From contig NZ_CP079107.1 in the NCBI RefSeq assembly GCF_019285735.1, positions 2,108,001-2,172,000 on the forward strand: a stretch of DNA of 64,000 bases, given 5' to 3'. Source of the stretch: Paeniglutamicibacter sp. Y32M11. Lineage in GTDB: Bacteria > Actinomycetota > Actinomycetes > Actinomycetales > Micrococcaceae. This document shows positions 1 through 64,000 of the stretch, piece by piece (the first letter of the stretch is position 1; the number at the start of each line of letters is the position of its first letter). A program made the translations under genes and the position numbers. Under the pieces are notes generated by a model. The model did not search any database, was not told where the DNA came from, and saw only the letters and a list, made by a program, of their open reading frames with translations.

Positions 1-875
1 TAGGACCCGCGGGCGATGGCCGGGGTGTTGTGCAGCCATTGGGCCGCCTCGTCGATGGCCGCTGTCACTGCTTCCGGGGAGGTATCGCCGGCGCGCAGGG
101 AACGGGCCAGTGACAGCGCGGCCACGACGGTGCCCTGCCAGGTGCGGAAGTCCTTGGCGGTGAAGCCGTGCCCCGCCACCTCGCCGAGGTACGCATTGAC
201 CTCGTCGTCCGAAACAGGCTTCCATTCCTTGCGCCGTCCCATGCGCACCGCGTGGCAAATGGCCGGGCCCGAGCGGGGGGTGTGCGGTAGGGCGGCAAAG
301 TACGCGGCCAGCAGCTTGTCCGTGAGCGCGACGTCCCAATCGCCGGCGGACTTGCCACGGAACCTCAGGTGGATAGTGTCGCCCTCCACGCTCACGTGGC
401 GCTTGAGCAGCGTGGTGGCGCCAAAAGAACCATTCTCCTGGGCATAGGCGGCGCCTCCGACCCGGAGCCCGGCGTTGTCCATCAGGCGTACCGCGGCAGC
501 CAGTGCCCGCAGCCGGGGCGCCCGCTCTTGCTTGAGGTCGCGGGTGACTCTTCGGCGGATCGTGGGCAGGCGCTGGGCGAAGGCCAGGGAGCGAATGAAT
601 TTCTCGTGTTCGCGCATTTGCCGCCATCGGGGGTGGTAGATGTATTGCAGCCGCCCGGCGGCGTCCACGCCGGTGGCCTGGATGTGGGCCGAGGGGGCGG
701 AAGCGATCCACACCTGGGTCCAAGCCGGGGGGATGGCCAGCGCGTTGATGCGCTCGAGCAGGCGAGCGGAATGGATCCTGCGGCCGTTGGCCGAGATGTA
801 GCTGAATCCGCGTCCGGCGACCCTGCGTCGGATGCCCTTGGTGCCGGGCTGAACCCGTTCCAGTTCTTGGTCCAT
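1..875 (-). CDS. DNA topoisomerase IB (3' end beyond the window edge)
   Basis: The minus-strand frame opens with ATG at 873-875 and stays open to base 1, giving about 291 residues without a stop. It reads as a eukaryote/poxvirus-type IB topoisomerase, which relaxes supercoils by nicking one strand through a 3'-phosphotyrosine. Visible family features are the N-terminal IPPAWTQVWI segment, HPRWRQMREHEKF, the RLMDNAGLRVGG region with its active-site arginine, and KDFRTWQGTV. The catalytic tyrosine near the C-terminus should lie beyond the window. The start codon directly abuts the Ku stop codon (876-878), so the two genes are probably cotranscribed. Confidence 0.9.
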   Translation of the reverse strand, partial: MDQELERVQPGTKGIRRRVAGRGFSYISANGRRIHSARLLERINALAIPPAWTQVWIASAPSAHIQATGVDAAGRLQYIYHPRWRQMREHEKFIRSLAFAQRLPTIRRRVTRDLKQERAPRLRALAAAVRLMDNAGLRVGGAAYAQENGSFGATTLLKRHVSVEGDTIHLRFRGKSAGDWDVALTDKLLAAYFAALPHTPRSGPAICHAVRMGRRKEWKPVSDDEVNAYLGEVAGHGFTAKDFRTWQGTVVAALSLARSLRAGDTSPEAVTAAIDEAAQWLHNTPAIARGS

Positions 876-1853
876 CTAGGCTCCCTTGCGGGTCTTTGTC
901 CGGGCTGCAGTGGTCTCGGAGGCCTTCTTCTTGGCGGGCGTATTCTTCTTGGCCGAGGCTTTCTTCTTGGTGGAAGGCTTCTTTTGGGCGGACGTCTCGG
1001 CCCGCTTCGAATCAGGGGCGCTCCTGGTGTCCGCGCTCTTTCCCGCCGCCGGTTTGGCGGGAGTTCGCTTGTTGGCGATGCTGCGTTTGAGCGCCTCCAT
1101 CAAATCGATCACGTCCCCCTGTTCCCCCGTGTCCGAGGTGTCGCCGGTCCCGAAGGTGGCCTCGGTGTCCAGTGCGTCGCCTTGCTTGAGCTTCTCGCGA
1201 ATCAGCGTGCGCAGCTGCACCTGGTAGTCGTCCTCGAATTCCTCCGGGGTGAAGTCGGTGGTGAATTGCTTGACCAGGGCCGCGGACATCTTCATCTCCT
1301 GCGGACTGATCTTGCTGGCGGTGCGGGCGGAAGCGAAATCTGCCTCGCGCACCTCATCGGCCCACAGCATCCCCTGCAGGACCATCACGTCCCCGCGCAC
1401 CCGCAGGATGCCCAAGCGGGTCTTTTGCCGCAGGGCAAACTTCACCACCGCCGTCAGTTCCGTTTCCTCGAGGGTCTGGCGCAGCAAGGCGTAGGCCTTG
1501 GGCGACTTCGAATCCGGGGCGAGGTAGTAACTGCGCTCCAGCATGATCGGGTCGATCTGGTCGTTGGGAACAAACTGGACGACGTCGATTTCCCGGCTTT
1601 TCTCCGCGGGGAGGGCTTCCATGTCCTCGTCGCTGAGCACAACGGTGCGTTCCCCGTCGTCAAAGGCCTTGTCGATGCGTTCGTAGGGGATCTTCTTCCC
1701 GCATTTCTCACACTTGCGCTGGTAGCGGATCCGCCCGCCGTCCGCGTCGTGCACCTGGTGCAGGTCCACATCGTGGTCCTCGGTGGCGCCGTAGGCCTTG
1801 ACGGGCACATTGACCAGACCAAATGCGATGGATCCGCTCCAGATTGCTCTCAT
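876..1853 (-). CDS. ku: Ku protein, non-homologous end joining
   Basis: This is bacterial Ku, a homodimeric ring that binds double-strand DNA ends and recruits ligase. The start is set by the conserved N-terminus [19 protein letters not shown] at 1853; an upstream in-frame extension has no family support. The Ku core covers about residues 1-255 and includes the [18 protein letters not shown] segment, [16 protein letters not shown] and the [13 protein letters not shown] region. The last 70 residues or so are rich in Lys and Ala, a tail found in many actinobacterial Ku proteins and thought to aid DNA binding. The protein is 325 aa. No LigD gene is visible nearby; the direct partner is topoisomerase IB downstream. 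Confidence 0.95.
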
Positions 1854-1869
1854 GGACCCAGTCAAGCAC

Positions 1870-2695
1870 CCGCGCCCGGCCTTGACCAGTGAATGCACGC
1901 CGGACAGGGCGTCGGTGCAGAGTGTTCCACCGCCCGCTGATTTCCGGTCCCTGCTCGCCGTGGGTGGGAAAGGCTCCCTCGCGCAGCCCACCGGTGATGG
2001 AGGGCTCGTAATTCACATGGGGATTCTGCCCCTCGCCCAGGTCCTTGCCCGCCGATATCTGTACGCCGCGCAGATTCGTGACCGCAGTGGCGTTTTTGGC
2101 CGAATTGACCGGTAGCTACAAATAGTTGGGGCCGACTCGGTAACGCTGGGTATCGCTGTAGCTGAACGTGCGGCCCACCAGTATCTGTCATCGTAGAAGT
2201 CCAGCATGTTCACCAGCACGCCGGTGCCGAAAGCGATCTGCTCGTTTTCGTTGTGGTGGTCGGCGACATTGCGGTCTAGGGCCATGGCGCCGATCAGCTG
2301 GGGCTCGAAACCCTGTTCCGGTTAGGTCTTTGCGCCCTCGAGCGGATCCCAGCCCAGGCTGGCGGTGGATGAGATCCGGGAACGTGATGGCGTCCCTGAT
2401 GAAGAACACGGCCGGTGGTTGCCCGCCCGGTCCGAGTTTCCGTCCTTCGGGTAGAATTTCACCGCAAAGCCACGCGGCTACCTGGCCACCTCCGTGGAAT
2501 CCCGTCCGCCGGTGACCGTGGAGAATCGGATGGCGACGTCGGTTTTCTTGCCGGCCTCCTGGAAGAGCTCGGCCCGGGTGTACCTGGAAATGGGTTCGTC
2601 GCCTCATGTGCCAGTGTCCTCAAAGTTTCCAAGGGCCGCAAAATCCACTGGCGTGAACCACCCGTTCCGGTTCCACTGTGTAACCGATCAGGGGA
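1870..2695 (-). pseudogene. Decayed monofunctional catalase (kat relic)
   Basis: Pieces of a clade-type haem catalase can be read in order on the minus strand but in changing frames. They are ERVVHASG near 2660, then [34 protein letters not shown] followed by a stop and PRGFAVKFY, VFFIRDAITFPDLIH, LDRNVADHHNENEQIAF, a YSDTQRYRVG-like stretch, and [13 protein letters not shown] near 2010. At least two stops and several frameshifts separate them, and the C-terminal part of the family is missing before the Ku start. It is therefore a dead gene. The order of motifs makes the identification firm; the exact ends are approximate. Confidence 0.85.
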
Positions 2696-2720
2696 GCCGT
2701 CTAGGGTAGTGCAGGCGCCC

Positions 2721-3140
2721 TCAGTCCTCGGGTCCTTGCCCGGCATCGAAGTGTTTCCGATACCGCTGTTCGGCCTCTGCAAGCAGGCCGCGGGAGAGCA
2801 ATGCGACGGGCTCGACCCTCTCCAGCAGTGGTTCGCAGTCCGGCCCCCGCCCAACGATGGTGCCGCGGGCGACCCAGGCGACGCGCTCGGGATTCTTTTC
2901 GCCCAGGTGCTTGTATTGGCACAGTTGCCTGGCCAACCAGTCGGCCAGCGGTCGTGACCACCAGAGCTCGGGGGATAATGGATTGACCGAAAGCCCGGGC
3001 AATTCAATGCCGCTTTCGGTATCGACGCTTCCGCCCTCGCGGTCATGATCCCAACCTTTCGAATACCTGACATAGAGGTCCGGAGAGTCTTTGACCAATG
3101 CTTCCAACTCCGTCAGCGCTTCCAGGGTCGGTATCTCCAT
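2721..3140 (-). CDS. DUF6098-type protein, intact copy
   Basis: This is a 139-residue soluble protein with the look of the actinobacterial DUF6098 family. Seen features are DLYVRYSKG near residue 22, SGIELPGLSVNPLSPE, the WW-SRPLADWLARQLCQY block, and GPDCEPLL. No function is established for this family. A second copy, interrupted by two stops, lies at 7463-7990, so the gene was duplicated locally. The start ATG at 3140 is the first in frame and gives the expected N-terminal helix. No signal peptide or membrane segment is present. Confidence 0.75.
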   Translation of the reverse strand: MEIPTLEALTELEALVKDSPDLYVRYSKGWDHDREGGSVDTESGIELPGLSVNPLSPELWWSRPLADWLARQLCQYKHLGEKNPERVAWVARGTIVGRGPDCEPLLERVEPVALLSRGLLAEAEQRYRKHFDAGQGPED

Positions 3141-3341
3141 TGCACTCCTGCCTCACATCGGTGGTGGAAGAATACGGGCCCGAACAGCGGGGGAGCTGCG
3201 GTGCAACCGCTGGCCTGCATCACACTACCGGCTGGCTGCGACCCTTACCACGGCGCCGGCAATGTCGCAGTGGTAAGGGTCACCGTGGCCGGGAAGGATG
3301 GTTTGCGCGCCGGTGTCCGCCGCCACCTTCGCGGGCGGGAT

Positions 3342-3809
3342 CTAGCCGAGTTCGGTGTCTCGGTTCCTGCGGTTCGGGCGGGTACGCAGCAGCCCGAGCA
3401 CCAGCATGCCGACACCCAGGACCAGGTGCAGCCAGTTGTCGGCATTGTTGAGCGGGATGAAGTTCGCCGCGCTGTCATGGTCAATGACCAGTCCGTAGAT
3501 CCACAGGGCCAGGTAGATGATGCCTCCAACGAGCAGGTAGGCCCTCGCCAGGCGGACGGACCTGGCCATGGACAGCCCGGCGACGCCAAAAATCAGGTGG
3601 ACGGCATTGTGGAGGTAGGAAACCTGGAACACCCCGAGCAACAGTGCCCCGGAATGGTGTCCGGCGCCCGCAAGCTGGTCGTAGTTGCTGGTAATGCCCG
3701 GGATGAACCCCAGGATGCCAAAGAGCAGGAAGACCGCTCCGACGGCCATTGCCGCCTTCTCGACGGCGCTTCTAACTTCGGCTTGTCCCGTGTTCTCGTA
3801 CGTGGCCAT
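3342..3809 (-). CDS. DUF4383-type four-helix membrane protein
   Basis: The protein is 155 residues with four hydrophobic segments at about residues 22-42, 58-80, 85-105 and 115-138. The sequence pattern (HNAVHLIFGVAGL, NNADNWLHLVLGVGML) matches the DUF4383 family of small integral membrane proteins common in actinomycetes. Its function is unknown. I chose the ATG at 3809 because a GGGAG Shine-Dalgarno lies just upstream; the longer in-frame extension to 4013 is low-complexity and unlikely. It stands alone, reading away from the neighbouring short gene at 4010. Confidence 0.8.
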   Translation of the reverse strand: MATYENTGQAEVRSAVEKAAMAVGAVFLLFGILGFIPGITSNYDQLAGAGHHSGALLLGVFQVSYLHNAVHLIFGVAGLSMARSVRLARAYLLVGGIIYLALWIYGLVIDHDSAANFIPLNNADNWLHLVLGVGMLVLGLLRTRPNRRNRDTELG

Positions 3810-4009
3810 GATTCGCTCCCTACTTGGTGGTTTGCATATGATGGTTTGTGGAAATCCCGGCGGGATCCGGGCCGATGGCCCTTTTGCAGGGGCCTCGGCA
3901 ATGTTTGGGGCCCCGCCGGCGTCGGTGGCCCAGCTGTGGCCGGCCCTCCGGGTGTACGAAGCGAACGGTCCGGCCGAATCCTCCTGAGCGTCCTTCGGGC
4001 CCCGACGCG

Positions 4010-4207
4010 TCAACGCCTTGCGTCGCCCACGGGGATCCGGATCTCGGCGGGGGATAAGCCGCCGGCCGCGGCGACGTCAGCGGCCGGGATCCCTCGATCC
4101 AGGGCATTGCGGTTGACAGCATCCAGAGTTTCCAGCCGTTCGCGCAGCAGCGAACGGGCCGTGGCAACGTCCTGCGCGGCTGCGCGGACCAGCTCCAGCT
4201 CATGCAC
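4010..4207 (-). CDS. Small helical protein of unknown function
   Basis: This is a 65-residue reading frame beginning MHELELVRAAAQDVATARSL and ending in IRIPVGDARR. It looks like one or two amphipathic helices followed by a short AADVAAAGGLSPAEI helix-turn-helix-like segment. Third positions are GC-rich as in real genes of this genome, which is why I keep it. I do not recognise the family. Similar short Arg/Ala-rich proteins occur on actinobacterial plasmids and phages, but that link is only a guess. Confidence 0.5.
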   Translation of the reverse strand: MHELELVRAAAQDVATARSLLRERLETLDAVNRNALDRGIPAADVAAAGGLSPAEIRIPVGDARR

Positions 4208-4637
4208 GGCATCCGCCTTTCGCCTGTGACTTCATGGTCCTGGTTCCTTTCGGTGTCGTGGCCCGCCAACCGGCGCGCGGTGCGCCGACGGGAAGGCCGG
4301 GCATGCGGGGTGTCCGGTGCAACCCGGTGTAACGAGGAATTCACGGAATTCCCATTCGGGCCGCCCTGCCCAGATTTCCGCAAGAATGTTCAAGGGGCAC
4401 GTGGACCACTGCATGGTCCCAGCAGAGCGTGGTTACGGGGCCTTCTTCCCGGATATCTAAAGATAAGCATCCCCTTCATGGCCGATCAAGGATTTGGCAC
4501 GCGTCCGGACTGCGCCGAAGGATGGCGGGCTACGCCCCGGCCGCGGAAAGCCCACAGATCCCTGCGCTTTTGGATTAACAAATGTGTAGGCTTGGAGCAG
4601 GACACCCGTTCTTCGTCCTCCAGTGAAAGGTGTGCCC
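4208..4637. other. Intergenic region between divergent genes
   Basis: About 430 bases separate the small minus-strand gene from the GAF-ANTAR operon. All frames here are interrupted or lack recognisable protein sequence. The operon promoter must lie in this stretch. I see an AAAGG Shine-Dalgarno at about 4626 ahead of the ATG at 4638, but no convincing -35/-10 pair. Confidence 0.5.
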
Positions 4638-5369
4638 ATGGTCCAGGTCGAGAGGTCCCTCCCGCTTGCTCAGGAACTGGCCGCGGTTGCCGCAAGTGCC
4701 GCCGGCTTGCTGCTGACCGAGAACACCGTTGCCGAAACACTGAAACTCATCACCTCGGTGGCGAAGTCGAGTGTCCCCTATGCCGCAGGTGCCGGGGTGA
4801 CCCTGATAGACGCCAACGCCCGAAAGACCAGCGCTGCGGCCTCCGACGAGGTCGTCGAGCGGGCCGATGCCCTGCAATACGAAATCGAGCAGGGTCCCTG
4901 TCTCTCCGCCTGGGCGAGCGGGGAAACCATCGTCGTCCAGGACATCGTCAGGGACGAGCGATGGTCCGATTGGTCGGCCGCCGTGACGCCGCTAGGTGTC
5001 GCTTCGTCCATCAGCGTCCCGCTGATCTTTGGCTCGGAAACCTTCGGGGCGGTGAAGGTCTATGCGACCGAGCCCCAGGCATTCACCGAACGCTCCCGCG
5101 CCGTCCTTGAATTGCTGGCCCGACAGGCAGCCGTCCTGCTCAAGCACGCCACCACCGCGGAGCAGGCCAAGAAGCTCAGCGAGGACCTGCGCAGAACCTT
5201 GCATTCACGCGACGTCATCGGCATGGCCAAGGGCATCCTTATGGAACGCTTCGGGCTCGACGCCGAGGCGGCGGCGCGGCACCTGATGAAGCAGGCGGTC
5301 TCCGAGGACCGGACCCTGGGGGAGATTGCGGCAGGGCTAGTCGAGGCAGCCGGCCGGCAAGGCTCCTGA
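4638..5369 (+). CDS. GAF-ANTAR regulator (putative transcription antiterminator)
   Basis: The protein is 243 residues. Residues about 15-165 form a GAF sensor domain, with EQGPCLSAWASGE in the position typical of this class. Residues about 170-235 form an ANTAR RNA-binding domain, including SRDVIGMAKGILMERFGLDA and a second helix ending in LGEIAAGLVEA. ANTAR proteins bind paired RNA stem-loops and prevent termination. The ATG at 4638 is preferred over a GTG at 4623 because AAAGG sits 8 bases before it. It is the first gene of a three-gene operon whose third gene is a diverged relative. Confidence 0.88.
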   Translation: MVQVERSLPLAQELAAVAASAAGLLLTENTVAETLKLITSVAKSSVPYAAGAGVTLIDANARKTSAAASDEVVERADALQYEIEQGPCLSAWASGETIVVQDIVRDERWSDWSAAVTPLGVASSISVPLIFGSETFGAVKVYATEPQAFTERSRAVLELLARQAAVLLKHATTAEQAKKLSEDLRRTLHSRDVIGMAKGILMERFGLDAEAAARHLMKQAVSEDRTLGEIAAGLVEAAGRQGS

Positions 5370-5386
5370 CGACAGGGGGATTGGCC

Positions 5387-5662
5387 ATGGAAATTGACGA
5401 CGACGACCTGCAACTCAAGCAATTGCGCCAGGCCCTGCCCCTGGCCGGCCTGAGCGTGGGCGAACTGTGGCTGCGCTATTTCGGCATTGGCGGCTCGGCC
5501 GGCCAGTTCGAGATCGAGGCTTACCTTTACGCCGCGCACTCCCTGCCGACGCTGGAACGCGATCTGGTGGCCCACGCCATCAACGAACGGTTCATGGACC
5601 TCGGCCTGGACGTGCGAGTTCCCTACTCCACGGATATCGATCCGGGCCAGCAGGAGAGCTGA
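5387..5662 (+). CDS. Small acidic protein between two GAF-ANTAR genes
   Basis: The protein is 91 residues, beginning with an acidic run (MEIDDDDLQLKQLRQ) and containing LPLAGLSVGELWLRYFGIGG and an ERDLVAHAINERFMDLG helix. GGGGGA lies a few bases upstream of ATG 5387, which decides the start over a TTG at 5381. Its stop overlaps the next start (TGATG at 5660-5664), so translation is probably coupled. I do not recognise a named family. Its place between two sensor regulators suggests a role with them. Confidence 0.75.
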   Translation: MEIDDDDLQLKQLRQALPLAGLSVGELWLRYFGIGGSAGQFEIEAYLYAAHSLPTLERDLVAHAINERFMDLGLDVRVPYSTDIDPGQQES

Positions 5663-6381
5663 TGGGCAGGCAGGGAAACGATTCGCGGCACCAGGAAGAC
5701 CTTCAGGACCTGCTGCTCGATAGCCGAGGATTCACCGAATTCATGCTGGAACTGGTGCTGATTGCCGCCTCCGGGATGGGCGGGGGAGAACCGGTGCTGT
5801 GTTCCATCACGGTGGAGCGCGAAGGCTTTCCGCTCACGGTTGCCAGCAGCGACGCCGCGGCCATGGCCCTGGACGAACGCCAGTATGCCGTCGGCGACGG
5901 CCCCTGCCTCACGGCGCTGCGTCAGCAGCGCAAGGTCCATATCCAGGACCTGGGCGCGGCGTCTCGGTGGGAAGGCTACGCGCGGGAAATTGCCTCCAGC
6001 GGCGTGTGTTCGATCCTTGCCGTCCCCGTGGAAGCCGGCAGTGGCACCCAGGCGGCGCTCAATTGCTATGCCCGCGACCCGGGAGTCATGGACGAGGCCT
6101 TTGTCGCCGCCGTCGAGGCCTTTGCGGAATCGATCTCGCGCATCCTGCGCCTGGCCCTGAGGTTCCACCTGCCCGCATTCGCCGTGGCCGACCTGGACGC
6201 CGAACTGCGCGGTCGCGCCCTGGTGGATGCGGCCGTTGCGGTGGTCATGGCCAGGGACAAGTGCGGGAGGTCGGAGGCCTTCTCACGACTTAGCCGCTCG
6301 GCCTTCGAAGGCGGGCTGCGGCTGAAGGAAAGGGCGATCCAGGTGCTGCGTGAGGCGCGGCGGGCCCAGGGGATTGAATAG
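5662..6381 (+). CDS. GAF-ANTAR regulator with diverged ANTAR domain
   Basis: The protein is 239 residues. The GAF-like domain covers about residues 20-165 (YAVGDGPCLTALRQQRKVHI, SILAVPVEA). The C-terminal 65 residues keep the ANTAR layout: RALVDAAVAVVMARDKCGRS, then EAFSRLSRSAFEGG and LKERAIQVL. They lack the usual IGMAKGILM signature, so RNA recognition may differ from the first gene's. It starts with ATG 5662 overlapping the upstream stop, and ends the operon. Confidence 0.82.
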   Translation: MGRQGNDSRHQEDLQDLLLDSRGFTEFMLELVLIAASGMGGGEPVLCSITVEREGFPLTVASSDAAAMALDERQYAVGDGPCLTALRQQRKVHIQDLGAASRWEGYAREIASSGVCSILAVPVEAGSGTQAALNCYARDPGVMDEAFVAAVEAFAESISRILRLALRFHLPAFAVADLDAELRGRALVDAAVAVVMARDKCGRSEAFSRLSRSAFEGGLRLKERAIQVLREARRAQGIE

Positions 6382-7046
6382 GCTAGAAAACATGGTGGCA
6401 AGGCAGGGACACCGTCTTCGGGGCAGCGATCCGGCCGGAATCGACCTCATGCATCGGGCGGCGACGAGGGACCATGGACCCCTAGTTGCTAAAGATCCCA
6501 GTTGCGCGGGTTCCTGACCATGCTCCGTGCCGTTTCCGCCGTCCTCGGCTCGATCGGGGAGCGGGAGCTGGAATGTTCGATCACGTTGGTGCGCAGAAAC
6601 CTCGAACCTCTGCACGCCGGCAGCAGCGCGCGCCATTGAACTTGGCAGCTTGTTTCCCGGCAGCCGGCCCACGCCCTAGACGCCGGACCCGCATGACGCC
6701 GCGCTGCCGGCGGTCCAGGACACCGCCCGCGAATCCGGCTGGCCCATCGGTGCACGGTGCCTGCGTGCCGAAGGCATCCAGCAGCACTGACCGTGCCCAT
6801 GTTGCTGGATGGAGTGGACCTGGCCGTGTGCATGTTCTATTTACCCGTTGCCGAGGCCTTCGGCCACGGGGTCGTCCTGAGCGCAGCTGCCCGGGCGCGG
6901 CATTGTTCGCTGCAGGAGGCATTGCCAGCACACGTCCGTGCCGCGGCACACGGCGACAGGAAACGGCACTCCGCGGCCGTCGACCACTTGCAGGATGCGA
7001 AGTCGATCACCACGAGTAGCGGGTCCGGGTGCTAGGCGTTCACGAA
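6382..7046. other. Gene-poor stretch with traces of decayed coding sequence
   Basis: About 660 bases have no complete gene I can support. Around 6720-6790 the plus strand reads DTARESGWPIGARCLRAEG before a stop, with IELGSLFPGSRPTP and another stop upstream in the same frame. This has coding character but is interrupted and not recognised. A second open stretch at about 6795-7035 has no family resemblance. I read the region as decayed genes. Confidence 0.45.
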
Positions 7047-7334
7047 CTAGGTGCCTGTGCCGTAGCCGTGCAGCAATGTTGAATACGGGAGCGCCGGTGG
7101 CGTGGAGGTGCGAAAGCCCTGGTATTCCTCGCACTTGCCGCACCAGCATTCAACATCCCACTGCGCCGGTCCCGGGCCATGTCGCGGCACCGGTTTGACT
7201 TCCTCATAGACCATGTACTGGTCGCTATGGCAGTGACCGCAAATCGCCGGGGAACCCTGTTGCCGCGGGGAGATGAACGCTGCTGTGATCCTTTCGGTGC
7301 CGAGCGGCACCGATCTTTCATGTTGGGTTGTCAT
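7047..7334 (-). CDS. Small putative zinc-ribbon protein
   Basis: The protein is 95 residues with a CGHC pair near residue 32 and a CWCGKC cluster near residue 64. This spacing suits a zinc ribbon. Between them lies DQYMVYEEVKPVPRHGPG. The ATG at 7334 is preceded by a GAGGATCGG stretch, while the longer extension to 7484 lacks support. I do not recognise a named family and no function can be given. It stands between decayed regions and keeps an undamaged frame, which suggests it is still under selection. Confidence 0.6.
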   Translation of the reverse strand: MTTQHERSVPLGTERITAAFISPRQQGSPAICGHCHSDQYMVYEEVKPVPRHGPGPAQWDVECWCGKCEEYQGFRTSTPPALPYSTLLHGYGTGT

Positions 7335-7462
7335 GAGCCCGATCCTCGAAATTCCGAAAAGTTGCCAACGGATGACGTGTTTCCCGGGGTCTGGAGAAAC
7401 CACGCGTGGCCGGCGAACGCGTCGCAGGCCATCGATAAATTGATTATGCACAAAGCCCCATA

Positions 7463-7990
7463 TCAAAGACAAGGAATTCGACACGCACGGGCGCGCTTCA
7501 CGGACGATCCCACACGATGCACCGCGTTTTCTTGATCCTCGGCCGTAGCTTGTTGCCGTATGGGGCCTCGGGGGCCTTTTGCGGCATCAAAATTCCATCG
7601 GTAGCAATCCTCAGCCTCGGTGAGCAGGTTCGCAGGGAACAGCGCCACGGACCGGACATCGGCAAGCGGCGGCTCGCAGTCCGGGTCACGCCCAACCTCC
7701 ACGCCGCGCGTGACCTAGGTCAGGCGTCTGAGGTTCTTCTCGATCAGGTCCTTGAACCGGCAAAGCCGGCGAGAAATCCAGTAAGCCAGTGGGCGGGTCC
7801 ACCGGAGTTCGGGTGCCAAGGACCTGACTGACAGCCCCGGCAGCTCAAGGCCGCTTGTGGTGTTCCTGCTGCCATGCCTGGTATCGAATTCTCAACCATC
7901 GGAATACCTCACGTAAACATCCGGGATCCGGGTGACCAGCTCAACGAGATCGGTCAGCGGTCCAGCACCCTCAAGCCAGCCATTGCGCGA
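7463..7990 (-). pseudogene. DUF6098-type protein, second copy with two in-frame stops
   Basis: One continuous minus-strand frame reproduces the family seen at 2721-3140: IPDVYVRYSDG, a TGA at 7892-7894, SGLELPGLSVRSLAPELRW, RPLAYWISRRLCRFKDL, a TAG at 7715-7717, then VTRGVEVGRDPDCEPPL. Both stops occupy positions that are tryptophan in the intact copy (YSKGWDHD and RVAWVARG), consistent with TGG to TGA and TGG to TAG changes. The N-terminal start appears to be in a shifted frame near 7985. The rest of the frame is well preserved, so inactivation looks recent. Confidence 0.8.
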
Positions 7991-8298
7991 CCTCCGGCCC
8001 ATCGTGTGCTGCATCATCAGTTCCCGTCGAAAACCTGCCACCGGTGGCCATACTGGACTCCTTGCCGTGAATCCCTTGGGGTCCCGCACCGCTGCCCGGG
8101 CCCTTCCGGGCGCACCGTCCGTAGCCCGACACCAACGGCCCCGGGGGCGATGCACAGGCAAACACATCCCCGTGCCGCACCGGCACGAATGATTCCGCTG
8201 GCGGAGTGCAAAAAGCTTGCCGCCGGGCAGGGGCGTCGTTAAATTGGGTCGTGTCATCCCGCTTGGACAGGGGGCGAGGCTCAAAAAGGAGAAGAACC

Positions 8299-8823
8299 AT
8301 GGAAGATGAAGACACCTCCGGACAGTTCGAAGACGGGTCCGAGGAGCAGGGGGAGAACCGGATGGAAGACCGCTCGGGCGCACCCGGCGGCCCGGGGATC
8401 AGCGAGGATCCGGAATCCGGGCAGTTTGTCGCAGGCAACGGTGAATCCGGTGGCGATGTGAGCACCGGCGGCTACGGCGGCAGCCAGGGCTCGGGTGGTT
8501 CGCAGGCCGCACCCTACGACTCGGGGTTCCAGGTCGGGGCTGGCGGCGAAGCGGCGGCTGGCGCCGTTTCCGGGGGACAGGGTTCCGACACTCAGCAGAC
8601 CAGCGGGTTTGATGAGGAGGGCCAGTCGGGCTTCCGCAACGATCCCGACGCCGGTGCCGAGTCCTTGGGAGCGACCGACCAAAGCCCCCTTGCCGGGGAC
8701 ACCGGCACCGGCGGCTTTGACGCGCGAGGCGAGGCCGAGCGAACCGAATCCGGTGAAACCGGTGACCGGCAGCGCCCGGACAAAGAGGAGACCGAGGACG
8801 AATTTGAACGCGGGGACGACTGA
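8299..8823 (+). CDS. Acidic, Gly/Ser-rich disordered protein
   Basis: The protein is 174 residues of low-complexity sequence dominated by Gly, Ser, Glu, Asp and Gln, for example GGYGGSQGSGGSQ and a very acidic C-terminus ending EDEFERGDD. No fold, signal peptide or membrane segment is visible. The ATG at 8299 follows AAAGGAGAAG, a good ribosome site, and the longer upstream extension is dropped. Hydrophilic proteins of this kind are often stress or desiccation related in actinomycetes, but that is inference from composition only. Confidence 0.6.
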   Translation: MEDEDTSGQFEDGSEEQGENRMEDRSGAPGGPGISEDPESGQFVAGNGESGGDVSTGGYGGSQGSGGSQAAPYDSGFQVGAGGEAAAGAVSGGQGSDTQQTSGFDEEGQSGFRNDPDAGAESLGATDQSPLAGDTGTGGFDARGEAERTESGETGDRQRPDKEETEDEFERGDD

Positions 8824-9308
8824 AGCACCCGCGGTCACCCGTCGGCCGCCGGAGGTGAACGGACCGGCGGCCGACGGCCCCCGGGGCTCTGTGCAACAAA
8901 TGGTTGCCGCCACGGGCCCGTGCCTACGATGGGCGCCCGTGGCGGTAGCCCCGTTCGGGGCCTGTAACCGCGCCTGCGCCGTTCCCTGTCCCATGCGCCG
9001 CCGATGAACCATCCATGAAAGGACGGGCCCTGAAGGCACCAGCGCTTTCCCCACTTCCGCCCGGTGGCGGAAGGCATCGACTACATGGTGCGCAACATCG
9101 AGACTGGACGGTTCGAACGCGCCCTTTCGGTACCGCCGCTGGGAATGCCGGGGCCGCAAACCGCCGCGCCGCCAAGAAGGTGCTGCCGGTGGTCTGGGCA
9201 CCGATCGTGGCCAATGGGGCGTACGGGACCTACCTGCAGGGCCGCGGCATCGTCGAAAAACCCGGCGGCTTCGCGCTACACCACGCATTGGGTTGAGCTA
9301 CTCACCGT
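8824..9308. other. Intergenic or decayed stretch
   Basis: About 485 bases hold no gene I recognise. The plus strand has short open segments in two frames near 9060-9296 (GIDYMVRNIETGRFERA, then VLPVVWAPIVANGAYGTYLQ), which look like pieces of one former coding sequence broken by a frameshift. The family is not identified. Confidence 0.4.
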
Positions 9309-10001
9309 TCACCCGAGTAGAGCGATGTCTCTGCGCCCGAAATGGGAAGACCCGGGAGCCGATCGACCACTTGCGAACGAAACGGTGTTGCCCACACGAC
9401 AAATGGCATAAGCGAGCAAGCGGTCCGTGAATGCGGCCCGGCGCTTAGGAACCCCATCGAGATTGTCTGTTTTGTTTCTGGATGAATTTCGATACTCCCT
9501 CACTGGGAAATTGTCAGCCTTGCTTGGAATGTAGGACTGTCTGGTTCTCCGGTCGGTGACCAACTCCTGAACGACGACACGGTGATGGAACCAGCACAGA
9601 GGGATCATGTGTTACGCGACCCCGGGGTAGGTGTCGTTGTACCAACTAATCCAATCGTTGAGCGGGCCCAAGATCTTGCGCCGCTGTCTTTCGGTCCCAT
9701 CCTTCTGATTCCACGGGGAAGGATCCTGAAAATCAGGGGAGCTGATCGGTTGTTCAAGATGTTTGACTAGTGCTGCCAGCGTTTTCTGCTGGTCCTGCAT
9801 CATCGTTAGCAGGTATTCGAGCTTGTTGTCATGGTCTAGGACAACTTCTTCGATCGGGTTCCCGAGTCGTCCGATGAATCTTTCGTATCCATGGCTCTGC
9901 ACCTCTGCCCTCGGGTCTTCATCTACGGGCGATAGGACAGAAAGATCTGGGTGTAGTTCGATTTCCTCATCTGTTGTCCCGTCTCATTCAACTTGGACCA
10001 T
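9309..10001 (-). pseudogene. DUF4913-like relic with two in-frame stops
   Basis: A single minus-strand frame runs from an ATG at 10001 through MVQVE, a TGA at 9984-9986, DGTTDEEIELHPDLSVLSP, a coiled-coil-like segment (KLEYLLTMMQDQQKTLAALV) and PLNDWISWYNDTYPGVA. It then meets a TAA at 9612-9614 and continues MIPLCWFHHRVVVQELVTD. The W...Y...PLCWFHH...EL pattern resembles DUF4913-type proteins found on actinobacterial plasmids and integrative conjugative elements. That family assignment is tentative; the two stops are plain. It may mark a former conjugative element here. Confidence 0.5.
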
Positions 10002-10247
10002 GAAAAGCGCGGAAGCCAGTGGAATCGCCCGACTGCGGTGCGACGAACTTGCTGCAGTTGTCTCACCACAGTCGGACCAAAACATCGAATTCAGTCACAA
10101 CATTCGGCGAGCCCGTTTGATTCGTCTCCAAGGCGCCGGACAGTCCCGCAAGCCGAACGGCGGATTCTGGCGGTCATTGCAACAGGAGGCTTCCGATCAT
10201 CTCGATCGGCTTCCTGAACTCTAGCCTGCCGTTTTCATGAAGCGGGC

Positions 10248-10270
10248 CGTCATTAAGTGACTTAATGACG
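10248..10270. repeat. 23-bp palindrome upstream of the transposase
   Basis: The left arm CGTCATTAAGT and right arm ACTTAATGACG match perfectly over 11 bases around one central G. It lies about 27 bp inside the IS end and 70 bp before the transposase ATG. The same palindrome occurs at 19293-19315 in the other copy. It could be an operator, a transposase contact site or a structure blocking read-through from outside. Confidence 0.75.
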
Positions 10271-10342
10271 AAAAGGTGCCCTGATCTGGAAAAATGGAGT
10301 TACCACACAACATTTATCAACAGAGCAGGAAGCACCTTTTCG

Positions 10343-11779
10343 ATGCTTAATGATACCCACGTTTTCCCGTCCCTTCCTGCAGCTTTGACCAGCCAGTCAC
10401 TGATTTCCCACGCCGGCCTGAACGTCCTGACCTCCTTTGTGGATGCGACCGGTTTTGCCGCCTTGTGCGAAGACCGCTTCTCCCAGTTCGTTCCCGACCA
10501 AGCCACCCACCGGCCCGGACGAATCCTCGGATCCCTCGCACTCATGCTCGCCGGCGGCGGCGAACACGTCTCGGACCTCGACGTCCTACGCAACAGCCCA
10601 GGACTCTTCGGAGCCGTGCCCTCGAATGCGACAGTGTCCAGATTCGTCGCTCGGGCCACCGAACAACCCGAGGCCTTCGCCCACGGGTTCACCACCCTGA
10701 GCCGGCGACTGCGTTCCCGGATCGGGGAGGCTGCAGGAAAACGGAACCCCGCCGCCTTGGCCACGCAGCTGGACCCCCTGACGGTGGACATTGATGCCAC
10801 TCTCGTCACGGCACACAGCGAGAAGCAAGGAAGTGCCGGGACCTACAAGGGCGGATATGGATTTTCCCCCATGATCGCGAGCATCGATTACGGTAAAGAC
10901 AACGGCACCGGGGAAATCTTGGCGGCCATGCTGAGGCCCGGCAATAAGGGCGCCAATTCGGCATCTGATCACATCAAAGTCCTCGAAGACGCACTGGCCC
11001 AGCTACCCGACTCCATGCACGACGAGCAGGGGAACCTTGATACCGCGCGAATCTTGGTCCGCACCGACAGTGCCGGAGCCTCCCGCGAATTCCTGCACCA
11101 CCTGCATTCCTTAGGGCTGCAGTTCTCCACCTCGTTCGCGCTCCCGGTACCCAACGAGCGATTCATTCACTGGATTAACAACAAGGAGCACTGGGAGCTG
11201 GCCCTGGACCAATCTGGAAGCGAGCGACATGATGCGTGGGTCATCGACGCCACGAAGGTCATCGAGCTGAAGAAATATCCCGAAGGCACTCGCTTGTATT
11301 TGCGGGCAGAACCCCTGCATCCCGGCGCGAAAGCATCACTCTTTGATCTTGACGGGCACCGGGTGACAGCATTCCTCACCAACGCTCCGCGTTACAACGT
11401 GGCGTTCCTTGATGCTCGGCACCGCGCTCGGGCCCGGTGCGAAAACCGCATCAAGACGCTGAAGAATGCCGGGCTCGGGAAACTGCCGTTCACGGCATTC
11501 GCAGCGAACCAGCTGTGGTCCGACCTGGCCGTCCTCGCCGTAAATCTGGTCTCGTGGATGCAGATAACGCTACTGCCTGCGGGCCATGCTGCCGGGGTTT
11601 GGGATATGAAGCGCTGGCACTATCGCCTATTTTCGATGGCCGGGAAGCTCATCAGCAGCGCCCGAAAGCGAAGATTGTTGATCCCCAAAGCCGCACCCGA
11701 ATCACAGCTCTTCACCACGCTGATCGAAGGATCCAGGCAGCTGCAGCACCGATGGCAAAACGTACAGCTCACGGCGTAA
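10343..11779 (+). CDS. IS1380-family transposase (copy 1)
   Basis: The 478-residue DDE transposase has the IS1380 pattern: DIDATLVTAHSEKQGSAGTY with YKGGYGF after the first acidic site, ILVRTDSAGASREFL at the second, and RCENRIKTLKNAGLGKLPF holding the catalytic Glu, then ANQLWSDLAVLAVNL. I start at ATG 10343, preceded by AGGA; an ATG at 10265 lies within the palindrome and is less likely. The product differs from the second copy at one residue (Gly in place of Trp, base 10724). Confidence 0.93.
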   Translation: MLNDTHVFPSLPAALTSQSLISHAGLNVLTSFVDATGFAALCEDRFSQFVPDQATHRPGRILGSLALMLAGGGEHVSDLDVLRNSPGLFGAVPSNATVSRFVARATEQPEAFAHGFTTLSRRLRSRIGEAAGKRNPAALATQLDPLTVDIDATLVTAHSEKQGSAGTYKGGYGFSPMIASIDYGKDNGTGEILAAMLRPGNKGANSASDHIKVLEDALAQLPDSMHDEQGNLDTARILVRTDSAGASREFLHHLHSLGLQFSTSFALPVPNERFIHWINNKEHWELALDQSGSERHDAWVIDATKVIELKKYPEGTRLYLRAEPLHPGAKASLFDLDGHRVTAFLTNAPRYNVAFLDARHRARARCENRIKTLKNAGLGKLPFTAFAANQLWSDLAVLAVNLVSWMQITLLPAGHAAGVWDMKRWHYRLFSMAGKLISSARKRRLLIPKAAPESQLFTTLIEGSRQLQHRWQNVQLTA

Positions 11780-11955
11780 CACCCACGCCACGAATAAGCC
11801 CCTTCGAAACGAAAGAACCATACCGGGAGATGGAACCCGGCACCCAAGCCAGTGATATGGCCCTATTGGTATGCCCGAAAACGGCTCAGGCCGCCGATCC
11901 CGCGAAAATCACGAAATCAACGGCCTGCCAGTAACCGATGAAAAATCGAGGCTAA

Positions 11956-12392
11956 CGCCAAGTCCACGGTGATAATCGGCCCTTACCTGCACGGCGACGA
12001 TCCTGAATACCTAAGCGATGACGAGCCACTACAACCAAAAATCAGCACGTCAACTAATGGCGCGACGACCAGAGTTACGACTTGTCCGGTTCCGCCCAGT
12101 CCAGTGCTACGGCGAGTTCGTAGGCGTCGGGGAGTGCCTGCACAGCCACCGAGTCGGATCGGCGGAGTATCGGGAAGGGTGGTGGGGTCCCGCGCTGCGC
12201 GCAGGACCCCACCACAACCCGGTACAGGGGTCTTACCGGAGCCCAGGACCCGTTCTATCGACCCTTTCTGGTAGTGGATCCAGGCAAGTCATCTTCGGTC
12301 TGGATTTCCGGCGACACGCGTAAGTTCGTCAAATGACTACTGACTCACGCAGCTAGGCTCCCGGCGGTTCAAGCCGTGCCGTGCCAAAAACC
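11956..12392. other. Non-coding stretch inside the composite element
   Basis: About 437 bases lie between IS copy 1 and the AsnC-type regulator. On the minus strand at about 12085-12160 a frame reads SDSVAVQALPDAYELAVALD and then WAEPDKS before a stop. This looks like the tail of a lost gene whose upstream part is gone. Apart from the hairpin at 12179-12215 nothing else is recognised. Confidence 0.4.
12179..12215. terminator. Strong hairpin, probable terminator
   Basis: The 12-bp arms GTGGTGGGGTCC and GGACCCCACCAC enclose a 13-base GC-rich loop. There is no clear U-run on either side. It lies about 180 bp past the end of the minus-strand regulator gene and could end its transcript. Confidence 0.55.
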
Positions 12393-13412
12393 TCAGAATC
12401 CCACGGGTAGCACGTCGCCAAATCGTCCGGATTCGGTAATGCGCGCCCCGTTGTATTTGAAGGTACGCAAGACAATGCGCCGGTCATCGATCGTCAGTCC
12501 GGGAATCGCGTGCAGGATCTTGCGTTCGACGGCGAGCGAATCCCAGGGGTTGTTCAGCCACACCACCATATGGATGTTGTTGGCGCCGGTGACCGCCGTC
12601 ATGATGCGGATTTCGGGCAGTTCCGCCGCTAGGTTGGGGCCCACGAGCAGGATGTCATCGGGTGACATCGACCCCCAGAACACGGCGCTGACATTCTGTC
12701 CAAGCCCCTGGCGCACAATGTCGCAACGCACCGTGATGTAGTTGCCGCCAATGAGACGGTTGACGCGCCGCGCCGCCGCGGGTGGGGTGATCCCGGCACG
12801 CTGGGCGATTTCCCTGAGGCCCATGCGCCCGTTGATGCTCAAGGAGCGCACGATTTCCTGGTCTATCCCATCCATCGCGACATGGGTCTCTCCGCCGTGG
12901 GATTCCGGGTGGGTCGCCAGCCGGCGCAATTTGCGCATGGTGGCCGGCGGCAAGGCACGGAAATGCCAGTTGCTGGCTTCCACTAGCTGGCCTGTCACGG
13001 TTCGCACCGAGTAATGCAACACTCCGTCTAGGGAGCCAATGGTGGTGAGCAGGAAGTCGGCGAGGCTCTGCCCGGGGGCTGCGACCGTCACCAGAAGATG
13101 CGCGGATCCCGCAATGAACTGGATCGTCATGGTCCTGTGGTCCTGAAACAAGTCTTCGGCCACCTGGGTGACTTGGCTGTTGCGGCAAGTCAGTTCGATG
13201 AATGCCAATTCCATCAGGGCCGCCATGCCCGGCCCCGGTGCAATCGAAATGCGCGCCATGCCTGCATTGGTGATGCGTTCCCAGCGTCGGGCCAGCGTGG
13301 TGGCATGTTGGCCCAGGATCACGGACAGCTCGCTCCAGCTCACGCGCGGCGCCAGTTGCAGCGCATTGACGAGTTCCATGTCGTTTTCGGACATGCCGTC
13401 AGTTTCTTGCAA
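12393..13412 (-). CDS. Double-domain AsnC/Lrp-type transcription regulator
   Basis: The protein is 339 residues made of two Lrp-like halves. The first helix-turn-helix is at about residues 12-55 (NALQLAPRVSWSELSVILGQ) and the second at about 180-225 (MDGIDQEIVRSLSINGRMGL, REIAQRAGITPPAAARRVNR), each followed by a ligand-binding-type segment. Ordinary AsnC proteins have one such unit of about 150 residues. I place the start at TTG 13412 because AGGAG (13420-13424) sits 7 bases upstream; an ATG at 13394 has no ribosome site. It is divergent from the amidohydrolase-transporter operon and probably controls it in response to its substrate. Confidence 0.85.
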   Translation of the reverse strand: MQETDGMSENDMELVNALQLAPRVSWSELSVILGQHATTLARRWERITNAGMARISIAPGPGMAALMELAFIELTCRNSQVTQVAEDLFQDHRTMTIQFIAGSAHLLVTVAAPGQSLADFLLTTIGSLDGVLHYSVRTVTGQLVEASNWHFRALPPATMRKLRRLATHPESHGGETHVAMDGIDQEIVRSLSINGRMGLREIAQRAGITPPAAARRVNRLIGGNYITVRCDIVRQGLGQNVSAVFWGSMSPDDILLVGPNLAAELPEIRIMTAVTGANNIHMVVWLNNPWDSLAVERKILHAIPGLTIDDRRIVLRTFKYNGARITESGRFGDVLPVGF

Positions 13413-13511
13413 AGTTTTGCTCCTAGAACCATTTTCGTGCGTTTTGAAAGAAAAATGTCTCATTATCTTAACGTTTAGTTCGATGTATGACCTAGAACAC
13501 ATGGAGGAAAG
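13413..13511. promoter_or_regulatory. Divergent promoter/operator region of the amidohydrolase operon
   Basis: The 99-bp AT-rich gap between the divergent regulator and enzyme genes must hold both promoters. The octamer CCTAGAAC occurs twice as a direct repeat, at 13422-13429 and 13491-13498, near each gene's ribosome site. The middle (ATTATCTTAACGTTTAG) is the most AT-rich part. A role as regulator binding site is inferred from position. Confidence 0.5.
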
Positions 13512-14783
13512 ATGCCACAGCAGCGACAAACGGTGATCGAACATGCAACCTTGATCGATGGCACGGGTGCCGCCCCGGCACAGATGCACACCGTCGTCTT
13601 GCGGGGACGCAAGATCCAGTGGGTTGGACCGGACGCCGAGACACCCATCCTGGACACCGACGCGGTCCGCATTGACGGACGCGGACAATTCCTGCTCCCT
13701 GGCTTCATCGATTCACACGTCCACTTGGCCATGCCCACCGGCCAGCTCAGCGGCACAGACCTGTTGCACCTGCCCCCGCGTTTTGGCTACTACGCCTCCA
13801 TCCCGCTGCTGCGCGCCACGCTCGATGCCGGCGTCACCACCGTGCGCGACCTGGGCGGCATCGATATGGCCACCGAGGTTGCCATTGAACGCGGCCTCAT
13901 CGAGGGCCCCGAAATCATCTTTGCCTACCGCGCCCTGGGACCCACCGGCGGCCACGGCGACTTCCGCACCTGCTGCGGATTCAACCAGGGCGAGGCATTG
14001 TCCCCCAACGGGGACATCGGTTTCCTGACCGACGGTGTCGACGAGGCGCTGCGCAACACCCGCGAGGTCATGCGCCTGGGCGGTAAGGTCATCAAGGTCA
14101 TGGCGGGCGGCGGCGTCTGGTCCCCGCGCGACACCCCTTGGCACGACGGCCTGAACATTGCCGAGATGCGAACCATCGTCGAGGAAGCGGGCAGCCACGG
14201 CATACCGGTGGCCGCCCATGCCCAGTCGGCGCGTTCCATTTCCAACGCCCTGGTCGCGGGGGTGCGCAGCATCGAGCACGGCTACGAAATCGATGACAAG
14301 GCCATCGAATTGATGCTTGCAAAGGGCAGCTTCCTCGTTCCCACCCTGAGCACAGGAACCATCCCCCCGGACCCGGCCAAGGCCGCCCCGTATGCGGTGG
14401 AAAAGAAGCTGCGCCTGCAGGAAAAGCTCTACGGCTGCGTCTCGAAGGCCATCTCCGCCGGGGTCAAAGTCGCGCTGGGGACCGATGCCGGGGTCTGCGA
14501 GCACGGCATCAATCTGACGGAGCTTGGACACTTGGTCGATTTCGGCATGTCCCCCATGGATGCGCTCGTGGCCGGAACCTTGAACGCCGCAAAGCTGCTG
14601 CAATTGGAGGACCGCGTCGGATCCATCGAGCCCGGCAAGGACGCAGACATCGTGCTGACAGGCGTTGATCCGCTGGGCTCCATCCACGCGCTGGCCGATG
14701 CGAAGAACATTGATATCGTCTTTGCCAAGGGCCGGATGGTTAAGGACCTTCGTACCTCGGTCCCCGCAGGAGTAGGCGCATGA
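13512..14783 (+). CDS. Metal-dependent amidohydrolase (Xaa-Pro dipeptidase / imidazolonepropionase-like)
   Basis: The 423-residue TIM-barrel amidohydrolase has the metal ligands in place: SHVHL (residue about 62), a lysine in GGKVIKVMAGGG, AAHAQS, SIEHGYE and GTDAGV. These match the subgroup that includes Xaa-Pro and aryl dipeptidases. The family hydrolyses C-N bonds of N-acyl or dipeptide substrates; the substrate here is unknown. GGAGG lies 4 bases before the ATG. The stop overlaps the transporter start (ATGA at 14780-14783), so the pair likely imports and hydrolyses one compound. Confidence 0.88.
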   Translation: MPQQRQTVIEHATLIDGTGAAPAQMHTVVLRGRKIQWVGPDAETPILDTDAVRIDGRGQFLLPGFIDSHVHLAMPTGQLSGTDLLHLPPRFGYYASIPLLRATLDAGVTTVRDLGGIDMATEVAIERGLIEGPEIIFAYRALGPTGGHGDFRTCCGFNQGEALSPNGDIGFLTDGVDEALRNTREVMRLGGKVIKVMAGGGVWSPRDTPWHDGLNIAEMRTIVEEAGSHGIPVAAHAQSARSISNALVAGVRSIEHGYEIDDKAIELMLAKGSFLVPTLSTGTIPPDPAKAAPYAVEKKLRLQEKLYGCVSKAISAGVKVALGTDAGVCEHGINLTELGHLVDFGMSPMDALVAGTLNAAKLLQLEDRVGSIEPGKDADIVLTGVDPLGSIHALADAKNIDIVFAKGRMVKDLRTSVPAGVGA

Positions 14784-16351
14784 GCACATTGATGGGCAAG
14801 AAGCCGGCGCCCCGGACTTCCGGCGAGAAGAAGAAGTTCGGAGCGGCCGCCCTTGACCGCATTGAGCGCGTGGGCAACAGGCTGCCCGAGCCCTTCGCCC
14901 TCTTCCTGTACCTCTTCCTGGCCGTGGGACTCATTTCCACGGTGGTGTCCTGGTTCAATGTCAACACCACGCTTCCCGGTGCCGAAGGACCCACCGCGAT
15001 CAAGGGCCTGTTCACCGGCGAGGGCATCACTTGGCTGATGACCACCGCAGTGCAGAACTTCATCGGGTTCCCGCCCCTTGGGGTAGTGGTCACCTTGTTG
15101 TTGGCCGTAGGTGTTGCCGAACGCACTGGCCTGCTGCTGGTGCTGGTAAAGTCCACCCTGGGCCGCGCCCCTGCCTGGGCATTGCCCTACGTCATGGCAC
15201 TGGTGGCGTTGTGCGCGCACATCATGTCCGACGCCTCGATTCTGGTCATCCCGCCGATTGCCGCCCTGGTGTTCCGAGCCGCAGGCCGCAACCCGGTCGC
15301 GGGCCTGCTTGGGTCCTATGCCGTGGGCATTGCCGCCTTCAGCTGCACCCCGTTCGTCACGTCGACCGACGCCTTGCTGGCCGGCATTTCCAACGCCGCC
15401 GCAGTCCCGGTCGCCGGGCTGGTGCTGCCGGTCACTGCGGTGTCCAACCTTTTGCTGAACATCGTGCTCGCCGGTGTCCTCACGGTGGCCGGCGGCCTAG
15501 TCATCGACAAACTGCTCGAGCCGCGGCTGAACCGCACCGGTGTCGGGGTCAACGCCACGGCAGCCGAAGAAGCCAGCACGGACGTCACCGCCGCGGAGAA
15601 GTCGGCCCTGCGTTGGGCAGGAATCGCCTTGTTGGTGGTCGTCGGGCTGATCCTGGCTCTGGCCCTTCCGGCCGGTGCGCCGTTGCGCAACGAGACCGGC
15701 GGGTTTCTGCCCAAGTCCCCCCTGTTAAGCTCGGTCATCTTCATAGTGTTCTGCGTCGTGCTGGCGCCGGCCATTGTCTTCGGCGCACGTCTGCGCTTGA
15801 TCACCAACATCCAGTCGGTCGTGGAAATGATGGGACAGGCAGTGAAGGACGCGGTGTCCTTCATCGTGGTGGCCTTCATCTTGGCCCAGTTCCTCGCCCT
15901 GTTCACGTGGTCGGGGCTGGCGTCCTGGGTTGCCGTGTCGGGCGCGCAAATGCTCAAGGACGTGAACTTCACCGGCTACGGGGCCATCATCGCGTTCATC
16001 GTGGTGGTATCGATTCTGAACCTGTTGATATCCTCGGGATCCTCCCTGTGGACGCTGATTGCCGCGGTGTTCATCCCGATGTTTGCCCTGATCGGTTACG
16101 AGGCCGGATTCGTCCAAGCCGCCTTCCGCGTGGGAGATTCCGCCACCCAGGCACTGACTCCCTTGAACCCGTACTTGGTGATTATCCTGGGCTTCTTGCG
16201 CAAATACGAGCCAGAAGCCGGCATCGGTTCCATCATCGCCCGCATGCTGCCATTCACCGTCGTATTCTGGGTCCTGTGGGTGCTGGTGCTGACGCTGTTC
16301 TTCATCACCGGCACGGGCACGGGACCGGGCATGGACATCATGGTCGGATGA
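14780..16351 (+). CDS. AbgT-family transporter
   Basis: This 523-residue membrane protein has about 11-13 hydrophobic segments. Family features are the N-terminal RIERVGNRLPEPFALFLYLF, ALCAHIMSDASILVIPPIAA, SYAVGIAAFSCTPFVTSTDA and the C-terminal SSGSSLWTLIAAVFIPMF. AbgT of E. coli imports p-aminobenzoyl-glutamate; the relatives MtrF and YdaH export sulfonamides. With an amidohydrolase cotranslated upstream, uptake of an amide-bonded substrate is the better guess. The ATG overlaps the upstream stop by 4 bases, and a terminator follows at 16373. Confidence 0.88.
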   Translation: MSTLMGKKPAPRTSGEKKKFGAAALDRIERVGNRLPEPFALFLYLFLAVGLISTVVSWFNVNTTLPGAEGPTAIKGLFTGEGITWLMTTAVQNFIGFPPLGVVVTLLLAVGVAERTGLLLVLVKSTLGRAPAWALPYVMALVALCAHIMSDASILVIPPIAALVFRAAGRNPVAGLLGSYAVGIAAFSCTPFVTSTDALLAGISNAAAVPVAGLVLPVTAVSNLLLNIVLAGVLTVAGGLVIDKLLEPRLNRTGVGVNATAAEEASTDVTAAEKSALRWAGIALLVVVGLILALALPAGAPLRNETGGFLPKSPLLSSVIFIVFCVVLAPAIVFGARLRLITNIQSVVEMMGQAVKDAVSFIVVAFILAQFLALFTWSGLASWVAVSGAQMLKDVNFTGYGAIIAFIVVVSILNLLISSGSSLWTLIAAVFIPMFALIGYEAGFVQAAFRVGDSATQALTPLNPYLVIILGFLRKYEPEAGIGSIIARMLPFTVVFWVLWVLVLTLFFITGTGTGPGMDIMVG

Positions 16352-16372
16352 TGTCTCCCGACATCCCGGGGT

Positions 16373-16416
16373 AAAGACGAGCAGGGCCGCTTGATTTTCC
16401 GGCCCTGCCCGTCTTT
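16373..16416 (+). terminator. Terminator after the transporter
   Basis: A long stem pairs AAAGACG…GCAGGGCCG with CGGCCCTGC…CGTCTTT around a loop of about 8 bases, 20 bases after the AbgT stop. The AT-rich outer arms (AAAGAC/GTCTTT) could work in both directions. Confidence 0.75.
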
Positions 16417-16586
16417 GCCGATGGCGCCAACGACAGGGATGCCACTTCACCGAGACCTATCCCGCGGATTCTGCAAGAGGATCATTTCTGAACGACAGAA
16501 GTGCGGTTATCGGCGCTTGGTTCAAGTGAGTCTCACGCGCATCGCCTCAGCCAAGACGTTCCAAACATGGCTCCGACGACGAGAAA

Positions 16587-16618
16587 GGGTGCCGGCCAGG
16601 TTTCCCCGGCCGGCACCC
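16587..16618 (-). terminator. Terminator of the secreted protein gene
   Basis: The 11-bp perfect arms GGGTGCCGGCC and GGCCGGCACCC enclose a 10-base loop, 18 bases past the stop of the minus-strand gene at 16636. In the minus direction the stem is followed by TTTCTCG. Confidence 0.75.
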
Positions 16619-16635
16619 TCCAAAAAGAACCGCTA

Positions 16636-17409
16636 CTACTTCTTCACAGTCAACGTCTGCTTCAACGTCTTGGTCTGCTCCTTCGACCACACCTTCGTGG
16701 TCGTCTTCTGCTTGGTCACCGTCGTCTTGTACAAATCGCGTTCCAGCGGGTACACATTCGTGGTGAAGCGCAAGCCGTAGACGGAACGGATATTCGGCTC
16801 CTCCGGGAACGACTCACCCCAGATCATGTCACCAGCGATCGGCCAGTTGTCGTCGATGTCCAAGACATAGCCGGCCCGTGCCTTGTAGACCCCGTCAAAA
16901 TCGCCAGTGCACTCCAAGAACAGCAAATCAATGAGGAACCCCTCAAAGTACTGAGGTTCGATATCAGCGACTTTGCAGTTCATCTTGACGAGTTTGCTGC
17001 CGTTCGACACGAGAGTTTTCTTCTTGACGTCCTTGGTGGTCGTCTTGTTCTTCCAGGTCTTGTACTTGGCTGTGGTGGTGATCGAGTACTTGCCTGCCTT
17101 GAGCTTGGCAGAGGACACGTTCTTGGCAACGGTCTTCTTCCCCTGCTTCACGGTGATCTTAGAAGAGGTGAGCTTGACCTGGCCGGACGACTTTACAGAC
17201 GGCTTGACCGTGGCCTTCTTCATCTTTTTGTTGACCTTGGCGGTCTTGATCTTGCTGATCGTGACCTTGTTCGGCGCGGGCTTAGCTGCCATGACCTGCA
17301 CAGAGGCAACCGGTGCGACCGGTGCCGCGGTGGCGGGCGCGGTGCCGGCCAGCACAAGGCCGGCGGACATCGTGAGCGCCAAGATGGGCGCGAAAATGCG
17401 TCGTTTCAT
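16636..17409 (-). CDS. Secreted lysine/threonine-rich protein of unknown function
   Basis: The protein is 257 residues. A Sec signal peptide covers about residues 1-28 (MKRRIFAPILALTMSAGLVL then AGTAPATAA). The mature part begins with a region very rich in Lys, Thr, Ser and Val that looks like repeated beta-strands (about 45-140). A more globular segment about 143-215 has two Cys (KMNCKVADI and FLECTGDF), and the tail is again basic. The family is not recognised. The basic, strand-rich make-up could suit binding to cell-wall polymers. It sits inside the IS1380-bounded segment, convergent with the transporter gene. Confidence 0.75.
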   Translation of the reverse strand: MKRRIFAPILALTMSAGLVLAGTAPATAAPVAPVASVQVMAAKPAPNKVTISKIKTAKVNKKMKKATVKPSVKSSGQVKLTSSKITVKQGKKTVAKNVSSAKLKAGKYSITTTAKYKTWKNKTTTKDVKKKTLVSNGSKLVKMNCKVADIEPQYFEGFLIDLLFLECTGDFDGVYKARAGYVLDIDDNWPIAGDMIWGESFPEEPNIRSVYGLRFTTNVYPLERDLYKTTVTKQKTTTKVWSKEQTKTLKQTLTVKK

Positions 17410-17607
17410 TATTTCCCCAGTGAGTGTGAAAGTGACCTGAGCAACAACTCTAACAGTTGGATCTACGGGGGAACCGGAAGTGCGGGGAAGTTCCGTGTGT
17501 TCCCGGAATGTCCTTCACGGATCGGCATTTAGGAGACGCCGATGCCCGGATATATTAAAGTCCAACGTCTCTGTCATTGAGCCCGGGGCCAGGGTGCGCA
17601 GATGGAC

Positions 17608-19342
17608 TTAGCCTCGATTTTTCATCGGTTACTGGCAGGCCGTTGATTTCGTGATTTTCGCGGGATCGGCGGCCTGAGCCGTTTTCGGGCATACCAATAG
17701 GGCCATATCACTGGCTTGGGTGCCGGGTTCCATCTCCCGGTATGGTTCTTTCGTTTCGAAGGGGCTTATTCGTGGCGTGGGTGTTACGCCGTGAGCTGTA
17801 CGTTTTGCCATCGGTGCTGCAGCTGCCTGGATCCTTCGATCAGCGTGGTGAAGAGCTGTGATTCGGGTGCGGCTTTGGGGATCAACAATCTTCGCTTTCG
17901 GGCGCTGCTGATGAGCTTCCCGGCCATCGAAAATAGGCGATAGTGCCAGCGCTTCATATCCCAAACCCCGGCAGCATGGCCCGCAGGCAGTAGCGTTATC
18001 TGCATCCACGAGACCAGATTTACGGCGAGGACGGCCAGGTCGGACCACAGCTGGTTCGCTGCGAATGCCGTGAACGGCAGTTTCCCGAGCCCGGCATTCT
18101 TCAGCGTCTTGATGCGGTTTTCGCACCGGGCCCGAGCGCGGTGCCGAGCATCAAGGAACGCCACGTTGTAACGCGGAGCGTTGGTGAGGAATGCTGTCAC
18201 CCGGTGCCCGTCAAGATCAAAGAGTGATGCTTTCGCGCCGGGATGCAGGGGTTCTGCCCGCAAATACAAGCGAGTGCCTTCGGGATATTTCTTCAGCTCG
18301 ATGACCTTCGTGGCGTCGATGACCCACGCATCATGTCGCTCGCTTCCAGATTGGTCCAGGGCCAGCTCCCAGTGCTCCTTGTTGTTAATCCAGTGAATGA
18401 ATCGCTCGTTGGGTACCGGGAGCGCGAACGAGGTGGAGAACTGCAGCCCTAAGGAATGCAGGTGGTGCAGGAATTCGCGGGAGGCTCCGGCACTGTCGGT
18501 GCGGACCAAGATTCGCGCGGTATCAAGGTTCCCCTGCTCGTCGTGCATGGAGTCGGGTAGCTGGGCCAGTGCGTCTTCGAGGACTTTGATGTGATCAGAT
18601 GCCGAATTGGCGCCCTTATTGCCGGGCCTCAGCATGGCCGCCAAGATTTCCCCGGTGCCGTTGTCTTTACCGTAATCGATGCTCGCGATCATGGGGGAAA
18701 ATCCATATCCGCCCTTGTAGGTCCCGGCACTTCCTTGCTTCTCGCTGTGTGCCGTGACGAGAGTGGCATCAATGTCCACCGTCAGGGGGTCCAGCTGCGT
18801 GGCCAAGGCGGCGGGGTTCCGTTTTCCTGCAGCCTCCCAGATCCGGGAACGCAGTCGCCGGCTCAGGGTGGTGAACCCGTGGGCGAAGGCCTCGGGTTGT
18901 TCGGTGGCCCGAGCGACGAATCTGGACACTGTCGCATTCGAGGGCACGGCTCCGAAGAGTCCTGGGCTGTTGCGTAGGACGTCGAGGTCCGAGACGTGTT
19001 CGCCGCCGCCGGCGAGCATGAGTGCGAGGGATCCGAGGATTCGTCCGGGCCGGTGGGTGGCTTGGTCGGGAACGAACTGGGAGAAGCGGTCTTCGCACAA
19101 GGCGGCAAAACCGGTCGCATCCACAAAGGAGGTCAGGACGTTCAGGCCGGCGTGGGAAATCAGTGACTGGCTGGTCAAAGCTGCAGGAAGGGACGGGAAA
19201 ACGTGGGTATCATTAAGCATCGAAAAGGTGCTTCCTGCTCTGTTGATAAATGTTGTGTGGTAACTCCATTTTTCCAGATCAGGGCACCTTTTCGTCATTA
19301 AGTCACTTAATGACGGCCCGCTTCATGAAAACGGCAGGCTAG
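17608..19342 (-). mobile_element. IS1380-family insertion sequence, copy 2 (inverted)
   Basis: This is the second 1,735-bp copy, in the opposite orientation to the one at 10221-11955. Its ends are TTAGCC on the left and GGCTAG on the right. The proteins differ at one residue; the causal base is 18839 (Trp codon here, Gly in copy 1). Such near-identity implies recent duplication or ongoing gene conversion. No short direct repeat flanks it. Confidence 0.88.
17784..19220 (-). CDS. IS1380-family transposase (copy 2)
   Basis: The protein is 478 residues, identical to the copy 1 transposase except that RSRIWEAAGK replaces RSRIGEAAGK. The catalytic motifs (DIDATLVTAHSEKQ, RTDSAGASREF, ENRIKTLKNAG) are unchanged. 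The start at ATG 19220 is chosen as in copy 1. Whether the Gly/Trp change affects activity cannot be told from sequence alone. Confidence 0.93.
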   Translation of the reverse strand: MLNDTHVFPSLPAALTSQSLISHAGLNVLTSFVDATGFAALCEDRFSQFVPDQATHRPGRILGSLALMLAGGGEHVSDLDVLRNSPGLFGAVPSNATVSRFVARATEQPEAFAHGFTTLSRRLRSRIWEAAGKRNPAALATQLDPLTVDIDATLVTAHSEKQGSAGTYKGGYGFSPMIASIDYGKDNGTGEILAAMLRPGNKGANSASDHIKVLEDALAQLPDSMHDEQGNLDTARILVRTDSAGASREFLHHLHSLGLQFSTSFALPVPNERFIHWINNKEHWELALDQSGSERHDAWVIDATKVIELKKYPEGTRLYLRAEPLHPGAKASLFDLDGHRVTAFLTNAPRYNVAFLDARHRARARCENRIKTLKNAGLGKLPFTAFAANQLWSDLAVLAVNLVSWMQITLLPAGHAAGVWDMKRWHYRLFSMAGKLISSARKRRLLIPKAAPESQLFTTLIEGSRQLQHRWQNVQLTA

Positions 19343-19574
19343 GCTCTCGACCTGCTGCTGGAGACTCCACTCTGCGCAGAAACAAGCCATGATAGCGGTG
19401 TAATTATCGTATCCACCATGGAGTGGCTAGGACGCGGCGCCCGCACCGCCCGGTCTTATCCCCGACCCGGCAAGGCGCGGCGTTGGACCCGGAAGCCATC
19501 AAACCCAGTCCAGTCTTCATCGGACTTTGCCACGCCGCCAAATCCTATGCCACAAGATGCCCAGCAGGCCAGAT

Positions 19575-19784
19575 CTAGCTATCCGTGTCTGGATGTATGC
19601 TCCGTGTTTCTGTGCGCCGGTTCCGGCCATGGACCCAGTCGGAAGGGTAGATCTTCGGCAGGATCTTAGCGACGGACAGTGCCGCATACATTAGGGTGTT
19701 GATGGCCACAAAGGTTGCCCATACGGCAAACCATTGGCTGTGTAGCAGGGATTCGGGAAGAACTAACCCGGCGGGTAGTGCCAT
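19575..19784 (-). CDS. Small membrane protein coupled to the glycosyltransferase
   Basis: The protein is 69 residues with one clear transmembrane helix (about 17-36, FAVWATFVAINTLMYAALSV) and a basic C-terminal tail rich in Arg. Its ATG at 19784 lies one base after the stop of the glycosyltransferase gene, so the two are translated together. The arrangement resembles synthase/helper pairs in polysaccharide export systems. That role is inferred from position only, and the protein itself is not recognised. Confidence 0.7.
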   Translation of the reverse strand: MALPAGLVLPESLLHSQWFAVWATFVAINTLMYAALSVAKILPKIYPSDWVHGRNRRTETRSIHPDTDS

Positions 19785-19785
19785 T

Positions 19786-21225
19786 TTATGATCCGTCCAC
19801 TTTCGCTTCGGCGTTTGCTTCGTGCTGCAGATGCGTCCATGCCGCCCGGCGGCCCGTGGCACTGTCGATGATGCCCTTGACATATACCAGATTCAGGTAC
19901 ATGTCGAAGCAAAGTTCTGGGATCAGCAACGCTGCCAGCAACCGGGCACGCCACCCACCTTTCCACACGGTGACTATACGTTCAATGGTGAACACCGCCC
20001 CGAGTCCGAGCCAGAACGGGAACCATATCCAGCTGTCCAAAGCCAGGGCCATGACGAGCAACAGCGCCAAGTACGAGAACAGAGCAATGACCCCATAACC
20101 GATACCCAGCTGCTGCGCCCAATAGCGCAGGGTTTGAGGCGTCATGCCATAAGCACCGAGGTTTTCCAGCGCACCTCGCTGCCAACGCAGGCGTTGGTTC
20201 CACAGCGTGCGCCAGGTCGGCATCAGTTCCGTGACGACTGTGCATTCTGAAGGGGAGACTGTCAAGGCACCGAGCGATTTCAATGCAATTGTCAGTTCGT
20301 TGTCTTCGGTCAGGGCCGCGGTGTCATAGACGTCTCCGGGGATGCCCGGCAGCGCCTTTCCTCTGTTAGCAGCTACTTCGCGCAGGGCAACCGGCCTAAA
20401 CAACGAGGCGGTACCCGTCAGGACGAATACTCTGCCGCGACGGCGCTTCAACTCGCGCGAATACCTGATGTACTCATTGCGTTGGAACTGCCCGATCAAC
20501 CCGTGCCCAGGTTCCCCATGGAACAGACCACCAACGGCCATCAGCGCCCGGTCGTTGGCGAAGCGTGAAGCGGCCGCTTCTAAGAAGCCATCATCAAGCT
20601 GGGTATCCGCATCCATGATCATGACAAGGTCGTTGTCGCCCTGGAAGGGAAGAATTCTCGACAGCACCTGGTTCAGGGCACCGGCCTTCTTATCGGCGTT
20701 GCCCACGCTTGGTATGACTTCAACACCGCGTTCCGCGGCGATGCGCTCTGTGCTGTCGGTGCAGTTGTCCGCCACCACGATCACTCGCTCGGGCGGGTGG
20801 GACTGTGAAAAGAGCGAGTCAAGTGTGCCCGGAAGTGATGCTTCTTCGTTATGCGCCGGAAGCAGGATGGTGATCGTGATGGGGCCCGCAAATACGCCCC
20901 GGGTCTTGTTCATGATCAGCTTGGGAGCCAGCGGAGTTGCCATGACGTTGCCGGAGCGACGATAGCGAGTGGCGATTCGCCGCTCGACAATGGCGATGCC
21001 GGCTGCCAGCAAAAGTGCCAGCGCGATGGCCGTGTACATGATGGATCGGTCGGGGGCCTGGGTATCGTAGAGGATACTCCACAATCCCAAAAACGTGCCA
21101 CGTGAGGTGGTTCCCGCGTCGACGTGCATCTTGGTGGCCACGGCAAACATCAATAGGGATGCGGCAACAACGACCACCGCGGCGATCAGGACACCTGCCC
21201 AGCGGCTGAAATTCGTTTTGTTCAC
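19786..21225 (-). CDS. Membrane glycosyltransferase, family 2
   Basis: The protein is 479 residues. Two N-terminal transmembrane helices (about 10-30 and 62-80) precede a cytosolic GT-A domain with ILLPAHNEEASLPGTLDSLF, a VIMDADTQ-type DxD site near residue 205, TEDNELTI, and the QRLRWQRG motif of processive enzymes. Two or three further helices follow (about 375-440). This layout is shared with N-acetylglucosamine polymerases and hyaluronan/cellulose synthase relatives, so it probably builds and extrudes a surface polysaccharide. The product is unknown. The start is GTG 21225. Confidence 0.87.
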   Translation of the reverse strand: MNKTNFSRWAGVLIAAVVVVAASLLMFAVATKMHVDAGTTSRGTFLGLWSILYDTQAPDRSIMYTAIALALLLAAGIAIVERRIATRYRRSGNVMATPLAPKLIMNKTRGVFAGPITITILLPAHNEEASLPGTLDSLFSQSHPPERVIVVADNCTDSTERIAAERGVEVIPSVGNADKKAGALNQVLSRILPFQGDNDLVMIMDADTQLDDGFLEAAASRFANDRALMAVGGLFHGEPGHGLIGQFQRNEYIRYSRELKRRRGRVFVLTGTASLFRPVALREVAANRGKALPGIPGDVYDTAALTEDNELTIALKSLGALTVSPSECTVVTELMPTWRTLWNQRLRWQRGALENLGAYGMTPQTLRYWAQQLGIGYGVIALFSYLALLLVMALALDSWIWFPFWLGLGAVFTIERIVTVWKGGWRARLLAALLIPELCFDMYLNLVYVKGIIDSATGRRAAWTHLQHEANAEAKVDGS

Positions 21226-21791
21226 ACATGGAAGCCTAATCTAGTCCGACGGTTTTCTTTGAAGAAAAAGTGACTATGAGCAGTACGTATACAAAAGACG
21301 GCACGGAACGTTATATATGTCGTGGGGCAGGGCCGCGATCGTTTCTTATTTGAGTGGCCGCCGGTTTGCATATGCCATCGACCAACTGCATGTGATTTCC
21401 AAGAGGCGGGCACTGACGCAAGACCACTGCCAGAGCCTTGGTTGGGAATCTGTCTTCGCTAGGGACGCCCGTGGGCCGCGCTACACGGTTTGTGCGCGGA
21501 GGAGCGGCAGCCGGTGGGCAATCTCCGGGCTGTCTTCAGCTTTCAATGGATGAGTGGGCAAGTATTGACAACGAGAGCCGGTGGATCAGCATGATGGTCT
21601 AGGATGGAGCCGCCGGACGATGGAGATCCTTGTCAAGAGTTTATTGGGCTATGAAAAGCGACGGAAAAAAATGCCGGCCATTTCGCGAAGATGATTCGAG
21701 GTCCTGCCCCTTAGGCACACGGACGCAGGGTTCCGTTCTCCGGTGAAAATTCGCCATGTTAAGAATTTCGATAAGAGGGGTGTGATGGCCG
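21226..21791. other. Intergenic region between divergent genes
   Basis: The 566 bases separate the glycosyltransferase from the RsbQ-like operon, so promoters of both must lie here. It is more AT-rich near 21230-21330 and 21640-21780. I see no gene, hairpin or repeat that I can support. Confidence 0.5.
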
Positions 21792-22607
21792 ATGGTCTCT
21801 GGTGCAGCAGTGAGAAACAATGTTCAGGTTTGTGGGCCGGAGGATGCTCCAGTGTTGGTTTTCGCCCACGGATTCGGCACCGACCAGAGCATGTGGGGAA
21901 AGATTCTGCCTTGGTTTATCGAGCACTATCGGGTGGTCCTGCTTGACCATGTTGGCTCAGGGGGCTCGGACCAGTCCGCCTACGATTCGGCTGTGTATTC
22001 TTCGCTTGACGCTTACGTGGATGATCTCATGGCGGTTTGCGCTGAACTTGATTTGGTGGATGCGACTCTGGTCGGCCACAGCGTCGGAGCCATGATGGCC
22101 ATCAGTGCGGCCTGCCAAGATCAAGGGCATCGCGTGGCCCGTCTCGTGCTGCTCACGGCCTCGCCTAGCTATCTCGACCACCCCGAAGATGGTTACGTGG
22201 GAGGGTTCACCCCGCAGGATATGGAAGATGTCTTCGAATCGCTGGACGCCAATTACGTCGAATGGGCCGAGGCGATGGCCCCGGTCTACATGAACACGCC
22301 AGACATGCCACAACTTGAGCACGATATCCAAGGCAGCTTCGGCCGGATAAAACCCCGCGTAGCACGCGACTTTGCCCGGGTGGCTTTCCTCTCCGACGTC
22401 CGGCACCTGCTAGCCGAGGTCAGTGTTCCGGTTCTGGTCCTGCAAGCCTCCGATGACGTCGTCACCCCGGAGCATGTGGGAACTTATCTGGATGAGGCTC
22501 TACCGATCAGCACGTTGGTCCGGCTTGCGGCCTCCGGCCATTTCCCGCAAGCTAGCGCACCGGAAGAAACCGCCACCGCCATCCTCGAATACCTGAATCG
22601 GGCATGA
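21792..22607 (+). CDS. RsbQ-like alpha/beta hydrolase
   Basis: This 271-residue hydrolase has FAHGFGTDQSMWGKILPWF (oxyanion loop), the nucleophile elbow GHSVGAMM (Ser near residue 97), an acidic residue in VLQASDDVVTPEHV and the His in ASGHFPQASAPEET. The opening matches the RsbQ / KAI2 / D14 branch of small hydrolases. Bacillus subtilis RsbQ pairs with the PAS protein RsbP to sense energy stress. Here the next gene starts inside this stop codon and encodes a PAS protein too, so the same input pairing is likely. The ligand is unknown. Confidence 0.87.
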   Translation: MVSGAAVRNNVQVCGPEDAPVLVFAHGFGTDQSMWGKILPWFIEHYRVVLLDHVGSGGSDQSAYDSAVYSSLDAYVDDLMAVCAELDLVDATLVGHSVGAMMAISAACQDQGHRVARLVLLTASPSYLDHPEDGYVGGFTPQDMEDVFESLDANYVEWAEAMAPVYMNTPDMPQLEHDIQGSFGRIKPRVARDFARVAFLSDVRHLLAEVSVPVLVLQASDDVVTPEHVGTYLDEALPISTLVRLAASGHFPQASAPEETATAILEYLNRA

Positions 22608-23626
22608 GTCTGGGCTCTGCGGCGAACAACGACTACGCGCGCCTCTTCCACCACGCACCTGCGGGCTACCTCGTGGTTGGCACTGATGGAACCATCCTCT
22701 GCGCCAACGCCACGATCTGTGACTGGGCCGGTGTGGGGTCCGGAGCCCTTGAAGGTCGTCCCCTGTTTGATCTCATGCCCGCCGGAGACCGGTTCATGTT
22801 TCGGACACATGCCGGGCCAAAGCTGGACCGCGATGGGCACCTGGCCGAAATATCGATCGAATTGCTCGGGTCCGACGGTCAGCGCAAACCGGTGCTGCTA
22901 TCGGCGAACCGAATCATCGACGGCCCGCAGGTACGGGACCTGATGATCTTTTTTGCCGCCCCCGAGCGACGGCGATACGAGCGCGAGCTTGCCAATGCGC
23001 ACCGTCAATTGGAGGACGCCGAGGCAGGGCGCACACAGCTGCTGGAGGAAGCGCACCACAGGGCTCTCCACGACCCATTGACAGGACTGCCGAACCGGCT
23101 GAAACTCGAAGAAAGCCTGCTCAGTGCCCTGGCCCGCGCCGGCGAAGAGCGCACCCGGGTGGGCTTGTTGTTTTGCGATGTCAACAACTTCAAGCAGGTG
23201 AACGACACTCTGGGCCATGCTGCCGGGGACCTGGTCCTGAAACACATCGCTCGAAGGCTTGCCGAGGCAGTGCGGGGCGCGGACACCGTTTCCCGTGTCA
23301 GTGGCGATGAATTTGTGGTGCTGTTGCCCCTGCTCCGGGATCCGAAGGAGCTCGAAGCGGTCGCCACAAGAGTTCAGGAGAGCGTGGCTGGCACCATCAC
23401 CGTTGTGGGAACCGAGATCCAAGTGGGTATTTCCGTGGGCCGGGCTGAAACCGTTGTTTCGGCAGCTGCCGGAACGTTCGAGCATCAGGAGCTGGCCAAA
23501 ACACTGCTGATCACCGCAGACCAAGACATGTATCGGGTCAAGACGGAAATGCGAATGGTTCCGCCGCTCGAGCAGCCGTTAGGCCCGACGCCAACACCTC
23601 CAGGATCCCGTAATAATCGTTACTAA
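22604..23626 (+). CDS. PAS-GGDEF putative diguanylate cyclase
   Basis: The protein is 340 residues. A PAS domain spans about residues 10-120 (HHAPAGYLVVGTDGTILCAN), then a coiled coil (about 122-152) and a GGDEF domain (about 155-315) with DPLTGLPNRLKLEESL, CDVNNFKQVNDTLGHAAGD and the signature VSRVSGDEFVVLL. The active-site loop is SGDEF rather than GGDEF, a variant found in some active cyclases. It would make c-di-GMP under control of the PAS domain and, by analogy with RsbQ-RsbP, the upstream hydrolase. ATGA overlap at 22604 couples the two genes. Confidence 0.9.
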   Translation: MSLGSAANNDYARLFHHAPAGYLVVGTDGTILCANATICDWAGVGSGALEGRPLFDLMPAGDRFMFRTHAGPKLDRDGHLAEISIELLGSDGQRKPVLLSANRIIDGPQVRDLMIFFAAPERRRYERELANAHRQLEDAEAGRTQLLEEAHHRALHDPLTGLPNRLKLEESLLSALARAGEERTRVGLLFCDVNNFKQVNDTLGHAAGDLVLKHIARRLAEAVRGADTVSRVSGDEFVVLLPLLRDPKELEAVATRVQESVAGTITVVGTEIQVGISVGRAETVVSAAAGTFEHQELAKTLLITADQDMYRVKTEMRMVPPLEQPLGPTPTPPGSRNNRY

Positions 23627-23717
23627 ATACCACCCATCTCAACTCAAGGTGTTTAACGACCCACATCGGAGTCTGTGAGGCAATTCAACATAATTTCAAA
23701 TACCGTGACGTTGTTAA

Positions 23718-25136
23718 TTACGACCAATGGACCCAATCCTTGGACGAAGTTGTGGGCCGACCAAGCAGGTACCCCTGCCCCGCATCCATGCCCAAGGACC
23801 TGACGGAGGCAAGTTCATCTTCGGTCTCGATTCCCTCCGCGATCAGGACGGCGTGAATCTGGCCAGCGAAGCCCACCATTGCAGCTCCCAAGGCCCGCTG
23901 GGCCTGGTCCTTGTCAATACCGGCGATGATGTTCCGATCCAGCTTAATGAGGTCCGGCCTGAGCTGAAGGATATGACGCATGGAAGCGAACCCGGCACCG
24001 GCGTCGTCAACGGCGATTCGCAGGCCTCCGGCCCGCAAGGATTCCAAAGCCGCGACGAGCGGAACATAATCGTGCACCGGTTCACGTTCGGTAATCTCCA
24101 GCACGATGCGTCCGGCATCGAGCCCCGATCCGTCAATAAGCCCGGCAAGTCGCTGGTCTAGGCAGGCCTCTGGCGATAAATTCACAGACACATACAAGGA
24201 GGATGGCACCCCGATCGCTGCCCTGAGCGCCGTTTCAAGCGCCATGATTTCCGCGTCAACCCCAACCCCGGACAAAGCTGCCTGGGTAAAGAACTCCTGC
24301 GGTCTCATCCCGGGTGTTCCTGGAAACCGAGTGAGCGCCTCAACCCCAATAACGGCACCTGTTGGCAGCGAGCGGATGGGTTGGAACGCCGTCAGCATGC
24401 GGCCGCTGGCAAGAACTGATTGGATCAGGGCCTTTGTCTCCTGAGAGGCGGGCGTTTCTTCTGCCACCGCAGATAACGTGCGGGCTGTTCCCTCGAAGCC
24501 GGCGTTCTGCCCGCTTCCGTTGCATACGGCCCTGAAGGAGAACTCCACCAGGATCCGGCGTCCGTCGCGATGCCGACAGGTGGTGACCAGCCCGGAGCAA
24601 CTGGCCCCGCGGTTGTCTTGGTGCTTCGTGTTATTCAATGCCGCGGACAGATCTCCCGGGTCGAGGATGAGGTCGAGAGGTCGGCCCAATAGTTCTGACG
24701 GTTCGTAACCGAGCAGATCCCGACTCGCCGGGCCACAAAATGTAAAGCTTCCATCCGTGCCGGTGACCCAGAAAAATTCCTGTGTTGTGCTCAGCCAGGT
24801 GCCCATCAGTTCCGCCGTCCTGGATGCTTCAGCCCGGTCCCTGCGCTGCTGGCATGCAGACCGCCAGACGGCGTACAGGACCAAGGGAATCATCACCAAC
24901 GCAAAGAGCTTCAAAGCCCAATAAGCACCTGAGAAGGCAATCCACGGTCGATTTCCGAAAAGCATGGGTCCGCGAATGGATAGCGCTACAAGGGCATCGA
25001 TCCCCACGATCACCATCAGCCATCGGGCGGGCCACGATGGCGTGGATACTCGATACCACCATGAAGGATTGCGCGGTACTGGTTTTCGCCTCCGTCGTGG
25101 TGCATCACTCCGGCGGCCGATCGTCATATGTTTCAT
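23718..25136 (-). CDS. Membrane PAS-EAL putative c-di-GMP phosphodiesterase
   Basis: The protein is 472 residues. Two transmembrane helices (about 35-55 and 70-95) precede a PAS domain (about 110-210) and an EAL domain (about 235-470). The catalytic set looks complete: GVEALTRF, NLSPE, LEITERE, VDDAGAGFASM, PDLIKLDRNI, AEGIETEDEL and GQGYLLGRP. It should hydrolyse c-di-GMP. I start at ATG 25136, with AAGG 9 bases upstream. It is convergent with the PAS-GGDEF gene 91 bases away, so maker and breaker sit side by side. Confidence 0.9.
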   Translation of the reverse strand: MKHMTIGRRSDAPRRRRKPVPRNPSWWYRVSTPSWPARWLMVIVGIDALVALSIRGPMLFGNRPWIAFSGAYWALKLFALVMIPLVLYAVWRSACQQRRDRAEASRTAELMGTWLSTTQEFFWVTGTDGSFTFCGPASRDLLGYEPSELLGRPLDLILDPGDLSAALNNTKHQDNRGASCSGLVTTCRHRDGRRILVEFSFRAVCNGSGQNAGFEGTARTLSAVAEETPASQETKALIQSVLASGRMLTAFQPIRSLPTGAVIGVEALTRFPGTPGMRPQEFFTQAALSGVGVDAEIMALETALRAAIGVPSSLYVSVNLSPEACLDQRLAGLIDGSGLDAGRIVLEITEREPVHDYVPLVAALESLRAGGLRIAVDDAGAGFASMRHILQLRPDLIKLDRNIIAGIDKDQAQRALGAAMVGFAGQIHAVLIAEGIETEDELASVRSLGMDAGQGYLLGRPTTSSKDWVHWS

Positions 25137-25663
25137 GCGCTGCACCTTCTACACGCGATCCACCACGGTTTCCGCCCCGGATGGCCCAACGCCACGAATG
25201 TCGGGCATTTCAGGCCCTCGGACCATCCTGCGAAAACCGTATTTAGGCAAAACATGTTCCCATGGTGCCACCCGAGCACCACAGGCAGCGTCATTTGGAG
25301 GGAACCGGCAGCGGTGTCTTGGATATTTTTGCCCACCTCACTTCGGGTGAGGGGCCATGTCCACATCAAGCCAGACACTTCGATACAGCCATTCGCTCCG
25401 CAAAGCAGCGCAGATGCCTTCGAATTATCCTCGCATAGTCTGAAAAAAGGCATTTTGCTCGTTCGTTCTCGGCCGCGGAGTATCGCATTGAAGGATCCGC
25501 TATCGGAACGCACCTGGGCCTGACCTGAATGTTCGAGTTTTCTTGGATTCACAGGAAAGTCGAGTGTTCCGTAAGCCCCGTCCGGTGAAACGTCCGGTGA
25601 TGGCGCGGGCCCTATACGGGCACAATTCGAATCGCGTCCAAAATCTTTCTTCGGGAGATCGTT
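25137..25663. other. Intergenic stretch between PAS-EAL gene and tniQ
   Basis: The 527 bases have no supported gene. A short CCTCAC/GTGAGG hairpin lies near 25336-25352. I searched here for the 21-bp repeats of the Tn7-like end in either orientation and found none, so the second transposon end is not in this gap. Confidence 0.5.
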
Positions 25664-26548
25664 TCACCTGGATCTGGGCCGCAGTTTTGTGTCGGAAACT
25701 GGTTGTCCTGATGCCCAGCTCGTTTCCAACCATTGACGTAGTGGGTCCGAGGCTCCCTGGGGTTTCCAACCGTCGGTGATTTCGTGGCTGACCCGCTCAA
25801 GAAAAACCTCGGGGTGCGGCGGGTAGGCGATGCGCCTCCAAAATGGTGACGCGATCGCGGCGGTCAGCATGATCACCGACGGGTAGAGCGCAGCCGCCAC
25901 GAGAGCTTGAGTGTTTGCCTGTCGGGGGAGTGCTGCTGCCAGACCGTCATAGATGCCCGCAGCCGCGGAGAAATGCAGGAATTGCTCGTGCCACCTCCAG
26001 TTGATGGCGTCGGCTGCTTCGAACCCCACGCGGACCTGCCGGTGTCCGTGTCTGGTGATGAGGTTCTTGTGGTGGTGCCAAGGCATAGTGATTTGCGGCC
26101 AGTCGCGCACGCTGAATTGGTCGGCAATCCCTGCTACGCCTTCACCGATCCAGAGTGAATGCTTGGGGCAGATGACGCGCTCGTGGGTGGTGTAGATCTC
26201 TACGTAGGATCCGGCTCCGTGGGCCAACGCGCAGCGATGACAGGCCGGGGTATGGATCTTGCGCACTGGACGGCCAGTGAGTTTCTGCCTGAGCTCTGGC
26301 TCTGGGTGTATGCCAGCCAATTGTGGCATGGCCAGCATCAGGATTTCTGGCTCGGTCTCTGTCCACTCAGAGAGGTTGTATACCCATGGCCGGCGTTCCC
26401 TCCAGAGGATCTTCAAGAGTCCGCTCTGGCGAAGTACATTTGCGGCGCTGATGCGCCTGATATACGAGCGAGTGGTTTCGTCCATATACGGGCGCACCAG
26501 TATGGGAAGCGGACGACCGCGCGCTGGGTCTTGCTGGCGCTTGGTCAT
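25664..26548 (-). CDS. tniQ: TniQ/TnsD-type target-selection protein
   Basis: The 294-residue TniQ-family protein opens with PLPILVRPYMDETTRSYIRR and has a zinc-binding pattern CHRCALAHG…HERVICPKHSLW (about residues 100-133). TniQ/TnsD proteins bind the target site or a targeting partner and recruit the AAA+ regulator TnsC. Its ATG overlaps the tnsC stop by 4 bases. Its length suits a short TniQ, without the long DNA-binding tail of Tn7 TnsD, so it may need another factor or a simple target. Confidence 0.85.
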   Translation of the reverse strand: MTKRQQDPARGRPLPILVRPYMDETTRSYIRRISAANVLRQSGLLKILWRERRPWVYNLSEWTETEPEILMLAMPQLAGIHPEPELRQKLTGRPVRKIHTPACHRCALAHGAGSYVEIYTTHERVICPKHSLWIGEGVAGIADQFSVRDWPQITMPWHHHKNLITRHGHRQVRVGFEAADAINWRWHEQFLHFSAAAGIYDGLAAALPRQANTQALVAAALYPSVIMLTAAIASPFWRRIAYPPHPEVFLERVSHEITDGWKPQGASDPLRQWLETSWASGQPVSDTKLRPRSR

Positions 26549-27566
26549 GGCAGTGTGTGGTTCGCTGCCGACGCGTGGGGTGCGAGCGATTGTGCGGCGT
26601 GATCGATCCAGATCTCGTCCAGCCGGGCTCGGTCTATTTGTTCGGTGCCTTGGAGGATAGCCAGGATCGCTGCCTCACGGATGAGGTGGGAGAGGCTGCT
26701 GATGCTGCCGCCGGTGCGGTGGTGCAGGTATTGGGTCTGGGAGGTCAACGTTCCGGGTTTGTGGTTGTGGAGTCGCAAGCCGTTTTCGAGTGTGGCCACG
26801 AGAGAGTCCCATTCCTCGGTTAGCGGGAAGGGTCCGGTGGTCATCAGCACGGATCTGGCGGAAATTTGCCGGCCTCGCAGACCCGTGAACAGCCCGGAGT
26901 TTTCGACGTTGATGCCTGCGTAGATGAAAGTGGCGGGCATATGTTCGGCGAAGTATTTGAGGTGGTCTGACATGTCTTCCCCGGCACTGGTCGCGAGGTT
27001 GAGGTTGTGGATTTCATCGACGATGACCAGATCGGTCCTGGCCGTAGTCAGTACCTGGCAGACGGCGTCGGCGATGTCGGTGACGTTCTGCCTGGGGCGT
27101 TGGGGGAGGCCAAGGAAGTTCGCGAATTCGCTGGCTAGTTTCCTGGGGGAACCTTTTGGGGGAGTGGTGATGTAGACGACGGGGATCCTGTCCCGCTGGG
27201 TGGGATATTTCCGCTTGATCAGCAATTCGTGGGTCTTACCTAAAAGTTTGATTGCGGTGGTTTTCCCAGATGCCCAGGGGCCTGAGACGACCAAGCCGCG
27301 TCGGGCGCTAATCTCTGGTTGAGCATAATCAGCAGACGGCCCTGGGTAGTGATCTGGCGGACTGTGGATGTTTCAACGATAACCAGCTCGGAGTGGTAGC
27401 TGATGCGCTGTTCGTTGTAGGCCTCTCGCTGGGCTGAATCCATCGCAGCGAGAACCTCCGCGCTTGATACCTCGATGGTGGGCGCAGGCGAGGTGACAAA
27501 GTTTCGCCACCCCTGCAAGGTGGTGGTCGGGGGCCTACTGCTGCTGGGGAGCTCCGTCGTCACCAT
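26545..27566 (-). pseudogene. tnsC: TnsC/TniB-type AAA+ ATPase, frameshifted
   Basis: The N-terminal part reads from ATG 27566 (MVTTELPSSSRPPTTTLQGW to QGRLLIMLNQ). The rest is in another frame, from ISARRGLVVSGPWASGKTTA onward to 26545. Walker A is GPWASGKTT, Walker B LVIVDEIHNL, and the C-terminal half has RTGGSISSLSHLIREAA as in TniB/TnsC proteins. The break lies at about 27311-27316, where one missing base (CAG-AG-ATT) explains it. TnsC links target protein and transposase, so loss would stop regulated transposition. A sequencing error is the main alternative. Confidence 0.8.
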
Positions 27567-29668
27567 TTTTCTGCTTCCTTATGCGCATCGTAGATTTTCA
27601 ATGGGATGATTTTGGCCAACTGCGCGGGGCCTTGCGGCGATTTCACTTCGGAGTGTTCTTCCGTTTTAATCGCTGCTGCAGGTTTCTGTGCTGGATCGTT
27701 TGCCCCGTCAAGCATCGGTCGTGCACGTTGGGAGGTGATGGCGGCCTTGTTGCGGGCCGCTGCCCGCTGGTTCTTTTTGGCTCGTGAAGCTGGTTTGGCC
27801 GGCGGTGAAGCAAGATCAAGGATTGCATCCACAGCAGCCTTAATGGTGTCTTGGGAAGGGTGGCTGGTGCCACGTTCGGCCACGATTTGTCGGCCATACT
27901 CCCAACTGGCGTCACCAAATGGTTGGGGGCTGGATTGCAGCTGTTTCCAGTACGCGATGATCCAGCTGCCGTTCTCGGGATTCCTGACCCAAACACACCC
28001 GGCATCGTAGGGATTATATTTGACCTCCCACCGCCGGTTGAGGGCTTTCAGCCCAGATCTCTGGCCACGGTAGGGATTGAGCTCTTCCGAATCGTAAATG
28101 CGGTGCCGGATCTTGACCCCATAGCTGTTGATGACCCTGCTTTCAGAGGGCATCAATTCAAGATAGTCCGCAGCCGTCAACGGAACGGGAACTTACCCAG
28201 CCAATAGCAGCAGGGCTGCGTATTTCTCGTTCGGCGTCAGCACCCTGAACGGCGTAAAGGGATCCCTCAACCCATCATGAGGCCGGTTTTGCCATCCGGT
28301 GACTATCCATTCATCCAGCAGGTCCTGAATTTCCAGCAGTGAGAACACGGCCCGCTGTTCAGCGTTCTTGCCGCGTCTTTCAACGGATGAACCAAGATAT
28401 CCGGTGACGTATTGGGCGAAAAGCGTGCCGATGGATTGAAGGGTTCGCTCGATGACAGGCTTATCGGTCGGTGTGTCGGGGTGAGCCCTTTGGAGGCTGA
28501 TACCCAGGCTGCGGCAGGCATTCTTGAATGTGTCGGAGATATAGGCTTTGCCGTGGTCGCAAACGATCGTTTCCGGGACGATCACAGGTTTCGCGGCCGC
28601 GCCTGCGAGTCGTTCGTCGATGGATTTCATGGCGCGATAGGGAAGTGCAGAGGCAGCCATCGAGGCCGCTTCTGCCCAACCGGGGCGGTTGAGTTCAGGT
28701 GTCATACAGCGGGCCAAAAGCAGTGCAGCATCCGCGGCCTTGGTGGTTGGGCGAATAACTGCCGCAGGCAGGCTTCGGGTGGCGATATCGACCATGGCCG
28801 TTAACTCGACCCTGCCAATAACGCCATCGTCAAGTTCGACAGCGATATCAAGCGGTGTCGAATCAATTTGCACCAACTCTCCGGGCCTGACCGGGTAAAC
28901 AGCACGGAAAGGGCCTGAAGGCTGTTGCGCCAGAGTTCGTCGTGTTCGGGCAGATCCTGTTGCGTGGCGTCCCTCCGCCAGCCTGCCCACCAGCCGATGG
29001 AAGGTTGACGACGAAGGCATGGGAACGACCCCGTCACCGTATTCGGTGTCGAGTAGTTTTCTCACTTGGCGCATCAAACGCCCGGTGGTTCCGGATGATT
29101 CGAGAGCATTTTGCTCAAGGACTTCGAGCAGCGCGTCAAGAACCCTCTGATCGGTTTGCCCGGCGATGGGCACCTGACGAATCAGCCGCTGGTCCACAAG
29201 CCCCAAGATGCCTTGTTCGAGATAGGCACGCCCCAGTCGCTGAAGCTTGCTTAAGCTGAGGTCTTCACCGAGCTCAAGGAGCTCCGCGTGTTTGGCCAAC
29301 TCACGTTGCCGCAGGGACTTGAGACGTACATCGTACGCAGGACGAGGGAATACTTCCGGGGCCGAGCCGGAAGCAACACCATCAAGCACTTCGGTGATGT
29401 GTTGTTCCATCCACCGAGCTTTGACTTTAACGTCATCCGGTAATGAATCAAATACTCGTGATTGCCCAACGACCCTGCGACGCACCGCAGTGGCATCGAG
29501 AACCTTGAAGCTTTGGTCGGCAAAAAGCGAACCAATCTTGACTGCTATCGGAGGCTCGCCGGTCACAGTCAAGATCGCTACATCGCCGTCCAACCCGGTA
29601 AGTCGGTACTCGATGCCGTGAAATAGAATTCGATTTCCAAGGCGTACCGACAGGGTCCCATTTTTCAT
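27560..29668 (-). pseudogene. tnsB: TnsB-type DDE transposase with one in-frame stop
   Basis: A single frame of about 702 codons encodes a Mu/Tn7-type transposase. The rve domain holds QIDSTPLD (first Asp), IVCDHGKAYISDTF (second Asp) and PVIERTLQ (Glu). Then comes a TAA at 28193-28195 in LLLLAG-stop-VPVPLTAADY, followed by the Mu C-terminal barrel (NSYGVKIRHRIYDSEELNPY). Relatives have Tyr in this GYVPVP motif, so TAC or TAT became TAA. The truncated 491-residue product would lack the C-terminal domain that contacts TnsC. All catalytic residues remain. Confidence 0.85.
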
Positions 29669-30432
29669 GGTTTCTCATGCACCTCGATCACGGACTCCAG
29701 GCAAAGGGGAGTGGTGAGCAGATCGGCGGCGATTCGGTGCTGCCAGATCAAATGAAACACCGTGGGCACGACACAAACAGGATCGCCCAAGGAGGCCACC
29801 AAACTCCGTATTTGATGGGGGCCCTTGGACTCGAGATAGGCCAGGACTTCCGTTCCTACATCTTCTCGGTAGCATCTCGGATGCCGATAGCCCGCAATCC
29901 AGCGCAGATTCGCGGCATGAATCACGGCCAGATACCCAACCCTTTGATAGCCCCAGCCGACGGAAGCACACAACGCAGCAGTCGCCTCAAACACCGCCAG
30001 ATCCGCCTCCGTGACCAGTGTGTCAGGGCGAACGTCGATCACCACAGCGGTGCCATCAGCATTGCGAACGAAAAAGTCAGGTACGTGTGAATCCTGCGGC
30101 GCGGAGGCCGGCAAGCTGATCCTAAACGGCTGGGAGGCCACGCCTGTCACCTCGGGCTCGAAATCCAGTCGCATGAGTCGGTCACGTTCGCACCAGGACT
30201 CAAAACCAACATGACGCAGATTCGTTGCGCACCACCACAGGCCCACAAAATTGCGTTGCCCCTTGAAAGCCGAAAGCCTACGGATCGGCAGGGCATCCTC
30301 AAACGGGATCATCCAGGAGGCTGATAGCACTCCGGTGGTGGCGGCATACGAGAATTGCGCCCTGTAGCTCAGGGTGCCCTCGACAACAGATTGCTCGGCC
30401 GCTATTTCGGACAGAGCCTGCTGGTGGCCCAT
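29665..30432 (-). CDS. tnsA: TnsA-type endonuclease of a Tn7-like element
   Basis: This 255-residue protein has the TnsA nuclease pattern: FESWCERDRLMRLDFEPEV (active-site Glu), VPDFFVRNADG (Asp) and AVVIDVRPDT. TnsA cuts the 5' strand at transposon ends so that TnsAB moves by cut-and-paste rather than copying. The frame is intact. The ATG (30430-30432) overlaps the first 21-bp repeat of the transposon end, with no clear ribosome site, so binding of TnsB there probably represses the operon. Its stop overlaps the tnsB start by 4 bases. Confidence 0.85.
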   Translation of the reverse strand: MGHQQALSEIAAEQSVVEGTLSYRAQFSYAATTGVLSASWMIPFEDALPIRRLSAFKGQRNFVGLWWCATNLRHVGFESWCERDRLMRLDFEPEVTGVASQPFRISLPASAPQDSHVPDFFVRNADGTAVVIDVRPDTLVTEADLAVFEATAALCASVGWGYQRVGYLAVIHAANLRWIAGYRHPRCYREDVGTEVLAYLESKGPHQIRSLVASLGDPVCVVPTVFHLIWQHRIAADLLTTPLCLESVIEVHEKP

Positions 30433-30598
30433 GCTTCAACTGTAATGACAATGGGGCGACAATGCTCCAACTGTAATGACAAATTTTTGGCAGATGCGTC
30501 AACTGTAGTGACAAAATTCAGCGTGATGAGTCAACTGAAATGACTCCTGACGACCTAATGCGTCATTCTAGGTGAGAATGCTTCAACTTAGATGACAA
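30431..30598. repeat. Transposon end with phased 21-bp repeats (probable TnsB sites)
   Basis: Five same-direction copies of ATGC-K-YCAACTG…ATGACAA start at 30431, 30462, 30494, 30526 and 30578. A degenerate sixth (14 of 21 bases) starts at 30558. The steps are 31, 32, 32, 32 and 20 bases. Read from the outside the last copy begins TGTCATC near 30597, the kind of terminus used by Tn7/Tn5053 relatives. Regular three-helical-turn spacing suits TnsB binding on one DNA face. Confidence 0.85.
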
Positions 30599-31035
30599 AG
30601 GACACAAATCGCGGGCAGCCTAGGGGTGGTTGAGGAGGGGTCCCAAAACGCTACTTGACATAATGTAGATTATCGGCGAACTGGATACCTAGCTGAAAGT
30701 GGTGATTTTCGAGTTTTTCCAGATTGATCCTAAGCTCAAGTTTTCATGTTCTGACGGATGATTTTGCCCTAATTTCGGGGCGTTGCGTCTCCGGAGCTCG
30801 AACGAACTTTGATTTTTCCCTCACGCGTCAGCTGGCCGACCGAGGGTCGATCGCTGGTTCTGGATTCGCGAGGCGCAGGAGATTGACGGCCGGCGCAATA
30901 GATAGGCTCGAAATCACGAAGTAACTCTGGGAAATCCTGTCTCCCACCCGGCTGTCCGGTAGATAATAATGACTTGACATAACTACTTTGCGCCTAGTTT
31001 TGGCACTTGCATAGTTATTCAGGGAAACTCGATGT
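30599..31035. other. Intergenic region between transposon end and zapE
   Basis: About 430 AT-richer bases hold no gene. The 11-mer ACTTGACATAA occurs twice (near 30653 and 30972), each containing a TTGACA -35-like hexamer. An ATAACTA…TAGTTAT inverted repeat lies between about 30978 and 31018, just before the zapE start. These probably belong to the zapE-def promoter. Confidence 0.5.
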
Positions 31036-32244
31036 ATGTCATCACCCAAACCGTTCGACTGGAATTCAACTCTCCAGACATCGAGCCGACAGCAAGGCGA
31101 CGAAATGCTGCGCGCCATCTCGGCCCAAGCAGCATCCGATGCTCTGGATCTCGATGTTAGCCAGCTTGAAACGATCGACCTGCTGATCGGTAGCGCTCTC
31201 AGTCATCTTGATCCCGCGCATGGCTCCCCCGACAAAAACAACGTTTATCTCTGGGGTCCGCCAGGGCGGGGTAAAACCTGGCTCGTTGGCGCATTTTTTG
31301 AGGCTCTGCCGACTCAAAGCAAGCTGCGGGTTCACTTTCACGACTTCTTCAGAGACCTGCATGCCATGGCACACAAGGCCACCTTCGACGCCATGAAAGA
31401 CATCGAAATCTCTGACACGGTGGGTGAGAAACGTGGAAATCCCGATCGTGTTGCTGCACGCACCAGTGCGATTGAACGATCCATCCACAGCATCCTGGGC
31501 AACGTGGAGGTACTGTGCTTCGACGAGTTCCATTGCAACGATCCCGGCGACGCCATGTTGCTAGCCCGCACGGTGAAGTACATCGTTGATCGCGGCATTT
31601 TGCTGATTACCACCTCAAATTACCCACCGGAGGAACTGCTCGCCGACGAGTATTATCACCATCTGGTTATGCCGACGATTGCCATGATCCGCGGCGAAAT
31701 GACGGTTCATGAACTCGATGCTCAACGCGACTACCGAACCCTCAATCGTGCCGAGGATGAGCGTGTGGGTTTCAGCAGGGGAAACGTGCTGCATTCCTGG
31801 GATGTGGAGGTTCTTGCAACCCGCGGCCTGGTGCAACCGGAGTCCAACGAAGCAACCTTCCTGACACCGACAAGCCACCAGATCAGGGCGCTACGGATTA
31901 CCGATCGGCAGATCTGGTTCAATTTTTCGGACCTCTGCGAGGCGTTAACCTCAACGCTGGACTACCTGAAACTCGCTCAAGACTATGACCACTGGATCAT
32001 CTCCGATGTACCGAGTGCCGAGCGGATGACACCCTTTGGACTACGCCGGATGGCCAACGCCATAGACGTTCTTTATGACCAGCAGATCCGGCTCGATCTG
32101 ATTACTGCGGAAAACTTCACCGATTCCTTTACCCAGCTGCCAGAACTCGAGGCCGCCCGGTTGCACAGCCGCATCAACGCCTTGAATCCCGCTCATGACC
32201 ACGCGCCCGCCGCCATCACCACCCTGGAAGGATCCGAAGTATGA
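31036..32244 (+). CDS. zapE: ZapE/AFG1-like ATPase
   Basis: This 402-residue AFG1-family P-loop ATPase has Walker A GPPGRGKTWLVGAFF (about residue 75), LRVHFHDFFRDLHAM, Walker B VLCFDEFHCNDPGDAML and a sensor-like LLITTSNYPPEELL. ZapE acts on cell-division proteins in E. coli; AFG1 relatives help remove damaged membrane proteins. AGGGA precedes the start. The stop overlaps the start of the peptide deformylase gene, an unusual pairing that suggests joint function at nascent or membrane proteins. Confidence 0.88.
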   Translation: MSSPKPFDWNSTLQTSSRQQGDEMLRAISAQAASDALDLDVSQLETIDLLIGSALSHLDPAHGSPDKNNVYLWGPPGRGKTWLVGAFFEALPTQSKLRVHFHDFFRDLHAMAHKATFDAMKDIEISDTVGEKRGNPDRVAARTSAIERSIHSILGNVEVLCFDEFHCNDPGDAMLLARTVKYIVDRGILLITTSNYPPEELLADEYYHHLVMPTIAMIRGEMTVHELDAQRDYRTLNRAEDERVGFSRGNVLHSWDVEVLATRGLVQPESNEATFLTPTSHQIRALRITDRQIWFNFSDLCEALTSTLDYLKLAQDYDHWIISDVPSAERMTPFGLRRMANAIDVLYDQQIRLDLITAENFTDSFTQLPELEAARLHSRINALNPAHDHAPAAITTLEGSEV

Positions 32245-32906
32245 ACCAGCACCATGAAGCAGCCGTTTCCGAGGTCTACTCCCCCGAGCTGATTCGTTCG
32301 GAGGTCGTTCGACTGGTAGAACTTCATGAATCGGGACTACTTCCACCGATCGTCCAGCTGGGGCATCCCGTGCTGCGCATGGCTGCTGCAAACTTCACCG
32401 ATCAATTGGATCCGGAATTACTTCGCGCGCTGCTGGACATCATGCGGATGGTCATGATCGATGCCCCGGGTGTTGGCCTAGCTGCTCCACAGATTGGCAT
32501 CCCGCTGCGCCTGGCGGTGCTGGAAGATCTTTATGAGACCGACCCAGAGGTTGCCGCGGCCAGAGAGCGCGAGCCCTTGGAGTACCTCGAAATCATCAAC
32601 CCGCACTACGTTCAGCTCGGTGATCGCATGGCGACGTTCTACGAAGGGTGCCTCTCCTTTAACGGCTACCAAGCCGTGGTAGAGCGCCCCGCGGAGATCG
32701 CCACCACCTTTACCGACGCCAACGGAATCGCACACACCCGAACCTTCTCGGGTTGGCAGGCACGAATCTTCCAGCACGAAACCGACCACCTCGACGGCAC
32801 CGTATACATCGACAAGGCACTGACCAGGTCACTATGCGCTAATCACGAATACCCACGTTGGGCGAACCCCAGCATCGACGAAGCACGCACAGGACTAAAC
32901 TTCTAG
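32241..32906 (+). CDS. def: Peptide deformylase
   Basis: This 221-residue deformylase has the three signature motifs: GVGLAAPQIG, EGCLSF (metal-binding Cys) and QHETDHLDG (two His and the catalytic Glu). It removes the formyl group from N-terminal formyl-Met during translation. The protein has an N-terminal extension of about 30 residues. It is translationally coupled to zapE (ATGA). Its 3' end overlaps the end of the convergent S9 peptidase gene by 12 bases. It could be an extra copy besides a housekeeping def elsewhere, which cannot be judged from this window. Confidence 0.93.
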   Translation: MNQHHEAAVSEVYSPELIRSEVVRLVELHESGLLPPIVQLGHPVLRMAAANFTDQLDPELLRALLDIMRMVMIDAPGVGLAAPQIGIPLRLAVLEDLYETDPEVAAAREREPLEYLEIINPHYVQLGDRMATFYEGCLSFNGYQAVVERPAEIATTFTDANGIAHTRTFSGWQARIFQHETDHLDGTVYIDKALTRSLCANHEYPRWANPSIDEARTGLNF

Positions 32907-34946
32907 GCTCACCGAGGTGGTTTCCGCGGCGGCGGTCACCGGCAGGAAACGAGCAAACCAGGCAAGAATTTCCTCAAAGCGCTGCCGCCGGTGCCAGGGT
33001 GTACCGGCACGACTTAGTCCGTGACTTTCCCCCGGGAACAGCACAAACTCCGTGGTGACCCCGTGCTGTTTCAACCCCACGTAGTAGCGCTGCGCTTGTT
33101 CGAGTGGGCAACGATAATCACCCTCTGAATGCATAATGAGGGTGGGAGTACGCACGTTTTCCAACGCTGCCATCGGCGACTGAGCCGCGATGGCAGCCGG
33201 ATCAGATCCGGTGTAAGCGTCGGCAAAGAACCAGCCAATGTCGCTGGTGCCGACAAAGGACACCGGATCAAGGAAGCCCCGCTCCACCATGGCCGCGGCG
33301 AAACGATGCTCATGGGCGATGGTGAACGCCGTCAAATAACCACCGTAGGAACCACCCAAGATTCCCACTCGATTCGCATCCAATGCCGGATCGGCGGCGC
33401 ATGCGCCATCCAGGAATGCCAACACGTCGTCCTTATCCAGCGTTCCCATGGCTTGCCTGATGGCCAGTCCGTGGTCACGTCCGTAGCCGGCGCTGCCTCG
33501 AGGATTACATTGCAGGACCGCATAGCCGGCCGCGGTGTAGACCTGTGTCTCATCAAAGTAGCTGGGGCCGTACTGCGAGAACGGTCCACCGTGAATATTG
33601 AGCAGCACCGGATGCGGACCGGAGCCCTGCGGCCGGTGAATCCACCCATGGACCGGATATCCGTCCGGTGCGTTGAATGTCGCCTCCTGCGGCGCGCTAA
33701 AGGCAGTTTCACGGTTCAATTCGGCCGCGAAGTCGGTTAGTTGTCGCAGGTGCTCACCCTCCACGATTGAGCACTCCCCCGGTGACGAGACCGAAGAATG
33801 CGAGACCAGCACAACATCGGCTCGGGCTGCCGCCGCGTGGATGACGATCTGCCCCTGCACCAGCACCGAGTTGTTGCCGGTTTCGGTAACGAGATGCAGT
33901 TCCCCGGTGCCGCGTACCCGGGCCAGTGCCAACACACCCGTGGTCCCGTGAGGCACCAAGGCTTCACATTCCGTGTAGTCGACCGCGTTTATATCGGTGT
34001 GCACCACAGCCTCGGATTGGGCAATGGCCTGGGGCGGAACGGAGCAAACGGCCGTCTGCTTGGCCAAGAAATCGACACCGGAGGACCCCACATGCTGACC
34101 GAGCACAAAAAGTGTGGATCCGTCGTTGCTGAAGCGCGGCGCACGGTAGGTCCACGTCGAATCCGCGGTACCCAGCACACTTTCGGGTTCAGTGTCTGCT
34201 TCTCCATGGCTAGGTACCCGGTAAATCTGAGTTCTCAAATCTCCGTCGTGGCCGGGGTGAAGGGCCGCGGCAAAGTAGATCCATGCGCCGTCGGGGCTGA
34301 AGCACTGGTCGTTAATGTCGTTTTGTGCTGTGGCACGTTTGGCGAGCGTGGGTAACCCGTCCGGAGCCATGCCCTCTTTTGCTGCGGCTCGCCCACGAGG
34401 TGCGATAAATGGCTCGCCACCGAGTTTCGGAACGCTCAGCGTGAAGAGCTCCTGGGTTTTGTCATGAGTGAAACCCACCCCATCTCCGCGGTAATTCAGC
34501 GTGGAAATGTGTCGCGGCGCCTCGGCCCCGGGGCCAACTCCCTGGGTCGAACCGTAGCGCCCCGGCTCCGGCGTGCGGGAAATGAGGGCGATTTCGTTGC
34601 CATCCGGTGCCCAGCTGAAGGAACCCACGCCCAAGAGCCGATCGGTCAGGAGCATTGGTTCCCCGCCTGACGCCTCAACGATGGCCAGTTGGGTGACACC
34701 CTTGACATCCGCTCTTAGGAAGGCGATGGTGCTTCCGTCGGGTGAATATTGCGGTTGGCTATCTGCCTCACCGCGCGTCAGTCGCCGCGGTGGCCGTGAC
34801 TGGTCAACTTCCAATAGCCACAGTTGTCCGGTGTAGGCATCGGTGCCGAAGTTCGGACGTGAGGCCGACACAACGGCACGCGTGCCGTCGGGCGAGATGC
34901 TTGGCGCCGATACAGTAGTCAGTAGTTCTAGTTGCTCTGGTTTCAC
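32895..34946 (-). CDS. S9-family prolyl oligopeptidase-type peptidase
   Basis: The protein is 683 residues. An N-terminal seven-bladed propeller region (about 1-420) has WD40-like repeats such as SISPDGTRAVVS, QYSPDGSTIAFL and SWAPDGNEIALI. A C-terminal alpha/beta hydrolase (about 430-670) has GGSYGGYLTAF (nucleophile Ser), an Asp in SEGDYRCPLEQ and His in GESHGLSR. This is the acylaminoacyl-peptidase/DPP group, which trims short or N-acylated peptides in the cytosol. No signal peptide is seen. Confidence 0.9.
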   Translation of the reverse strand: MKPEQLELLTTVSAPSISPDGTRAVVSASRPNFGTDAYTGQLWLLEVDQSRPPRRLTRGEADSQPQYSPDGSTIAFLRADVKGVTQLAIVEASGGEPMLLTDRLLGVGSFSWAPDGNEIALISRTPEPGRYGSTQGVGPGAEAPRHISTLNYRGDGVGFTHDKTQELFTLSVPKLGGEPFIAPRGRAAAKEGMAPDGLPTLAKRATAQNDINDQCFSPDGAWIYFAAALHPGHDGDLRTQIYRVPSHGEADTEPESVLGTADSTWTYRAPRFSNDGSTLFVLGQHVGSSGVDFLAKQTAVCSVPPQAIAQSEAVVHTDINAVDYTECEALVPHGTTGVLALARVRGTGELHLVTETGNNSVLVQGQIVIHAAAARADVVLVSHSSVSSPGECSIVEGEHLRQLTDFAAELNRETAFSAPQEATFNAPDGYPVHGWIHRPQGSGPHPVLLNIHGGPFSQYGPSYFDETQVYTAAGYAVLQCNPRGSAGYGRDHGLAIRQAMGTLDKDDVLAFLDGACAADPALDANRVGILGGSYGGYLTAFTIAHEHRFAAAMVERGFLDPVSFVGTSDIGWFFADAYTGSDPAAIAAQSPMAALENVRTPTLIMHSEGDYRCPLEQAQRYYVGLKQHGVTTEFVLFPGESHGLSRAGTPWHRRQRFEEILAWFARFLPVTAAAETTSVSLEV

Positions 34947-34986
34947 AGCGCTAGCCTATCGAAGTCACCTGAGACAAAGGACACAC

Positions 34987-35859
34987 GTGCAGCAGCAATC
35001 GACTCTCGACCAGGGACTTCGTTGCCCCATCTGCGCTCTGGCGCTGCACCTGCAATCCGAGCCGGGGGCCGGTGCACGACTTGACTGTGAGAGTGGCCAT
35101 CGATTTGATGCGGCCAAACAGGGCTACTTCAACCTGTTAACCGGCAAGGGTACGAACTTTAAGGAAGACGGCGCGGACATGGTGGCGGCCAGAGCCTCGT
35201 TCCTGGACGCCGGTCACTACGAATCCCTCGCCGAGGCGTTGGGACACAGAGTGCGTACCGCCCTGCATCACGAGGAGAACCCGCGGATCCTCGATGCTGG
35301 TGCCGGTACCGGCTACTACCTCAGGCAGGTGCTGGCCGCACTTCCGAGCACCCAAGAGGCCACCGCCGTCGCCCTCGACATCTCCCGCTATGCCATGCGG
35401 CGGGCGGCCAAGGTTCCTGACACCCTGGCTTTGGTCTGGGACTTATGGCGTGATCTGCCGATCGACGACGAAAGCTTTGACCTGCTTCTGAACATCTTCT
35501 CCCCACACAACGGCGCCGAGTTCGCCCGTGTACTACGCCCCGGGGGTACCGCCCTCGTTGTCACGCCGCTTCCCGAGCACCTCGCCGAGGGGGCCGAACT
35601 TTTGGGACTGCTGGGCATCGCCGAAGACAAGGCCGCCGGCGTCGTGAGCTCGATGGGTGAAGGATTCACGCTTCGGGCCACCGAAGAGGTGCTCATCCCT
35701 CTGGTTCTGGGTGAAACGCCTGCCTTCGAGCTGGCCATGATGGGTCCGGCCGGCCATCACCTCAATGCCCAGGTACTGCGTGACAAGCTGTCCGGTGAGA
35801 ACACCCCGGTGCTTCTGACTGCGGCCTTCCGAATCCAAGAATTCCGGCGTAACGACTAA
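34987..35859 (+). CDS. 23S rRNA guanine-N1 methyltransferase, RlmA-like
   Basis: The protein is 290 residues. An N-terminal zinc finger (CPIC…CESGH, about residues 11-37) precedes a class I SAM-binding methyltransferase with ILDAGAGTGYYLRQVL and a LLLNIFSPHNGAEF motif. These mark the RlmA/TlrB group that methylates G745 or G748 of 23S rRNA; TlrB gives tylosin resistance. Which base is modified here cannot be told. I chose GTG 34987 with AAAGGA upstream rather than the far upstream start, which would run through the divergent peptidase promoter. Confidence 0.85.
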   Translation: MQQQSTLDQGLRCPICALALHLQSEPGAGARLDCESGHRFDAAKQGYFNLLTGKGTNFKEDGADMVAARASFLDAGHYESLAEALGHRVRTALHHEENPRILDAGAGTGYYLRQVLAALPSTQEATAVALDISRYAMRRAAKVPDTLALVWDLWRDLPIDDESFDLLLNIFSPHNGAEFARVLRPGGTALVVTPLPEHLAEGAELLGLLGIAEDKAAGVVSSMGEGFTLRATEEVLIPLVLGETPAFELAMMGPAGHHLNAQVLRDKLSGENTPVLLTAAFRIQEFRRND

Positions 35860-36019
35860 CGCTCCCCTGTTCTTTGTCAGGCAGGTCAACGATGGAGGGA
35901 GGCGCTGGCATCACCGACAATGTCCTCCAATGTGCTGACGCGTTTTCAACTACCCATCAGGCATGATGGAGTACACGAGGTTGGTGTGGATCCAACGCAT
36001 CCGGACTTGAGGGGTAAAA

Positions 36020-36487
36020 ATGTATGACTGGCTCATAACCAACGCTTGGGTGGTTTGGTTGGCTCTCTTCCTCTTGCTGGCCATCATTGAAATGATCTCC
36101 CTGGACCTGTACTTCATCATGTTGGGTGTCGGGGCATTAGGCGGTGTGACCGTCGCTTTGCTGGGTGGGGAATTCTGGTTGCAGGTAGTCGTCTTCTCCG
36201 TGGTCTCACTTCTGATGATCATGCTGGTGAGGCCCATTGCCCTGCGGCACTTGCGCAAGGATCCCGAGGGGCTGCGCACCAACATGGACCGACTCATCGG
36301 CGAAGATGCCTTGGTGCTCGAGCCCACGTCAAGGATGAACGGACGAGCCAAGATTGGCGGGGAAACGTGGTCGGCTCGCACCGACGACGAAGTTGTCCTG
36401 CAGCCCGGGACCTACGGGTCTGTCATTCGTATTGATGGCGCAACCGCCTACATCACCCTGCGGACAGCGATGCCCGAGCTGGACTAA
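36020..36487 (+). CDS. NfeD-family membrane protein
   Basis: The protein is 155 residues. Transmembrane helices lie at about 7-27, 33-52 and 56-76, followed by a soluble OB-fold domain (about 90-150, containing LIGEDALVLEPTSRMNGRAK). NfeD proteins pair with SPFH/stomatin proteins in membrane microdomains. That partner follows 63 bases downstream. GAGGGG lies before the ATG. Confidence 0.88.
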   Translation: MYDWLITNAWVVWLALFLLLAIIEMISLDLYFIMLGVGALGGVTVALLGGEFWLQVVVFSVVSLLMIMLVRPIALRHLRKDPEGLRTNMDRLIGEDALVLEPTSRMNGRAKIGGETWSARTDDEVVLQPGTYGSVIRIDGATAYITLRTAMPELD

Positions 36488-36550
36488 AGCACTTCACCAC
36501 AAGTTTTCGGCGTCGTCACAGATGGCGCCCCAACGAAAGAGAGAGAAGAG

Positions 36551-37483
36551 ATGCAATCTTCGGGTCTTGGCCTAACGGTCGTCCTGGTGGTCCTGGCAAT
36601 CTTCGTGATCATCGTGCTCTTGCGCTCCGTGCGCATCGTGCCTCAGGCACGAGCAGGGATCGTGGAGCGTTTGGGTAAGTACAACCGCACGCTACTTCCG
36701 GGACTAACCATCCTGATTCCATTTGTTGATCGCCTGTTGCCGATGCTGGATCTGCGCGAACAGGTCGTGAGCTTCCCGCCGCAGCCGGTAATCACCGAAG
36801 ACAACCTGGTGGTCTCCATTGACACCGTGGTCTACTTCCAGATCACCGAGCCGCGCGCGGCGACCTATGAAATCGCCAACTACATCATGGCGGTTGAGCA
36901 ACTGACCACCACCACGCTGCGTAACGTTGTTGGTGGGTTGAACCTCGAAGAGGCACTCACCAGCCGCGACCAGATCAATGGTCAGTTGCGTGGGGTCCTT
37001 GATGAGGCCACCGGCAAGTGGGGCATTCGTGTTTCCCGTGTTGAGCTCAAAGCCATCGATCCACCACTGTCGATTCAGGACTCCATGGAGAAGCAGATGC
37101 GTGCCGAGCGTGATCGCCGAGCGGCGATCCTTACCGCAGAAGGCACCAAACAGTCGGCAATTCTTACCGCTGAAGGACAGCGTCAGGCATCCATCCTGAA
37201 TGCCGAGGGTGATGCCAAGGCGTCAATCCTTCGTGCCGACGGTGAAGCGCAAGCAATTCAAAAGGTCTTTGATGCAATCCACGCCGGAAAGCCGGACCAG
37301 AAGCTCCTCGCCTATCAGTACCTGCAGACCTTGCCAAAGATCGCCGAGGGGTCCGCTAACAAGCTCTGGATTATCCCGAGCGAAGTGGGCGAGGCACTGA
37401 AGGGAATTGGCGGGGCATTGGGTAACTTCACCGAATCATCGGGTGAAGATAAGCCTGAAGGAACCAGCAATACGCTGATGTAA
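36551..37483 (+). CDS. SPFH/band-7 stomatin-like protein
   Basis: The protein is 310 residues. One N-terminal membrane helix (about 6-25) precedes an SPFH domain (RIVPQARAGIVERLGKYNRT, PFVDRLLPMLDLREQVV, VEQLTTTTLRNVVG). A long helical region (about 175-240) has repeated ILTAEG/ILNAEG units. This is the stomatin/HflK-like class that scaffolds membrane domains and guards membrane proteases. It forms a two-gene unit with nfeD, closed by the hairpin at 37508. Confidence 0.92.
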   Translation: MQSSGLGLTVVLVVLAIFVIIVLLRSVRIVPQARAGIVERLGKYNRTLLPGLTILIPFVDRLLPMLDLREQVVSFPPQPVITEDNLVVSIDTVVYFQITEPRAATYEIANYIMAVEQLTTTTLRNVVGGLNLEEALTSRDQINGQLRGVLDEATGKWGIRVSRVELKAIDPPLSIQDSMEKQMRAERDRRAAILTAEGTKQSAILTAEGQRQASILNAEGDAKASILRADGEAQAIQKVFDAIHAGKPDQKLLAYQYLQTLPKIAEGSANKLWIIPSEVGEALKGIGGALGNFTESSGEDKPEGTSNTLM

Positions 37484-37507
37484 CAACCGGCTTTGTACGA
37501 AGCAAAT

Positions 37508-37543
37508 CGGGCGGGTGGCCTCTTTAGTGAGGCCACCCGCCCG
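37508..37543 (+). terminator. Hairpin after the SPFH gene
   Basis: A 15-bp perfect stem (CGGGCGGGTGGCCTC with GAGGCCACCCGCCCG) encloses a 6-base loop, 25 bases after the stop. The U-run is poor, but the stem is very strong. Confidence 0.8.
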
Positions 37544-37560
37544 AATTCGCGTCTAGGCCG

Positions 37561-37566
37561 TATAAT
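37561..37566 (+). promoter_or_regulatory. Probable -10 box of rbpA
   Basis: A perfect TATAAT stands alone in GC-rich DNA, 97 bases before the rbpA start. No good -35 hexamer is seen about 17 bases upstream. The leader would be about 90 bases and ends in an AGGGAG ribosome site. Confidence 0.5.
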
Positions 37567-37663
37567 AGAAACTTCGAGACTTGCGCCCCGCGGGAATTTT
37601 ACGGTGAACCGGGACGTTGAAATCGGTAGCCGAACCCGTATGTAATCGCAGTAGGGAGACAAC

Positions 37664-38023
37664 ATGAGCGATCGCAGCCTGCGAGGAATGCGCCTTGGCG
37701 CACAAAGCATGGAAACTGAGGCTGGCGTAGAGCCAGCAGCGCGTCAGCGCGTTGAATATCGTTGCGAAGATGGCGAGCAGGTGTTCGTGATTTTTGCCGC
37801 AGAGGCAGACATCCCGGCCACCTGGATGTCCAAGACCGGCAAGATTGCCAAGTTGGTCAACGGCGACGTCGCGGAAGAAGAGAGCAACGAGAAGCCGGTG
37901 CGTACCCACTGGGACATGCTGCTCGAACGTCGTTCCATCGATGAATTGGAAACGATTCTCAAGGATCGCTTGGATAAGCTGCGTACCACCCGTGGCGCAG
38001 CCCAGGCAGCGCTCAAGGGTTAA
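37664..38023 (+). CDS. rbpA: RNA polymerase-binding protein RbpA
   Basis: This 119-residue RbpA, specific to actinobacteria, has RSLRGMRLGAQSMETE at the N-terminus, a core with YRCEDGEQVFVIFAAEADIP, and a C-terminal sigma-interaction helix (RRSIDELETILKDRLDKLR). It binds group I/II sigma factors and stabilises the open complex. Length and order match the family. AGGGAG lies upstream of the ATG. Confidence 0.95.
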   Translation: MSDRSLRGMRLGAQSMETEAGVEPAARQRVEYRCEDGEQVFVIFAAEADIPATWMSKTGKIAKLVNGDVAEEESNEKPVRTHWDMLLERRSIDELETILKDRLDKLRTTRGAAQAALKG

Positions 38024-38039
38024 TACTCCCCCAGCAGCA

Positions 38040-38085
38040 AATAGTAAGGGCCCGAATGGAAAATTCCATTCGGGCCATTACTATT
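38040..38085. terminator. Bidirectional terminator between rbpA and the mannosyltransferase
   Basis: A stem of 8 bp (AATAGTAA/TTACTATT) continues, after one mismatched pair, into 13 bp (GGCCCGAATGGAA/TTCCATTCGGGCC) with a tiny loop. It lies between two converging genes and should work in both directions. Confidence 0.85.
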
Positions 38086-38113
38086 TGCGCAACGCCTGCT
38101 GGGCGTCGAGACG

Positions 38114-38842
38114 CTACTTGCGGTTGGTGAGCTTCTTCCAGCGGGCGCTCAGACCCCACTTGGTCACATTGAGCATCGCTTCAATCACGATGTTCCCGCT
38201 CATCTTCGAAACGCCAAGTTCACGCTCGACGAAGGTGATGGGAACCTCAACGATGTTCTTGCCCAGCTGAGCCACACGGAAGGTCATGTCCACCTGGAAG
38301 CCGTAGCCCACCGAATCGATAGCGTCGAAGTCCATGGCTTCGAGGGTCTCACGGCGGAAGGCACGGAAGCCAGCGGTGATATCACGCAGGTTCACACCCA
38401 ACATGGTACGTGAGTAGAAGCTTCCCATACGCGAGATCATCTTACGGTGCAGCGGCCAGTTCACCACGGATCCGCCCTTTACCCAACGAGAACCAATGAC
38501 GAGGTCCGCACCCTTGGGGATTTCGGCCAGCAGCAGCGGGAGCTGTTCAGGTTTGTGCGAACCGTCGGCGTCCATTTCCACCAGCACGTCGTACCCGGCT
38601 TCCAAGGCCCATGTGAATCCGGCGAGGTACGCTGCACCCAATCCGGCCTTGCCGGTACGGTGCAGCACGTGAATGGCCGAGTCTTCGGTGGCCATTTTGT
38701 CGGCCAATTCGCCGGTGCCATCGGGTGAGTTGTCGTCAACGATCAAGACATCCGAATCGGGCACTGCAGCACGCAGGCGGCCCAAGGTAATGGGCAGTGA
38801 TTCAAGCTCGTTGTAAGTCGGAATGATCGTGACTACGCGCAC
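38114..38842 (-). CDS. Polyprenol monophosphomannose synthase (Ppm1/DPM-type)
   Basis: This 242-residue GT2 enzyme has VVTIIPTYNELESLPITLGR, IVDDNSPDGTGELAD, the DxD site LVEMDADGSHKPEQLP, and GSRWVKGGSV / RDITAGFRAFRRETL of dolichyl-phosphate-mannose synthases. It moves mannose from GDP-mannose to a polyprenyl phosphate, the donor for lipoglycan and protein mannosylation. The acyltransferase half fused to mycobacterial Ppm1 is absent. GTG 38842 follows AAGGGA. Confidence 0.9.
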   Translation of the reverse strand: MRVVTIIPTYNELESLPITLGRLRAAVPDSDVLIVDDNSPDGTGELADKMATEDSAIHVLHRTGKAGLGAAYLAGFTWALEAGYDVLVEMDADGSHKPEQLPLLLAEIPKGADLVIGSRWVKGGSVVNWPLHRKMISRMGSFYSRTMLGVNLRDITAGFRAFRRETLEAMDFDAIDSVGYGFQVDMTFRVAQLGKNIVEVPITFVERELGVSKMSGNIVIEAMLNVTKWGLSARWKKLTNRK

Positions 38843-39373
38843 GCGGCAGTCCCTTTCTGCTGATGGATTGATCCGCGGAAGAGGGCCGCTTGAGGCCGAT
38901 TACCAACGTGCCGCTGAGCAGTAACCCGCTGCGACTGGTTTCAGGGATCGGGTGGGGTCAGTGCTCAATTATACGCAACCCGTGCCCAAATGCCCGGATG
39001 CTCGCCGTGTGATGCGTAAGACGATCGACACATGCCGCGGGGCACAAATCAACCCCGCGGGCTTCGGTCCGTCCCGTTGCGCCGTAGAACGACGCGCAGG
39101 GTGTTATCTAGTGCCCACGGGGTTAATTTGTTATCTTGCACTGTCGTGCCGATAAGCCAGATCTATCGATCCGGCATTGCCTCCAGCCTACCGTCCAGTT
39201 TTTAACTGTCAACCGTTTGCGGACCACCGGCGACATGAAACTTCTCAGGTCAAACGATAGATCGGGGGTTCAAGTAATTTGAGGAAAAAATAATGCCAAT
39301 AATTGGTCATATCTCTCCGAAGTCCTTGCCGAATCAACTTTTTCGTGATTCGGCAAGGGAGAATATCCGGGAT
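38843..39373. other. Intergenic region
   Basis: About 530 bases upstream of the mannosyltransferase and past the amidohydrolase end hold no gene. Apart from the terminator at 39324-39358 the sequence is unremarkable, becoming AT-rich from 39120 onward. Confidence 0.5.
39324..39358 (-). terminator. Terminator of the amidohydrolase gene
   Basis: The 13-bp arms CCTTGCCGAATCA and TGATTCGGCAAGG enclose a 9-base loop containing TTTTT, 16 bases past the stop of the minus-strand gene. Confidence 0.75.
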
Positions 39374-40993
39374 CTAGGCCACGCCGAGCGTGTCAAAAAG
39401 CACTTCACCGGCACGCACGGTACGCAGGCAATTGGGTACTTCATCTTCGAGCACCGGCAACATCGGAGTACCCGCTCGTGCATCGGTACTCCACGAAGAA
39501 ACCCGCAGATCCGGAGTCTGGACCGACAGTTCGGCCGCATCCCAAATCGCGAAGGTGGCCTCCGCGCCGGTGACCAGCTGGCCAGCTAAGGGATTTGGTA
39601 CTCCGAGAGCACGGAACCCCGACCGAGTATGAGCCATAAAGGCGGCTCGGGCCGAAATACGAGCGCTCGGATCGCTCAGTTCCAAGCAAGCCTTGACAGC
39701 AGCCCAGGGGTTTACCTTGGTGACTGGCGCATCGGAACCGATGACTACTGGCACGCCGGAGGAGAGGAACTGTCCGATGCCGTTCATGGAGGCGGCCCGA
39801 TCGGCGCCAAGTCGCTGTTCGTAGAGTCCGCCGGTCGCGCCCCAGGCCGCATCGAAGGCGGGTTGCATGGAGGCAGTCAGTGCGAATCGCAGCATTTGTT
39901 CCCGCGCTGCGTCATCAACCATTTCCACGTGTTCCAGACGATGCCGACCGGCTTGCACCTTCGCGAGGCCCACTTCTTCTGCAGCTTTGGCAAAGCCGGC
40001 CAACGCGAGATCTAGCCCCGCATCGCCGATGACATGGAAGGAGGTTTGAATTCCTGCCAAAGAACACGCAGCGATGTGCGCTGAAATCTGTTCGACGCTC
40101 AGATAGCTGGTGCCGCGCTCCCCCACCGCGTCGGAGTAATCGGCGCGGAGCAGCGCGGTGCGTGAACCAATCGACCCATCGATATTCAAATCTCCGCCCA
40201 AGCCAACAACGGCGTGCGAATTGAATGACGTCAGCAGCTCACGAGCCGCCGATTCACTGGCGACGGCCTCGGCCCAAAACGCGAAGACCTCGGGTGTACT
40301 GGCTTTCTGAGCTTCACTTCGAGCTAAGAGTGCTTCGAGGTCGCTGCGGCCCGAGATGCCAGGGGATGCCATCTCAACGACCGTGGCATAGCCATTTGCA
40401 GCTAAATGGCTGAGGGCTAGATCGCTATTCTCGGTACCTGTTTGCTGAGCTTGGGAAAAGATCGTGCTACGAACCTGCGTGTGGATTTTTCCCTTGACCA
40501 GAGCATCGGTGTACTCGGGGCTCTCGTTGAGGCCCAGCCGCTGCGCGAGCATCGGACTGATGAGCGCGGAATGTACATCCACACGGGAAAGATAAATCTC
40601 TCGGTCCGGCGCCGCGGCCTGAAGCTCAGCGGCGGTGGGTAGCGCGCCGCCGGCAAACCTCGACTCGTCCCATCCGGTGCCAACGATCAACCCAGTTGTT
40701 GTCAGGGCGGCCGCTGCCACCGCGTCGAGTAACGCCGTGGAGCTAGTGGCCTCGCTGAGATTTAGCCCCTTAAGGGTGGCCCCCAAGGAACCCAAATGTA
40801 CATGTGAGTCAACAAAGGCAGGGGTCATGAGTGAACCCTGCAGATCGATCTCGGTCATTCGAGCATCCAGTAAAGCGCCGGCTGCAGCTTCGGTGCCGAT
40901 CCATGCGACCGTGCCATTTTCTACCAACATGGCCGTCGCGAACGGATCGGCAGGTGAGTAGACGGATCCATTGCGATACAGCTCAAGAGACAT
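39374..40993 (-). CDS. Amidohydrolase, YtcJ-like
   Basis: This 539-residue amidohydrolase-3 family enzyme has FVDSHVHLGSLGATLKGLNL (HxH metal ligands), a later HVIGDAG segment (HxxGD), RHRLEHVEMV and VVIGSDAPVTKVNPW (metal Asp). Relatives include YtcJ and N-substituted formamide deformylase; most have no known substrate. It is followed by its own terminator and sits about 80 bases downstream of helY on the same strand, so it could be cotranscribed with it. Confidence 0.87.
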   Translation of the reverse strand: MSLELYRNGSVYSPADPFATAMLVENGTVAWIGTEAAAGALLDARMTEIDLQGSLMTPAFVDSHVHLGSLGATLKGLNLSEATSSTALLDAVAAAALTTTGLIVGTGWDESRFAGGALPTAAELQAAAPDREIYLSRVDVHSALISPMLAQRLGLNESPEYTDALVKGKIHTQVRSTIFSQAQQTGTENSDLALSHLAANGYATVVEMASPGISGRSDLEALLARSEAQKASTPEVFAFWAEAVASESAARELLTSFNSHAVVGLGGDLNIDGSIGSRTALLRADYSDAVGERGTSYLSVEQISAHIAACSLAGIQTSFHVIGDAGLDLALAGFAKAAEEVGLAKVQAGRHRLEHVEMVDDAAREQMLRFALTASMQPAFDAAWGATGGLYEQRLGADRAASMNGIGQFLSSGVPVVIGSDAPVTKVNPWAAVKACLELSDPSARISARAAFMAHTRSGFRALGVPNPLAGQLVTGAEATFAIWDAAELSVQTPDLRVSSWSTDARAGTPMLPVLEDEVPNCLRTVRAGEVLFDTLGVA

Positions 40994-41075
40994 GATTAAC
41001 TTTCGTGTTTAGAAGGGCGCCTTTTGCTGTTGCGCCCATCGGTCCTTCTGATCGTGGTCGTGACCCCTTGGGGTG

Positions 41076-43880
41076 TTAGTCGACAACGTTTGAATAAGCG
41101 ACAACACCGCGGCGAATTCGATCCACCGCACGGTTGCACGAGCGAGCCATTCCGGAGTTAAGATCCGGGATCTTGGCCAGTTGGTCCAGTACATCGATGA
41201 CCTGCTTGGCCCAGCGAACGAAGTCTCCGGCGGCAAGATCAGTGCCACGCAAGCATTCACGCAGATCCGATCCTCTGGCCCACTTATAGATCGGCCAAAT
41301 CAGACCCGAGTCCGGGGCGATGGTTTCGGGCAGGCTCGCGGTGGCCTCGGCGTCGGAGAGCCGTGACCACAGCTTGATCGATGTTTCCCAAGCGACCTGG
41401 ATCTTGGCCGTGGGCATCCTCGGATCGGGTCCGTGATCATCTCGTCGGGCCTGGAAAACCAACGCGGAGACGAATCCCGCCAGTTCCTCCGCCGTCATGT
41501 CGTTCATGACTCCGGTTTCCATCACTAGGGAGGTCAAAAGGTCGCGTTCGCCATAGATTCTGCGCAACCGTTGACCGGCATCGGTGATTTGTTCCAAGGT
41601 CTTGTTGTCCGAGGTGGGCACGAGATAGTCGAAGTCCTCCAGCACCCGAGCAACGCGGTCAAAGGTCTTGGAGATGGTGTTGGTACGACCGCTGATCTGA
41701 GAGCGTAGCTTGTTCGTGTCTCGCAGGAGTCGGGCATAGCGTTCACCCCAACGCGCATGGTCCTCACGTTCCGGGCAGTCATGGCAGGGATGCGCTCGAA
41801 GTGCTCGACGCAATTCGGTGATGCGTGATTCTTGCTCGTTGCTGCCGGTGAATTCAAAGGCCGGGGCATCGTGCCGCGGCGGCCGCGATTCGGCCAGCGC
41901 ACTGCGCAATGCGGCGGCGAGGTCCTTGCGGTCCTTGGGAGTTTTCCCCGTAAATCCCTTGGGAACACGAATTTGAGAGATCACCTCCAGTGGACCTTCA
42001 AGATCCTGAGCGCTGATGCGACGGATGTGCTTGTCTTCGGTCAGCACCGTGTGCCGGGGCTCGTTCCATGCGGTGTCCAGTTCAATGATCACGCAGCGTC
42101 CAAGCCTGCGCGCCCCTTGAATTTCGACCACATCGCCGATTTGCAGTGACTCCAACGATTCCGCTGCGGCGGCACGGCGCAGTCTGGTGATTGTTCGTGA
42201 CGCTTCTTTTTCGACGTCCGAGAGTTCCGATCGAAGGGCCACATATTCGGTGAAATCGCCGAGGTGACAGGTCATAGATTTGGCGTAGCCCGCCAATGAT
42301 TCCTCGCGGGAGCGTACCTGACGTGCCATGCCAACAACCGAGCGGTCGGCCTGGAACTGTGCGAAGGACGTTTCCAAGATACCTCGGGCTCGTTCGCGTC
42401 CGAATTGGGCCGTCAGGTTCAGTGACATGTTGTAAGTCGGTCGGAAGCTCGAATTGAGCGGGTACGTCCGCTTGGACGCGAGCCCGGCAACAGCAGCAGG
42501 ATCGGTGTCTTGTTGCCACAACACCACGGCATGACCCTCAACATCGATTCCACGACGTCCGGCGCGGCCAGTGAGCTGGGTGTACTCCCCCGCAGTAATG
42601 GCTACGTGCGATTCGCCGTTGAATTTCTCCAGCTTCTCCATGACTACCGAACGCGCTGGCATGTTCACACCCAAGGCAAGCGTTTCGGTGGCGAACACGG
42701 CCTTGACCAGTCCGCGGAGGAACAGATCTTCAACTACTTCCTTGAAAATCGGTAGCAGTCCGGCGTGGTGGGCAGCAAAACCACGCATGAGGCCCTCGCG
42801 CCATGGCCAGAAACCAAGTACCTCAAGGTCGTCCTCGGGCAATCTGCTGGCCACGTGGTCGATGGTTTGCTCGATTTCCGTTGCCTCGGCCGTGGTGGTC
42901 AAGGCAAGTCCCGAGCGGACGCATTGCGCGACAGCACCGTCGCAGCCATTGCGGGAGAAGATGAACACCAACGAAGGTAGTAGACCGGCTCGATCTAAAG
43001 CCATGATCATGTCGGGTCGTGAGACGCGCGTGCTGATGGGCTCGCTCTTCTCCGCCCAGGATCCCCCACCGCCTCGGCGACCCCGTGCACGTGGGCCTCG
43101 TGAACGGGATCCAGCCGTGGCACGGTGGGCCAACTTGGTCAGTTCTGGGTTCACCGCAATTTCACGTTCGGGAGCCTCGGCCACCTGGTCGAAGGAGACT
43201 TCCTCGGCGAAGAGGTCAAGCAGACGTCCCCCGGCCATGACGTGTTGGAACAGCGGTATGGGGCGATGCTCGGAAACGATGATTCGAGTATCACCGCGCA
43301 CCGCGTCCAGCCAGCCGCCGAACTCTTCGGCGTTAGAAACGGTTGCCGAAAGGGAGATGACTTGGACGTCCTCGCGCAGGTGGATGATGACCTCTTCCCA
43401 CACTGCGCCACGGAACTTATCGGCCAAGTAGTGGACCTCGTCCATCACCACGTAGCCCAGCGAGTCCAAGGTGTCGGAGTCCGCGTACAACATATTGCGC
43501 AGGACCTCGGTGGTCATCACCACGATCTCGGCGTCACCGTTGATCGTCATGTCACCGGTGAGTAGCCCAACGCGTTCGGGCCCATAAGTGGCGACCAAAT
43601 CGGAGAACTTTTGGTTGCTCAGGGCCTTGATGGGAGTCGTGTAGAAAGCCTTCTTGCCGGAACGCAGGGCTTGGAAAATCGCGAACTCTCCCACGACGGT
43701 TTTTCCTGCCCCCGTGGGGGCCGCTACCAAGACGCCGGAGCCGGAGGCAACTGCTCGGCAGGCTTCTTCTTGGAAGGGGTCAAGATCGAATCCGATGGAG
43801 GCGCGGAACTCTTGCAGCCCCGTATCAGTTTCCTCGTTCGATTCCGTGATTTCTGCGTACTGTTCGGCCGGCGTGCTCAC
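41076..43880 (-). CDS. helY: Ski2/Mtr4-like DEAD-box helicase HelY
   Basis: This 934-residue superfamily 2 helicase has Walker A APTGAGKT, DEVHYL (motif II), SATVSN (III), TETLALGVNMPA (V) and QLTGRAGRRG (VI). A long C-terminal region resembles the arch/helical parts of Mtr4 and HelY of mycobacteria. It probably unwinds RNA in decay or processing. An Arg/Gly-rich insert (RSRGPRARGRRGGGG) near residue 265 is likely flexible. The start is GTG 43880 with AAAGGGG upstream. Confidence 0.93.
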   Translation of the reverse strand: MSTPAEQYAEITESNEETDTGLQEFRASIGFDLDPFQEEACRAVASGSGVLVAAPTGAGKTVVGEFAIFQALRSGKKAFYTTPIKALSNQKFSDLVATYGPERVGLLTGDMTINGDAEIVVMTTEVLRNMLYADSDTLDSLGYVVMDEVHYLADKFRGAVWEEVIIHLREDVQVISLSATVSNAEEFGGWLDAVRGDTRIIVSEHRPIPLFQHVMAGGRLLDLFAEEVSFDQVAEAPEREIAVNPELTKLAHRATAGSRSRGPRARGRRGGGGSWAEKSEPISTRVSRPDMIMALDRAGLLPSLVFIFSRNGCDGAVAQCVRSGLALTTTAEATEIEQTIDHVASRLPEDDLEVLGFWPWREGLMRGFAAHHAGLLPIFKEVVEDLFLRGLVKAVFATETLALGVNMPARSVVMEKLEKFNGESHVAITAGEYTQLTGRAGRRGIDVEGHAVVLWQQDTDPAAVAGLASKRTYPLNSSFRPTYNMSLNLTAQFGRERARGILETSFAQFQADRSVVGMARQVRSREESLAGYAKSMTCHLGDFTEYVALRSELSDVEKEASRTITRLRRAAAAESLESLQIGDVVEIQGARRLGRCVIIELDTAWNEPRHTVLTEDKHIRRISAQDLEGPLEVISQIRVPKGFTGKTPKDRKDLAAALRSALAESRPPRHDAPAFEFTGSNEQESRITELRRALRAHPCHDCPEREDHARWGERYARLLRDTNKLRSQISGRTNTISKTFDRVARVLEDFDYLVPTSDNKTLEQITDAGQRLRRIYGERDLLTSLVMETGVMNDMTAEELAGFVSALVFQARRDDHGPDPRMPTAKIQVAWETSIKLWSRLSDAEATASLPETIAPDSGLIWPIYKWARGSDLRECLRGTDLAAGDFVRWAKQVIDVLDQLAKIPDLNSGMARSCNRAVDRIRRGVVAYSNVVD

Positions 43881-43906
43881 GCAACGACCCCTTTCAGGAC
43901 ATTAGA

Positions 43907-43944
43907 AAATGTTCCCGTGCCCAGATGTGGGCACGGGAACATTT
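43907..43944 (-). terminator. Terminator after tatC
   Basis: A stem of at least 15 bp (AATGTTCCCGTGCCC with GGGCACGGGAACATT) and a 5-6 base loop begin at the tatC stop codon and end in TTCTAAT in the minus direction. It separates tatC from helY. Confidence 0.85.
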
Positions 43945-44779
43945 AGGGAAGATCGGGTGTCTCGGGAAGATGTGAACCTTCACCAGCGCTTGCGGCTGTT
44001 TCGGCCTCAAGCTTGGCTCGCTTCTTATCTCGCTTGCGATCATTGAAGAAGCAAATAAGCGTCGCCGTAGCGAACGTGACAAATAGCGGACCGCCGAGGG
44101 CAAACATGGTGATGGCGTCGCCACCTGGTGCTGCCATTGCTGCCACCAAGGCAATCAAGAACACGGTGATACGCCAGTGCTTCAGGATCATCTTGGCTTT
44201 GAGTATTCCAACCATGTTCAAACCGACCATTAAGACCGGAGCTAACATGGCCAGACCGAAGGCAATGAGCAGTCGGAAAACGAACGGAAGGTACGTGTCG
44301 GTCGTCAGCCATGACTGAGCATTTTCCGGCGTTAAAGAAATGAAGAACTTCAACGCATGGGGCAGAACCCAGTAGGCCATGCCAACGCCGAAGAGGAACA
44401 GTGGCACGGCAGCGGAGGCAAACGCCAAAGCCGTGTTGCGTTCCTTCTTCTTCAACCCCGGGACAATAAATGCCCACAACTGGTAGATCCAGATGGGTGC
44501 GGAGAAGACCAAACCCAAGAGCAATGAAGTCTTGAGCATGATATCGAACGGTGCCATGACGGAGGCATAGTTGACTTCACCGCCGTTTTCAATCACGGGA
44601 GCCATGATCAATCGGAGGACATCGTCATAGAGGAAGAAACCTCCGACGGTGCCCAGAACGAGGGCGATCAGCGAAATGAATAGGCGATTCCTGGCTTCAA
44701 CCAGGTGCGCCTTCAGGGCCATGCGCCCCTCAGGGTCCTTCTTTCGCCCTTTTTTCGGAGTGGTCTCTTGTTCGCTCAC
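43943..44779 (-). CDS. tatC: Twin-arginine translocase subunit TatC
   Basis: This 278-residue TatC has six transmembrane segments. Conserved features are the N-terminal MALKAHLVEARNRLF, the periplasmic FDIMLKTSLLLGLVFSAPIW region, YQLWAFIVPGLKKKERNTA and FVFRLLIAFGLAMLAPVL. It recognises RR signal peptides of folded proteins. It lies 6 bases after tatA in the same transcript. The C-terminal tail is charged (RKRDKKRAKLEAE). Confidence 0.95.
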   Translation of the reverse strand: MSEQETTPKKGRKKDPEGRMALKAHLVEARNRLFISLIALVLGTVGGFFLYDDVLRLIMAPVIENGGEVNYASVMAPFDIMLKTSLLLGLVFSAPIWIYQLWAFIVPGLKKKERNTALAFASAAVPLFLFGVGMAYWVLPHALKFFISLTPENAQSWLTTDTYLPFVFRLLIAFGLAMLAPVLMVGLNMVGILKAKMILKHWRITVFLIALVAAMAAPGGDAITMFALGGPLFVTFATATLICFFNDRKRDKKRAKLEAETAASAGEGSHLPETPDLP

Positions 44780-44785
44780 GAAAGG

Positions 44786-45010
44786 CTAGGCGTTGTTCTC
44801 ACGACGGTCGGGATCAACAATCTTGCCTTCAACGGTTTCATCGGCCGCCTCAGGATTCTTGTCGTCATCCTTCATCTGTCGAACCTCGGACTTGAAGATA
44901 CGCAGGGACTGACCAACGGAACGAGCCAAGCCTGGAAGCTTCGGGGCACCGAACAGCAAAAGTGCCAAAATTACGATGATGACCAGATGCCATCCTTGGA
45001 TTCCACCCAT
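44786..45010 (-). CDS. tatA: Twin-arginine translocase subunit TatA
   Basis: This 74-residue TatA has one membrane helix (WHLVIIVILALLLFGAPKLP), the Phe-Gly hinge, then an amphipathic helix (GLARSVGQSLRIFKSEVRQM) and an acidic tail. The ATG 45010 fits the family and has an AAAGGTAGG site upstream; an in-frame extension upstream is not supported. Confidence 0.93.
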   Translation of the reverse strand: MGGIQGWHLVIIVILALLLFGAPKLPGLARSVGQSLRIFKSEVRQMKDDDKNPEAADETVEGKIVDPDRRENNA

Positions 45011-45045
45011 GAGGAACCTACCTTTCAATCACTTTAAGTCTACAG

Positions 45046-45405
45046 TCAGAACAGCTCGAGGTCGGCCACACGTTGGGGTTGACCTCGTCGAGTCTTTCGC
45101 TGAACACGAGCATCTCGACGTGCCGTTGAACGTCTGAGCTTCCCGGCCTCGCGAGCCTCCCTGGCGTCTTCGGGATCCTGGAACAAGGCTGCGACTCCCG
45201 AGGGTGTGCGATCTATTGGTTCGGGATACGCGTGCGTTTCGCCGGGGGTTTCCATTGCCACCCCGATGCTGTCCATTGCCTCTCCGACGTCAGCGACGAG
45301 GCGCATGGAACCGCGAAACAGCCGAATTGCGGCTAATACGAGGAATAGCACCGTACCCAACACTAAGACGACCCACAGAAGGATCCAGAACCACCAGGGC
45401 AACAT
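45046..45405 (-). CDS. Single-span membrane protein between pafBC and tatA
   Basis: The protein is 119 residues with one long N-terminal hydrophobic helix (about 4-28) and a hydrophilic tail rich in Arg, Ala and Glu (TARRDARVQRKTRRGQ). Its start is 2 bases after the pafBC stop, and tatA follows 35 bases later. A small membrane protein at this place is usual in Micrococcaceae, but I know no function for it. Confidence 0.75.
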   Translation of the reverse strand: MLPWWFWILLWVVLVLGTVLFLVLAAIRLFRGSMRLVADVGEAMDSIGVAMETPGETHAYPEPIDRTPSGVAALFQDPEDAREAREAGKLRRSTARRDARVQRKTRRGQPQRVADLELF

Positions 45406-45407
45406 AA

Positions 45408-47363
45408 CTATTTAACTTCCTTGTTCTCGACGGCCTTACGCAGCCAGGCCTGAACCTCGGTACGCAAGAGTTCTGGTGCGATAACCCGCAGATCACCGCC
45501 GTGGAAAGCGACCATTCCAGCGATGCTGGAGAGGGAGGTCATTCGGATCTGGGCGATCGTTTCGTCGTCACCACGGGCCCACTGCTCCGGAGAATATTCA
45601 TCTACCAGCGAAGTGAGACGCGACGCAAAACCGAGCACCACGAGTTCGTCGGTGGGGCCGGGCGTGAAGTAGATGTCCTCGTGGTCTTCATGGCGCTCGG
45701 TATCCCACTCGAAGGTCTTCGCCGTGGGAATCACGGTTTGGATCCTGTCGATGCGGAAACTCCGGATTTCTCCATTCGGGACGGAATAGGCGCGTAGGTA
45801 CTGTCTGCCCGCATGCTCAAGAATTCGAATCGGTTCCACTTCCCGAACCCCCACGGCGTCACTCGACGCACTGTAGTAATTCAAGTCAACAACCCGTCGC
45901 GTGCGGATTGCCGAAACTAGGGTGGCATAGTTTTCGTTTTCCTCGCTGGACCGCAAGGCAATGGAGAGCACCGATTCCAGACCCTCAAAACCCACCGCGG
46001 CTGACTGCAACTTTGCGTACGCTGAATCGATAGCCGAGGCATGTTCAAAGTGGGGCAGGCCGCGCAGTGAGGCCAGACCCGCGAGCATCGTCGCGGCCTC
46101 CGTCAAACTCAGCTTGATGGGTGCGTTCAGGGCCTCGGCGTTATTAATGCTGATCGCACCGGTCTCCCACTCAACATCAATGAGCTCATCGGGTAGGCCG
46201 TTGGGTACTCCGCACATCATGATGGTTTGCAGGTGTGCCAGTAGCTGTTTGTCACTCAGCCCGAAATGACTGGCCGTCTGTTCAACGGTCGGTGATCCGT
46301 ACTTCGCCACATAGGAGATGATGTCGAGGTTCAGTGCAACGGCCTCGGTCGACGGTGGGCGACCGGCATTACGCCGTTTGCTCAGTTTGTAGCCGGGGAC
46401 AGCCTTGAGCTGAGCCGCTAGGGCCCGGTCAAGTTTGTTCTGAACTTCGGTAACCAGGTGCGGGGGTTCGAGCACGCGTGCGGCGGCACCGAGCTTGGCA
46501 ATATCGGCAGCCAATCCCATCATGTCGTGGAATTGAAGTGTCACATCGTCGTCTTGCGAACCGGGAACCACAGAATCCGCCTTGGACCGAAGCACCCAAC
46601 CGGCTTCCTTGGCCACGATAATTCGCGCGGTTTGACCGGCAATGTCCGGATCGAGGGCTGCCAGAGACTCTGACATACTAAATCCGGCCGGTCGCGAGGA
46701 ATGGGCTTGGCCGGTGCGAATATCACTCAGAATGCGTGTGAGGCGGAAAATCCGGACGGCCTCACGGTCATGATCAAAGCCGGCAAGGTACCAGTTGCCG
46801 AAGCGTTGGCCGATCCCCCACGCGTCGAGGGTTCGTTGACTGGAGCGACCCTGAGAATCGAGATAATCGAAGCTCACCACCTGACGGGCCCAGACCGCTT
46901 CGAGGCAGGCGCCAAATGCTGGCCCAGCGGCCTGTAGCCGAGGAACATACTCGGTGAAGCTGACTCCTCGCCCGGAATCTTCAAGTCCGGCCGACAACCG
47001 ACCGTTGGCGCGGGTGGCCGAGGACTCGAAATCGGTGTCTTTCCAGAGCTGCGCGGCTAGGCCCAAGGCAGCTGCTTCCTCGGTGGTGAAACTGACCTCT
47101 GGAAGTCGGTAGCTCTCCGGGGTGATCAAGTAGCGTTCCTCGGCATCAGTTCCGAGGGTCTTCACCGGAACCCCCATCTCGCGCAGGTCCTTCTTGTCCC
47201 TATCGAACTTTCTGTCGAAGGCCGCATCACCGAGGCCCTTGTAATCATCGACAATTTTTCGAAGTTCACGCTTGGAATATCCATGCGGAGTATTGATGAG
47301 CGCATAGGTGAGACTGACGAGTTTCTCGGCACGAGATGGAACGCCTGAGTTATTTTGAGCCAC
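45408..47363 (-). CDS. pafBC: Fused PafB-PafC WYL-domain regulator
   Basis: The 651-residue protein contains two tandem units, each a winged helix followed by a WYL domain. The first begins SRAEKLVSLTYALINTPHGY, with WYL near RQVVSFDYLDSQG. The second begins near residue 325 (LNLDIISYVAKYGSPTVEQT), with WYL near RRVVDLNYYSASS. PafB and PafC are separate genes in mycobacteria but fused in Arthrobacter relatives. PafBC activates RecA-independent DNA-damage genes. I start at GTG 47363, where the conserved N-terminus begins, though its ribosome site is weak. Confidence 0.9.
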   Translation of the reverse strand: MAQNNSGVPSRAEKLVSLTYALINTPHGYSKRELRKIVDDYKGLGDAAFDRKFDRDKKDLREMGVPVKTLGTDAEERYLITPESYRLPEVSFTTEEAAALGLAAQLWKDTDFESSATRANGRLSAGLEDSGRGVSFTEYVPRLQAAGPAFGACLEAVWARQVVSFDYLDSQGRSSQRTLDAWGIGQRFGNWYLAGFDHDREAVRIFRLTRILSDIRTGQAHSSRPAGFSMSESLAALDPDIAGQTARIIVAKEAGWVLRSKADSVVPGSQDDDVTLQFHDMMGLAADIAKLGAAARVLEPPHLVTEVQNKLDRALAAQLKAVPGYKLSKRRNAGRPPSTEAVALNLDIISYVAKYGSPTVEQTASHFGLSDKQLLAHLQTIMMCGVPNGLPDELIDVEWETGAISINNAEALNAPIKLSLTEAATMLAGLASLRGLPHFEHASAIDSAYAKLQSAAVGFEGLESVLSIALRSSEENENYATLVSAIRTRRVVDLNYYSASSDAVGVREVEPIRILEHAGRQYLRAYSVPNGEIRSFRIDRIQTVIPTAKTFEWDTERHEDHEDIYFTPGPTDELVVLGFASRLTSLVDEYSPEQWARGDDETIAQIRMTSLSSIAGMVAFHGGDLRVIAPELLRTEVQAWLRKAVENKEVK

Positions 47364-47419
47364 GTTCGCAAGATTACCCCGATGACCTGAACGTGGGCCA
47401 ATGCCACACCGCGTTAACG

Positions 47420-47469
47420 GCCTTTGGCCGTCTTCTCCCGGTTTAACTTGGGAAAAGACGGCCAAAGGC
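47420..47469 (-). terminator. Terminator between the FKBP gene and pafBC
   Basis: The 15-bp arms GCCTTTGGCCGTCTT and AAGACGGCCAAAGGC lie around a 20-base middle that can itself pair (TCCC/GGGA). It is 15 bases past the FKBP stop, so pafBC must have its own promoter in 47364-47419. Confidence 0.8.
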
Positions 47470-47483
47470 GTAAAGCGGAGTGC

Positions 47484-47879
47484 TTAGCGCACAGACACCA
47501 AGTCCACCACGAAGATGAGTGCTTCGTTGGGGCCGATGGCTCCACCTGCGCCGCGAGATCCGTAGGCCATCTCGGACGGAATTTCCAGACGGCGACGTCC
47601 GCCGACCTTCATCCCGATCAGACCCTGATCCCAGCCCTGGATAACCTGACCGACACCGGCACGGAAGTCCAGCGGTGCGCCGCGGCCCCAGGACGCGTCA
47701 AACTCTTCGCCGGTGGACCAAGCCACGCCGACGTAGTGAGCCGAAATGTTTGAGCCCGGTACAACTTCGGCGCCGTCGCCGGGAATCAAATCCACGATCT
47801 TCAGCTCGGTAGGAGCATCGGTTCCCGGAAAATCGATCTCCGGCTTGGTGCGGTCGTATTCACGCTGTCCAAAAGACAT
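47484..47879 (-). CDS. FKBP-type peptidyl-prolyl isomerase, cytosolic
   Basis: This 131-residue single-domain FKBP has GDGAEVVPGSNISAHYVGV, EFDASWGRG, VIQGWDQGLIGMKVGGRRRL and MAYGSRGAGGAIGPNEALIF. It catalyses cis-trans isomerisation of proline bonds in folding. No export signal is present. AAAGGA precedes the ATG. It is probably cotranscribed with the lipoprotein FKBP 38 bases upstream. Confidence 0.93.
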   Translation of the reverse strand: MSFGQREYDRTKPEIDFPGTDAPTELKIVDLIPGDGAEVVPGSNISAHYVGVAWSTGEEFDASWGRGAPLDFRAGVGQVIQGWDQGLIGMKVGGRRRLEIPSEMAYGSRGAGGAIGPNEALIFVVDLVSVR

Positions 47880-47917
47880 AGTGGAATCCTTTCGGTTGAT
47901 GACTGGAAGTGTCTAAG

Positions 47918-48874
47918 CTACTTTACTTCTTTGATCTCCACGAAGAAGACCAAATTGCCTGCCGGGGCACCGGCGGCTCCGGCATAGGCGAGATCCGTCG
48001 GGATGCTTAGCATGACCTGTGTGCCGGCCTTCAGACCCGTGAGGCCTTGGGTCCAGCCCTTGATGACCTGGGTGAGGCCAAATTCGGACGGTTCTCCACG
48101 GTCATAGCTAGAGTCGAACTGCTTTCCGTCGCTCCAGGTGACGCCCGTGTAGTTGGCGCTCACCGTTGAAGTTTCGGTGGCCACCTTGCCGGTACCCTCC
48201 TTGATGACGTCAACAACGAGGCCAGCAGGCGCTTCCTTGCCCTTGGGGATGGTGATGACGGGCTTGCCGTCCTTCATCTCAGCCGTCGGCAGTGCGCCTT
48301 CGTCCTTCAACTTCTTAACCTCGTCCGCACCGAGCTTCTTGGATGCCTCCGGGATCGCCTCGGTGGACAAAACCTTCAAAACGACGACGGTTTCGGCGGC
48401 AGCAGCGCTCGGGCTGGCCGAGGGGGCTGCCGATTCGGTGGACGAAGCCGCTCCTTCAGCAACCGGCTCAACCATGGCAATCCACGAACCGACCTTGGTC
48501 TGCATCAGCGTGTCGTAGAGGGCAGGCAGCTGGGTCTTGAATTCATCGTTGATCGGCAATGTCACCGGTTCGCCGGAAAAACTCGAACCAACCAGGCTGC
48601 CGTCCTTGGCGTTGTAGGCGATCGACTTGAACTTGATGTTCTGGTTTTCTTCGATCTCATCGCCCTTGCCCTTGACGATGACCTGAGCACCGGTTTCGGT
48701 GGCGACCAGCGGGGAATCAAAAGTGACGGTGGGGTCAGAAGCATCATCGGCCCCCGGGGTGACCTTAACGGAAGAAAGGGGGGCAGGATTGCCACTGGAG
48801 GCCATCTCGGTTGAACCGCAGGCCGTCACCAGCAGCAATGAAGCCGTTGCAACGAGTGCCATAACTTTGCGCAC
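47918..48874 (-). CDS. FKBP-type isomerase, lipoprotein with two FKBP-like halves
   Basis: The protein is 318 residues. A lipoprotein signal (RKVMALVATASLLLVTACGS) has its lipidated Cys near residue 19. A diverged FKBP-like region (about 60-180) lacks clear catalytic residues. A canonical FKBP domain follows (about 215-315: VSANYTGVTWSDGKQFDSSY, VIKGWTQGLTGLKAGTQVML). It likely folds exported proteins outside the membrane. I use GTG 48874, which places the signal peptide at the usual length. Confidence 0.88.
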   Translation of the reverse strand: MRKVMALVATASLLLVTACGSTEMASSGNPAPLSSVKVTPGADDASDPTVTFDSPLVATETGAQVIVKGKGDEIEENQNIKFKSIAYNAKDGSLVGSSFSGEPVTLPINDEFKTQLPALYDTLMQTKVGSWIAMVEPVAEGAASSTESAAPSASPSAAAAETVVVLKVLSTEAIPEASKKLGADEVKKLKDEGALPTAEMKDGKPVITIPKGKEAPAGLVVDVIKEGTGKVATETSTVSANYTGVTWSDGKQFDSSYDRGEPSEFGLTQVIKGWTQGLTGLKAGTQVMLSIPTDLAYAGAAGAPAGNLVFFVEIKEVK

Positions 48875-49003
48875 GAAATCAACTTTCAGTAGGGGAATTT
48901 GGAGACTGCAGACACCCACACTGAATGGTGAGTTAAAAAACAGACTTCAGCCAGCTTAAAGGGTGAAACTGTGAATCACCTTATTATCCGCGGCATTTTG
49001 ACA

Positions 49004-50377
49004 CTAAGCGGGGCCACTCAAGGAGCTAATGAGGGCGTCAACTCGCGGATCTTGATTGGCGAAGGGGTCTTTACACAACACCGTCTGCCCGGGGTGGTCG
49101 TTAAGCTTGAGGTGCACCCAATCCACGGTGAAGTCGCGCTCGGCATTTTTTGCCGCACGCACAAAGTCACCTCGCATTTTTGCCCGGGTACTCTGTGGCG
49201 GATGATCCACGGCGAAGTCAATATCATCCTGATCCACCACGGCTTTTGCACGCCCACGGGCGGCCAGCAAATGGAAGAGACCGCGCCGGGTATCAATGTC
49301 GTGATACGTCAGATCAAGCTGGGCCAAGCGCTGCGCCCCAAGATCCAACTGGTGACGGTTAGCGTAGGCAGTGATCAGCTTGTGCTTGATCGCCCAATCA
49401 ATTTCCGTGTCAATGGAGGAAAAATTGCCCGACTCCACGGCATCAAGAGTGCGGGTCCACAGATCAAGCACCGCTGGCACCTGATCGTGGTGGGCTCCCT
49501 CGGTAGCCACAAAATCGGTGGCAAGAGCCAAGAAATGGCGCTGGAGTTCCAGAGCCGTCAGTTGCTTACCCGTGGCCAGACGAATAACGGTTTGCCCATT
49601 AAAGTCGTGCGATATTTCACGGATTGAACGGATCGGATTTTCCAACCGCAGATCGTCCATGACTTTTCCCGATTCGATGATGCGCAGCATCAAGTCGGTG
49701 GCGCCGAGCTTCAGTAGTTGAGTGGTCTCGGACATGTTCGAGTCACCCACAATCACGTGGAGTCGACGGAAGTATTCGGCATCCGCATGTGGCTCATCGC
49801 GAGTGTTAATGATGGGCCGTGAGCGGGTGGTCGCCGAGGAGACGCCTTCCCACACGTGATCGGCGCGCTGCGAAAATGAGTACAGCGGCACCCCCTCCAC
49901 ATTCATGATCTTGCCGGCACCGGCGATCAGCTGCCGGGTGACCAAGAACGGAATCAGGATCTCGGCCAGGCGGGCAAATTCGAGCTTGCGGGGAATCAAG
50001 AAGTTCTCGTGGCAGCCATAGGAATTGCCAGCGGTGTCGGTGTTGTTCTTAAAGAGGTAGAGCTTGCCGTTGAAGCCATCGGCGGCCATACGCTCCTCGG
50101 CGCTGGCTACCAGATCATTGAGGATCGATTCCCCCGCCCGATCATGAGCGATCAACTGCTTCAGCCCATCACATTCGGCCGTGGCGTACTCGGGGTGCGA
50201 ACCCACATCAAGGTATAGCCGCGAACCGTTGGTCAGGAACACGTTCGAGCTCCGACCCCAGGCAACCACCCGACGGAAGAGGTATCGGGCGGATTCCTCT
50301 GGGGTCAACGGACGGCCCGTAGGGTCCGAATAGTTGATTCCGTACTCGGTCTCGATGCCCATGATTCTGCGGTCCAT
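49004..50377 (-). CDS. pafA: Pup-protein ligase PafA
   Basis: This 457-residue ligase belongs to the glutamine-synthetase/carboxylate-amine fold. Its N-terminus [12 protein letters not shown] holds the metal-binding, catalytic Glu9. Further family segments are [16 protein letters not shown] (aspartate loop), [20 protein letters not shown] and [20 protein letters not shown]. It activates the C-terminal Glu of Pup with ATP and joins it to substrate lysines. It follows prcA by 4 bases, forming the last gene of the Pup-proteasome operon. Confidence 0.96.
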
Positions 50378-50381
50378 GTGT

Positions 50382-51092
50382 CTACTTCCTTGAACCCAAA
50401 ATGCGGGCGATGGTGGGGGTGTCGAGGCGGCGGAAATGGCGGTGCGAGCCGGTGGAGGTCACACGCTCGAGCATGGCGACCTCCAAGAGGCGTGCGTCTT
50501 CGGGACTCTCGCCCACGCCAGGAAGCACGAGGGCCGCGGCGCGAATGACCTCATCGATGCCGGCCGCGTTGAGGTCCTTGCCCGCCCAATAGCCGTTCCA
50601 GGATTCGCGGAGGGCCGGAGTGTCGCCACCCATGATGATGTGTCCTGGTTGTTCGGCGATGGACCCATCAAAATTCAGGGAGAACAGGGTGTCGTCTTCC
50701 GGGGACTCCCCGATTTCCAGCACCGCGAGTTCCACCTCAAAGGGTTTGGCCTCCGCGGTGAATACCGCGCCCAAGGACTGGGCGTAAACACTGGCAAGAC
50801 CCCGGCCGGTCACATCGAAGCGCGAGTAGGAATACCCGCGGGTGTCCGCATACCGCACTCCGGCCTGACGCAGGGACTCAAACTCGTTGTACTTGCCCAC
50901 CGCGGCGAAAGCGATCCGGTCATAGATCTCACCGATCTTATGCAACGAACCCGAAGGGTTCTCGGCGATCAGCGCGATCCCGTCGAAACATGAGGCCACG
51001 ATGACCGCACGTCCGCGGGCGATCCCCTTCCGGGCGAAATCGGCCCGGTCCTTCATGAGTTGTTCGGGTGAAACGTAATATTGCGCGCTCAT
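50382..51092 (-). CDS. prcA: 20S proteasome alpha subunit
   Basis: This 236-residue alpha subunit has the N-terminal gate segment and helix H0 ([20 protein letters not shown]), [20 protein letters not shown] and [20 protein letters not shown]. Seven copies form each outer ring that closes the chamber and docks Arc/Mpa. The ATG 51092 directly follows the prcB stop, giving equal expression of the two ring types. Confidence 0.95.
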
Positions 51093-51884
51093 CTAGGCTT
51101 CCTTCCCGCTCGCGGTACGTTCGGCGATGATCTCACGTGCCATATCGGCCAGGATCGGATCCTCCACACGATGAACTCCTGTGGCGTCCACGGTGTGAAC
51201 CACTGGCCACAGCCCGCGCACCGGGTCCGGACCGCCGGTGGCCGAATCATCATCTGCCGCGTCGTAGAGTGCCTCCACCGCAATTTTTACCGCGGCGGTG
51301 GCACCCAGACCGGGTTCCCAAAGCTTCTTGAGGGCACCGCGGGCGTAGGGAGAGCCCGAGCCGATGCAATGGTGTTCTACCTCTTCATAGAGGCCACCGG
51401 TGATATCGAAGGAGAAAATGCGACCCGCCGCAGCAAACGTATCGAAGCCAGCGAAAAGCGGGACCACGCTCATGCCCTGCATGGCCATCTGCAAATTGGC
51501 GCGGATCATGGAGGCTAAACGATTGGCCTTGCCATCAAGTGAGAGTCGGGTGCCCTCGATCTTTTCGTAGTGCTCCAGCTCCACGCGAAAAAGCTTGGCA
51601 ATGTCGATGGCTATCCCGGCGGTACCCGCAATGCCCAGAACGGAATAGTGGTCGGTCTCGAAGACCTTCTCGATGCGGCGGCTGGCGATAACGTTGCCCA
51701 TGGTCGCGCGGCGGTCCCCCGCCATCACGATTCCATCGGCGTAGCTCAGCGCCACGATGGTGGTGCCGTGCGGTGCCTTGATACTTGTCTCTCCTAGCGG
51801 CACGGTACTGCTGGCCGGCAACAGATCTGGCCGGTCCCGGGTGAGGTGCTCAAAAAATGAGGGCCCGGGACCGAGCTCAATCAC
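51093..51884 (-). CDS. prcB: 20S proteasome beta subunit (catalytic)
   Basis: The protein is 263 residues with a propeptide of 40 residues ending APHG. Cleavage exposes the catalytic Thr41 ([20 protein letters not shown]). It forms the two inner rings. GTG 51884 overlaps the pup stop by 4 bases, as in other actinomycetes. The catalytic Asp (ADG) and the GDRR region are present. Confidence 0.96.
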
Positions 51885-52066
51885 TGACCGCCCTTTTGCA
51901 CAAAGCCACGCACAAATTCTTCGGCGTTTCGTTCCAGCACGCCGTCGATTTCATCGAGCAGGTCATCCACTCCGGCGTCCTGGCCCGCGGCAACATTAAG
52001 ATCTTCGGTGGTCTCCTGGGCCTGGGTGTCTTCACGGCGCTGGGCCGAGTGCTGTTCCTGAGTCAT
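51881..52066 (-). CDS. pup: Prokaryotic ubiquitin-like protein Pup
   Basis: This 61-residue, mostly disordered protein begins [18 protein letters not shown] and ends [11 protein letters not shown]. The C-terminal Gln must be deamidated to Glu by Dop before PafA can attach it. The helical segment [20 protein letters not shown] binds the Arc/Mpa coiled coils. The start is set by the family N-terminus; a longer in-frame extension exists but is not expected. Confidence 0.96.
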
Positions 52067-52182
52067 GATGTGCCGCACTTTCTGTTTCATTTCGGTGATC
52101 AGCCGCCGCCAGGCACTTGCTGTGGTGGAGGCTGATCCCGATTCTGCCTTTGATGATTCCATCTTGCCACTGGGTAGGGTCT

Positions 52183-53781
52183 TTAGCTCCTCAGCGCGGC
52201 GATGAACTCGTGGATCTCCAATTCTCGATCCAAGAGTTCCCCCACCAGGGCGCGAGTGCCACGCAACGGCTCAAGGGTGGAGACGCGTTCAAGTCGTCGG
52301 GCACCGGGCACCGTAAAGGACACCGAATCCCAACTCGCGGCCACCACAAATTCCGGGTACTGGTTTAGAACTCGTCCCCGGAAGTAGGCTCGGGTGTCCT
52401 CCGGCGGATGAGAGGCCGCGTGGGCGATCTGTTCACCCGAGTAGAGCACCTCCATCATGCCGCGGGCGGCCAAGCGGTGGTACAGGCCTTTTTCCGGGCG
52501 GATATCCGCCCATTGCAGGTCCATCAGTGCGATGCGCGAATCGCTGAAATCCACTCCGTGGCGTTGAGCGTAGGCACTCATGAGCTTGTATTTGGCCACC
52601 CAATCCACGGTGCTGGCAGCGGAGAAGATGTCCGTTTCCAGTTGCTGCAGGGTTTCTTCCCAGCGTCGCTGAACTTCGAGTGTGGCCTCATCCAGCGCAC
52701 CGGAGTTCGCGCTGTGTTCGGCCGCGGCCGCCGCGTAGATCCTTTGGATCTGCAGGGCGGTGAGTTGGCGCCCGTCCACCAATTCGGCGGTGGTAGATAG
52801 GGACGGGTCGTGGCTGATGGCCTGCAAGGCGGCGACGGGGTCACGGAGTTCGAGGTGCGGGGCGGTGCCGGCCTCAATCATCGACAACACGAGGGCGGTG
52901 GTGCCGGTGCGCAGCAGCGTGGAGATTTGCCCGAGGTTCGCATCCCCGATGATCACGTGCAGTCGACGGTACTTTTCCCAGTGCGCGTGCGGCTCGTCGC
53001 GGGTATTGATGATGGGGCGACGAATCGTGGTCTCCAGACCGATCTGTGCCTCAAAGAAGTCGGCGCGGGCGGAGATTTGGAAACCGGGGTACTGACCCAG
53101 CATGCCGCGGCCCACACGGCCGGCGCCACAGATGATTTGGCGGGTGACAAAAAACGGGATAAGTCCGGCCGCGATGTTCTCAAAGGGCACCGAGCGTGGC
53201 ATCAGATAGTTTTCGTGTGCCCCATAGGACACCGACTTGTTATCGGTGTTGTTTTTGTACAGCTGAATATCCGGAACCCCGGCCAGCGATTCGATCCGGC
53301 GCATGGCAGCCAACGCCACGTGATCCCCTGCCTGATCCCAGAGCACCGCGTCAAAGGGATTGGAGGTTTCCGGGGAGGAGTATTCCGGGTGCGCGTGATC
53401 CACATACAGCCGGGCTCCGTTGCCCAGCACCATGTTCATCAACACCTCGTGTCCGGCGTCGGCCTCCTCATACAGGGTGGAGCCAATCCTCGTATCCCCA
53501 CCGGCCAGCGCGACGGCCTCGGCGTCGAGTTCCGGCTCCTGATCGGTGAGCTGGGAGGGATCGGCGGAGGCCCGCGGAATGGTGAAGCCGCGCGCATCAT
53601 TCAGCGGCGTCTCATCGGTGTAGTCCCAATGGGTACCCGCGATGGCTCCGCGCCCAGCACGCACCAGTGCGGCATAGGAGTTGATGACCTGGGCGGAGAG
53701 CATCGTGGCATTGGCCCCGGGCATGGAGGGCGCCAACACGCCATACTCCGTCTCCAGGCCCATGACCCGATGCACGCTCAC
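52183..53781 (-). CDS. dop: Pup deamidase/depupylase Dop
   Basis: This 532-residue paralogue of PafA has [12 protein letters not shown] with catalytic Glu10. The longer loop after residue 45 ([20 protein letters not shown]) distinguishes Dop from PafA. Further segments are [31 protein letters not shown] and [19 protein letters not shown]. It converts the Pup C-terminal Gln to Glu and removes Pup from substrates. Its start overlaps the arc stop by 4 bases. Confidence 0.96.
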
Positions 53782-55511
53782 AGGTACTGTCCCGTCTCCG
53801 GTACACCGGGGGTCGCCAGGGATTTGCCGCGTCCATTTTTATCGGCCACGATGGTGCGGATGAAGGTGATGCGTTCACCCTTGCGCCCGGAAATTCGGGC
53901 CCAGTCATCGGGATTGGTGGTATTGGGCATGTCCTCGTGCTCGTGGAATTCCTCCACGACCGCGTCCAGCAGGTGTTCCATACGCAACCCGCGGGTGCCA
54001 CCAGTGAGCAGCGCCTTGATGGCCGACTTCTTGGCACGATCCACCACGTTGCGGATCACCGCGCCGGAGGAGAAGTCCTTAAAGTAGAGAATTTCGGTCT
54101 CGGTATTGGCGTAGGTGACCTCGAGGAACTGATTCTGTTCCCCGGTGGAGTACATGGCATCCACCGTGGCACCGATCATGGCGCGCACGCAGGCGGCATG
54201 ATCCCCGCCGTGCTCCGCAAGATCATCGGGGTGCAGCGGCAGATCACCGGTGAGGTATTTGGCGAAGATCTCCGCGGCACCCTGAGCATCGGGGCGGCGA
54301 ATCTTGATCTTCACATCCAGCCGTCCGGGGCGCAGAATGGCCGGGTCGATCATGTCTTCGCGGTTGGAGGCGCCGATGACGATGACGTTATCCAATCGCT
54401 CCACCCCGTCGATCTCGGCCAGCAGCTGCGGGACGATGGTCGTTTCCACATCGGAGGAGATGCCGGTGCCGCGGGTGCGGAAGAGCGAGTCCATTTCGTC
54501 GAAGAACACCACGACCGGGTTGCCGCTGGCCGCCTTTTCGCGGGCGCGGGCAAAGATCAGCCGGATGTGGCGCTCGGTTTCCCCGACGTACTTATCCAGC
54601 AGTTCGGGGCCCTTGATGTTCAGGAAGTAGCTCTTGGCGGTGCCGGTGTCCCCGTTGCGCTCACTGGTGCGTTCGGCCAGCGAGTGCGCCACGGCCTTGG
54701 CAATCAGGGTTTTGCCACAGCCCGGAGGCCCGTAGAGCAGGATGCCCTTGGGCGCGCTCAGCCCGTGTTCGCGGTACAGATCCGGGTGCAGGAAGGGCAG
54801 TTCCACCGCGTCGCGGATGGCCTCGATTTGATCACTCAGCCCACCGATGTCGGCGTAGGAGATGTTCGGGACCTCCTCGAGCACCAGGGATTGCATGTCC
54901 GAGAGGTGTACCTTTTCCAGTCCCAGTCCGGTGCGGGAATCAAGGGTCAACACGTCGCCCACGCGCACGGTGTCCTTGATCAGGGGCGCGGCCAGACGGA
55001 TCACCCGTTGATCGTCTGCCCGTCCCATGGCCACCACGCGGTGATCCTCCAGGACTTCTTTAACCGTGACGAGTTCTCCGGACTTTTCGTAACCGAGTCC
55101 CGCGACGATGACCAGGGATTCGTTGAGCAGCACGTCCTGGCCGATGGCCAGCTTGTCGAAGTCGAGCAGCGGGGAGATTCCGACACGCAGTTTGCGTCCG
55201 CCCTGGACGATGTCTGCCGACTGCACCCCGGTGGAGGCGATGGCGATACCGGACTCGGGGTGGGAGCGCTGATGAAGTTCGGTGATGGTGCCATGGCTAA
55301 AGGGGGTGTCCCCATCTTTTTCCAGCCCGGACTTGAGGTTCAGGATTTCCGCACGCGTGCGCTCCAGCATGGAGACCAAGCGGGTGTTGTTGGATCCGGC
55401 GGAGGCTAACTGCCGATCGAGTTGACGGTTCTTCTCCCGCACGACGTTCAGTGCCCGTGTTGCCGCTGCTATCTGGCCTTGAAGTACGGTGCGATCTGTC
55501 TCTTCGCCCAT
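53778..55511 (-). CDS. arc: Proteasomal AAA+ ATPase Arc/Mpa
   Basis: The protein is 577 residues. An N-terminal coiled coil (about 10-65) precedes OB-fold interdomains (about 80-230) and an AAA+ module with [16 protein letters not shown] (Walker A), [15 protein letters not shown] (Walker B), the arginine finger region and a C-terminal tail ending GQYL. The penultimate Tyr in this tail opens the PrcA gate. It unfolds pupylated substrates. ATG 55511 fits the usual N-terminus; in-frame alternatives at 55547 and 55568 are possible. Confidence 0.95.
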
Positions 55512-55621
55512 TATCCACTCGTTTCGCAGTATCGTTCGTGCTCGCATCCCGAAGCTGCTCCGGTACACGTCATCTAGAGTTCCATCCTATGCACCGGAGG
55601 TCCCGTGCGGCAGATATATGA

Positions 55622-55685
55622 CTTTCGGCGCCCGCTTCTCCCCCTGACCATGAGGCTGGCAGGGGGATGAATCGGACGCCGAAGG
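55622..55685 (-). terminator. Imperfect hairpin after trmI
   Basis: An outer stem (CTTTCGGCG/CGCCGAAGG, one mismatch) and an inner stem (CCCCCTG/CAGGGGG) lie between the trmI stop and the arc start. There is no clear U-run. It probably ends the trmI transcript before the proteasome operon promoter. Confidence 0.55.
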
Positions 55686-55711
55686 TTCGGTAGTACGCGG
55701 TGAGCCTGGTG

Positions 55712-56821
55712 TTAATTGTCCTCGGTTGATGCATCCGTGGTTGCCGGCTCGGCCGACTCTGCGGGTTCTCCCGGCGCAGCGGCGTCGGTCCCCCGGGGTG
55801 CCGAGCCACGCTGGGTCATCGACTTGGCGTCCTTGGCGGCGCGGCGCAGCTTACGAGCAGAGGTGCCGCGCTCCCCCAGGGCCTCATGGTTCCAATCCTC
55901 CGGGGAATCCGAGCGGGTCCAGGTGGCCAGATCGGCGGCGGAGTAGGTGTGCTCCTTAACGCGCTTGGCACCCGGGATGCCCACCGCCCCATCGGCCAGT
56001 CGGCGGCAGGTGATCAGGAAGGCGGTGTGGGCCACCATGCGGTGATCCGGGCGCACCGCCAGACCCTCAACGTGCCAGCCGCGGACCATGGTCTCGAAGG
56101 ATTCCGGCTCGGTGTACAGGCCGGTGGCGCGGATGGCCTCCACGGTGCGTGACATCTGCGTCACGGTGGCCACGTAGTTGACCCAGACGCCGCCGGGCGC
56201 CAGCACGGTGGATACGGCATCAACACATTCCCAGGGCGAGAGCATGTCTAGCACCACGCGGTCCACGGAGCCGGGCTCCTCGGTTTCCAGCACCTTTTCC
56301 TGGAAGTCGCCGATGGAGATCTGCCAGGCCGGGTGCGGGCCACCAAAAACGGTGTCCACGTTGCCGCGGGCGATTTCGGCAAATTCTTCACGGCGTTCGA
56401 AGGAGTGCAGGTAACCGGCGTCCCCGACGGCGCGCAGCAGCGACATCGACAGGGCTCCGGAGCCAACGCCGGCTTCCACCACGCGGGCGCCGGGGAAGAT
56501 GTCACCCATCTGAATGATCTGGGCGGCGTCCTTCGGGTAGACCACGGTGGCGCCGCGGGGCATCGAGAGCACAAAGTCCTTCAGCAGCGGGCGCAGTGCC
56601 TGGTAACGCACCTCGGCGGTGTTCTGAACGATGCAACCCTCGGTGGCACCGATCAGGGCATCGTGATGCAGCACACCCTTATGCGTGTGGAACTCTCCAC
56701 CTTCGGTCAACGTGATGGTGGAGATGCGGCGCTTTTCGTCCGTGAGCTGGACCCGGTCTCCGGGGCGGAAGGGGCCGCGGCGGTTGGTGGCACCGTGCGG
56801 TGCTGCTGGTGTTTCGCTCAT
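55712..56821 (-). CDS. trmI: tRNA (adenine-58-N1)-methyltransferase TrmI
   Basis: The protein is 369 residues. An N-terminal beta domain (GPFRPGDRVQLTDEKRR, THKGVLHHDALIG) precedes a SAM-binding fold with RVVEAGVGSGALSMSLLRAV, a FERREEFAEIARGNV acidic strand and VVLDMLSPWE. It methylates A58 of tRNA. It lies upstream of the Pup-proteasome operon in many actinomycetes. The Ala/Pro/Glu-rich last 50 residues are probably disordered. Confidence 0.93.
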   Translation of the reverse strand: MSETPAAPHGATNRRGPFRPGDRVQLTDEKRRISTITLTEGGEFHTHKGVLHHDALIGATEGCIVQNTAEVRYQALRPLLKDFVLSMPRGATVVYPKDAAQIIQMGDIFPGARVVEAGVGSGALSMSLLRAVGDAGYLHSFERREEFAEIARGNVDTVFGGPHPAWQISIGDFQEKVLETEEPGSVDRVVLDMLSPWECVDAVSTVLAPGGVWVNYVATVTQMSRTVEAIRATGLYTEPESFETMVRGWHVEGLAVRPDHRMVAHTAFLITCRRLADGAVGIPGAKRVKEHTYSAADLATWTRSDSPEDWNHEALGERGTSARKLRRAAKDAKSMTQRGSAPRGTDAAAPGEPAESAEPATTDASTEDN

Positions 56822-56902
56822 AACTAGGTATTTTCCTTCGTGTTCACGGTGGGGATGTACTCGTGGGAGTGCGTTGATGGGGCCCGGTGGTGCCGGGATG
56901 TG

Positions 56903-58045
56903 TCAGTGGGCCGAGTTCTTCTCTGGCTTGCCGGTGATGGCCGCGACGATGCGGGATTGGGCCAGCAGCCCGATCACCCGATGCGACTCGTCGATCACCG
57001 CGTATTCGTTGCCCGGCAGGGTGGCGAGGTAGCCGATGAGCGCACGGCCATCGGCGTTGGCGCTGACCACCGCTCCGGAGCCCAGCGCGCGGGCGGCAGA
57101 AAGCGCCGGGGAGGAAACGAGCAGCTCCGGGTGAACCCCGGCCAGTACCTGCTCATCGATCACGCCGACCGGGTTGCCGTCCTCATCGATGAGGATGACG
57201 CGTCCGCCGCGTGTGTTGATCCGCTCGCTCACCTGGGCCAGCGTCGCGTCCTGGCGCAGCGCGGTGGCCGGGGTCATCAGCGCACGCACCGAGACCAGCG
57301 GCAGGCGCAGGCGCAGCTTGGCGTGGTTGATGCCCTGGGTGGCACCCGCCCACATAAATCCGCCGACGAGGATCGCGACGATGAGTACCTGGAAGTCCAG
57401 CGGTTGATCGTTGACCAGCGGGGTGATGACGAAGTAGCCGACCACCAAAATCACGATGACACGTCCGGCCCAGCCGGCGGCCACGGTGCCGCGGTCCTGA
57501 TTGCCGGTATAACGCCAGACAGCCGATTCCACCAGACGTCCACCATCAAGGGGTAGTCCGGGGAGCACGTTGAAGATCGCGACCAGCAGGTTGGCCCAGA
57601 TCAGGATGTCCCAGAGCAGCAGGACCACACCCTGGGGATCCACCGCGTGCAGGAGGAGGTAGCCGAGCCCGGCGATCACAAAGTTGGCGGCGGGACCGGC
57701 CATGGCCACGGCCAGTGAGCGGCCGGGGGTGGCGTTGAAGGAGGAGAACTGGGTGTGTCCACCCCACAGGTTCAGCGTGATGCTGGCCCCGGGCCAGCCG
57801 AAGGACTTGGCGGTCAGGGCGTGGGCCAGTTCGTGGATGAGCACCGAGACGGCCAGTAGCACCGCGTAGGTGAAGGCCACCAGATAGGCGGCGTAACCCA
57901 GGTCGGGCAGCGCTCTACCCACGGTGGGTCCGAAGACCAGCACGATGAAGCCGGTGATGATGAACCAAGACCAGGCCAGGGATACCGGCACTCCGAAGAT
58001 GGAGCCCAGCGGGATTCCGCTGCGTTTAGCTGTTGTAGCGCTCAT
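56903..58045 (-). CDS. Site-2-type (M50) membrane metalloprotease with CBS domains
   Basis: The 380-residue protein has about six transmembrane segments. The zinc motif HELAH is near residue 71, with the third ligand in NVLPGLPLDGGRL near residue 165. The C-terminal part (about 245-375) holds a CBS pair (VRALMTPATALRQDATLAQV and VILIDEDGNPVGVIDE). This is the Rip3/SpoIVFB-like branch, which cleaves membrane proteins such as anti-sigma factors in response to ligands at CBS. It is translationally coupled to the HAD gene upstream by a 4-base overlap. Confidence 0.92.
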   Translation of the reverse strand: MSATTAKRSGIPLGSIFGVPVSLAWSWFIITGFIVLVFGPTVGRALPDLGYAAYLVAFTYAVLLAVSVLIHELAHALTAKSFGWPGASITLNLWGGHTQFSSFNATPGRSLAVAMAGPAANFVIAGLGYLLLHAVDPQGVVLLLWDILIWANLLVAIFNVLPGLPLDGGRLVESAVWRYTGNQDRGTVAAGWAGRVIVILVVGYFVITPLVNDQPLDFQVLIVAILVGGFMWAGATQGINHAKLRLRLPLVSVRALMTPATALRQDATLAQVSERINTRGGRVILIDEDGNPVGVIDEQVLAGVHPELLVSSPALSAARALGSGAVVSANADGRALIGYLATLPGNEYAVIDESHRVIGLLAQSRIVAAITGKPEKNSAH

Positions 58046-58761
58046 GCGCGGCTCGTGACGGTCAGCAGGGCATCAAGGGTGGGCAGGGTCAGCGAGCTCA
58101 GGGAGTCCACGCGGTGCCAGGCGTTGGAACTCGGCACCTCTGAGAGGTGTGGGACCAAAACGGCGGTGATGCCGCTGGCCGCGGCCGAGCTGATTCCCGG
58201 AGCCGAGTCCTCCAGCCCGATCACGCGCGTGGCCTCCAGATCCGGCACATAGTCCGCCAGCATTTTCAGGCCCAGCAGGTACGGTTCGGGATGCGGTTTG
58301 CCTTGAGCGACCATGTCCCCGGTGACGCGGAAGTTGAAGTATTTTTCCGGCAGCTGATCCAGCACCAATTTGGCCAGGGGTTCTTCGGACATGGTGACCA
58401 GTCCGCAGGGCACACCCGCGGCGTGAAGTTCGGCCAGCAGTTCCAGGGCGCCGGGGCGCCAGCTGACGTGTTCGGCGACCCCGGCCGCGACCTCATCGAT
58501 GAGCCGGTTGATGATTTCGCGGGTGGAAAGCTGCACCCCGGCTGCCTGTAGTGCGGCCGCGGAATCGGGCAACGCCTTGCCCACCAGTTCTAGGCCCTGT
58601 TCGTGGCTCCAGCACCCACCAAATTCGGCCACCAAATTCGCTTCGGCGGCCATCCAGTGGGGTTCGGTGTCAAGCAGGGTTCCGTCCATGTCCCACAGCA
58701 CGCCCTGGATCACGGTGACCTGAGGGCGTACGGGCAAGGGCTCGTAATTCTGGGTTGGCAT
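58042..58761 (-). CDS. HAD-superfamily hydrolase (beta-phosphoglucomutase-like)
   Basis: This 239-residue HAD enzyme has motif I VLWDMDGTLLDTEPHW, motif II in GLVTMSEEPL, and motif III/IV KPHPEPYLLGLKML with IGLEDSAPGISSAAASG. The cap domain type matches small sugar- or nucleotide-phosphate phosphatases. Substrate unknown. It overlaps the start of the M50 protease gene. Confidence 0.9.
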   Translation of the reverse strand: MPTQNYEPLPVRPQVTVIQGVLWDMDGTLLDTEPHWMAAEANLVAEFGGCWSHEQGLELVGKALPDSAAALQAAGVQLSTREIINRLIDEVAAGVAEHVSWRPGALELLAELHAAGVPCGLVTMSEEPLAKLVLDQLPEKYFNFRVTGDMVAQGKPHPEPYLLGLKMLADYVPDLEATRVIGLEDSAPGISSAAASGITAVLVPHLSEVPSSNAWHRVDSLSSLTLPTLDALLTVTSRA

Positions 58762-58822
58762 GAGGCAATTCTAGTGTGTGTGCCGTTGCGCCGACGACCG
58801 ATGAGCGCGCTAGGGTGAGGAT

Positions 58823-59815
58823 GTGAGCGAAGATATGAATGATCCGGTGACACTTTCATCCCTGGTTTCCGCCTCCACGACGCCACACGGCGTGCGTCCG
58901 GCCATCATGGTGGTCGCTTTCGAGGGCTGGAACGATGCAGGAGATGCCGCGAGCTCGGCCCTGAAACACCTCAAGGCTGCCACCTCGGCGCGCCGACTCG
59001 AAGGCATCGGGGACGATGACTACTACGACTACCAATTCTCCCGTCCGCACGTGCGGCGCAACGCCAGTGGCAAGCGTGTGGTGAAATGGCCAACAACTCG
59101 CATCTATCGCGCGGCGCTGCCACATACCGACCTTGATCTGTTGCTGGTGCGCGGTGTGGAGCCGACGTATCGGTGGAAGGCCTTCATCGCCGAGCTGCTG
59201 ATGCGCGCCGAAGTGGAGAATGTACAGGGCGTGATGGCCCTGGGGGCACTGCTGGCCGATGTTCCCCACACTCGCCCCATCCAGGCCTCCATATCCAGTG
59301 ATGATCCGGTGGTCCGCGAGGCGCTGGGCGCCAGCGAATCTACCTATGAGGGTCCGACGGGGATTCTGGGCGTGCTGGCCCAATTTGCTGAGGCCGCGGG
59401 TTTGCCCACCGTTTCCATCTGGTCGGCGGTACCGCATTACGTGGCTCAGCCACCATCGCCCAAGGCAGAACTTGCCATCCTGCATCGCATCGAGGAACTC
59501 TTGCCCGTGGGGCTGGACCTGCATGAACTCACCGAGGATGCCCTCGCCTGGGAGCGTGGCGTTAACGCGCTGGCCACGGGGGATGCGGATATTGCCGCCT
59601 ACGTGCAGCAGCTGGAGCAGGCCCAGGATGAGACGGAACTGCCCGAGGCCAGCGGTGAGGCCATCGCCAGGGAATTTGAGCGCTATCTTAAACGCCGGCA
59701 TCGCCCGGGTCCCACGACCGGGACGTCGGATGCTTCGACCGTCGAGGGACCCCAGGCTCCCCCCGAATCTCCGCGTTCACCAGATACACCCGACACACCC
59801 GGCACACCGGAATAG
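58823..59815 (+). CDS. PAC2-family protein (proteasome-assembly-chaperone-like)
   Basis: The protein is 330 residues. The PAC2 domain spans about residues 25-260 (IMVVAFEGWNDAGDAASSAL, LLLVRGVEPTYRWKAFIAEL, GALLADVPHTRPIQASISS, GPTGILGVLAQFAEAAGLP). The tail (about 280-330) is Pro/Ser/Thr-rich. The family is named for eukaryotic PAC2, which helps assemble proteasome alpha rings; bacterial members' function is not settled. Its place near the prcAB locus, on the opposite strand, is suggestive but common in actinomycetes. GTG 58823 follows AGGGTGAGG. Confidence 0.9.
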   Translation: MSEDMNDPVTLSSLVSASTTPHGVRPAIMVVAFEGWNDAGDAASSALKHLKAATSARRLEGIGDDDYYDYQFSRPHVRRNASGKRVVKWPTTRIYRAALPHTDLDLLLVRGVEPTYRWKAFIAELLMRAEVENVQGVMALGALLADVPHTRPIQASISSDDPVVREALGASESTYEGPTGILGVLAQFAEAAGLPTVSIWSAVPHYVAQPPSPKAELAILHRIEELLPVGLDLHELTEDALAWERGVNALATGDADIAAYVQQLEQAQDETELPEASGEAIAREFERYLKRRHRPGPTTGTSDASTVEGPQAPPESPRSPDTPDTPGTPE

Positions 59816-59832
59816 TTCGACCCGACTTAACG

Positions 59833-59872
59833 AAAAACGCGTCCCCCAAGAACATCTGGGGGACGCGTTTTT
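59833..59872. terminator. Bidirectional terminator between PAC2 gene and mshC
   Basis: A 16-bp stem (AAAAACGCGTCCCCCA with TGGGGGACGCGTTTTT) encloses an 8-base loop. A-run and U-run on either side make a textbook intrinsic terminator for both converging genes. Confidence 0.95.
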
Positions 59873-59889
59873 GTGCCGTGTGCCGCGTC

Positions 59890-61167
59890 TTAGACGATCT
59901 TCAGACCCAGCAGGGCGTCAAGTGCGTCGGTGAGCAGCTGGGCACCGGTGCCGCGTGCGGCAAGATCATCGGAAGGGTCCTGCGCACTGAAGGCGTCCAG
60001 CACGGCCAGGGCGCCGGGGGCGTTTAGGTCGTTGGCCAACCTGGCACGGATCCGGGTGACGGTGGCGGTGGCCTCGGCGAATGTGGCGTTGGGGATGCTG
60101 TTGCGCCAATTGGCCAGACGGTCCTGAGCGGCGGAGAGCAATTCGTCGGTCCAGAACCAGTCACTGCGGTAGTGCTGTCCCAGCAGGACCGTGCGGATGG
60201 CCACCGGCTCAACGCCGGCGGCGCGCAGACGTGAGACCAGCACCAGGTTACCCAGGGACTTGCTCATCTTTTCGCCGTCGAGGCCCACCATGCCGGTGTG
60301 CACGTAGGCTTCGGCCAACGCCTTGCCATCAAGGGCTGCGGCATGACCGGCGGAGAATTCGTGGTGCGGGAAGATCAGGTCCGATCCACCGCCCTGCACG
60401 GTGAAGGGTGCGGGCAGGAAGCGTCGGGCAATGACCGAACATTCGATGTGCCAGCCCGGACGGCCCTCACCCATGGTGCCACCGTCCCAGCGTGGTTCAC
60501 CGGTACGGGCCACGCGCCAGAGCAGCGGGTCCAATTCATCACGCTTGCCCGGACGCTGTGGGTCGCCTCCTCGTTCGGAGAAGAAGCCGAGCATGGTTTC
60601 GCGGTCGTATCCGCTCACGGTGCCCAGTTCCCAGGACTCGTTGGCGGCTGCCACGGCATCGAAGTAAATATCGCCGTCGGGCTCACCGTTTTCACCGGGA
60701 ACCGCGTAGGCCAGATCCTTGGCAACCAGTTCCTCAATGAGCGGGACGAGCCAGGTGATGGACTCAACGGCACCGATGTAGTGCTCGGGTGGGATGACGT
60801 TGAGCGCTTCCATATCGGCACGGAAGAGGTTGGTCTGCTCTACGGCAAGATCCTGCCAGTTGACACCGGTGGCGGTGGCACGCTCAAGCAGCGGGTCATC
60901 GATATCGGTGACGTTCTGGACGTAGGTCACTGCCCGTCCGGCGTCCCGCCAGGTGCGCTGGAGCAGGTCAAAGGTCACGTAGGTGGCTGCGTGGCCCATG
61001 TGGGTCGCGTCGTAGGGAGTAATTCCGCAGACGTACATGCTCGCCGCGGCGTCAGATTTTTCTGCCGGTGCGGTGTCTTTCACTCGTCCCGTGGAGGTGT
61101 CGTGCACCTCGAGGATTGGTGCGTTTCCCGGGACATGGGGAATGGTGGGCGCGGACCATGCGAGCAC
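59890..61167 (-). CDS. mshC: Cysteine:glucosaminyl-inositol ligase MshC (mycothiol synthesis)
   Basis: This 425-residue class I aminoacyl-tRNA-synthetase-like enzyme has [19 protein letters not shown] (zinc Cys and HIGH-type motif), [16 protein letters not shown] (zinc ligands) and [17 protein letters not shown] (KMSKS). Compared with CysRS it lacks the tRNA-anticodon domain. It joins cysteine to GlcN-inositol in mycothiol biosynthesis. GTG 61167 follows AAAGGACG. Confidence 0.95.
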
Positions 61168-61286
61168 GGAGCGTCCTTTCTCTTAGATGTTTGCTCGGCC
61201 ACGGCCGGAACAAAAAATGCTGATGCTTACTTGGGACAAGTCCACCGGGGCCACACTTATTCCGTGTACGGCCCCGGAATCTTGAT

Positions 61287-62111
61287 TTAGGCGTTGATGA
61301 CGCCGAAGCCAAGCAGCAGGTAAAGGGCAAGGCCCAGGGCCACGCGGTACCAGACAAAAATGCGGTAGCTGTGCGTGGAAACGTATTTGAGGAACCAGCC
61401 GACGATGACAAATCCGACGACAAAGGCCACCAGGGTGGCAAGTCCCGTCTGCGGCAGGGAGTAGACCCCGGGCTCGTCAAAGGACTTGGCCAGCTTGTAC
61501 AAACCAGAGGAGAAGACCGCGGGGATGGCCAGGAGGAAGGAATAGCGTGCCGCAGCACCACGGGTGTAACCCATGAACAGTCCGGCGGTGATGGTGCCAC
61601 CGGAGCGCGAGACGCCCGGAATCAGCGCCAGGGCCTGGGCGAAGCCAAAGAGGATGCCGTGTTTGGGGCTCAGCGTATTCAGTTCGCGTTCCTGCTTGCC
61701 GTAGTAATCGGCGACGGCGAGGATCAGGCCAAAGACCACCAGCGTGGTCGCCACGATCCAGAGGGAGCGCAGAGAGGTGTCGATCTGCTCTTCAAAGAGC
61801 AGGCCGAGCACGGCGATGGGCAGGGAGCCGATGATGATCAGCCAGCCCATCTTGGCATCCGGATCGCTATGCGGGACTCGGCCGCGCAGCGCGTTAAACC
61901 ATGCGCCAATGATCCGCACGATGTCTTTCCAGAAGAAGACCACCACGGCGGTTTCGGTGCCCAGCTGCGTGATCGCAGTGAACGCCGCCCCCGGATCAGC
62001 CGCATTGGGCAATAGCTCTCCCACGATGCGCAGATGGGCGCTCGAGGAGATGGGGAGAAATTCTGTCAGACCCTGGATCAGCCCTAAGAAGGCCGCTTCA
62101 AACCAATTCAC
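61287..62111 (-). CDS. uppP: Undecaprenyl-diphosphatase UppP
   Basis: This 274-residue, eight-helix membrane enzyme has [18 protein letters not shown] near the N-terminus and [14 protein letters not shown] near residue 165, which form the active site. It recycles the lipid carrier for cell-wall synthesis and can confer bacitracin resistance. The start is GTG 62111. It lies about 120 bases upstream of mshC on the same strand. Confidence 0.95.
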
Positions 62112-62244
62112 GGTTCGACACTACTGCACAGCAGCTTCTCAATACCCATTGGCGCTCCCGACGGAGGTGAACTTCATACCCAGGTATTGGTGCCTCGACA
62201 TGGAGTTTTTGCCGCTTGCGCTTGATCCTCAGCGAGTCTTCACG

Positions 62245-62496
62245 CTAGCCGGATTTGGAGTCCTCGTCCACGTCATAGGGGTCATCGTCGTCGTCCTCAT
62301 CGGTAATGGTGAGCGGCAGAAACTCCTCATACGCCTCGTATAACGAGTCCTCATACTCCTCAAAGGCGTCGGCCACGGCCAGGAACGCGGCACTGATGGA
62401 CGCATCTTGAGCGCCACGTTTCCCCGACACAGCCGAAAGGTGTTCTTCGAGACAGCTGATCAATACACTGAGGGCTACACGCGGATCTGTACTCAT
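62245..62496 (-). CDS. Small acidic conserved protein
   Basis: The protein is 83 residues. The N-terminal helix (MSTDPRVALSVLISCLEEHL) and a second helical segment (AAFLAVADAFEEYEDSLYEA) are followed by a very acidic tail (TDEDDDDDPYDVDEDS). Similar short acidic proteins sit beside uppP in other Micrococcaceae; none has a known role. ATG 62496 fits the helical start. Confidence 0.75.
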   Translation of the reverse strand: MSTDPRVALSVLISCLEEHLSAVSGKRGAQDASISAAFLAVADAFEEYEDSLYEAYEEFLPLTITDEDDDDDPYDVDEDSKSG

Positions 62497-62526
62497 GTGA
62501 TTGACGTTACAGGCACAAGCCACACT

Positions 62527-62793
62527 ATGGACAGGGTCATGATCGAAAAGAAGATAGCTATCCCCCACCCCGTAGATCAAATGCCCGGGGACCCCGAACA
62601 CCGTTATGAATACCTCATCATCACCGCACGCCCCGGCGAGCATCGTTCGGTAGCCCGAGCGGCACTACGCGAGCATTCGGAATACGGGAAGTGGGAACTG
62701 GTACGCACCTGCCTCTACGACGGCGGCGGGCAGAAGTACTGGTTACGCCGACGAGTCATGCGCGTAAAACCGACGCTGAATATCCGCGCCTAA
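62527..62793 (+). CDS. DUF5703-type small protein
   Basis: The protein is 88 residues with the pattern YEYLIITARPGEHRSVARAA, LREHSEYGKWELVRTCLYD and GGGQKYWLRRRVMRVKPT, as in the DUF5703 family of actinomycetes. Function unknown. ATG 62527 is the first that gives the family N-terminus; ATG 62539 is also possible. It is divergent from the small acidic gene, with about 30 bases between starts. Confidence 0.8.
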   Translation: MDRVMIEKKIAIPHPVDQMPGDPEHRYEYLIITARPGEHRSVARAALREHSEYGKWELVRTCLYDGGGQKYWLRRRVMRVKPTLNIRA

Positions 62794-62831
62794 GACCTCT
62801 CACCCCACCGACGATCGGGTGCCAAGGGCCG

Positions 62832-63989
62832 CTAACCGCGTGGAGGACCGAGCAGCCAGGACGCCACGGTGGAATGCGCCGATTCGGCATCCGAGGGGTG
62901 ATACAGGCTGGCCAGGGCATCACGGTAGAGCCGTTCGAGCTCCGAGCCGCGGAAGTATTGCCCGCCGCCGGAAACCTTAGCGGCGATGTCCATGCAGGAA
63001 CGTGCAGCGTCTCCCGCCTGGGTGCGCAACGTGACCAACCGCGGGAACCAGGACGGGCCGTGATCAACCAGGTCATCAAGATCCCGTGTGGTCAGTCGCA
63101 GCATGGCATCAAGTTTGAGAATCTCCATCCCCGCATTGGCCACCTGCCAGCGAATGTCCGGGTCCTGGTCATAAGCGCGTCCTGCGTTTTTCAGCGAGGT
63201 GCGCCGGGCCGGGTTGGTCGCGGCCAGCTGCATGCCACGTTCGGCCAGACCCACATAGACGGATGCGGTTAGCGAAAGGAATGCGGCGAAGATGCCAAAG
63301 ATCAGCGGATCCGCCACCGGGCCCACCGGCAGGATGCTGTGAATGTCTTCGGCTTTTACGCGCGCATTGCTCAGAATGGTGGTGTTCGACTGCGTGGCAC
63401 GCATGCCCAGCGTGTTCCAGTTATCCGGAATTTCAATCCCGGAAGCATCTCGGTGCAAAAAGCCGTGGACGAGCTTGGGCTCCTCCGTGCTTGAGTCCTT
63501 GCCAAAGACTCCCAGCCGCGTCCATACCGGTGCCAACGAGGTAAAGACCTTCACGCCACTGAATGCATAGGATCCGTCGGGCGCCGGCACAGCGCGCGTC
63601 ACCGAGTCGAAGAGGACCTCGTCATTCCCGGCCTCCGAGACTCCAAAGGCCATCACCTCACCGTTGGCCACCCAATCGAGAACCGTTTCCAGGCGCCGAT
63701 CTCCCCGGGCGCCCAACAGAGTGGCCACCCCGGTCCAGACCAGATGCATGTTCACGGCCAGAGCGGTGGCCGGGGCGTAGGACCCGAGCAAGCGTTGAGC
63801 GCTTGTCATCTGTTCCATGCCCCAGCCAAGGCCGCCCCGGGCCACCGGCAGCATGGCCTTGAGATACCCCACCTCAGTGAGTTCCTCGAAATCGTCAACG
63901 CAGAAGGTGTTCTCCGCATCGTAGCCAGCTGCTCGAGAGCGAAACCGCTCGAGCAGGGTGGTATCAAGGACCTCGTGGATGGATTTCAC
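62832..63989 (-). CDS. Acyl-CoA dehydrogenase family protein
   Basis: This 385-residue flavoprotein has YLKAMLPVARGGLGWGMEQM near residue 42, FGVSEAGNDEVLFDS (FAD/substrate loop), FSGVKVFTSLAPVWTRLGVF and GMRATQSNTTILSNARV. The C-terminal region has GGQYFRGSELERLYRDA. The family removes hydrogens from acyl-CoA or acts as a flavin-dependent monooxygenase (DszC-like branch). The acid base cannot be assigned by eye. The GTG start at 63989 is only 11 bases from the window edge, so a longer N-terminus is possible. Confidence 0.88.
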   Translation of the reverse strand: MKSIHEVLDTTLLERFRSRAAGYDAENTFCVDDFEELTEVGYLKAMLPVARGGLGWGMEQMTSAQRLLGSYAPATALAVNMHLVWTGVATLLGARGDRRLETVLDWVANGEVMAFGVSEAGNDEVLFDSVTRAVPAPDGSYAFSGVKVFTSLAPVWTRLGVFGKDSSTEEPKLVHGFLHRDASGIEIPDNWNTLGMRATQSNTTILSNARVKAEDIHSILPVGPVADPLIFGIFAAFLSLTASVYVGLAERGMQLAATNPARRTSLKNAGRAYDQDPDIRWQVANAGMEILKLDAMLRLTTRDLDDLVDHGPSWFPRLVTLRTQAGDAARSCMDIAAKVSGGGQYFRGSELERLYRDALASLYHPSDAESAHSTVASWLLGPPRG

Positions 63990-64000
63990 GTGTGTCTTCA

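Follow-up and report, generated by a model that had tools for sequence, protein, structure and literature searches.

What is the regularly spaced array of 21-bp direct repeats found next to a tnsA-like gene of Paeniglutamicibacter sp. Y32M11, and why does it stand where it does in the chromosome? The array was analyzed within the window, a stretch of 64,000 nucleotides (NZ_CP079107.1, positions 2,108,001 to 2,172,000), and compared with related loci from other genomes and plasmids. Coordinates are those of the window, unless a locus is named.

Organization of the repeat array

The original prediction placed five clear copies and one degenerate copy of the repeat at 30431, 30462, 30494, 30526, 30558 and 30578, in steps of 31, 32, 32, 32 and 20 bp, and took them for the end of a Tn7-like element. 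All six copies are present at these starts, with these steps; in the degenerate one, at 30558, the match is restricted to the outer parts. A repeat search of the window recovers five copies (spacings 31, 32, 32 and 52), and a core pattern drawn from the array gives five array matches with 0–2 mismatches. When up to 3 mismatches are allowed, the pattern finds six matches in the window, against 1.15 expected, a number reached in 0 out of 100 shuffles; the sixth match, at 48128, is unrelated to the array.

The copies, all read on the minus strand, are numbered here from the outside as candidate TnsB sites. Site 1, the terminal one (30578..30598), comes from the repeat search and has the same position in relatives; site 2 (30558..30578), degenerate in the window and 20 bp inward, corresponds to a conserved second site in relatives. 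Sites 3 (30526..30546, 32 bp inward of site 2), 4 (30494..30514), 5 (30462..30482) and 6 (30431..30451) are repeat matches, 4 and 5 being found in relatives also. Site 6, the innermost, contains a -10-like hexamer, TACAGT, and overlaps the tnsA start codon (30430-30432), as had been claimed, by two bases of the ATG (30431-30432).

The element extends farther than the prediction had it: it continues for 6 bp past the last repeat, up to 30604, where TGTCC begins on the minus strand. This outer terminus (5'-TGTCCT, 30599..30604, minus strand) is defined by the start of the alignment with L105, a locus from the same genus, and by homologous TGTCCT ends, found in the same register in L009-L012, L091, L101 and L176-L179. 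Between 30604 and 40624 the identity of L105 with the window amounts to 94.3%, and left of 30604 two short matches only are found. The same spot in L105 is occupied by a decayed relative of the element, whose end is 2 bp nearer to the dif site described below: the break at 30604 is therefore the edge of the element, give or take a base or two, and not an empty site.

Ten right ends were compared for their register. Sites recur 8, 28, 60, 92, 124 and 155 bp from the terminus: those at 8 and 28 bp are present in nine ends out of ten (L015 lacks a site at 28), and the 31-32-bp steps continue in eight (window, L101, L102, L011, L012, L091, L009, L010). Recognizable copies range from two, in the decayed L101b, to six, in the window and L101; the third site of the window, overlooked by the pattern used for the register scan, is in register when the arrays are compared. 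Since the TGTCC terminus, the 20-bp step and the 32-bp steps recur in relatives, the layout is a family trait: it does differ from that of Tn7, as originally pointed out, but is not peculiar to the window copy. When relatives are searched and their ends aligned, the close ones end at the same place, with the array present; no homologous end lying elsewhere, and no absence of the repeats beside related tnsA genes, was found among them.

At the left ends of L009-L012 and G766, inspected by eye, a terminal site is followed, about 50 and 80 bp inward, by an inverted and a direct site, respectively. In these five loci (L009, L010, L011, L012, G766) both ends feature site arrays and TGT...ACA termini.

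Genes and state of the window copy

Leftwards from the array, on the minus strand, the gene order is tnsA-tnsB-tnsC-tniQ. The tnsA-like endonuclease gene (29665..30432, 255 aa) matches NF033179 above the cut-off (E 1.1e-71) and, below the respective cut-off, the N-terminal TnsA family of Pfam. tnsB is split into a first piece of 491 aa (28193..29668), with an rve match below cut-off, and a second one in another frame (27560..28180), with a Mu-transpos_C match above cut-off. The tnsC gene, coding for a TniB-like ATPase (26545..27294; TniB, E 1.4e-14), has its N-terminal part in another frame. tniQ (25664..26548, 294 aa) is assigned by alignment and by a TniQ match just under the cut-off (E 2.8e-5; 25.2 bits, cut-off 27). 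Against solved TnsB chains, the TnsB of the relative L101 reaches a best E of 2.9e-9; against solved TniQ chains, the TniQ profile reaches an E of 0.0015. The Tn7-like set is thus found: TnsA, a TnsB with DDE and Mu C-terminal domains, a TnsC AAA ATPase and TniQ. Together with the TGTCC terminus and the same array register beside related tnsA genes, these homologues bear out the identification of a Tn7-like end.

In most relatives tnsB and tnsC are single open frames, so that the window copy, where both are frameshifted, looks decayed; it is probably no longer mobile, though the split frames may instead reflect a programmed frameshift.

A left end of the transposon family, TGTCCCGTCTCA followed by inner sites in the order usual for the family, is located by end scans at 9975..10080, on the plus strand. 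Its sites read GTCTCA, not TTGTCA. Comparison of the flanks shows that CAAAT, the 5 bp just outside the right end (30605..30609), where a target duplication is expected, has no copy beside it, TCTGT being found at 9970-9974. The reading of 9975-30604 as one 20.6-kb element was dropped, given the different site sequence and the lack of a common duplication; the left end at 9975-10080 probably belongs to another, older stacked element. Profile and TGTCC scans of the window found this end alone, and none attributable to the window element itself. L105 and L176 are homologous to the window down to 25493 only, so the left part of the element has probably been lost or replaced.

GGDEF, EAL-PAS and hydrolase genes, which may be either cargo or chromosome, occupy the region left of tniQ (21792-25145). 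Elsewhere in the window, two inverted IS1380 copies (10221-11955 and 17608-19342), 99.94% identical, enclose an amidohydrolase gene and an AbgT-type transporter gene, in an arrangement resembling a recent composite transposon.

The neighboring predicted dif site

About 50 bp outside the element end, and absent from the original prediction, lies a predicted chromosomal dif, TTCGCCGATAATCTACATTATGTCAAGT (30653..30680, minus strand), with its XerD-type arm nearer to the element. The prediction comes from genome and family scans and from the predicted Frankia alni dif; its 20-bp core (30655-30674) was used for all gap measurements. In the 4.17-Mb genome, one exact copy of the core is found (2138655 of 4173408), and one further place with 3 mismatches. 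At one mismatch or less, the core is present in 144 of the 149 family genomes, a few of which have two such places; a control scan with the backward pattern gave 0 among the rows listed.

The predicted F. alni dif is quoted in PMC3025954: according to our own comparison, 24 of the 28 bases are equal in the window dif. The half reading TTATGTCAAGT is the XerD arm, by the labeling of the Acinetobacter dif in PMC10132070. A serine-resolvase site was also considered for this motif and rejected: the single exact copy, the spread within the family and the likeness to a published dif indicate dif. The site is presumably the working dif of the host. In one survey, tabulated in PMC3025954, a dif is predicted for nearly every bacterium with a single chromosome; according to the same paper, none from Actinobacteria is experimentally confirmed.

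Element ends beside dif in other genomes

tnsA matches number 78, in 62 genomes. In 21 genomes, the start of one such match is separated by 63-354 bp from the dif core, on the side of the XerD arm; these matches share the strand of dif, and all 21 genes read away from it; none of the remaining matches lies within 5 kb of dif. These other 57 (16 on the same contig as dif, 39 on other contigs, 2 in genomes where dif was not found) indicate that other targets exist in the wider TnsA family. Four of the 16 same-contig matches are on the same strand, downstream and less than 70 kb away (5.2, 7.5, 49.8 and 67 kb), a placement expected of stacked insertions.

The ends themselves were searched at 28 dif loci, within 140 bp on the XerD side, mismatches being counted by hand. 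An end is recognized at 23 loci, 37-71 bp from dif: 17 ends have at most one mismatch (gap 39-71 bp), six have 2-3. In the same 140 bp, no end is recognized at five loci (L103, L095, L100, L185, L186), a decayed one being visible by eye in L103. The gap varies between loci; the window and L105, as well as L178 and L179, are not independent. The genomes of L009 and L010 contain further ends at 54 and 75 bp from dif, the former being the L009 end, the latter a copy resembling that of L010.

Ends, or end-like sequences, are found on the XerC side of dif at L013, where a tnsA end faces dif, L076 and L087, indicating that the choice of side is not absolute. The last two come from a control of 30 dif loci not picked by tnsA (the first 30 listed of the 149 genomes), in which ends are seen in three: L089, on the XerD side, and L076 and L087, with end-like sequences on the XerC side. 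No tns genes are detected at these three loci by tblastn; tnsA-like remains are visible by eye at L089.

Across 12 diverse target loci, dif is the sole clearly conserved sequence: the dif blocks score 1.34 and 1.47 bits, the block with the first dif bases 0.72 and the other blocks 0.15-0.37. Insertion is thus oriented, at a conserved attachment site, with the exceptions of L013, L076 and L087. Relatives in other Actinomycetota lie equally close to their dif, which is therefore likely to be the landing pad of the family. The array is, in all probability, the right end of a Tn7-like element: its repeats would be TnsB sites, and the element would have been placed 50 bp from the predicted dif by TniQ-dependent dif targeting.

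Two further features were noted at the target loci. A near-palindrome similar to CATCTGATG is seen by eye in L011, L091, L012, L015 and L097, in the stretch that separates the end from dif and some 20 bp away from the latter. A tyrosine-integrase-like gene (L011 8331-8948; Pfam match below cut-off) lies on the XerC side of dif.

Possible mechanism of dif recognition

Two minimal elements, L101 (10066-15145) and L177 (791-5757), have space for tnsABC and tniQ alone: from the end of tniQ to the left terminus there are about 175 bp in L101 and about 100 bp in L177. The L101 element is inserted exactly at the end of an older element, which means that this spot was used twice. With no room for a fifth gene, the reading of dif would fall to TniQ together with TnsC, whether or not the host XerC/XerD take part.

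In the proposed mechanism, TnsB would bind the 21-bp repeats, while TniQ with TnsC would recognize dif, probably at the time when XerC/XerD occupy it. A possibility that deserves serious weight, if short of an even chance, is that TniQ alone binds dif DNA, without XerC/XerD. TniQ is the sole targeting-type gene in the minimal elements, and the TnsD of Tn7 reads its site directly, as stated in PMC8649781. Against this, profile and structure tests, weak as such tests are, demonstrate no DNA-binding domain in the short TniQ: its predicted structure is of low confidence (pLDDT 61.7), and Foldseek with this model returns nothing at E < 0.001, the two best hits, both TniQ, having E 0.92. Tn5053-family elements, moreover, reportedly sense res sites when these are occupied by resolvase (Minakhina 1999). 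This precedent, and the fact that ends occur on both sides of dif, itself nearly palindromic, make us lean towards a dif occupied by XerCD.

A broader hypothesis can be put forward tentatively: Tn7-like elements of actinomycetes might form a widespread class of 'dif hunters', in which TniQ senses dif occupied by XerC/XerD, transposition is tied to dimer resolution at division, the terminus becomes a stacking site for islands, and plasmid relatives hunt other recombination sites.

Alternative explanations

The element may have an ordinary Tn7-like end and the terminus may act as a permissive hotspot, with dif not being read. Terminus regions tolerate insertions, and stacked insertions are indeed seen there (G870, G766). 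A hotspot, however, does not account for the narrow gap, the single orientation in 21 adjacent cases and the lack of any clearly shared sequence except dif; about 0.01 adjacent matches are expected at random (78 x 600 / 4.2 million), against the 21 seen. This explanation is very improbable.

Even less credit can be given to the idea that XerCD, and not TnsAB, moves the elements, which would then be dif modules or integrating Xer elements. Xer-using elements and dif modules rely on XerCD recombination for their movement and contain dif-like sites; the adjacency to dif would fit such an origin, but the only exact dif of the window genome lies outside the element. No dif copies on both sides of an element are seen in this genome and in the loci examined. 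Perfect 5-bp target duplications, in contrast, are present in five of the seven elements with both flanks readable (GCGCC in L011, TCCAC in L012, GTTGT in L101, ACGGC in L177, CGGAT in L013), and with the TGTCC ends they are marks of a DDE transposase. The two without duplication are the inner element of G766 (17452-22985) and the pairing 30604/9975.

The region before tnsA raises the question of its regulation. Out of 15 right ends, 10 by raw count (window, L009, L091, L010, L011, L101, L102, L104, L176, L187) have a TANNNT hexamer 6-8 bp upstream of the ATG of tnsA. In L177 the hexamer precedes an ATG that is not necessarily the start codon; none is found at the listed starts of L012 and L015, and L178 and L182 have no listed start. 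The innermost site includes the hexamer in the window, L010 and L011, the TACAGT of the window being 6 bp before the ATG. A sigma-70 consensus scan of 30300-31100 finds no promoter; leaderless transcription is common in Actinomycetota. TnsB bound to the innermost site would repress tnsA, and such autorepression is plausible, judging from the sequence. A role of the repeats solely as operators of tnsA, with no transposon end involved, would agree with the overlap of the innermost site with the tnsA start and the -10-like hexamer, but is scarcely believable for an array that abuts a synteny break and has a TGTCC terminus, with similar sites at left ends.

Relation to known systems

With Tn7 and Tn7-like transposons the dif elements share tnsA, tnsB, tnsC and tniQ, arrays of about 20-bp sites at both ends, TGT/ACA termini, a 5-bp duplication and oriented insertion beside a conserved chromosomal site. 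They differ from Tn7 in the right end, where one 20-bp step followed by 32-bp steps replaces four overlapping sites, in the inverted middle site of the left end, in the neighboring site, which is dif and not a gene, and in the absence of cargo from two elements. Tn7-like transposons are modular targeting machines, whose known attachment sites are mostly gene ends, RNA genes and guide-RNA targets; guaC, yciA, ffs and rsmJ are those named in PMC11406308.

The nearest precedents are IS1202-family insertion sequences beside dif (PMC10132070) and Tn5053 at res (PMC11406308, PMC8649781). The IS1202 family (ISAjo2 group), as described in PMC10132070, similarly features a TnsB-like transposase, TGT ends, a 5-bp duplication and a single orientation beside dif, and is also found beside pdif. 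It has, however, one transposase gene and lies 5 bp from the XerC arm, in Acinetobacter, whereas the elements described here, from Actinomycetota, feature TnsABC and TniQ and are mostly found past the XerD arm, at a distance of 39-75 bp; the window copy has four genes and is 50 bp from the XerD-type arm.

The Tn5053/Tn402 'res site hunters' are similar in that a single TniQ directs them to the site at which a site-specific recombinase acts; according to PMC11406308, Tn5053 is without TnsA, has its own resolvase and targets the resolution sites of Tn3-family elements. The dif elements, unlike Tn5053, have tnsA and neighbor a tyrosine-recombinase site, and L101 and L177 leave no space for a resolvase gene. 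Xer-using mobile elements and dif modules (PMC10132070) likewise occupy dif or dif-like sites; the signature of DDE transposition and the single dif set the present elements apart. A literature search, with most subscription papers and preprints outside its reach, found no account of Tn7-like elements at dif.

If the proposed reading is true, a four-gene, dif-reading element would be a compact new targeting module. It would tie the targeting of transposons to XerCD and the machinery of division, and would help to account for the way in which islands are stacked at the terminus of these bacteria. As for the ends, their 20/32 register would provide a simple, testable code.

Lineage and plasmid relatives

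A TnsB tree of 40 rows, 16 of them labeled as dif elements (including L013, on the XerC side, and L010, beside a decayed dif), requires three changes of the label, against 6.3 in shuffles; one shuffle out of 500 is as low. Two fully supported groups, of ten and five rows, consist entirely of dif elements, with the exception of L009, which was unlabeled in the tree and was fitted to dif by the later end measurement (54 bp). Three rows have long branches, and the deep joins are therefore unsure. The dif elements perhaps belong to the Actinobacteria-dominated clade 2 of Benler et al. 2021 (PMC8649781).

Plasmid members fall between the dif groups; of the 189 records with a match, seven are plasmid relatives. 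On these seven and on L014 only dif-like strings with 4 mismatches are present, as expected by chance, indicating the absence of dif. In L172, a Rhodococcus plasmid, the element adjoins two site-specific integrase genes, with a tyrosine-integrase-like stretch at 3201-4996; no integrase is annotated in the other six plasmid stretches, where gene tables are incomplete. In the mycobacterial plasmid elements L170 and L171, CCGTCACWGTGACGAA is seen by eye outside the right ends, upstream, and is perhaps a plasmid target. One Rhodococcus plasmid, L173, carries two related elements head to head and a third one downstream.
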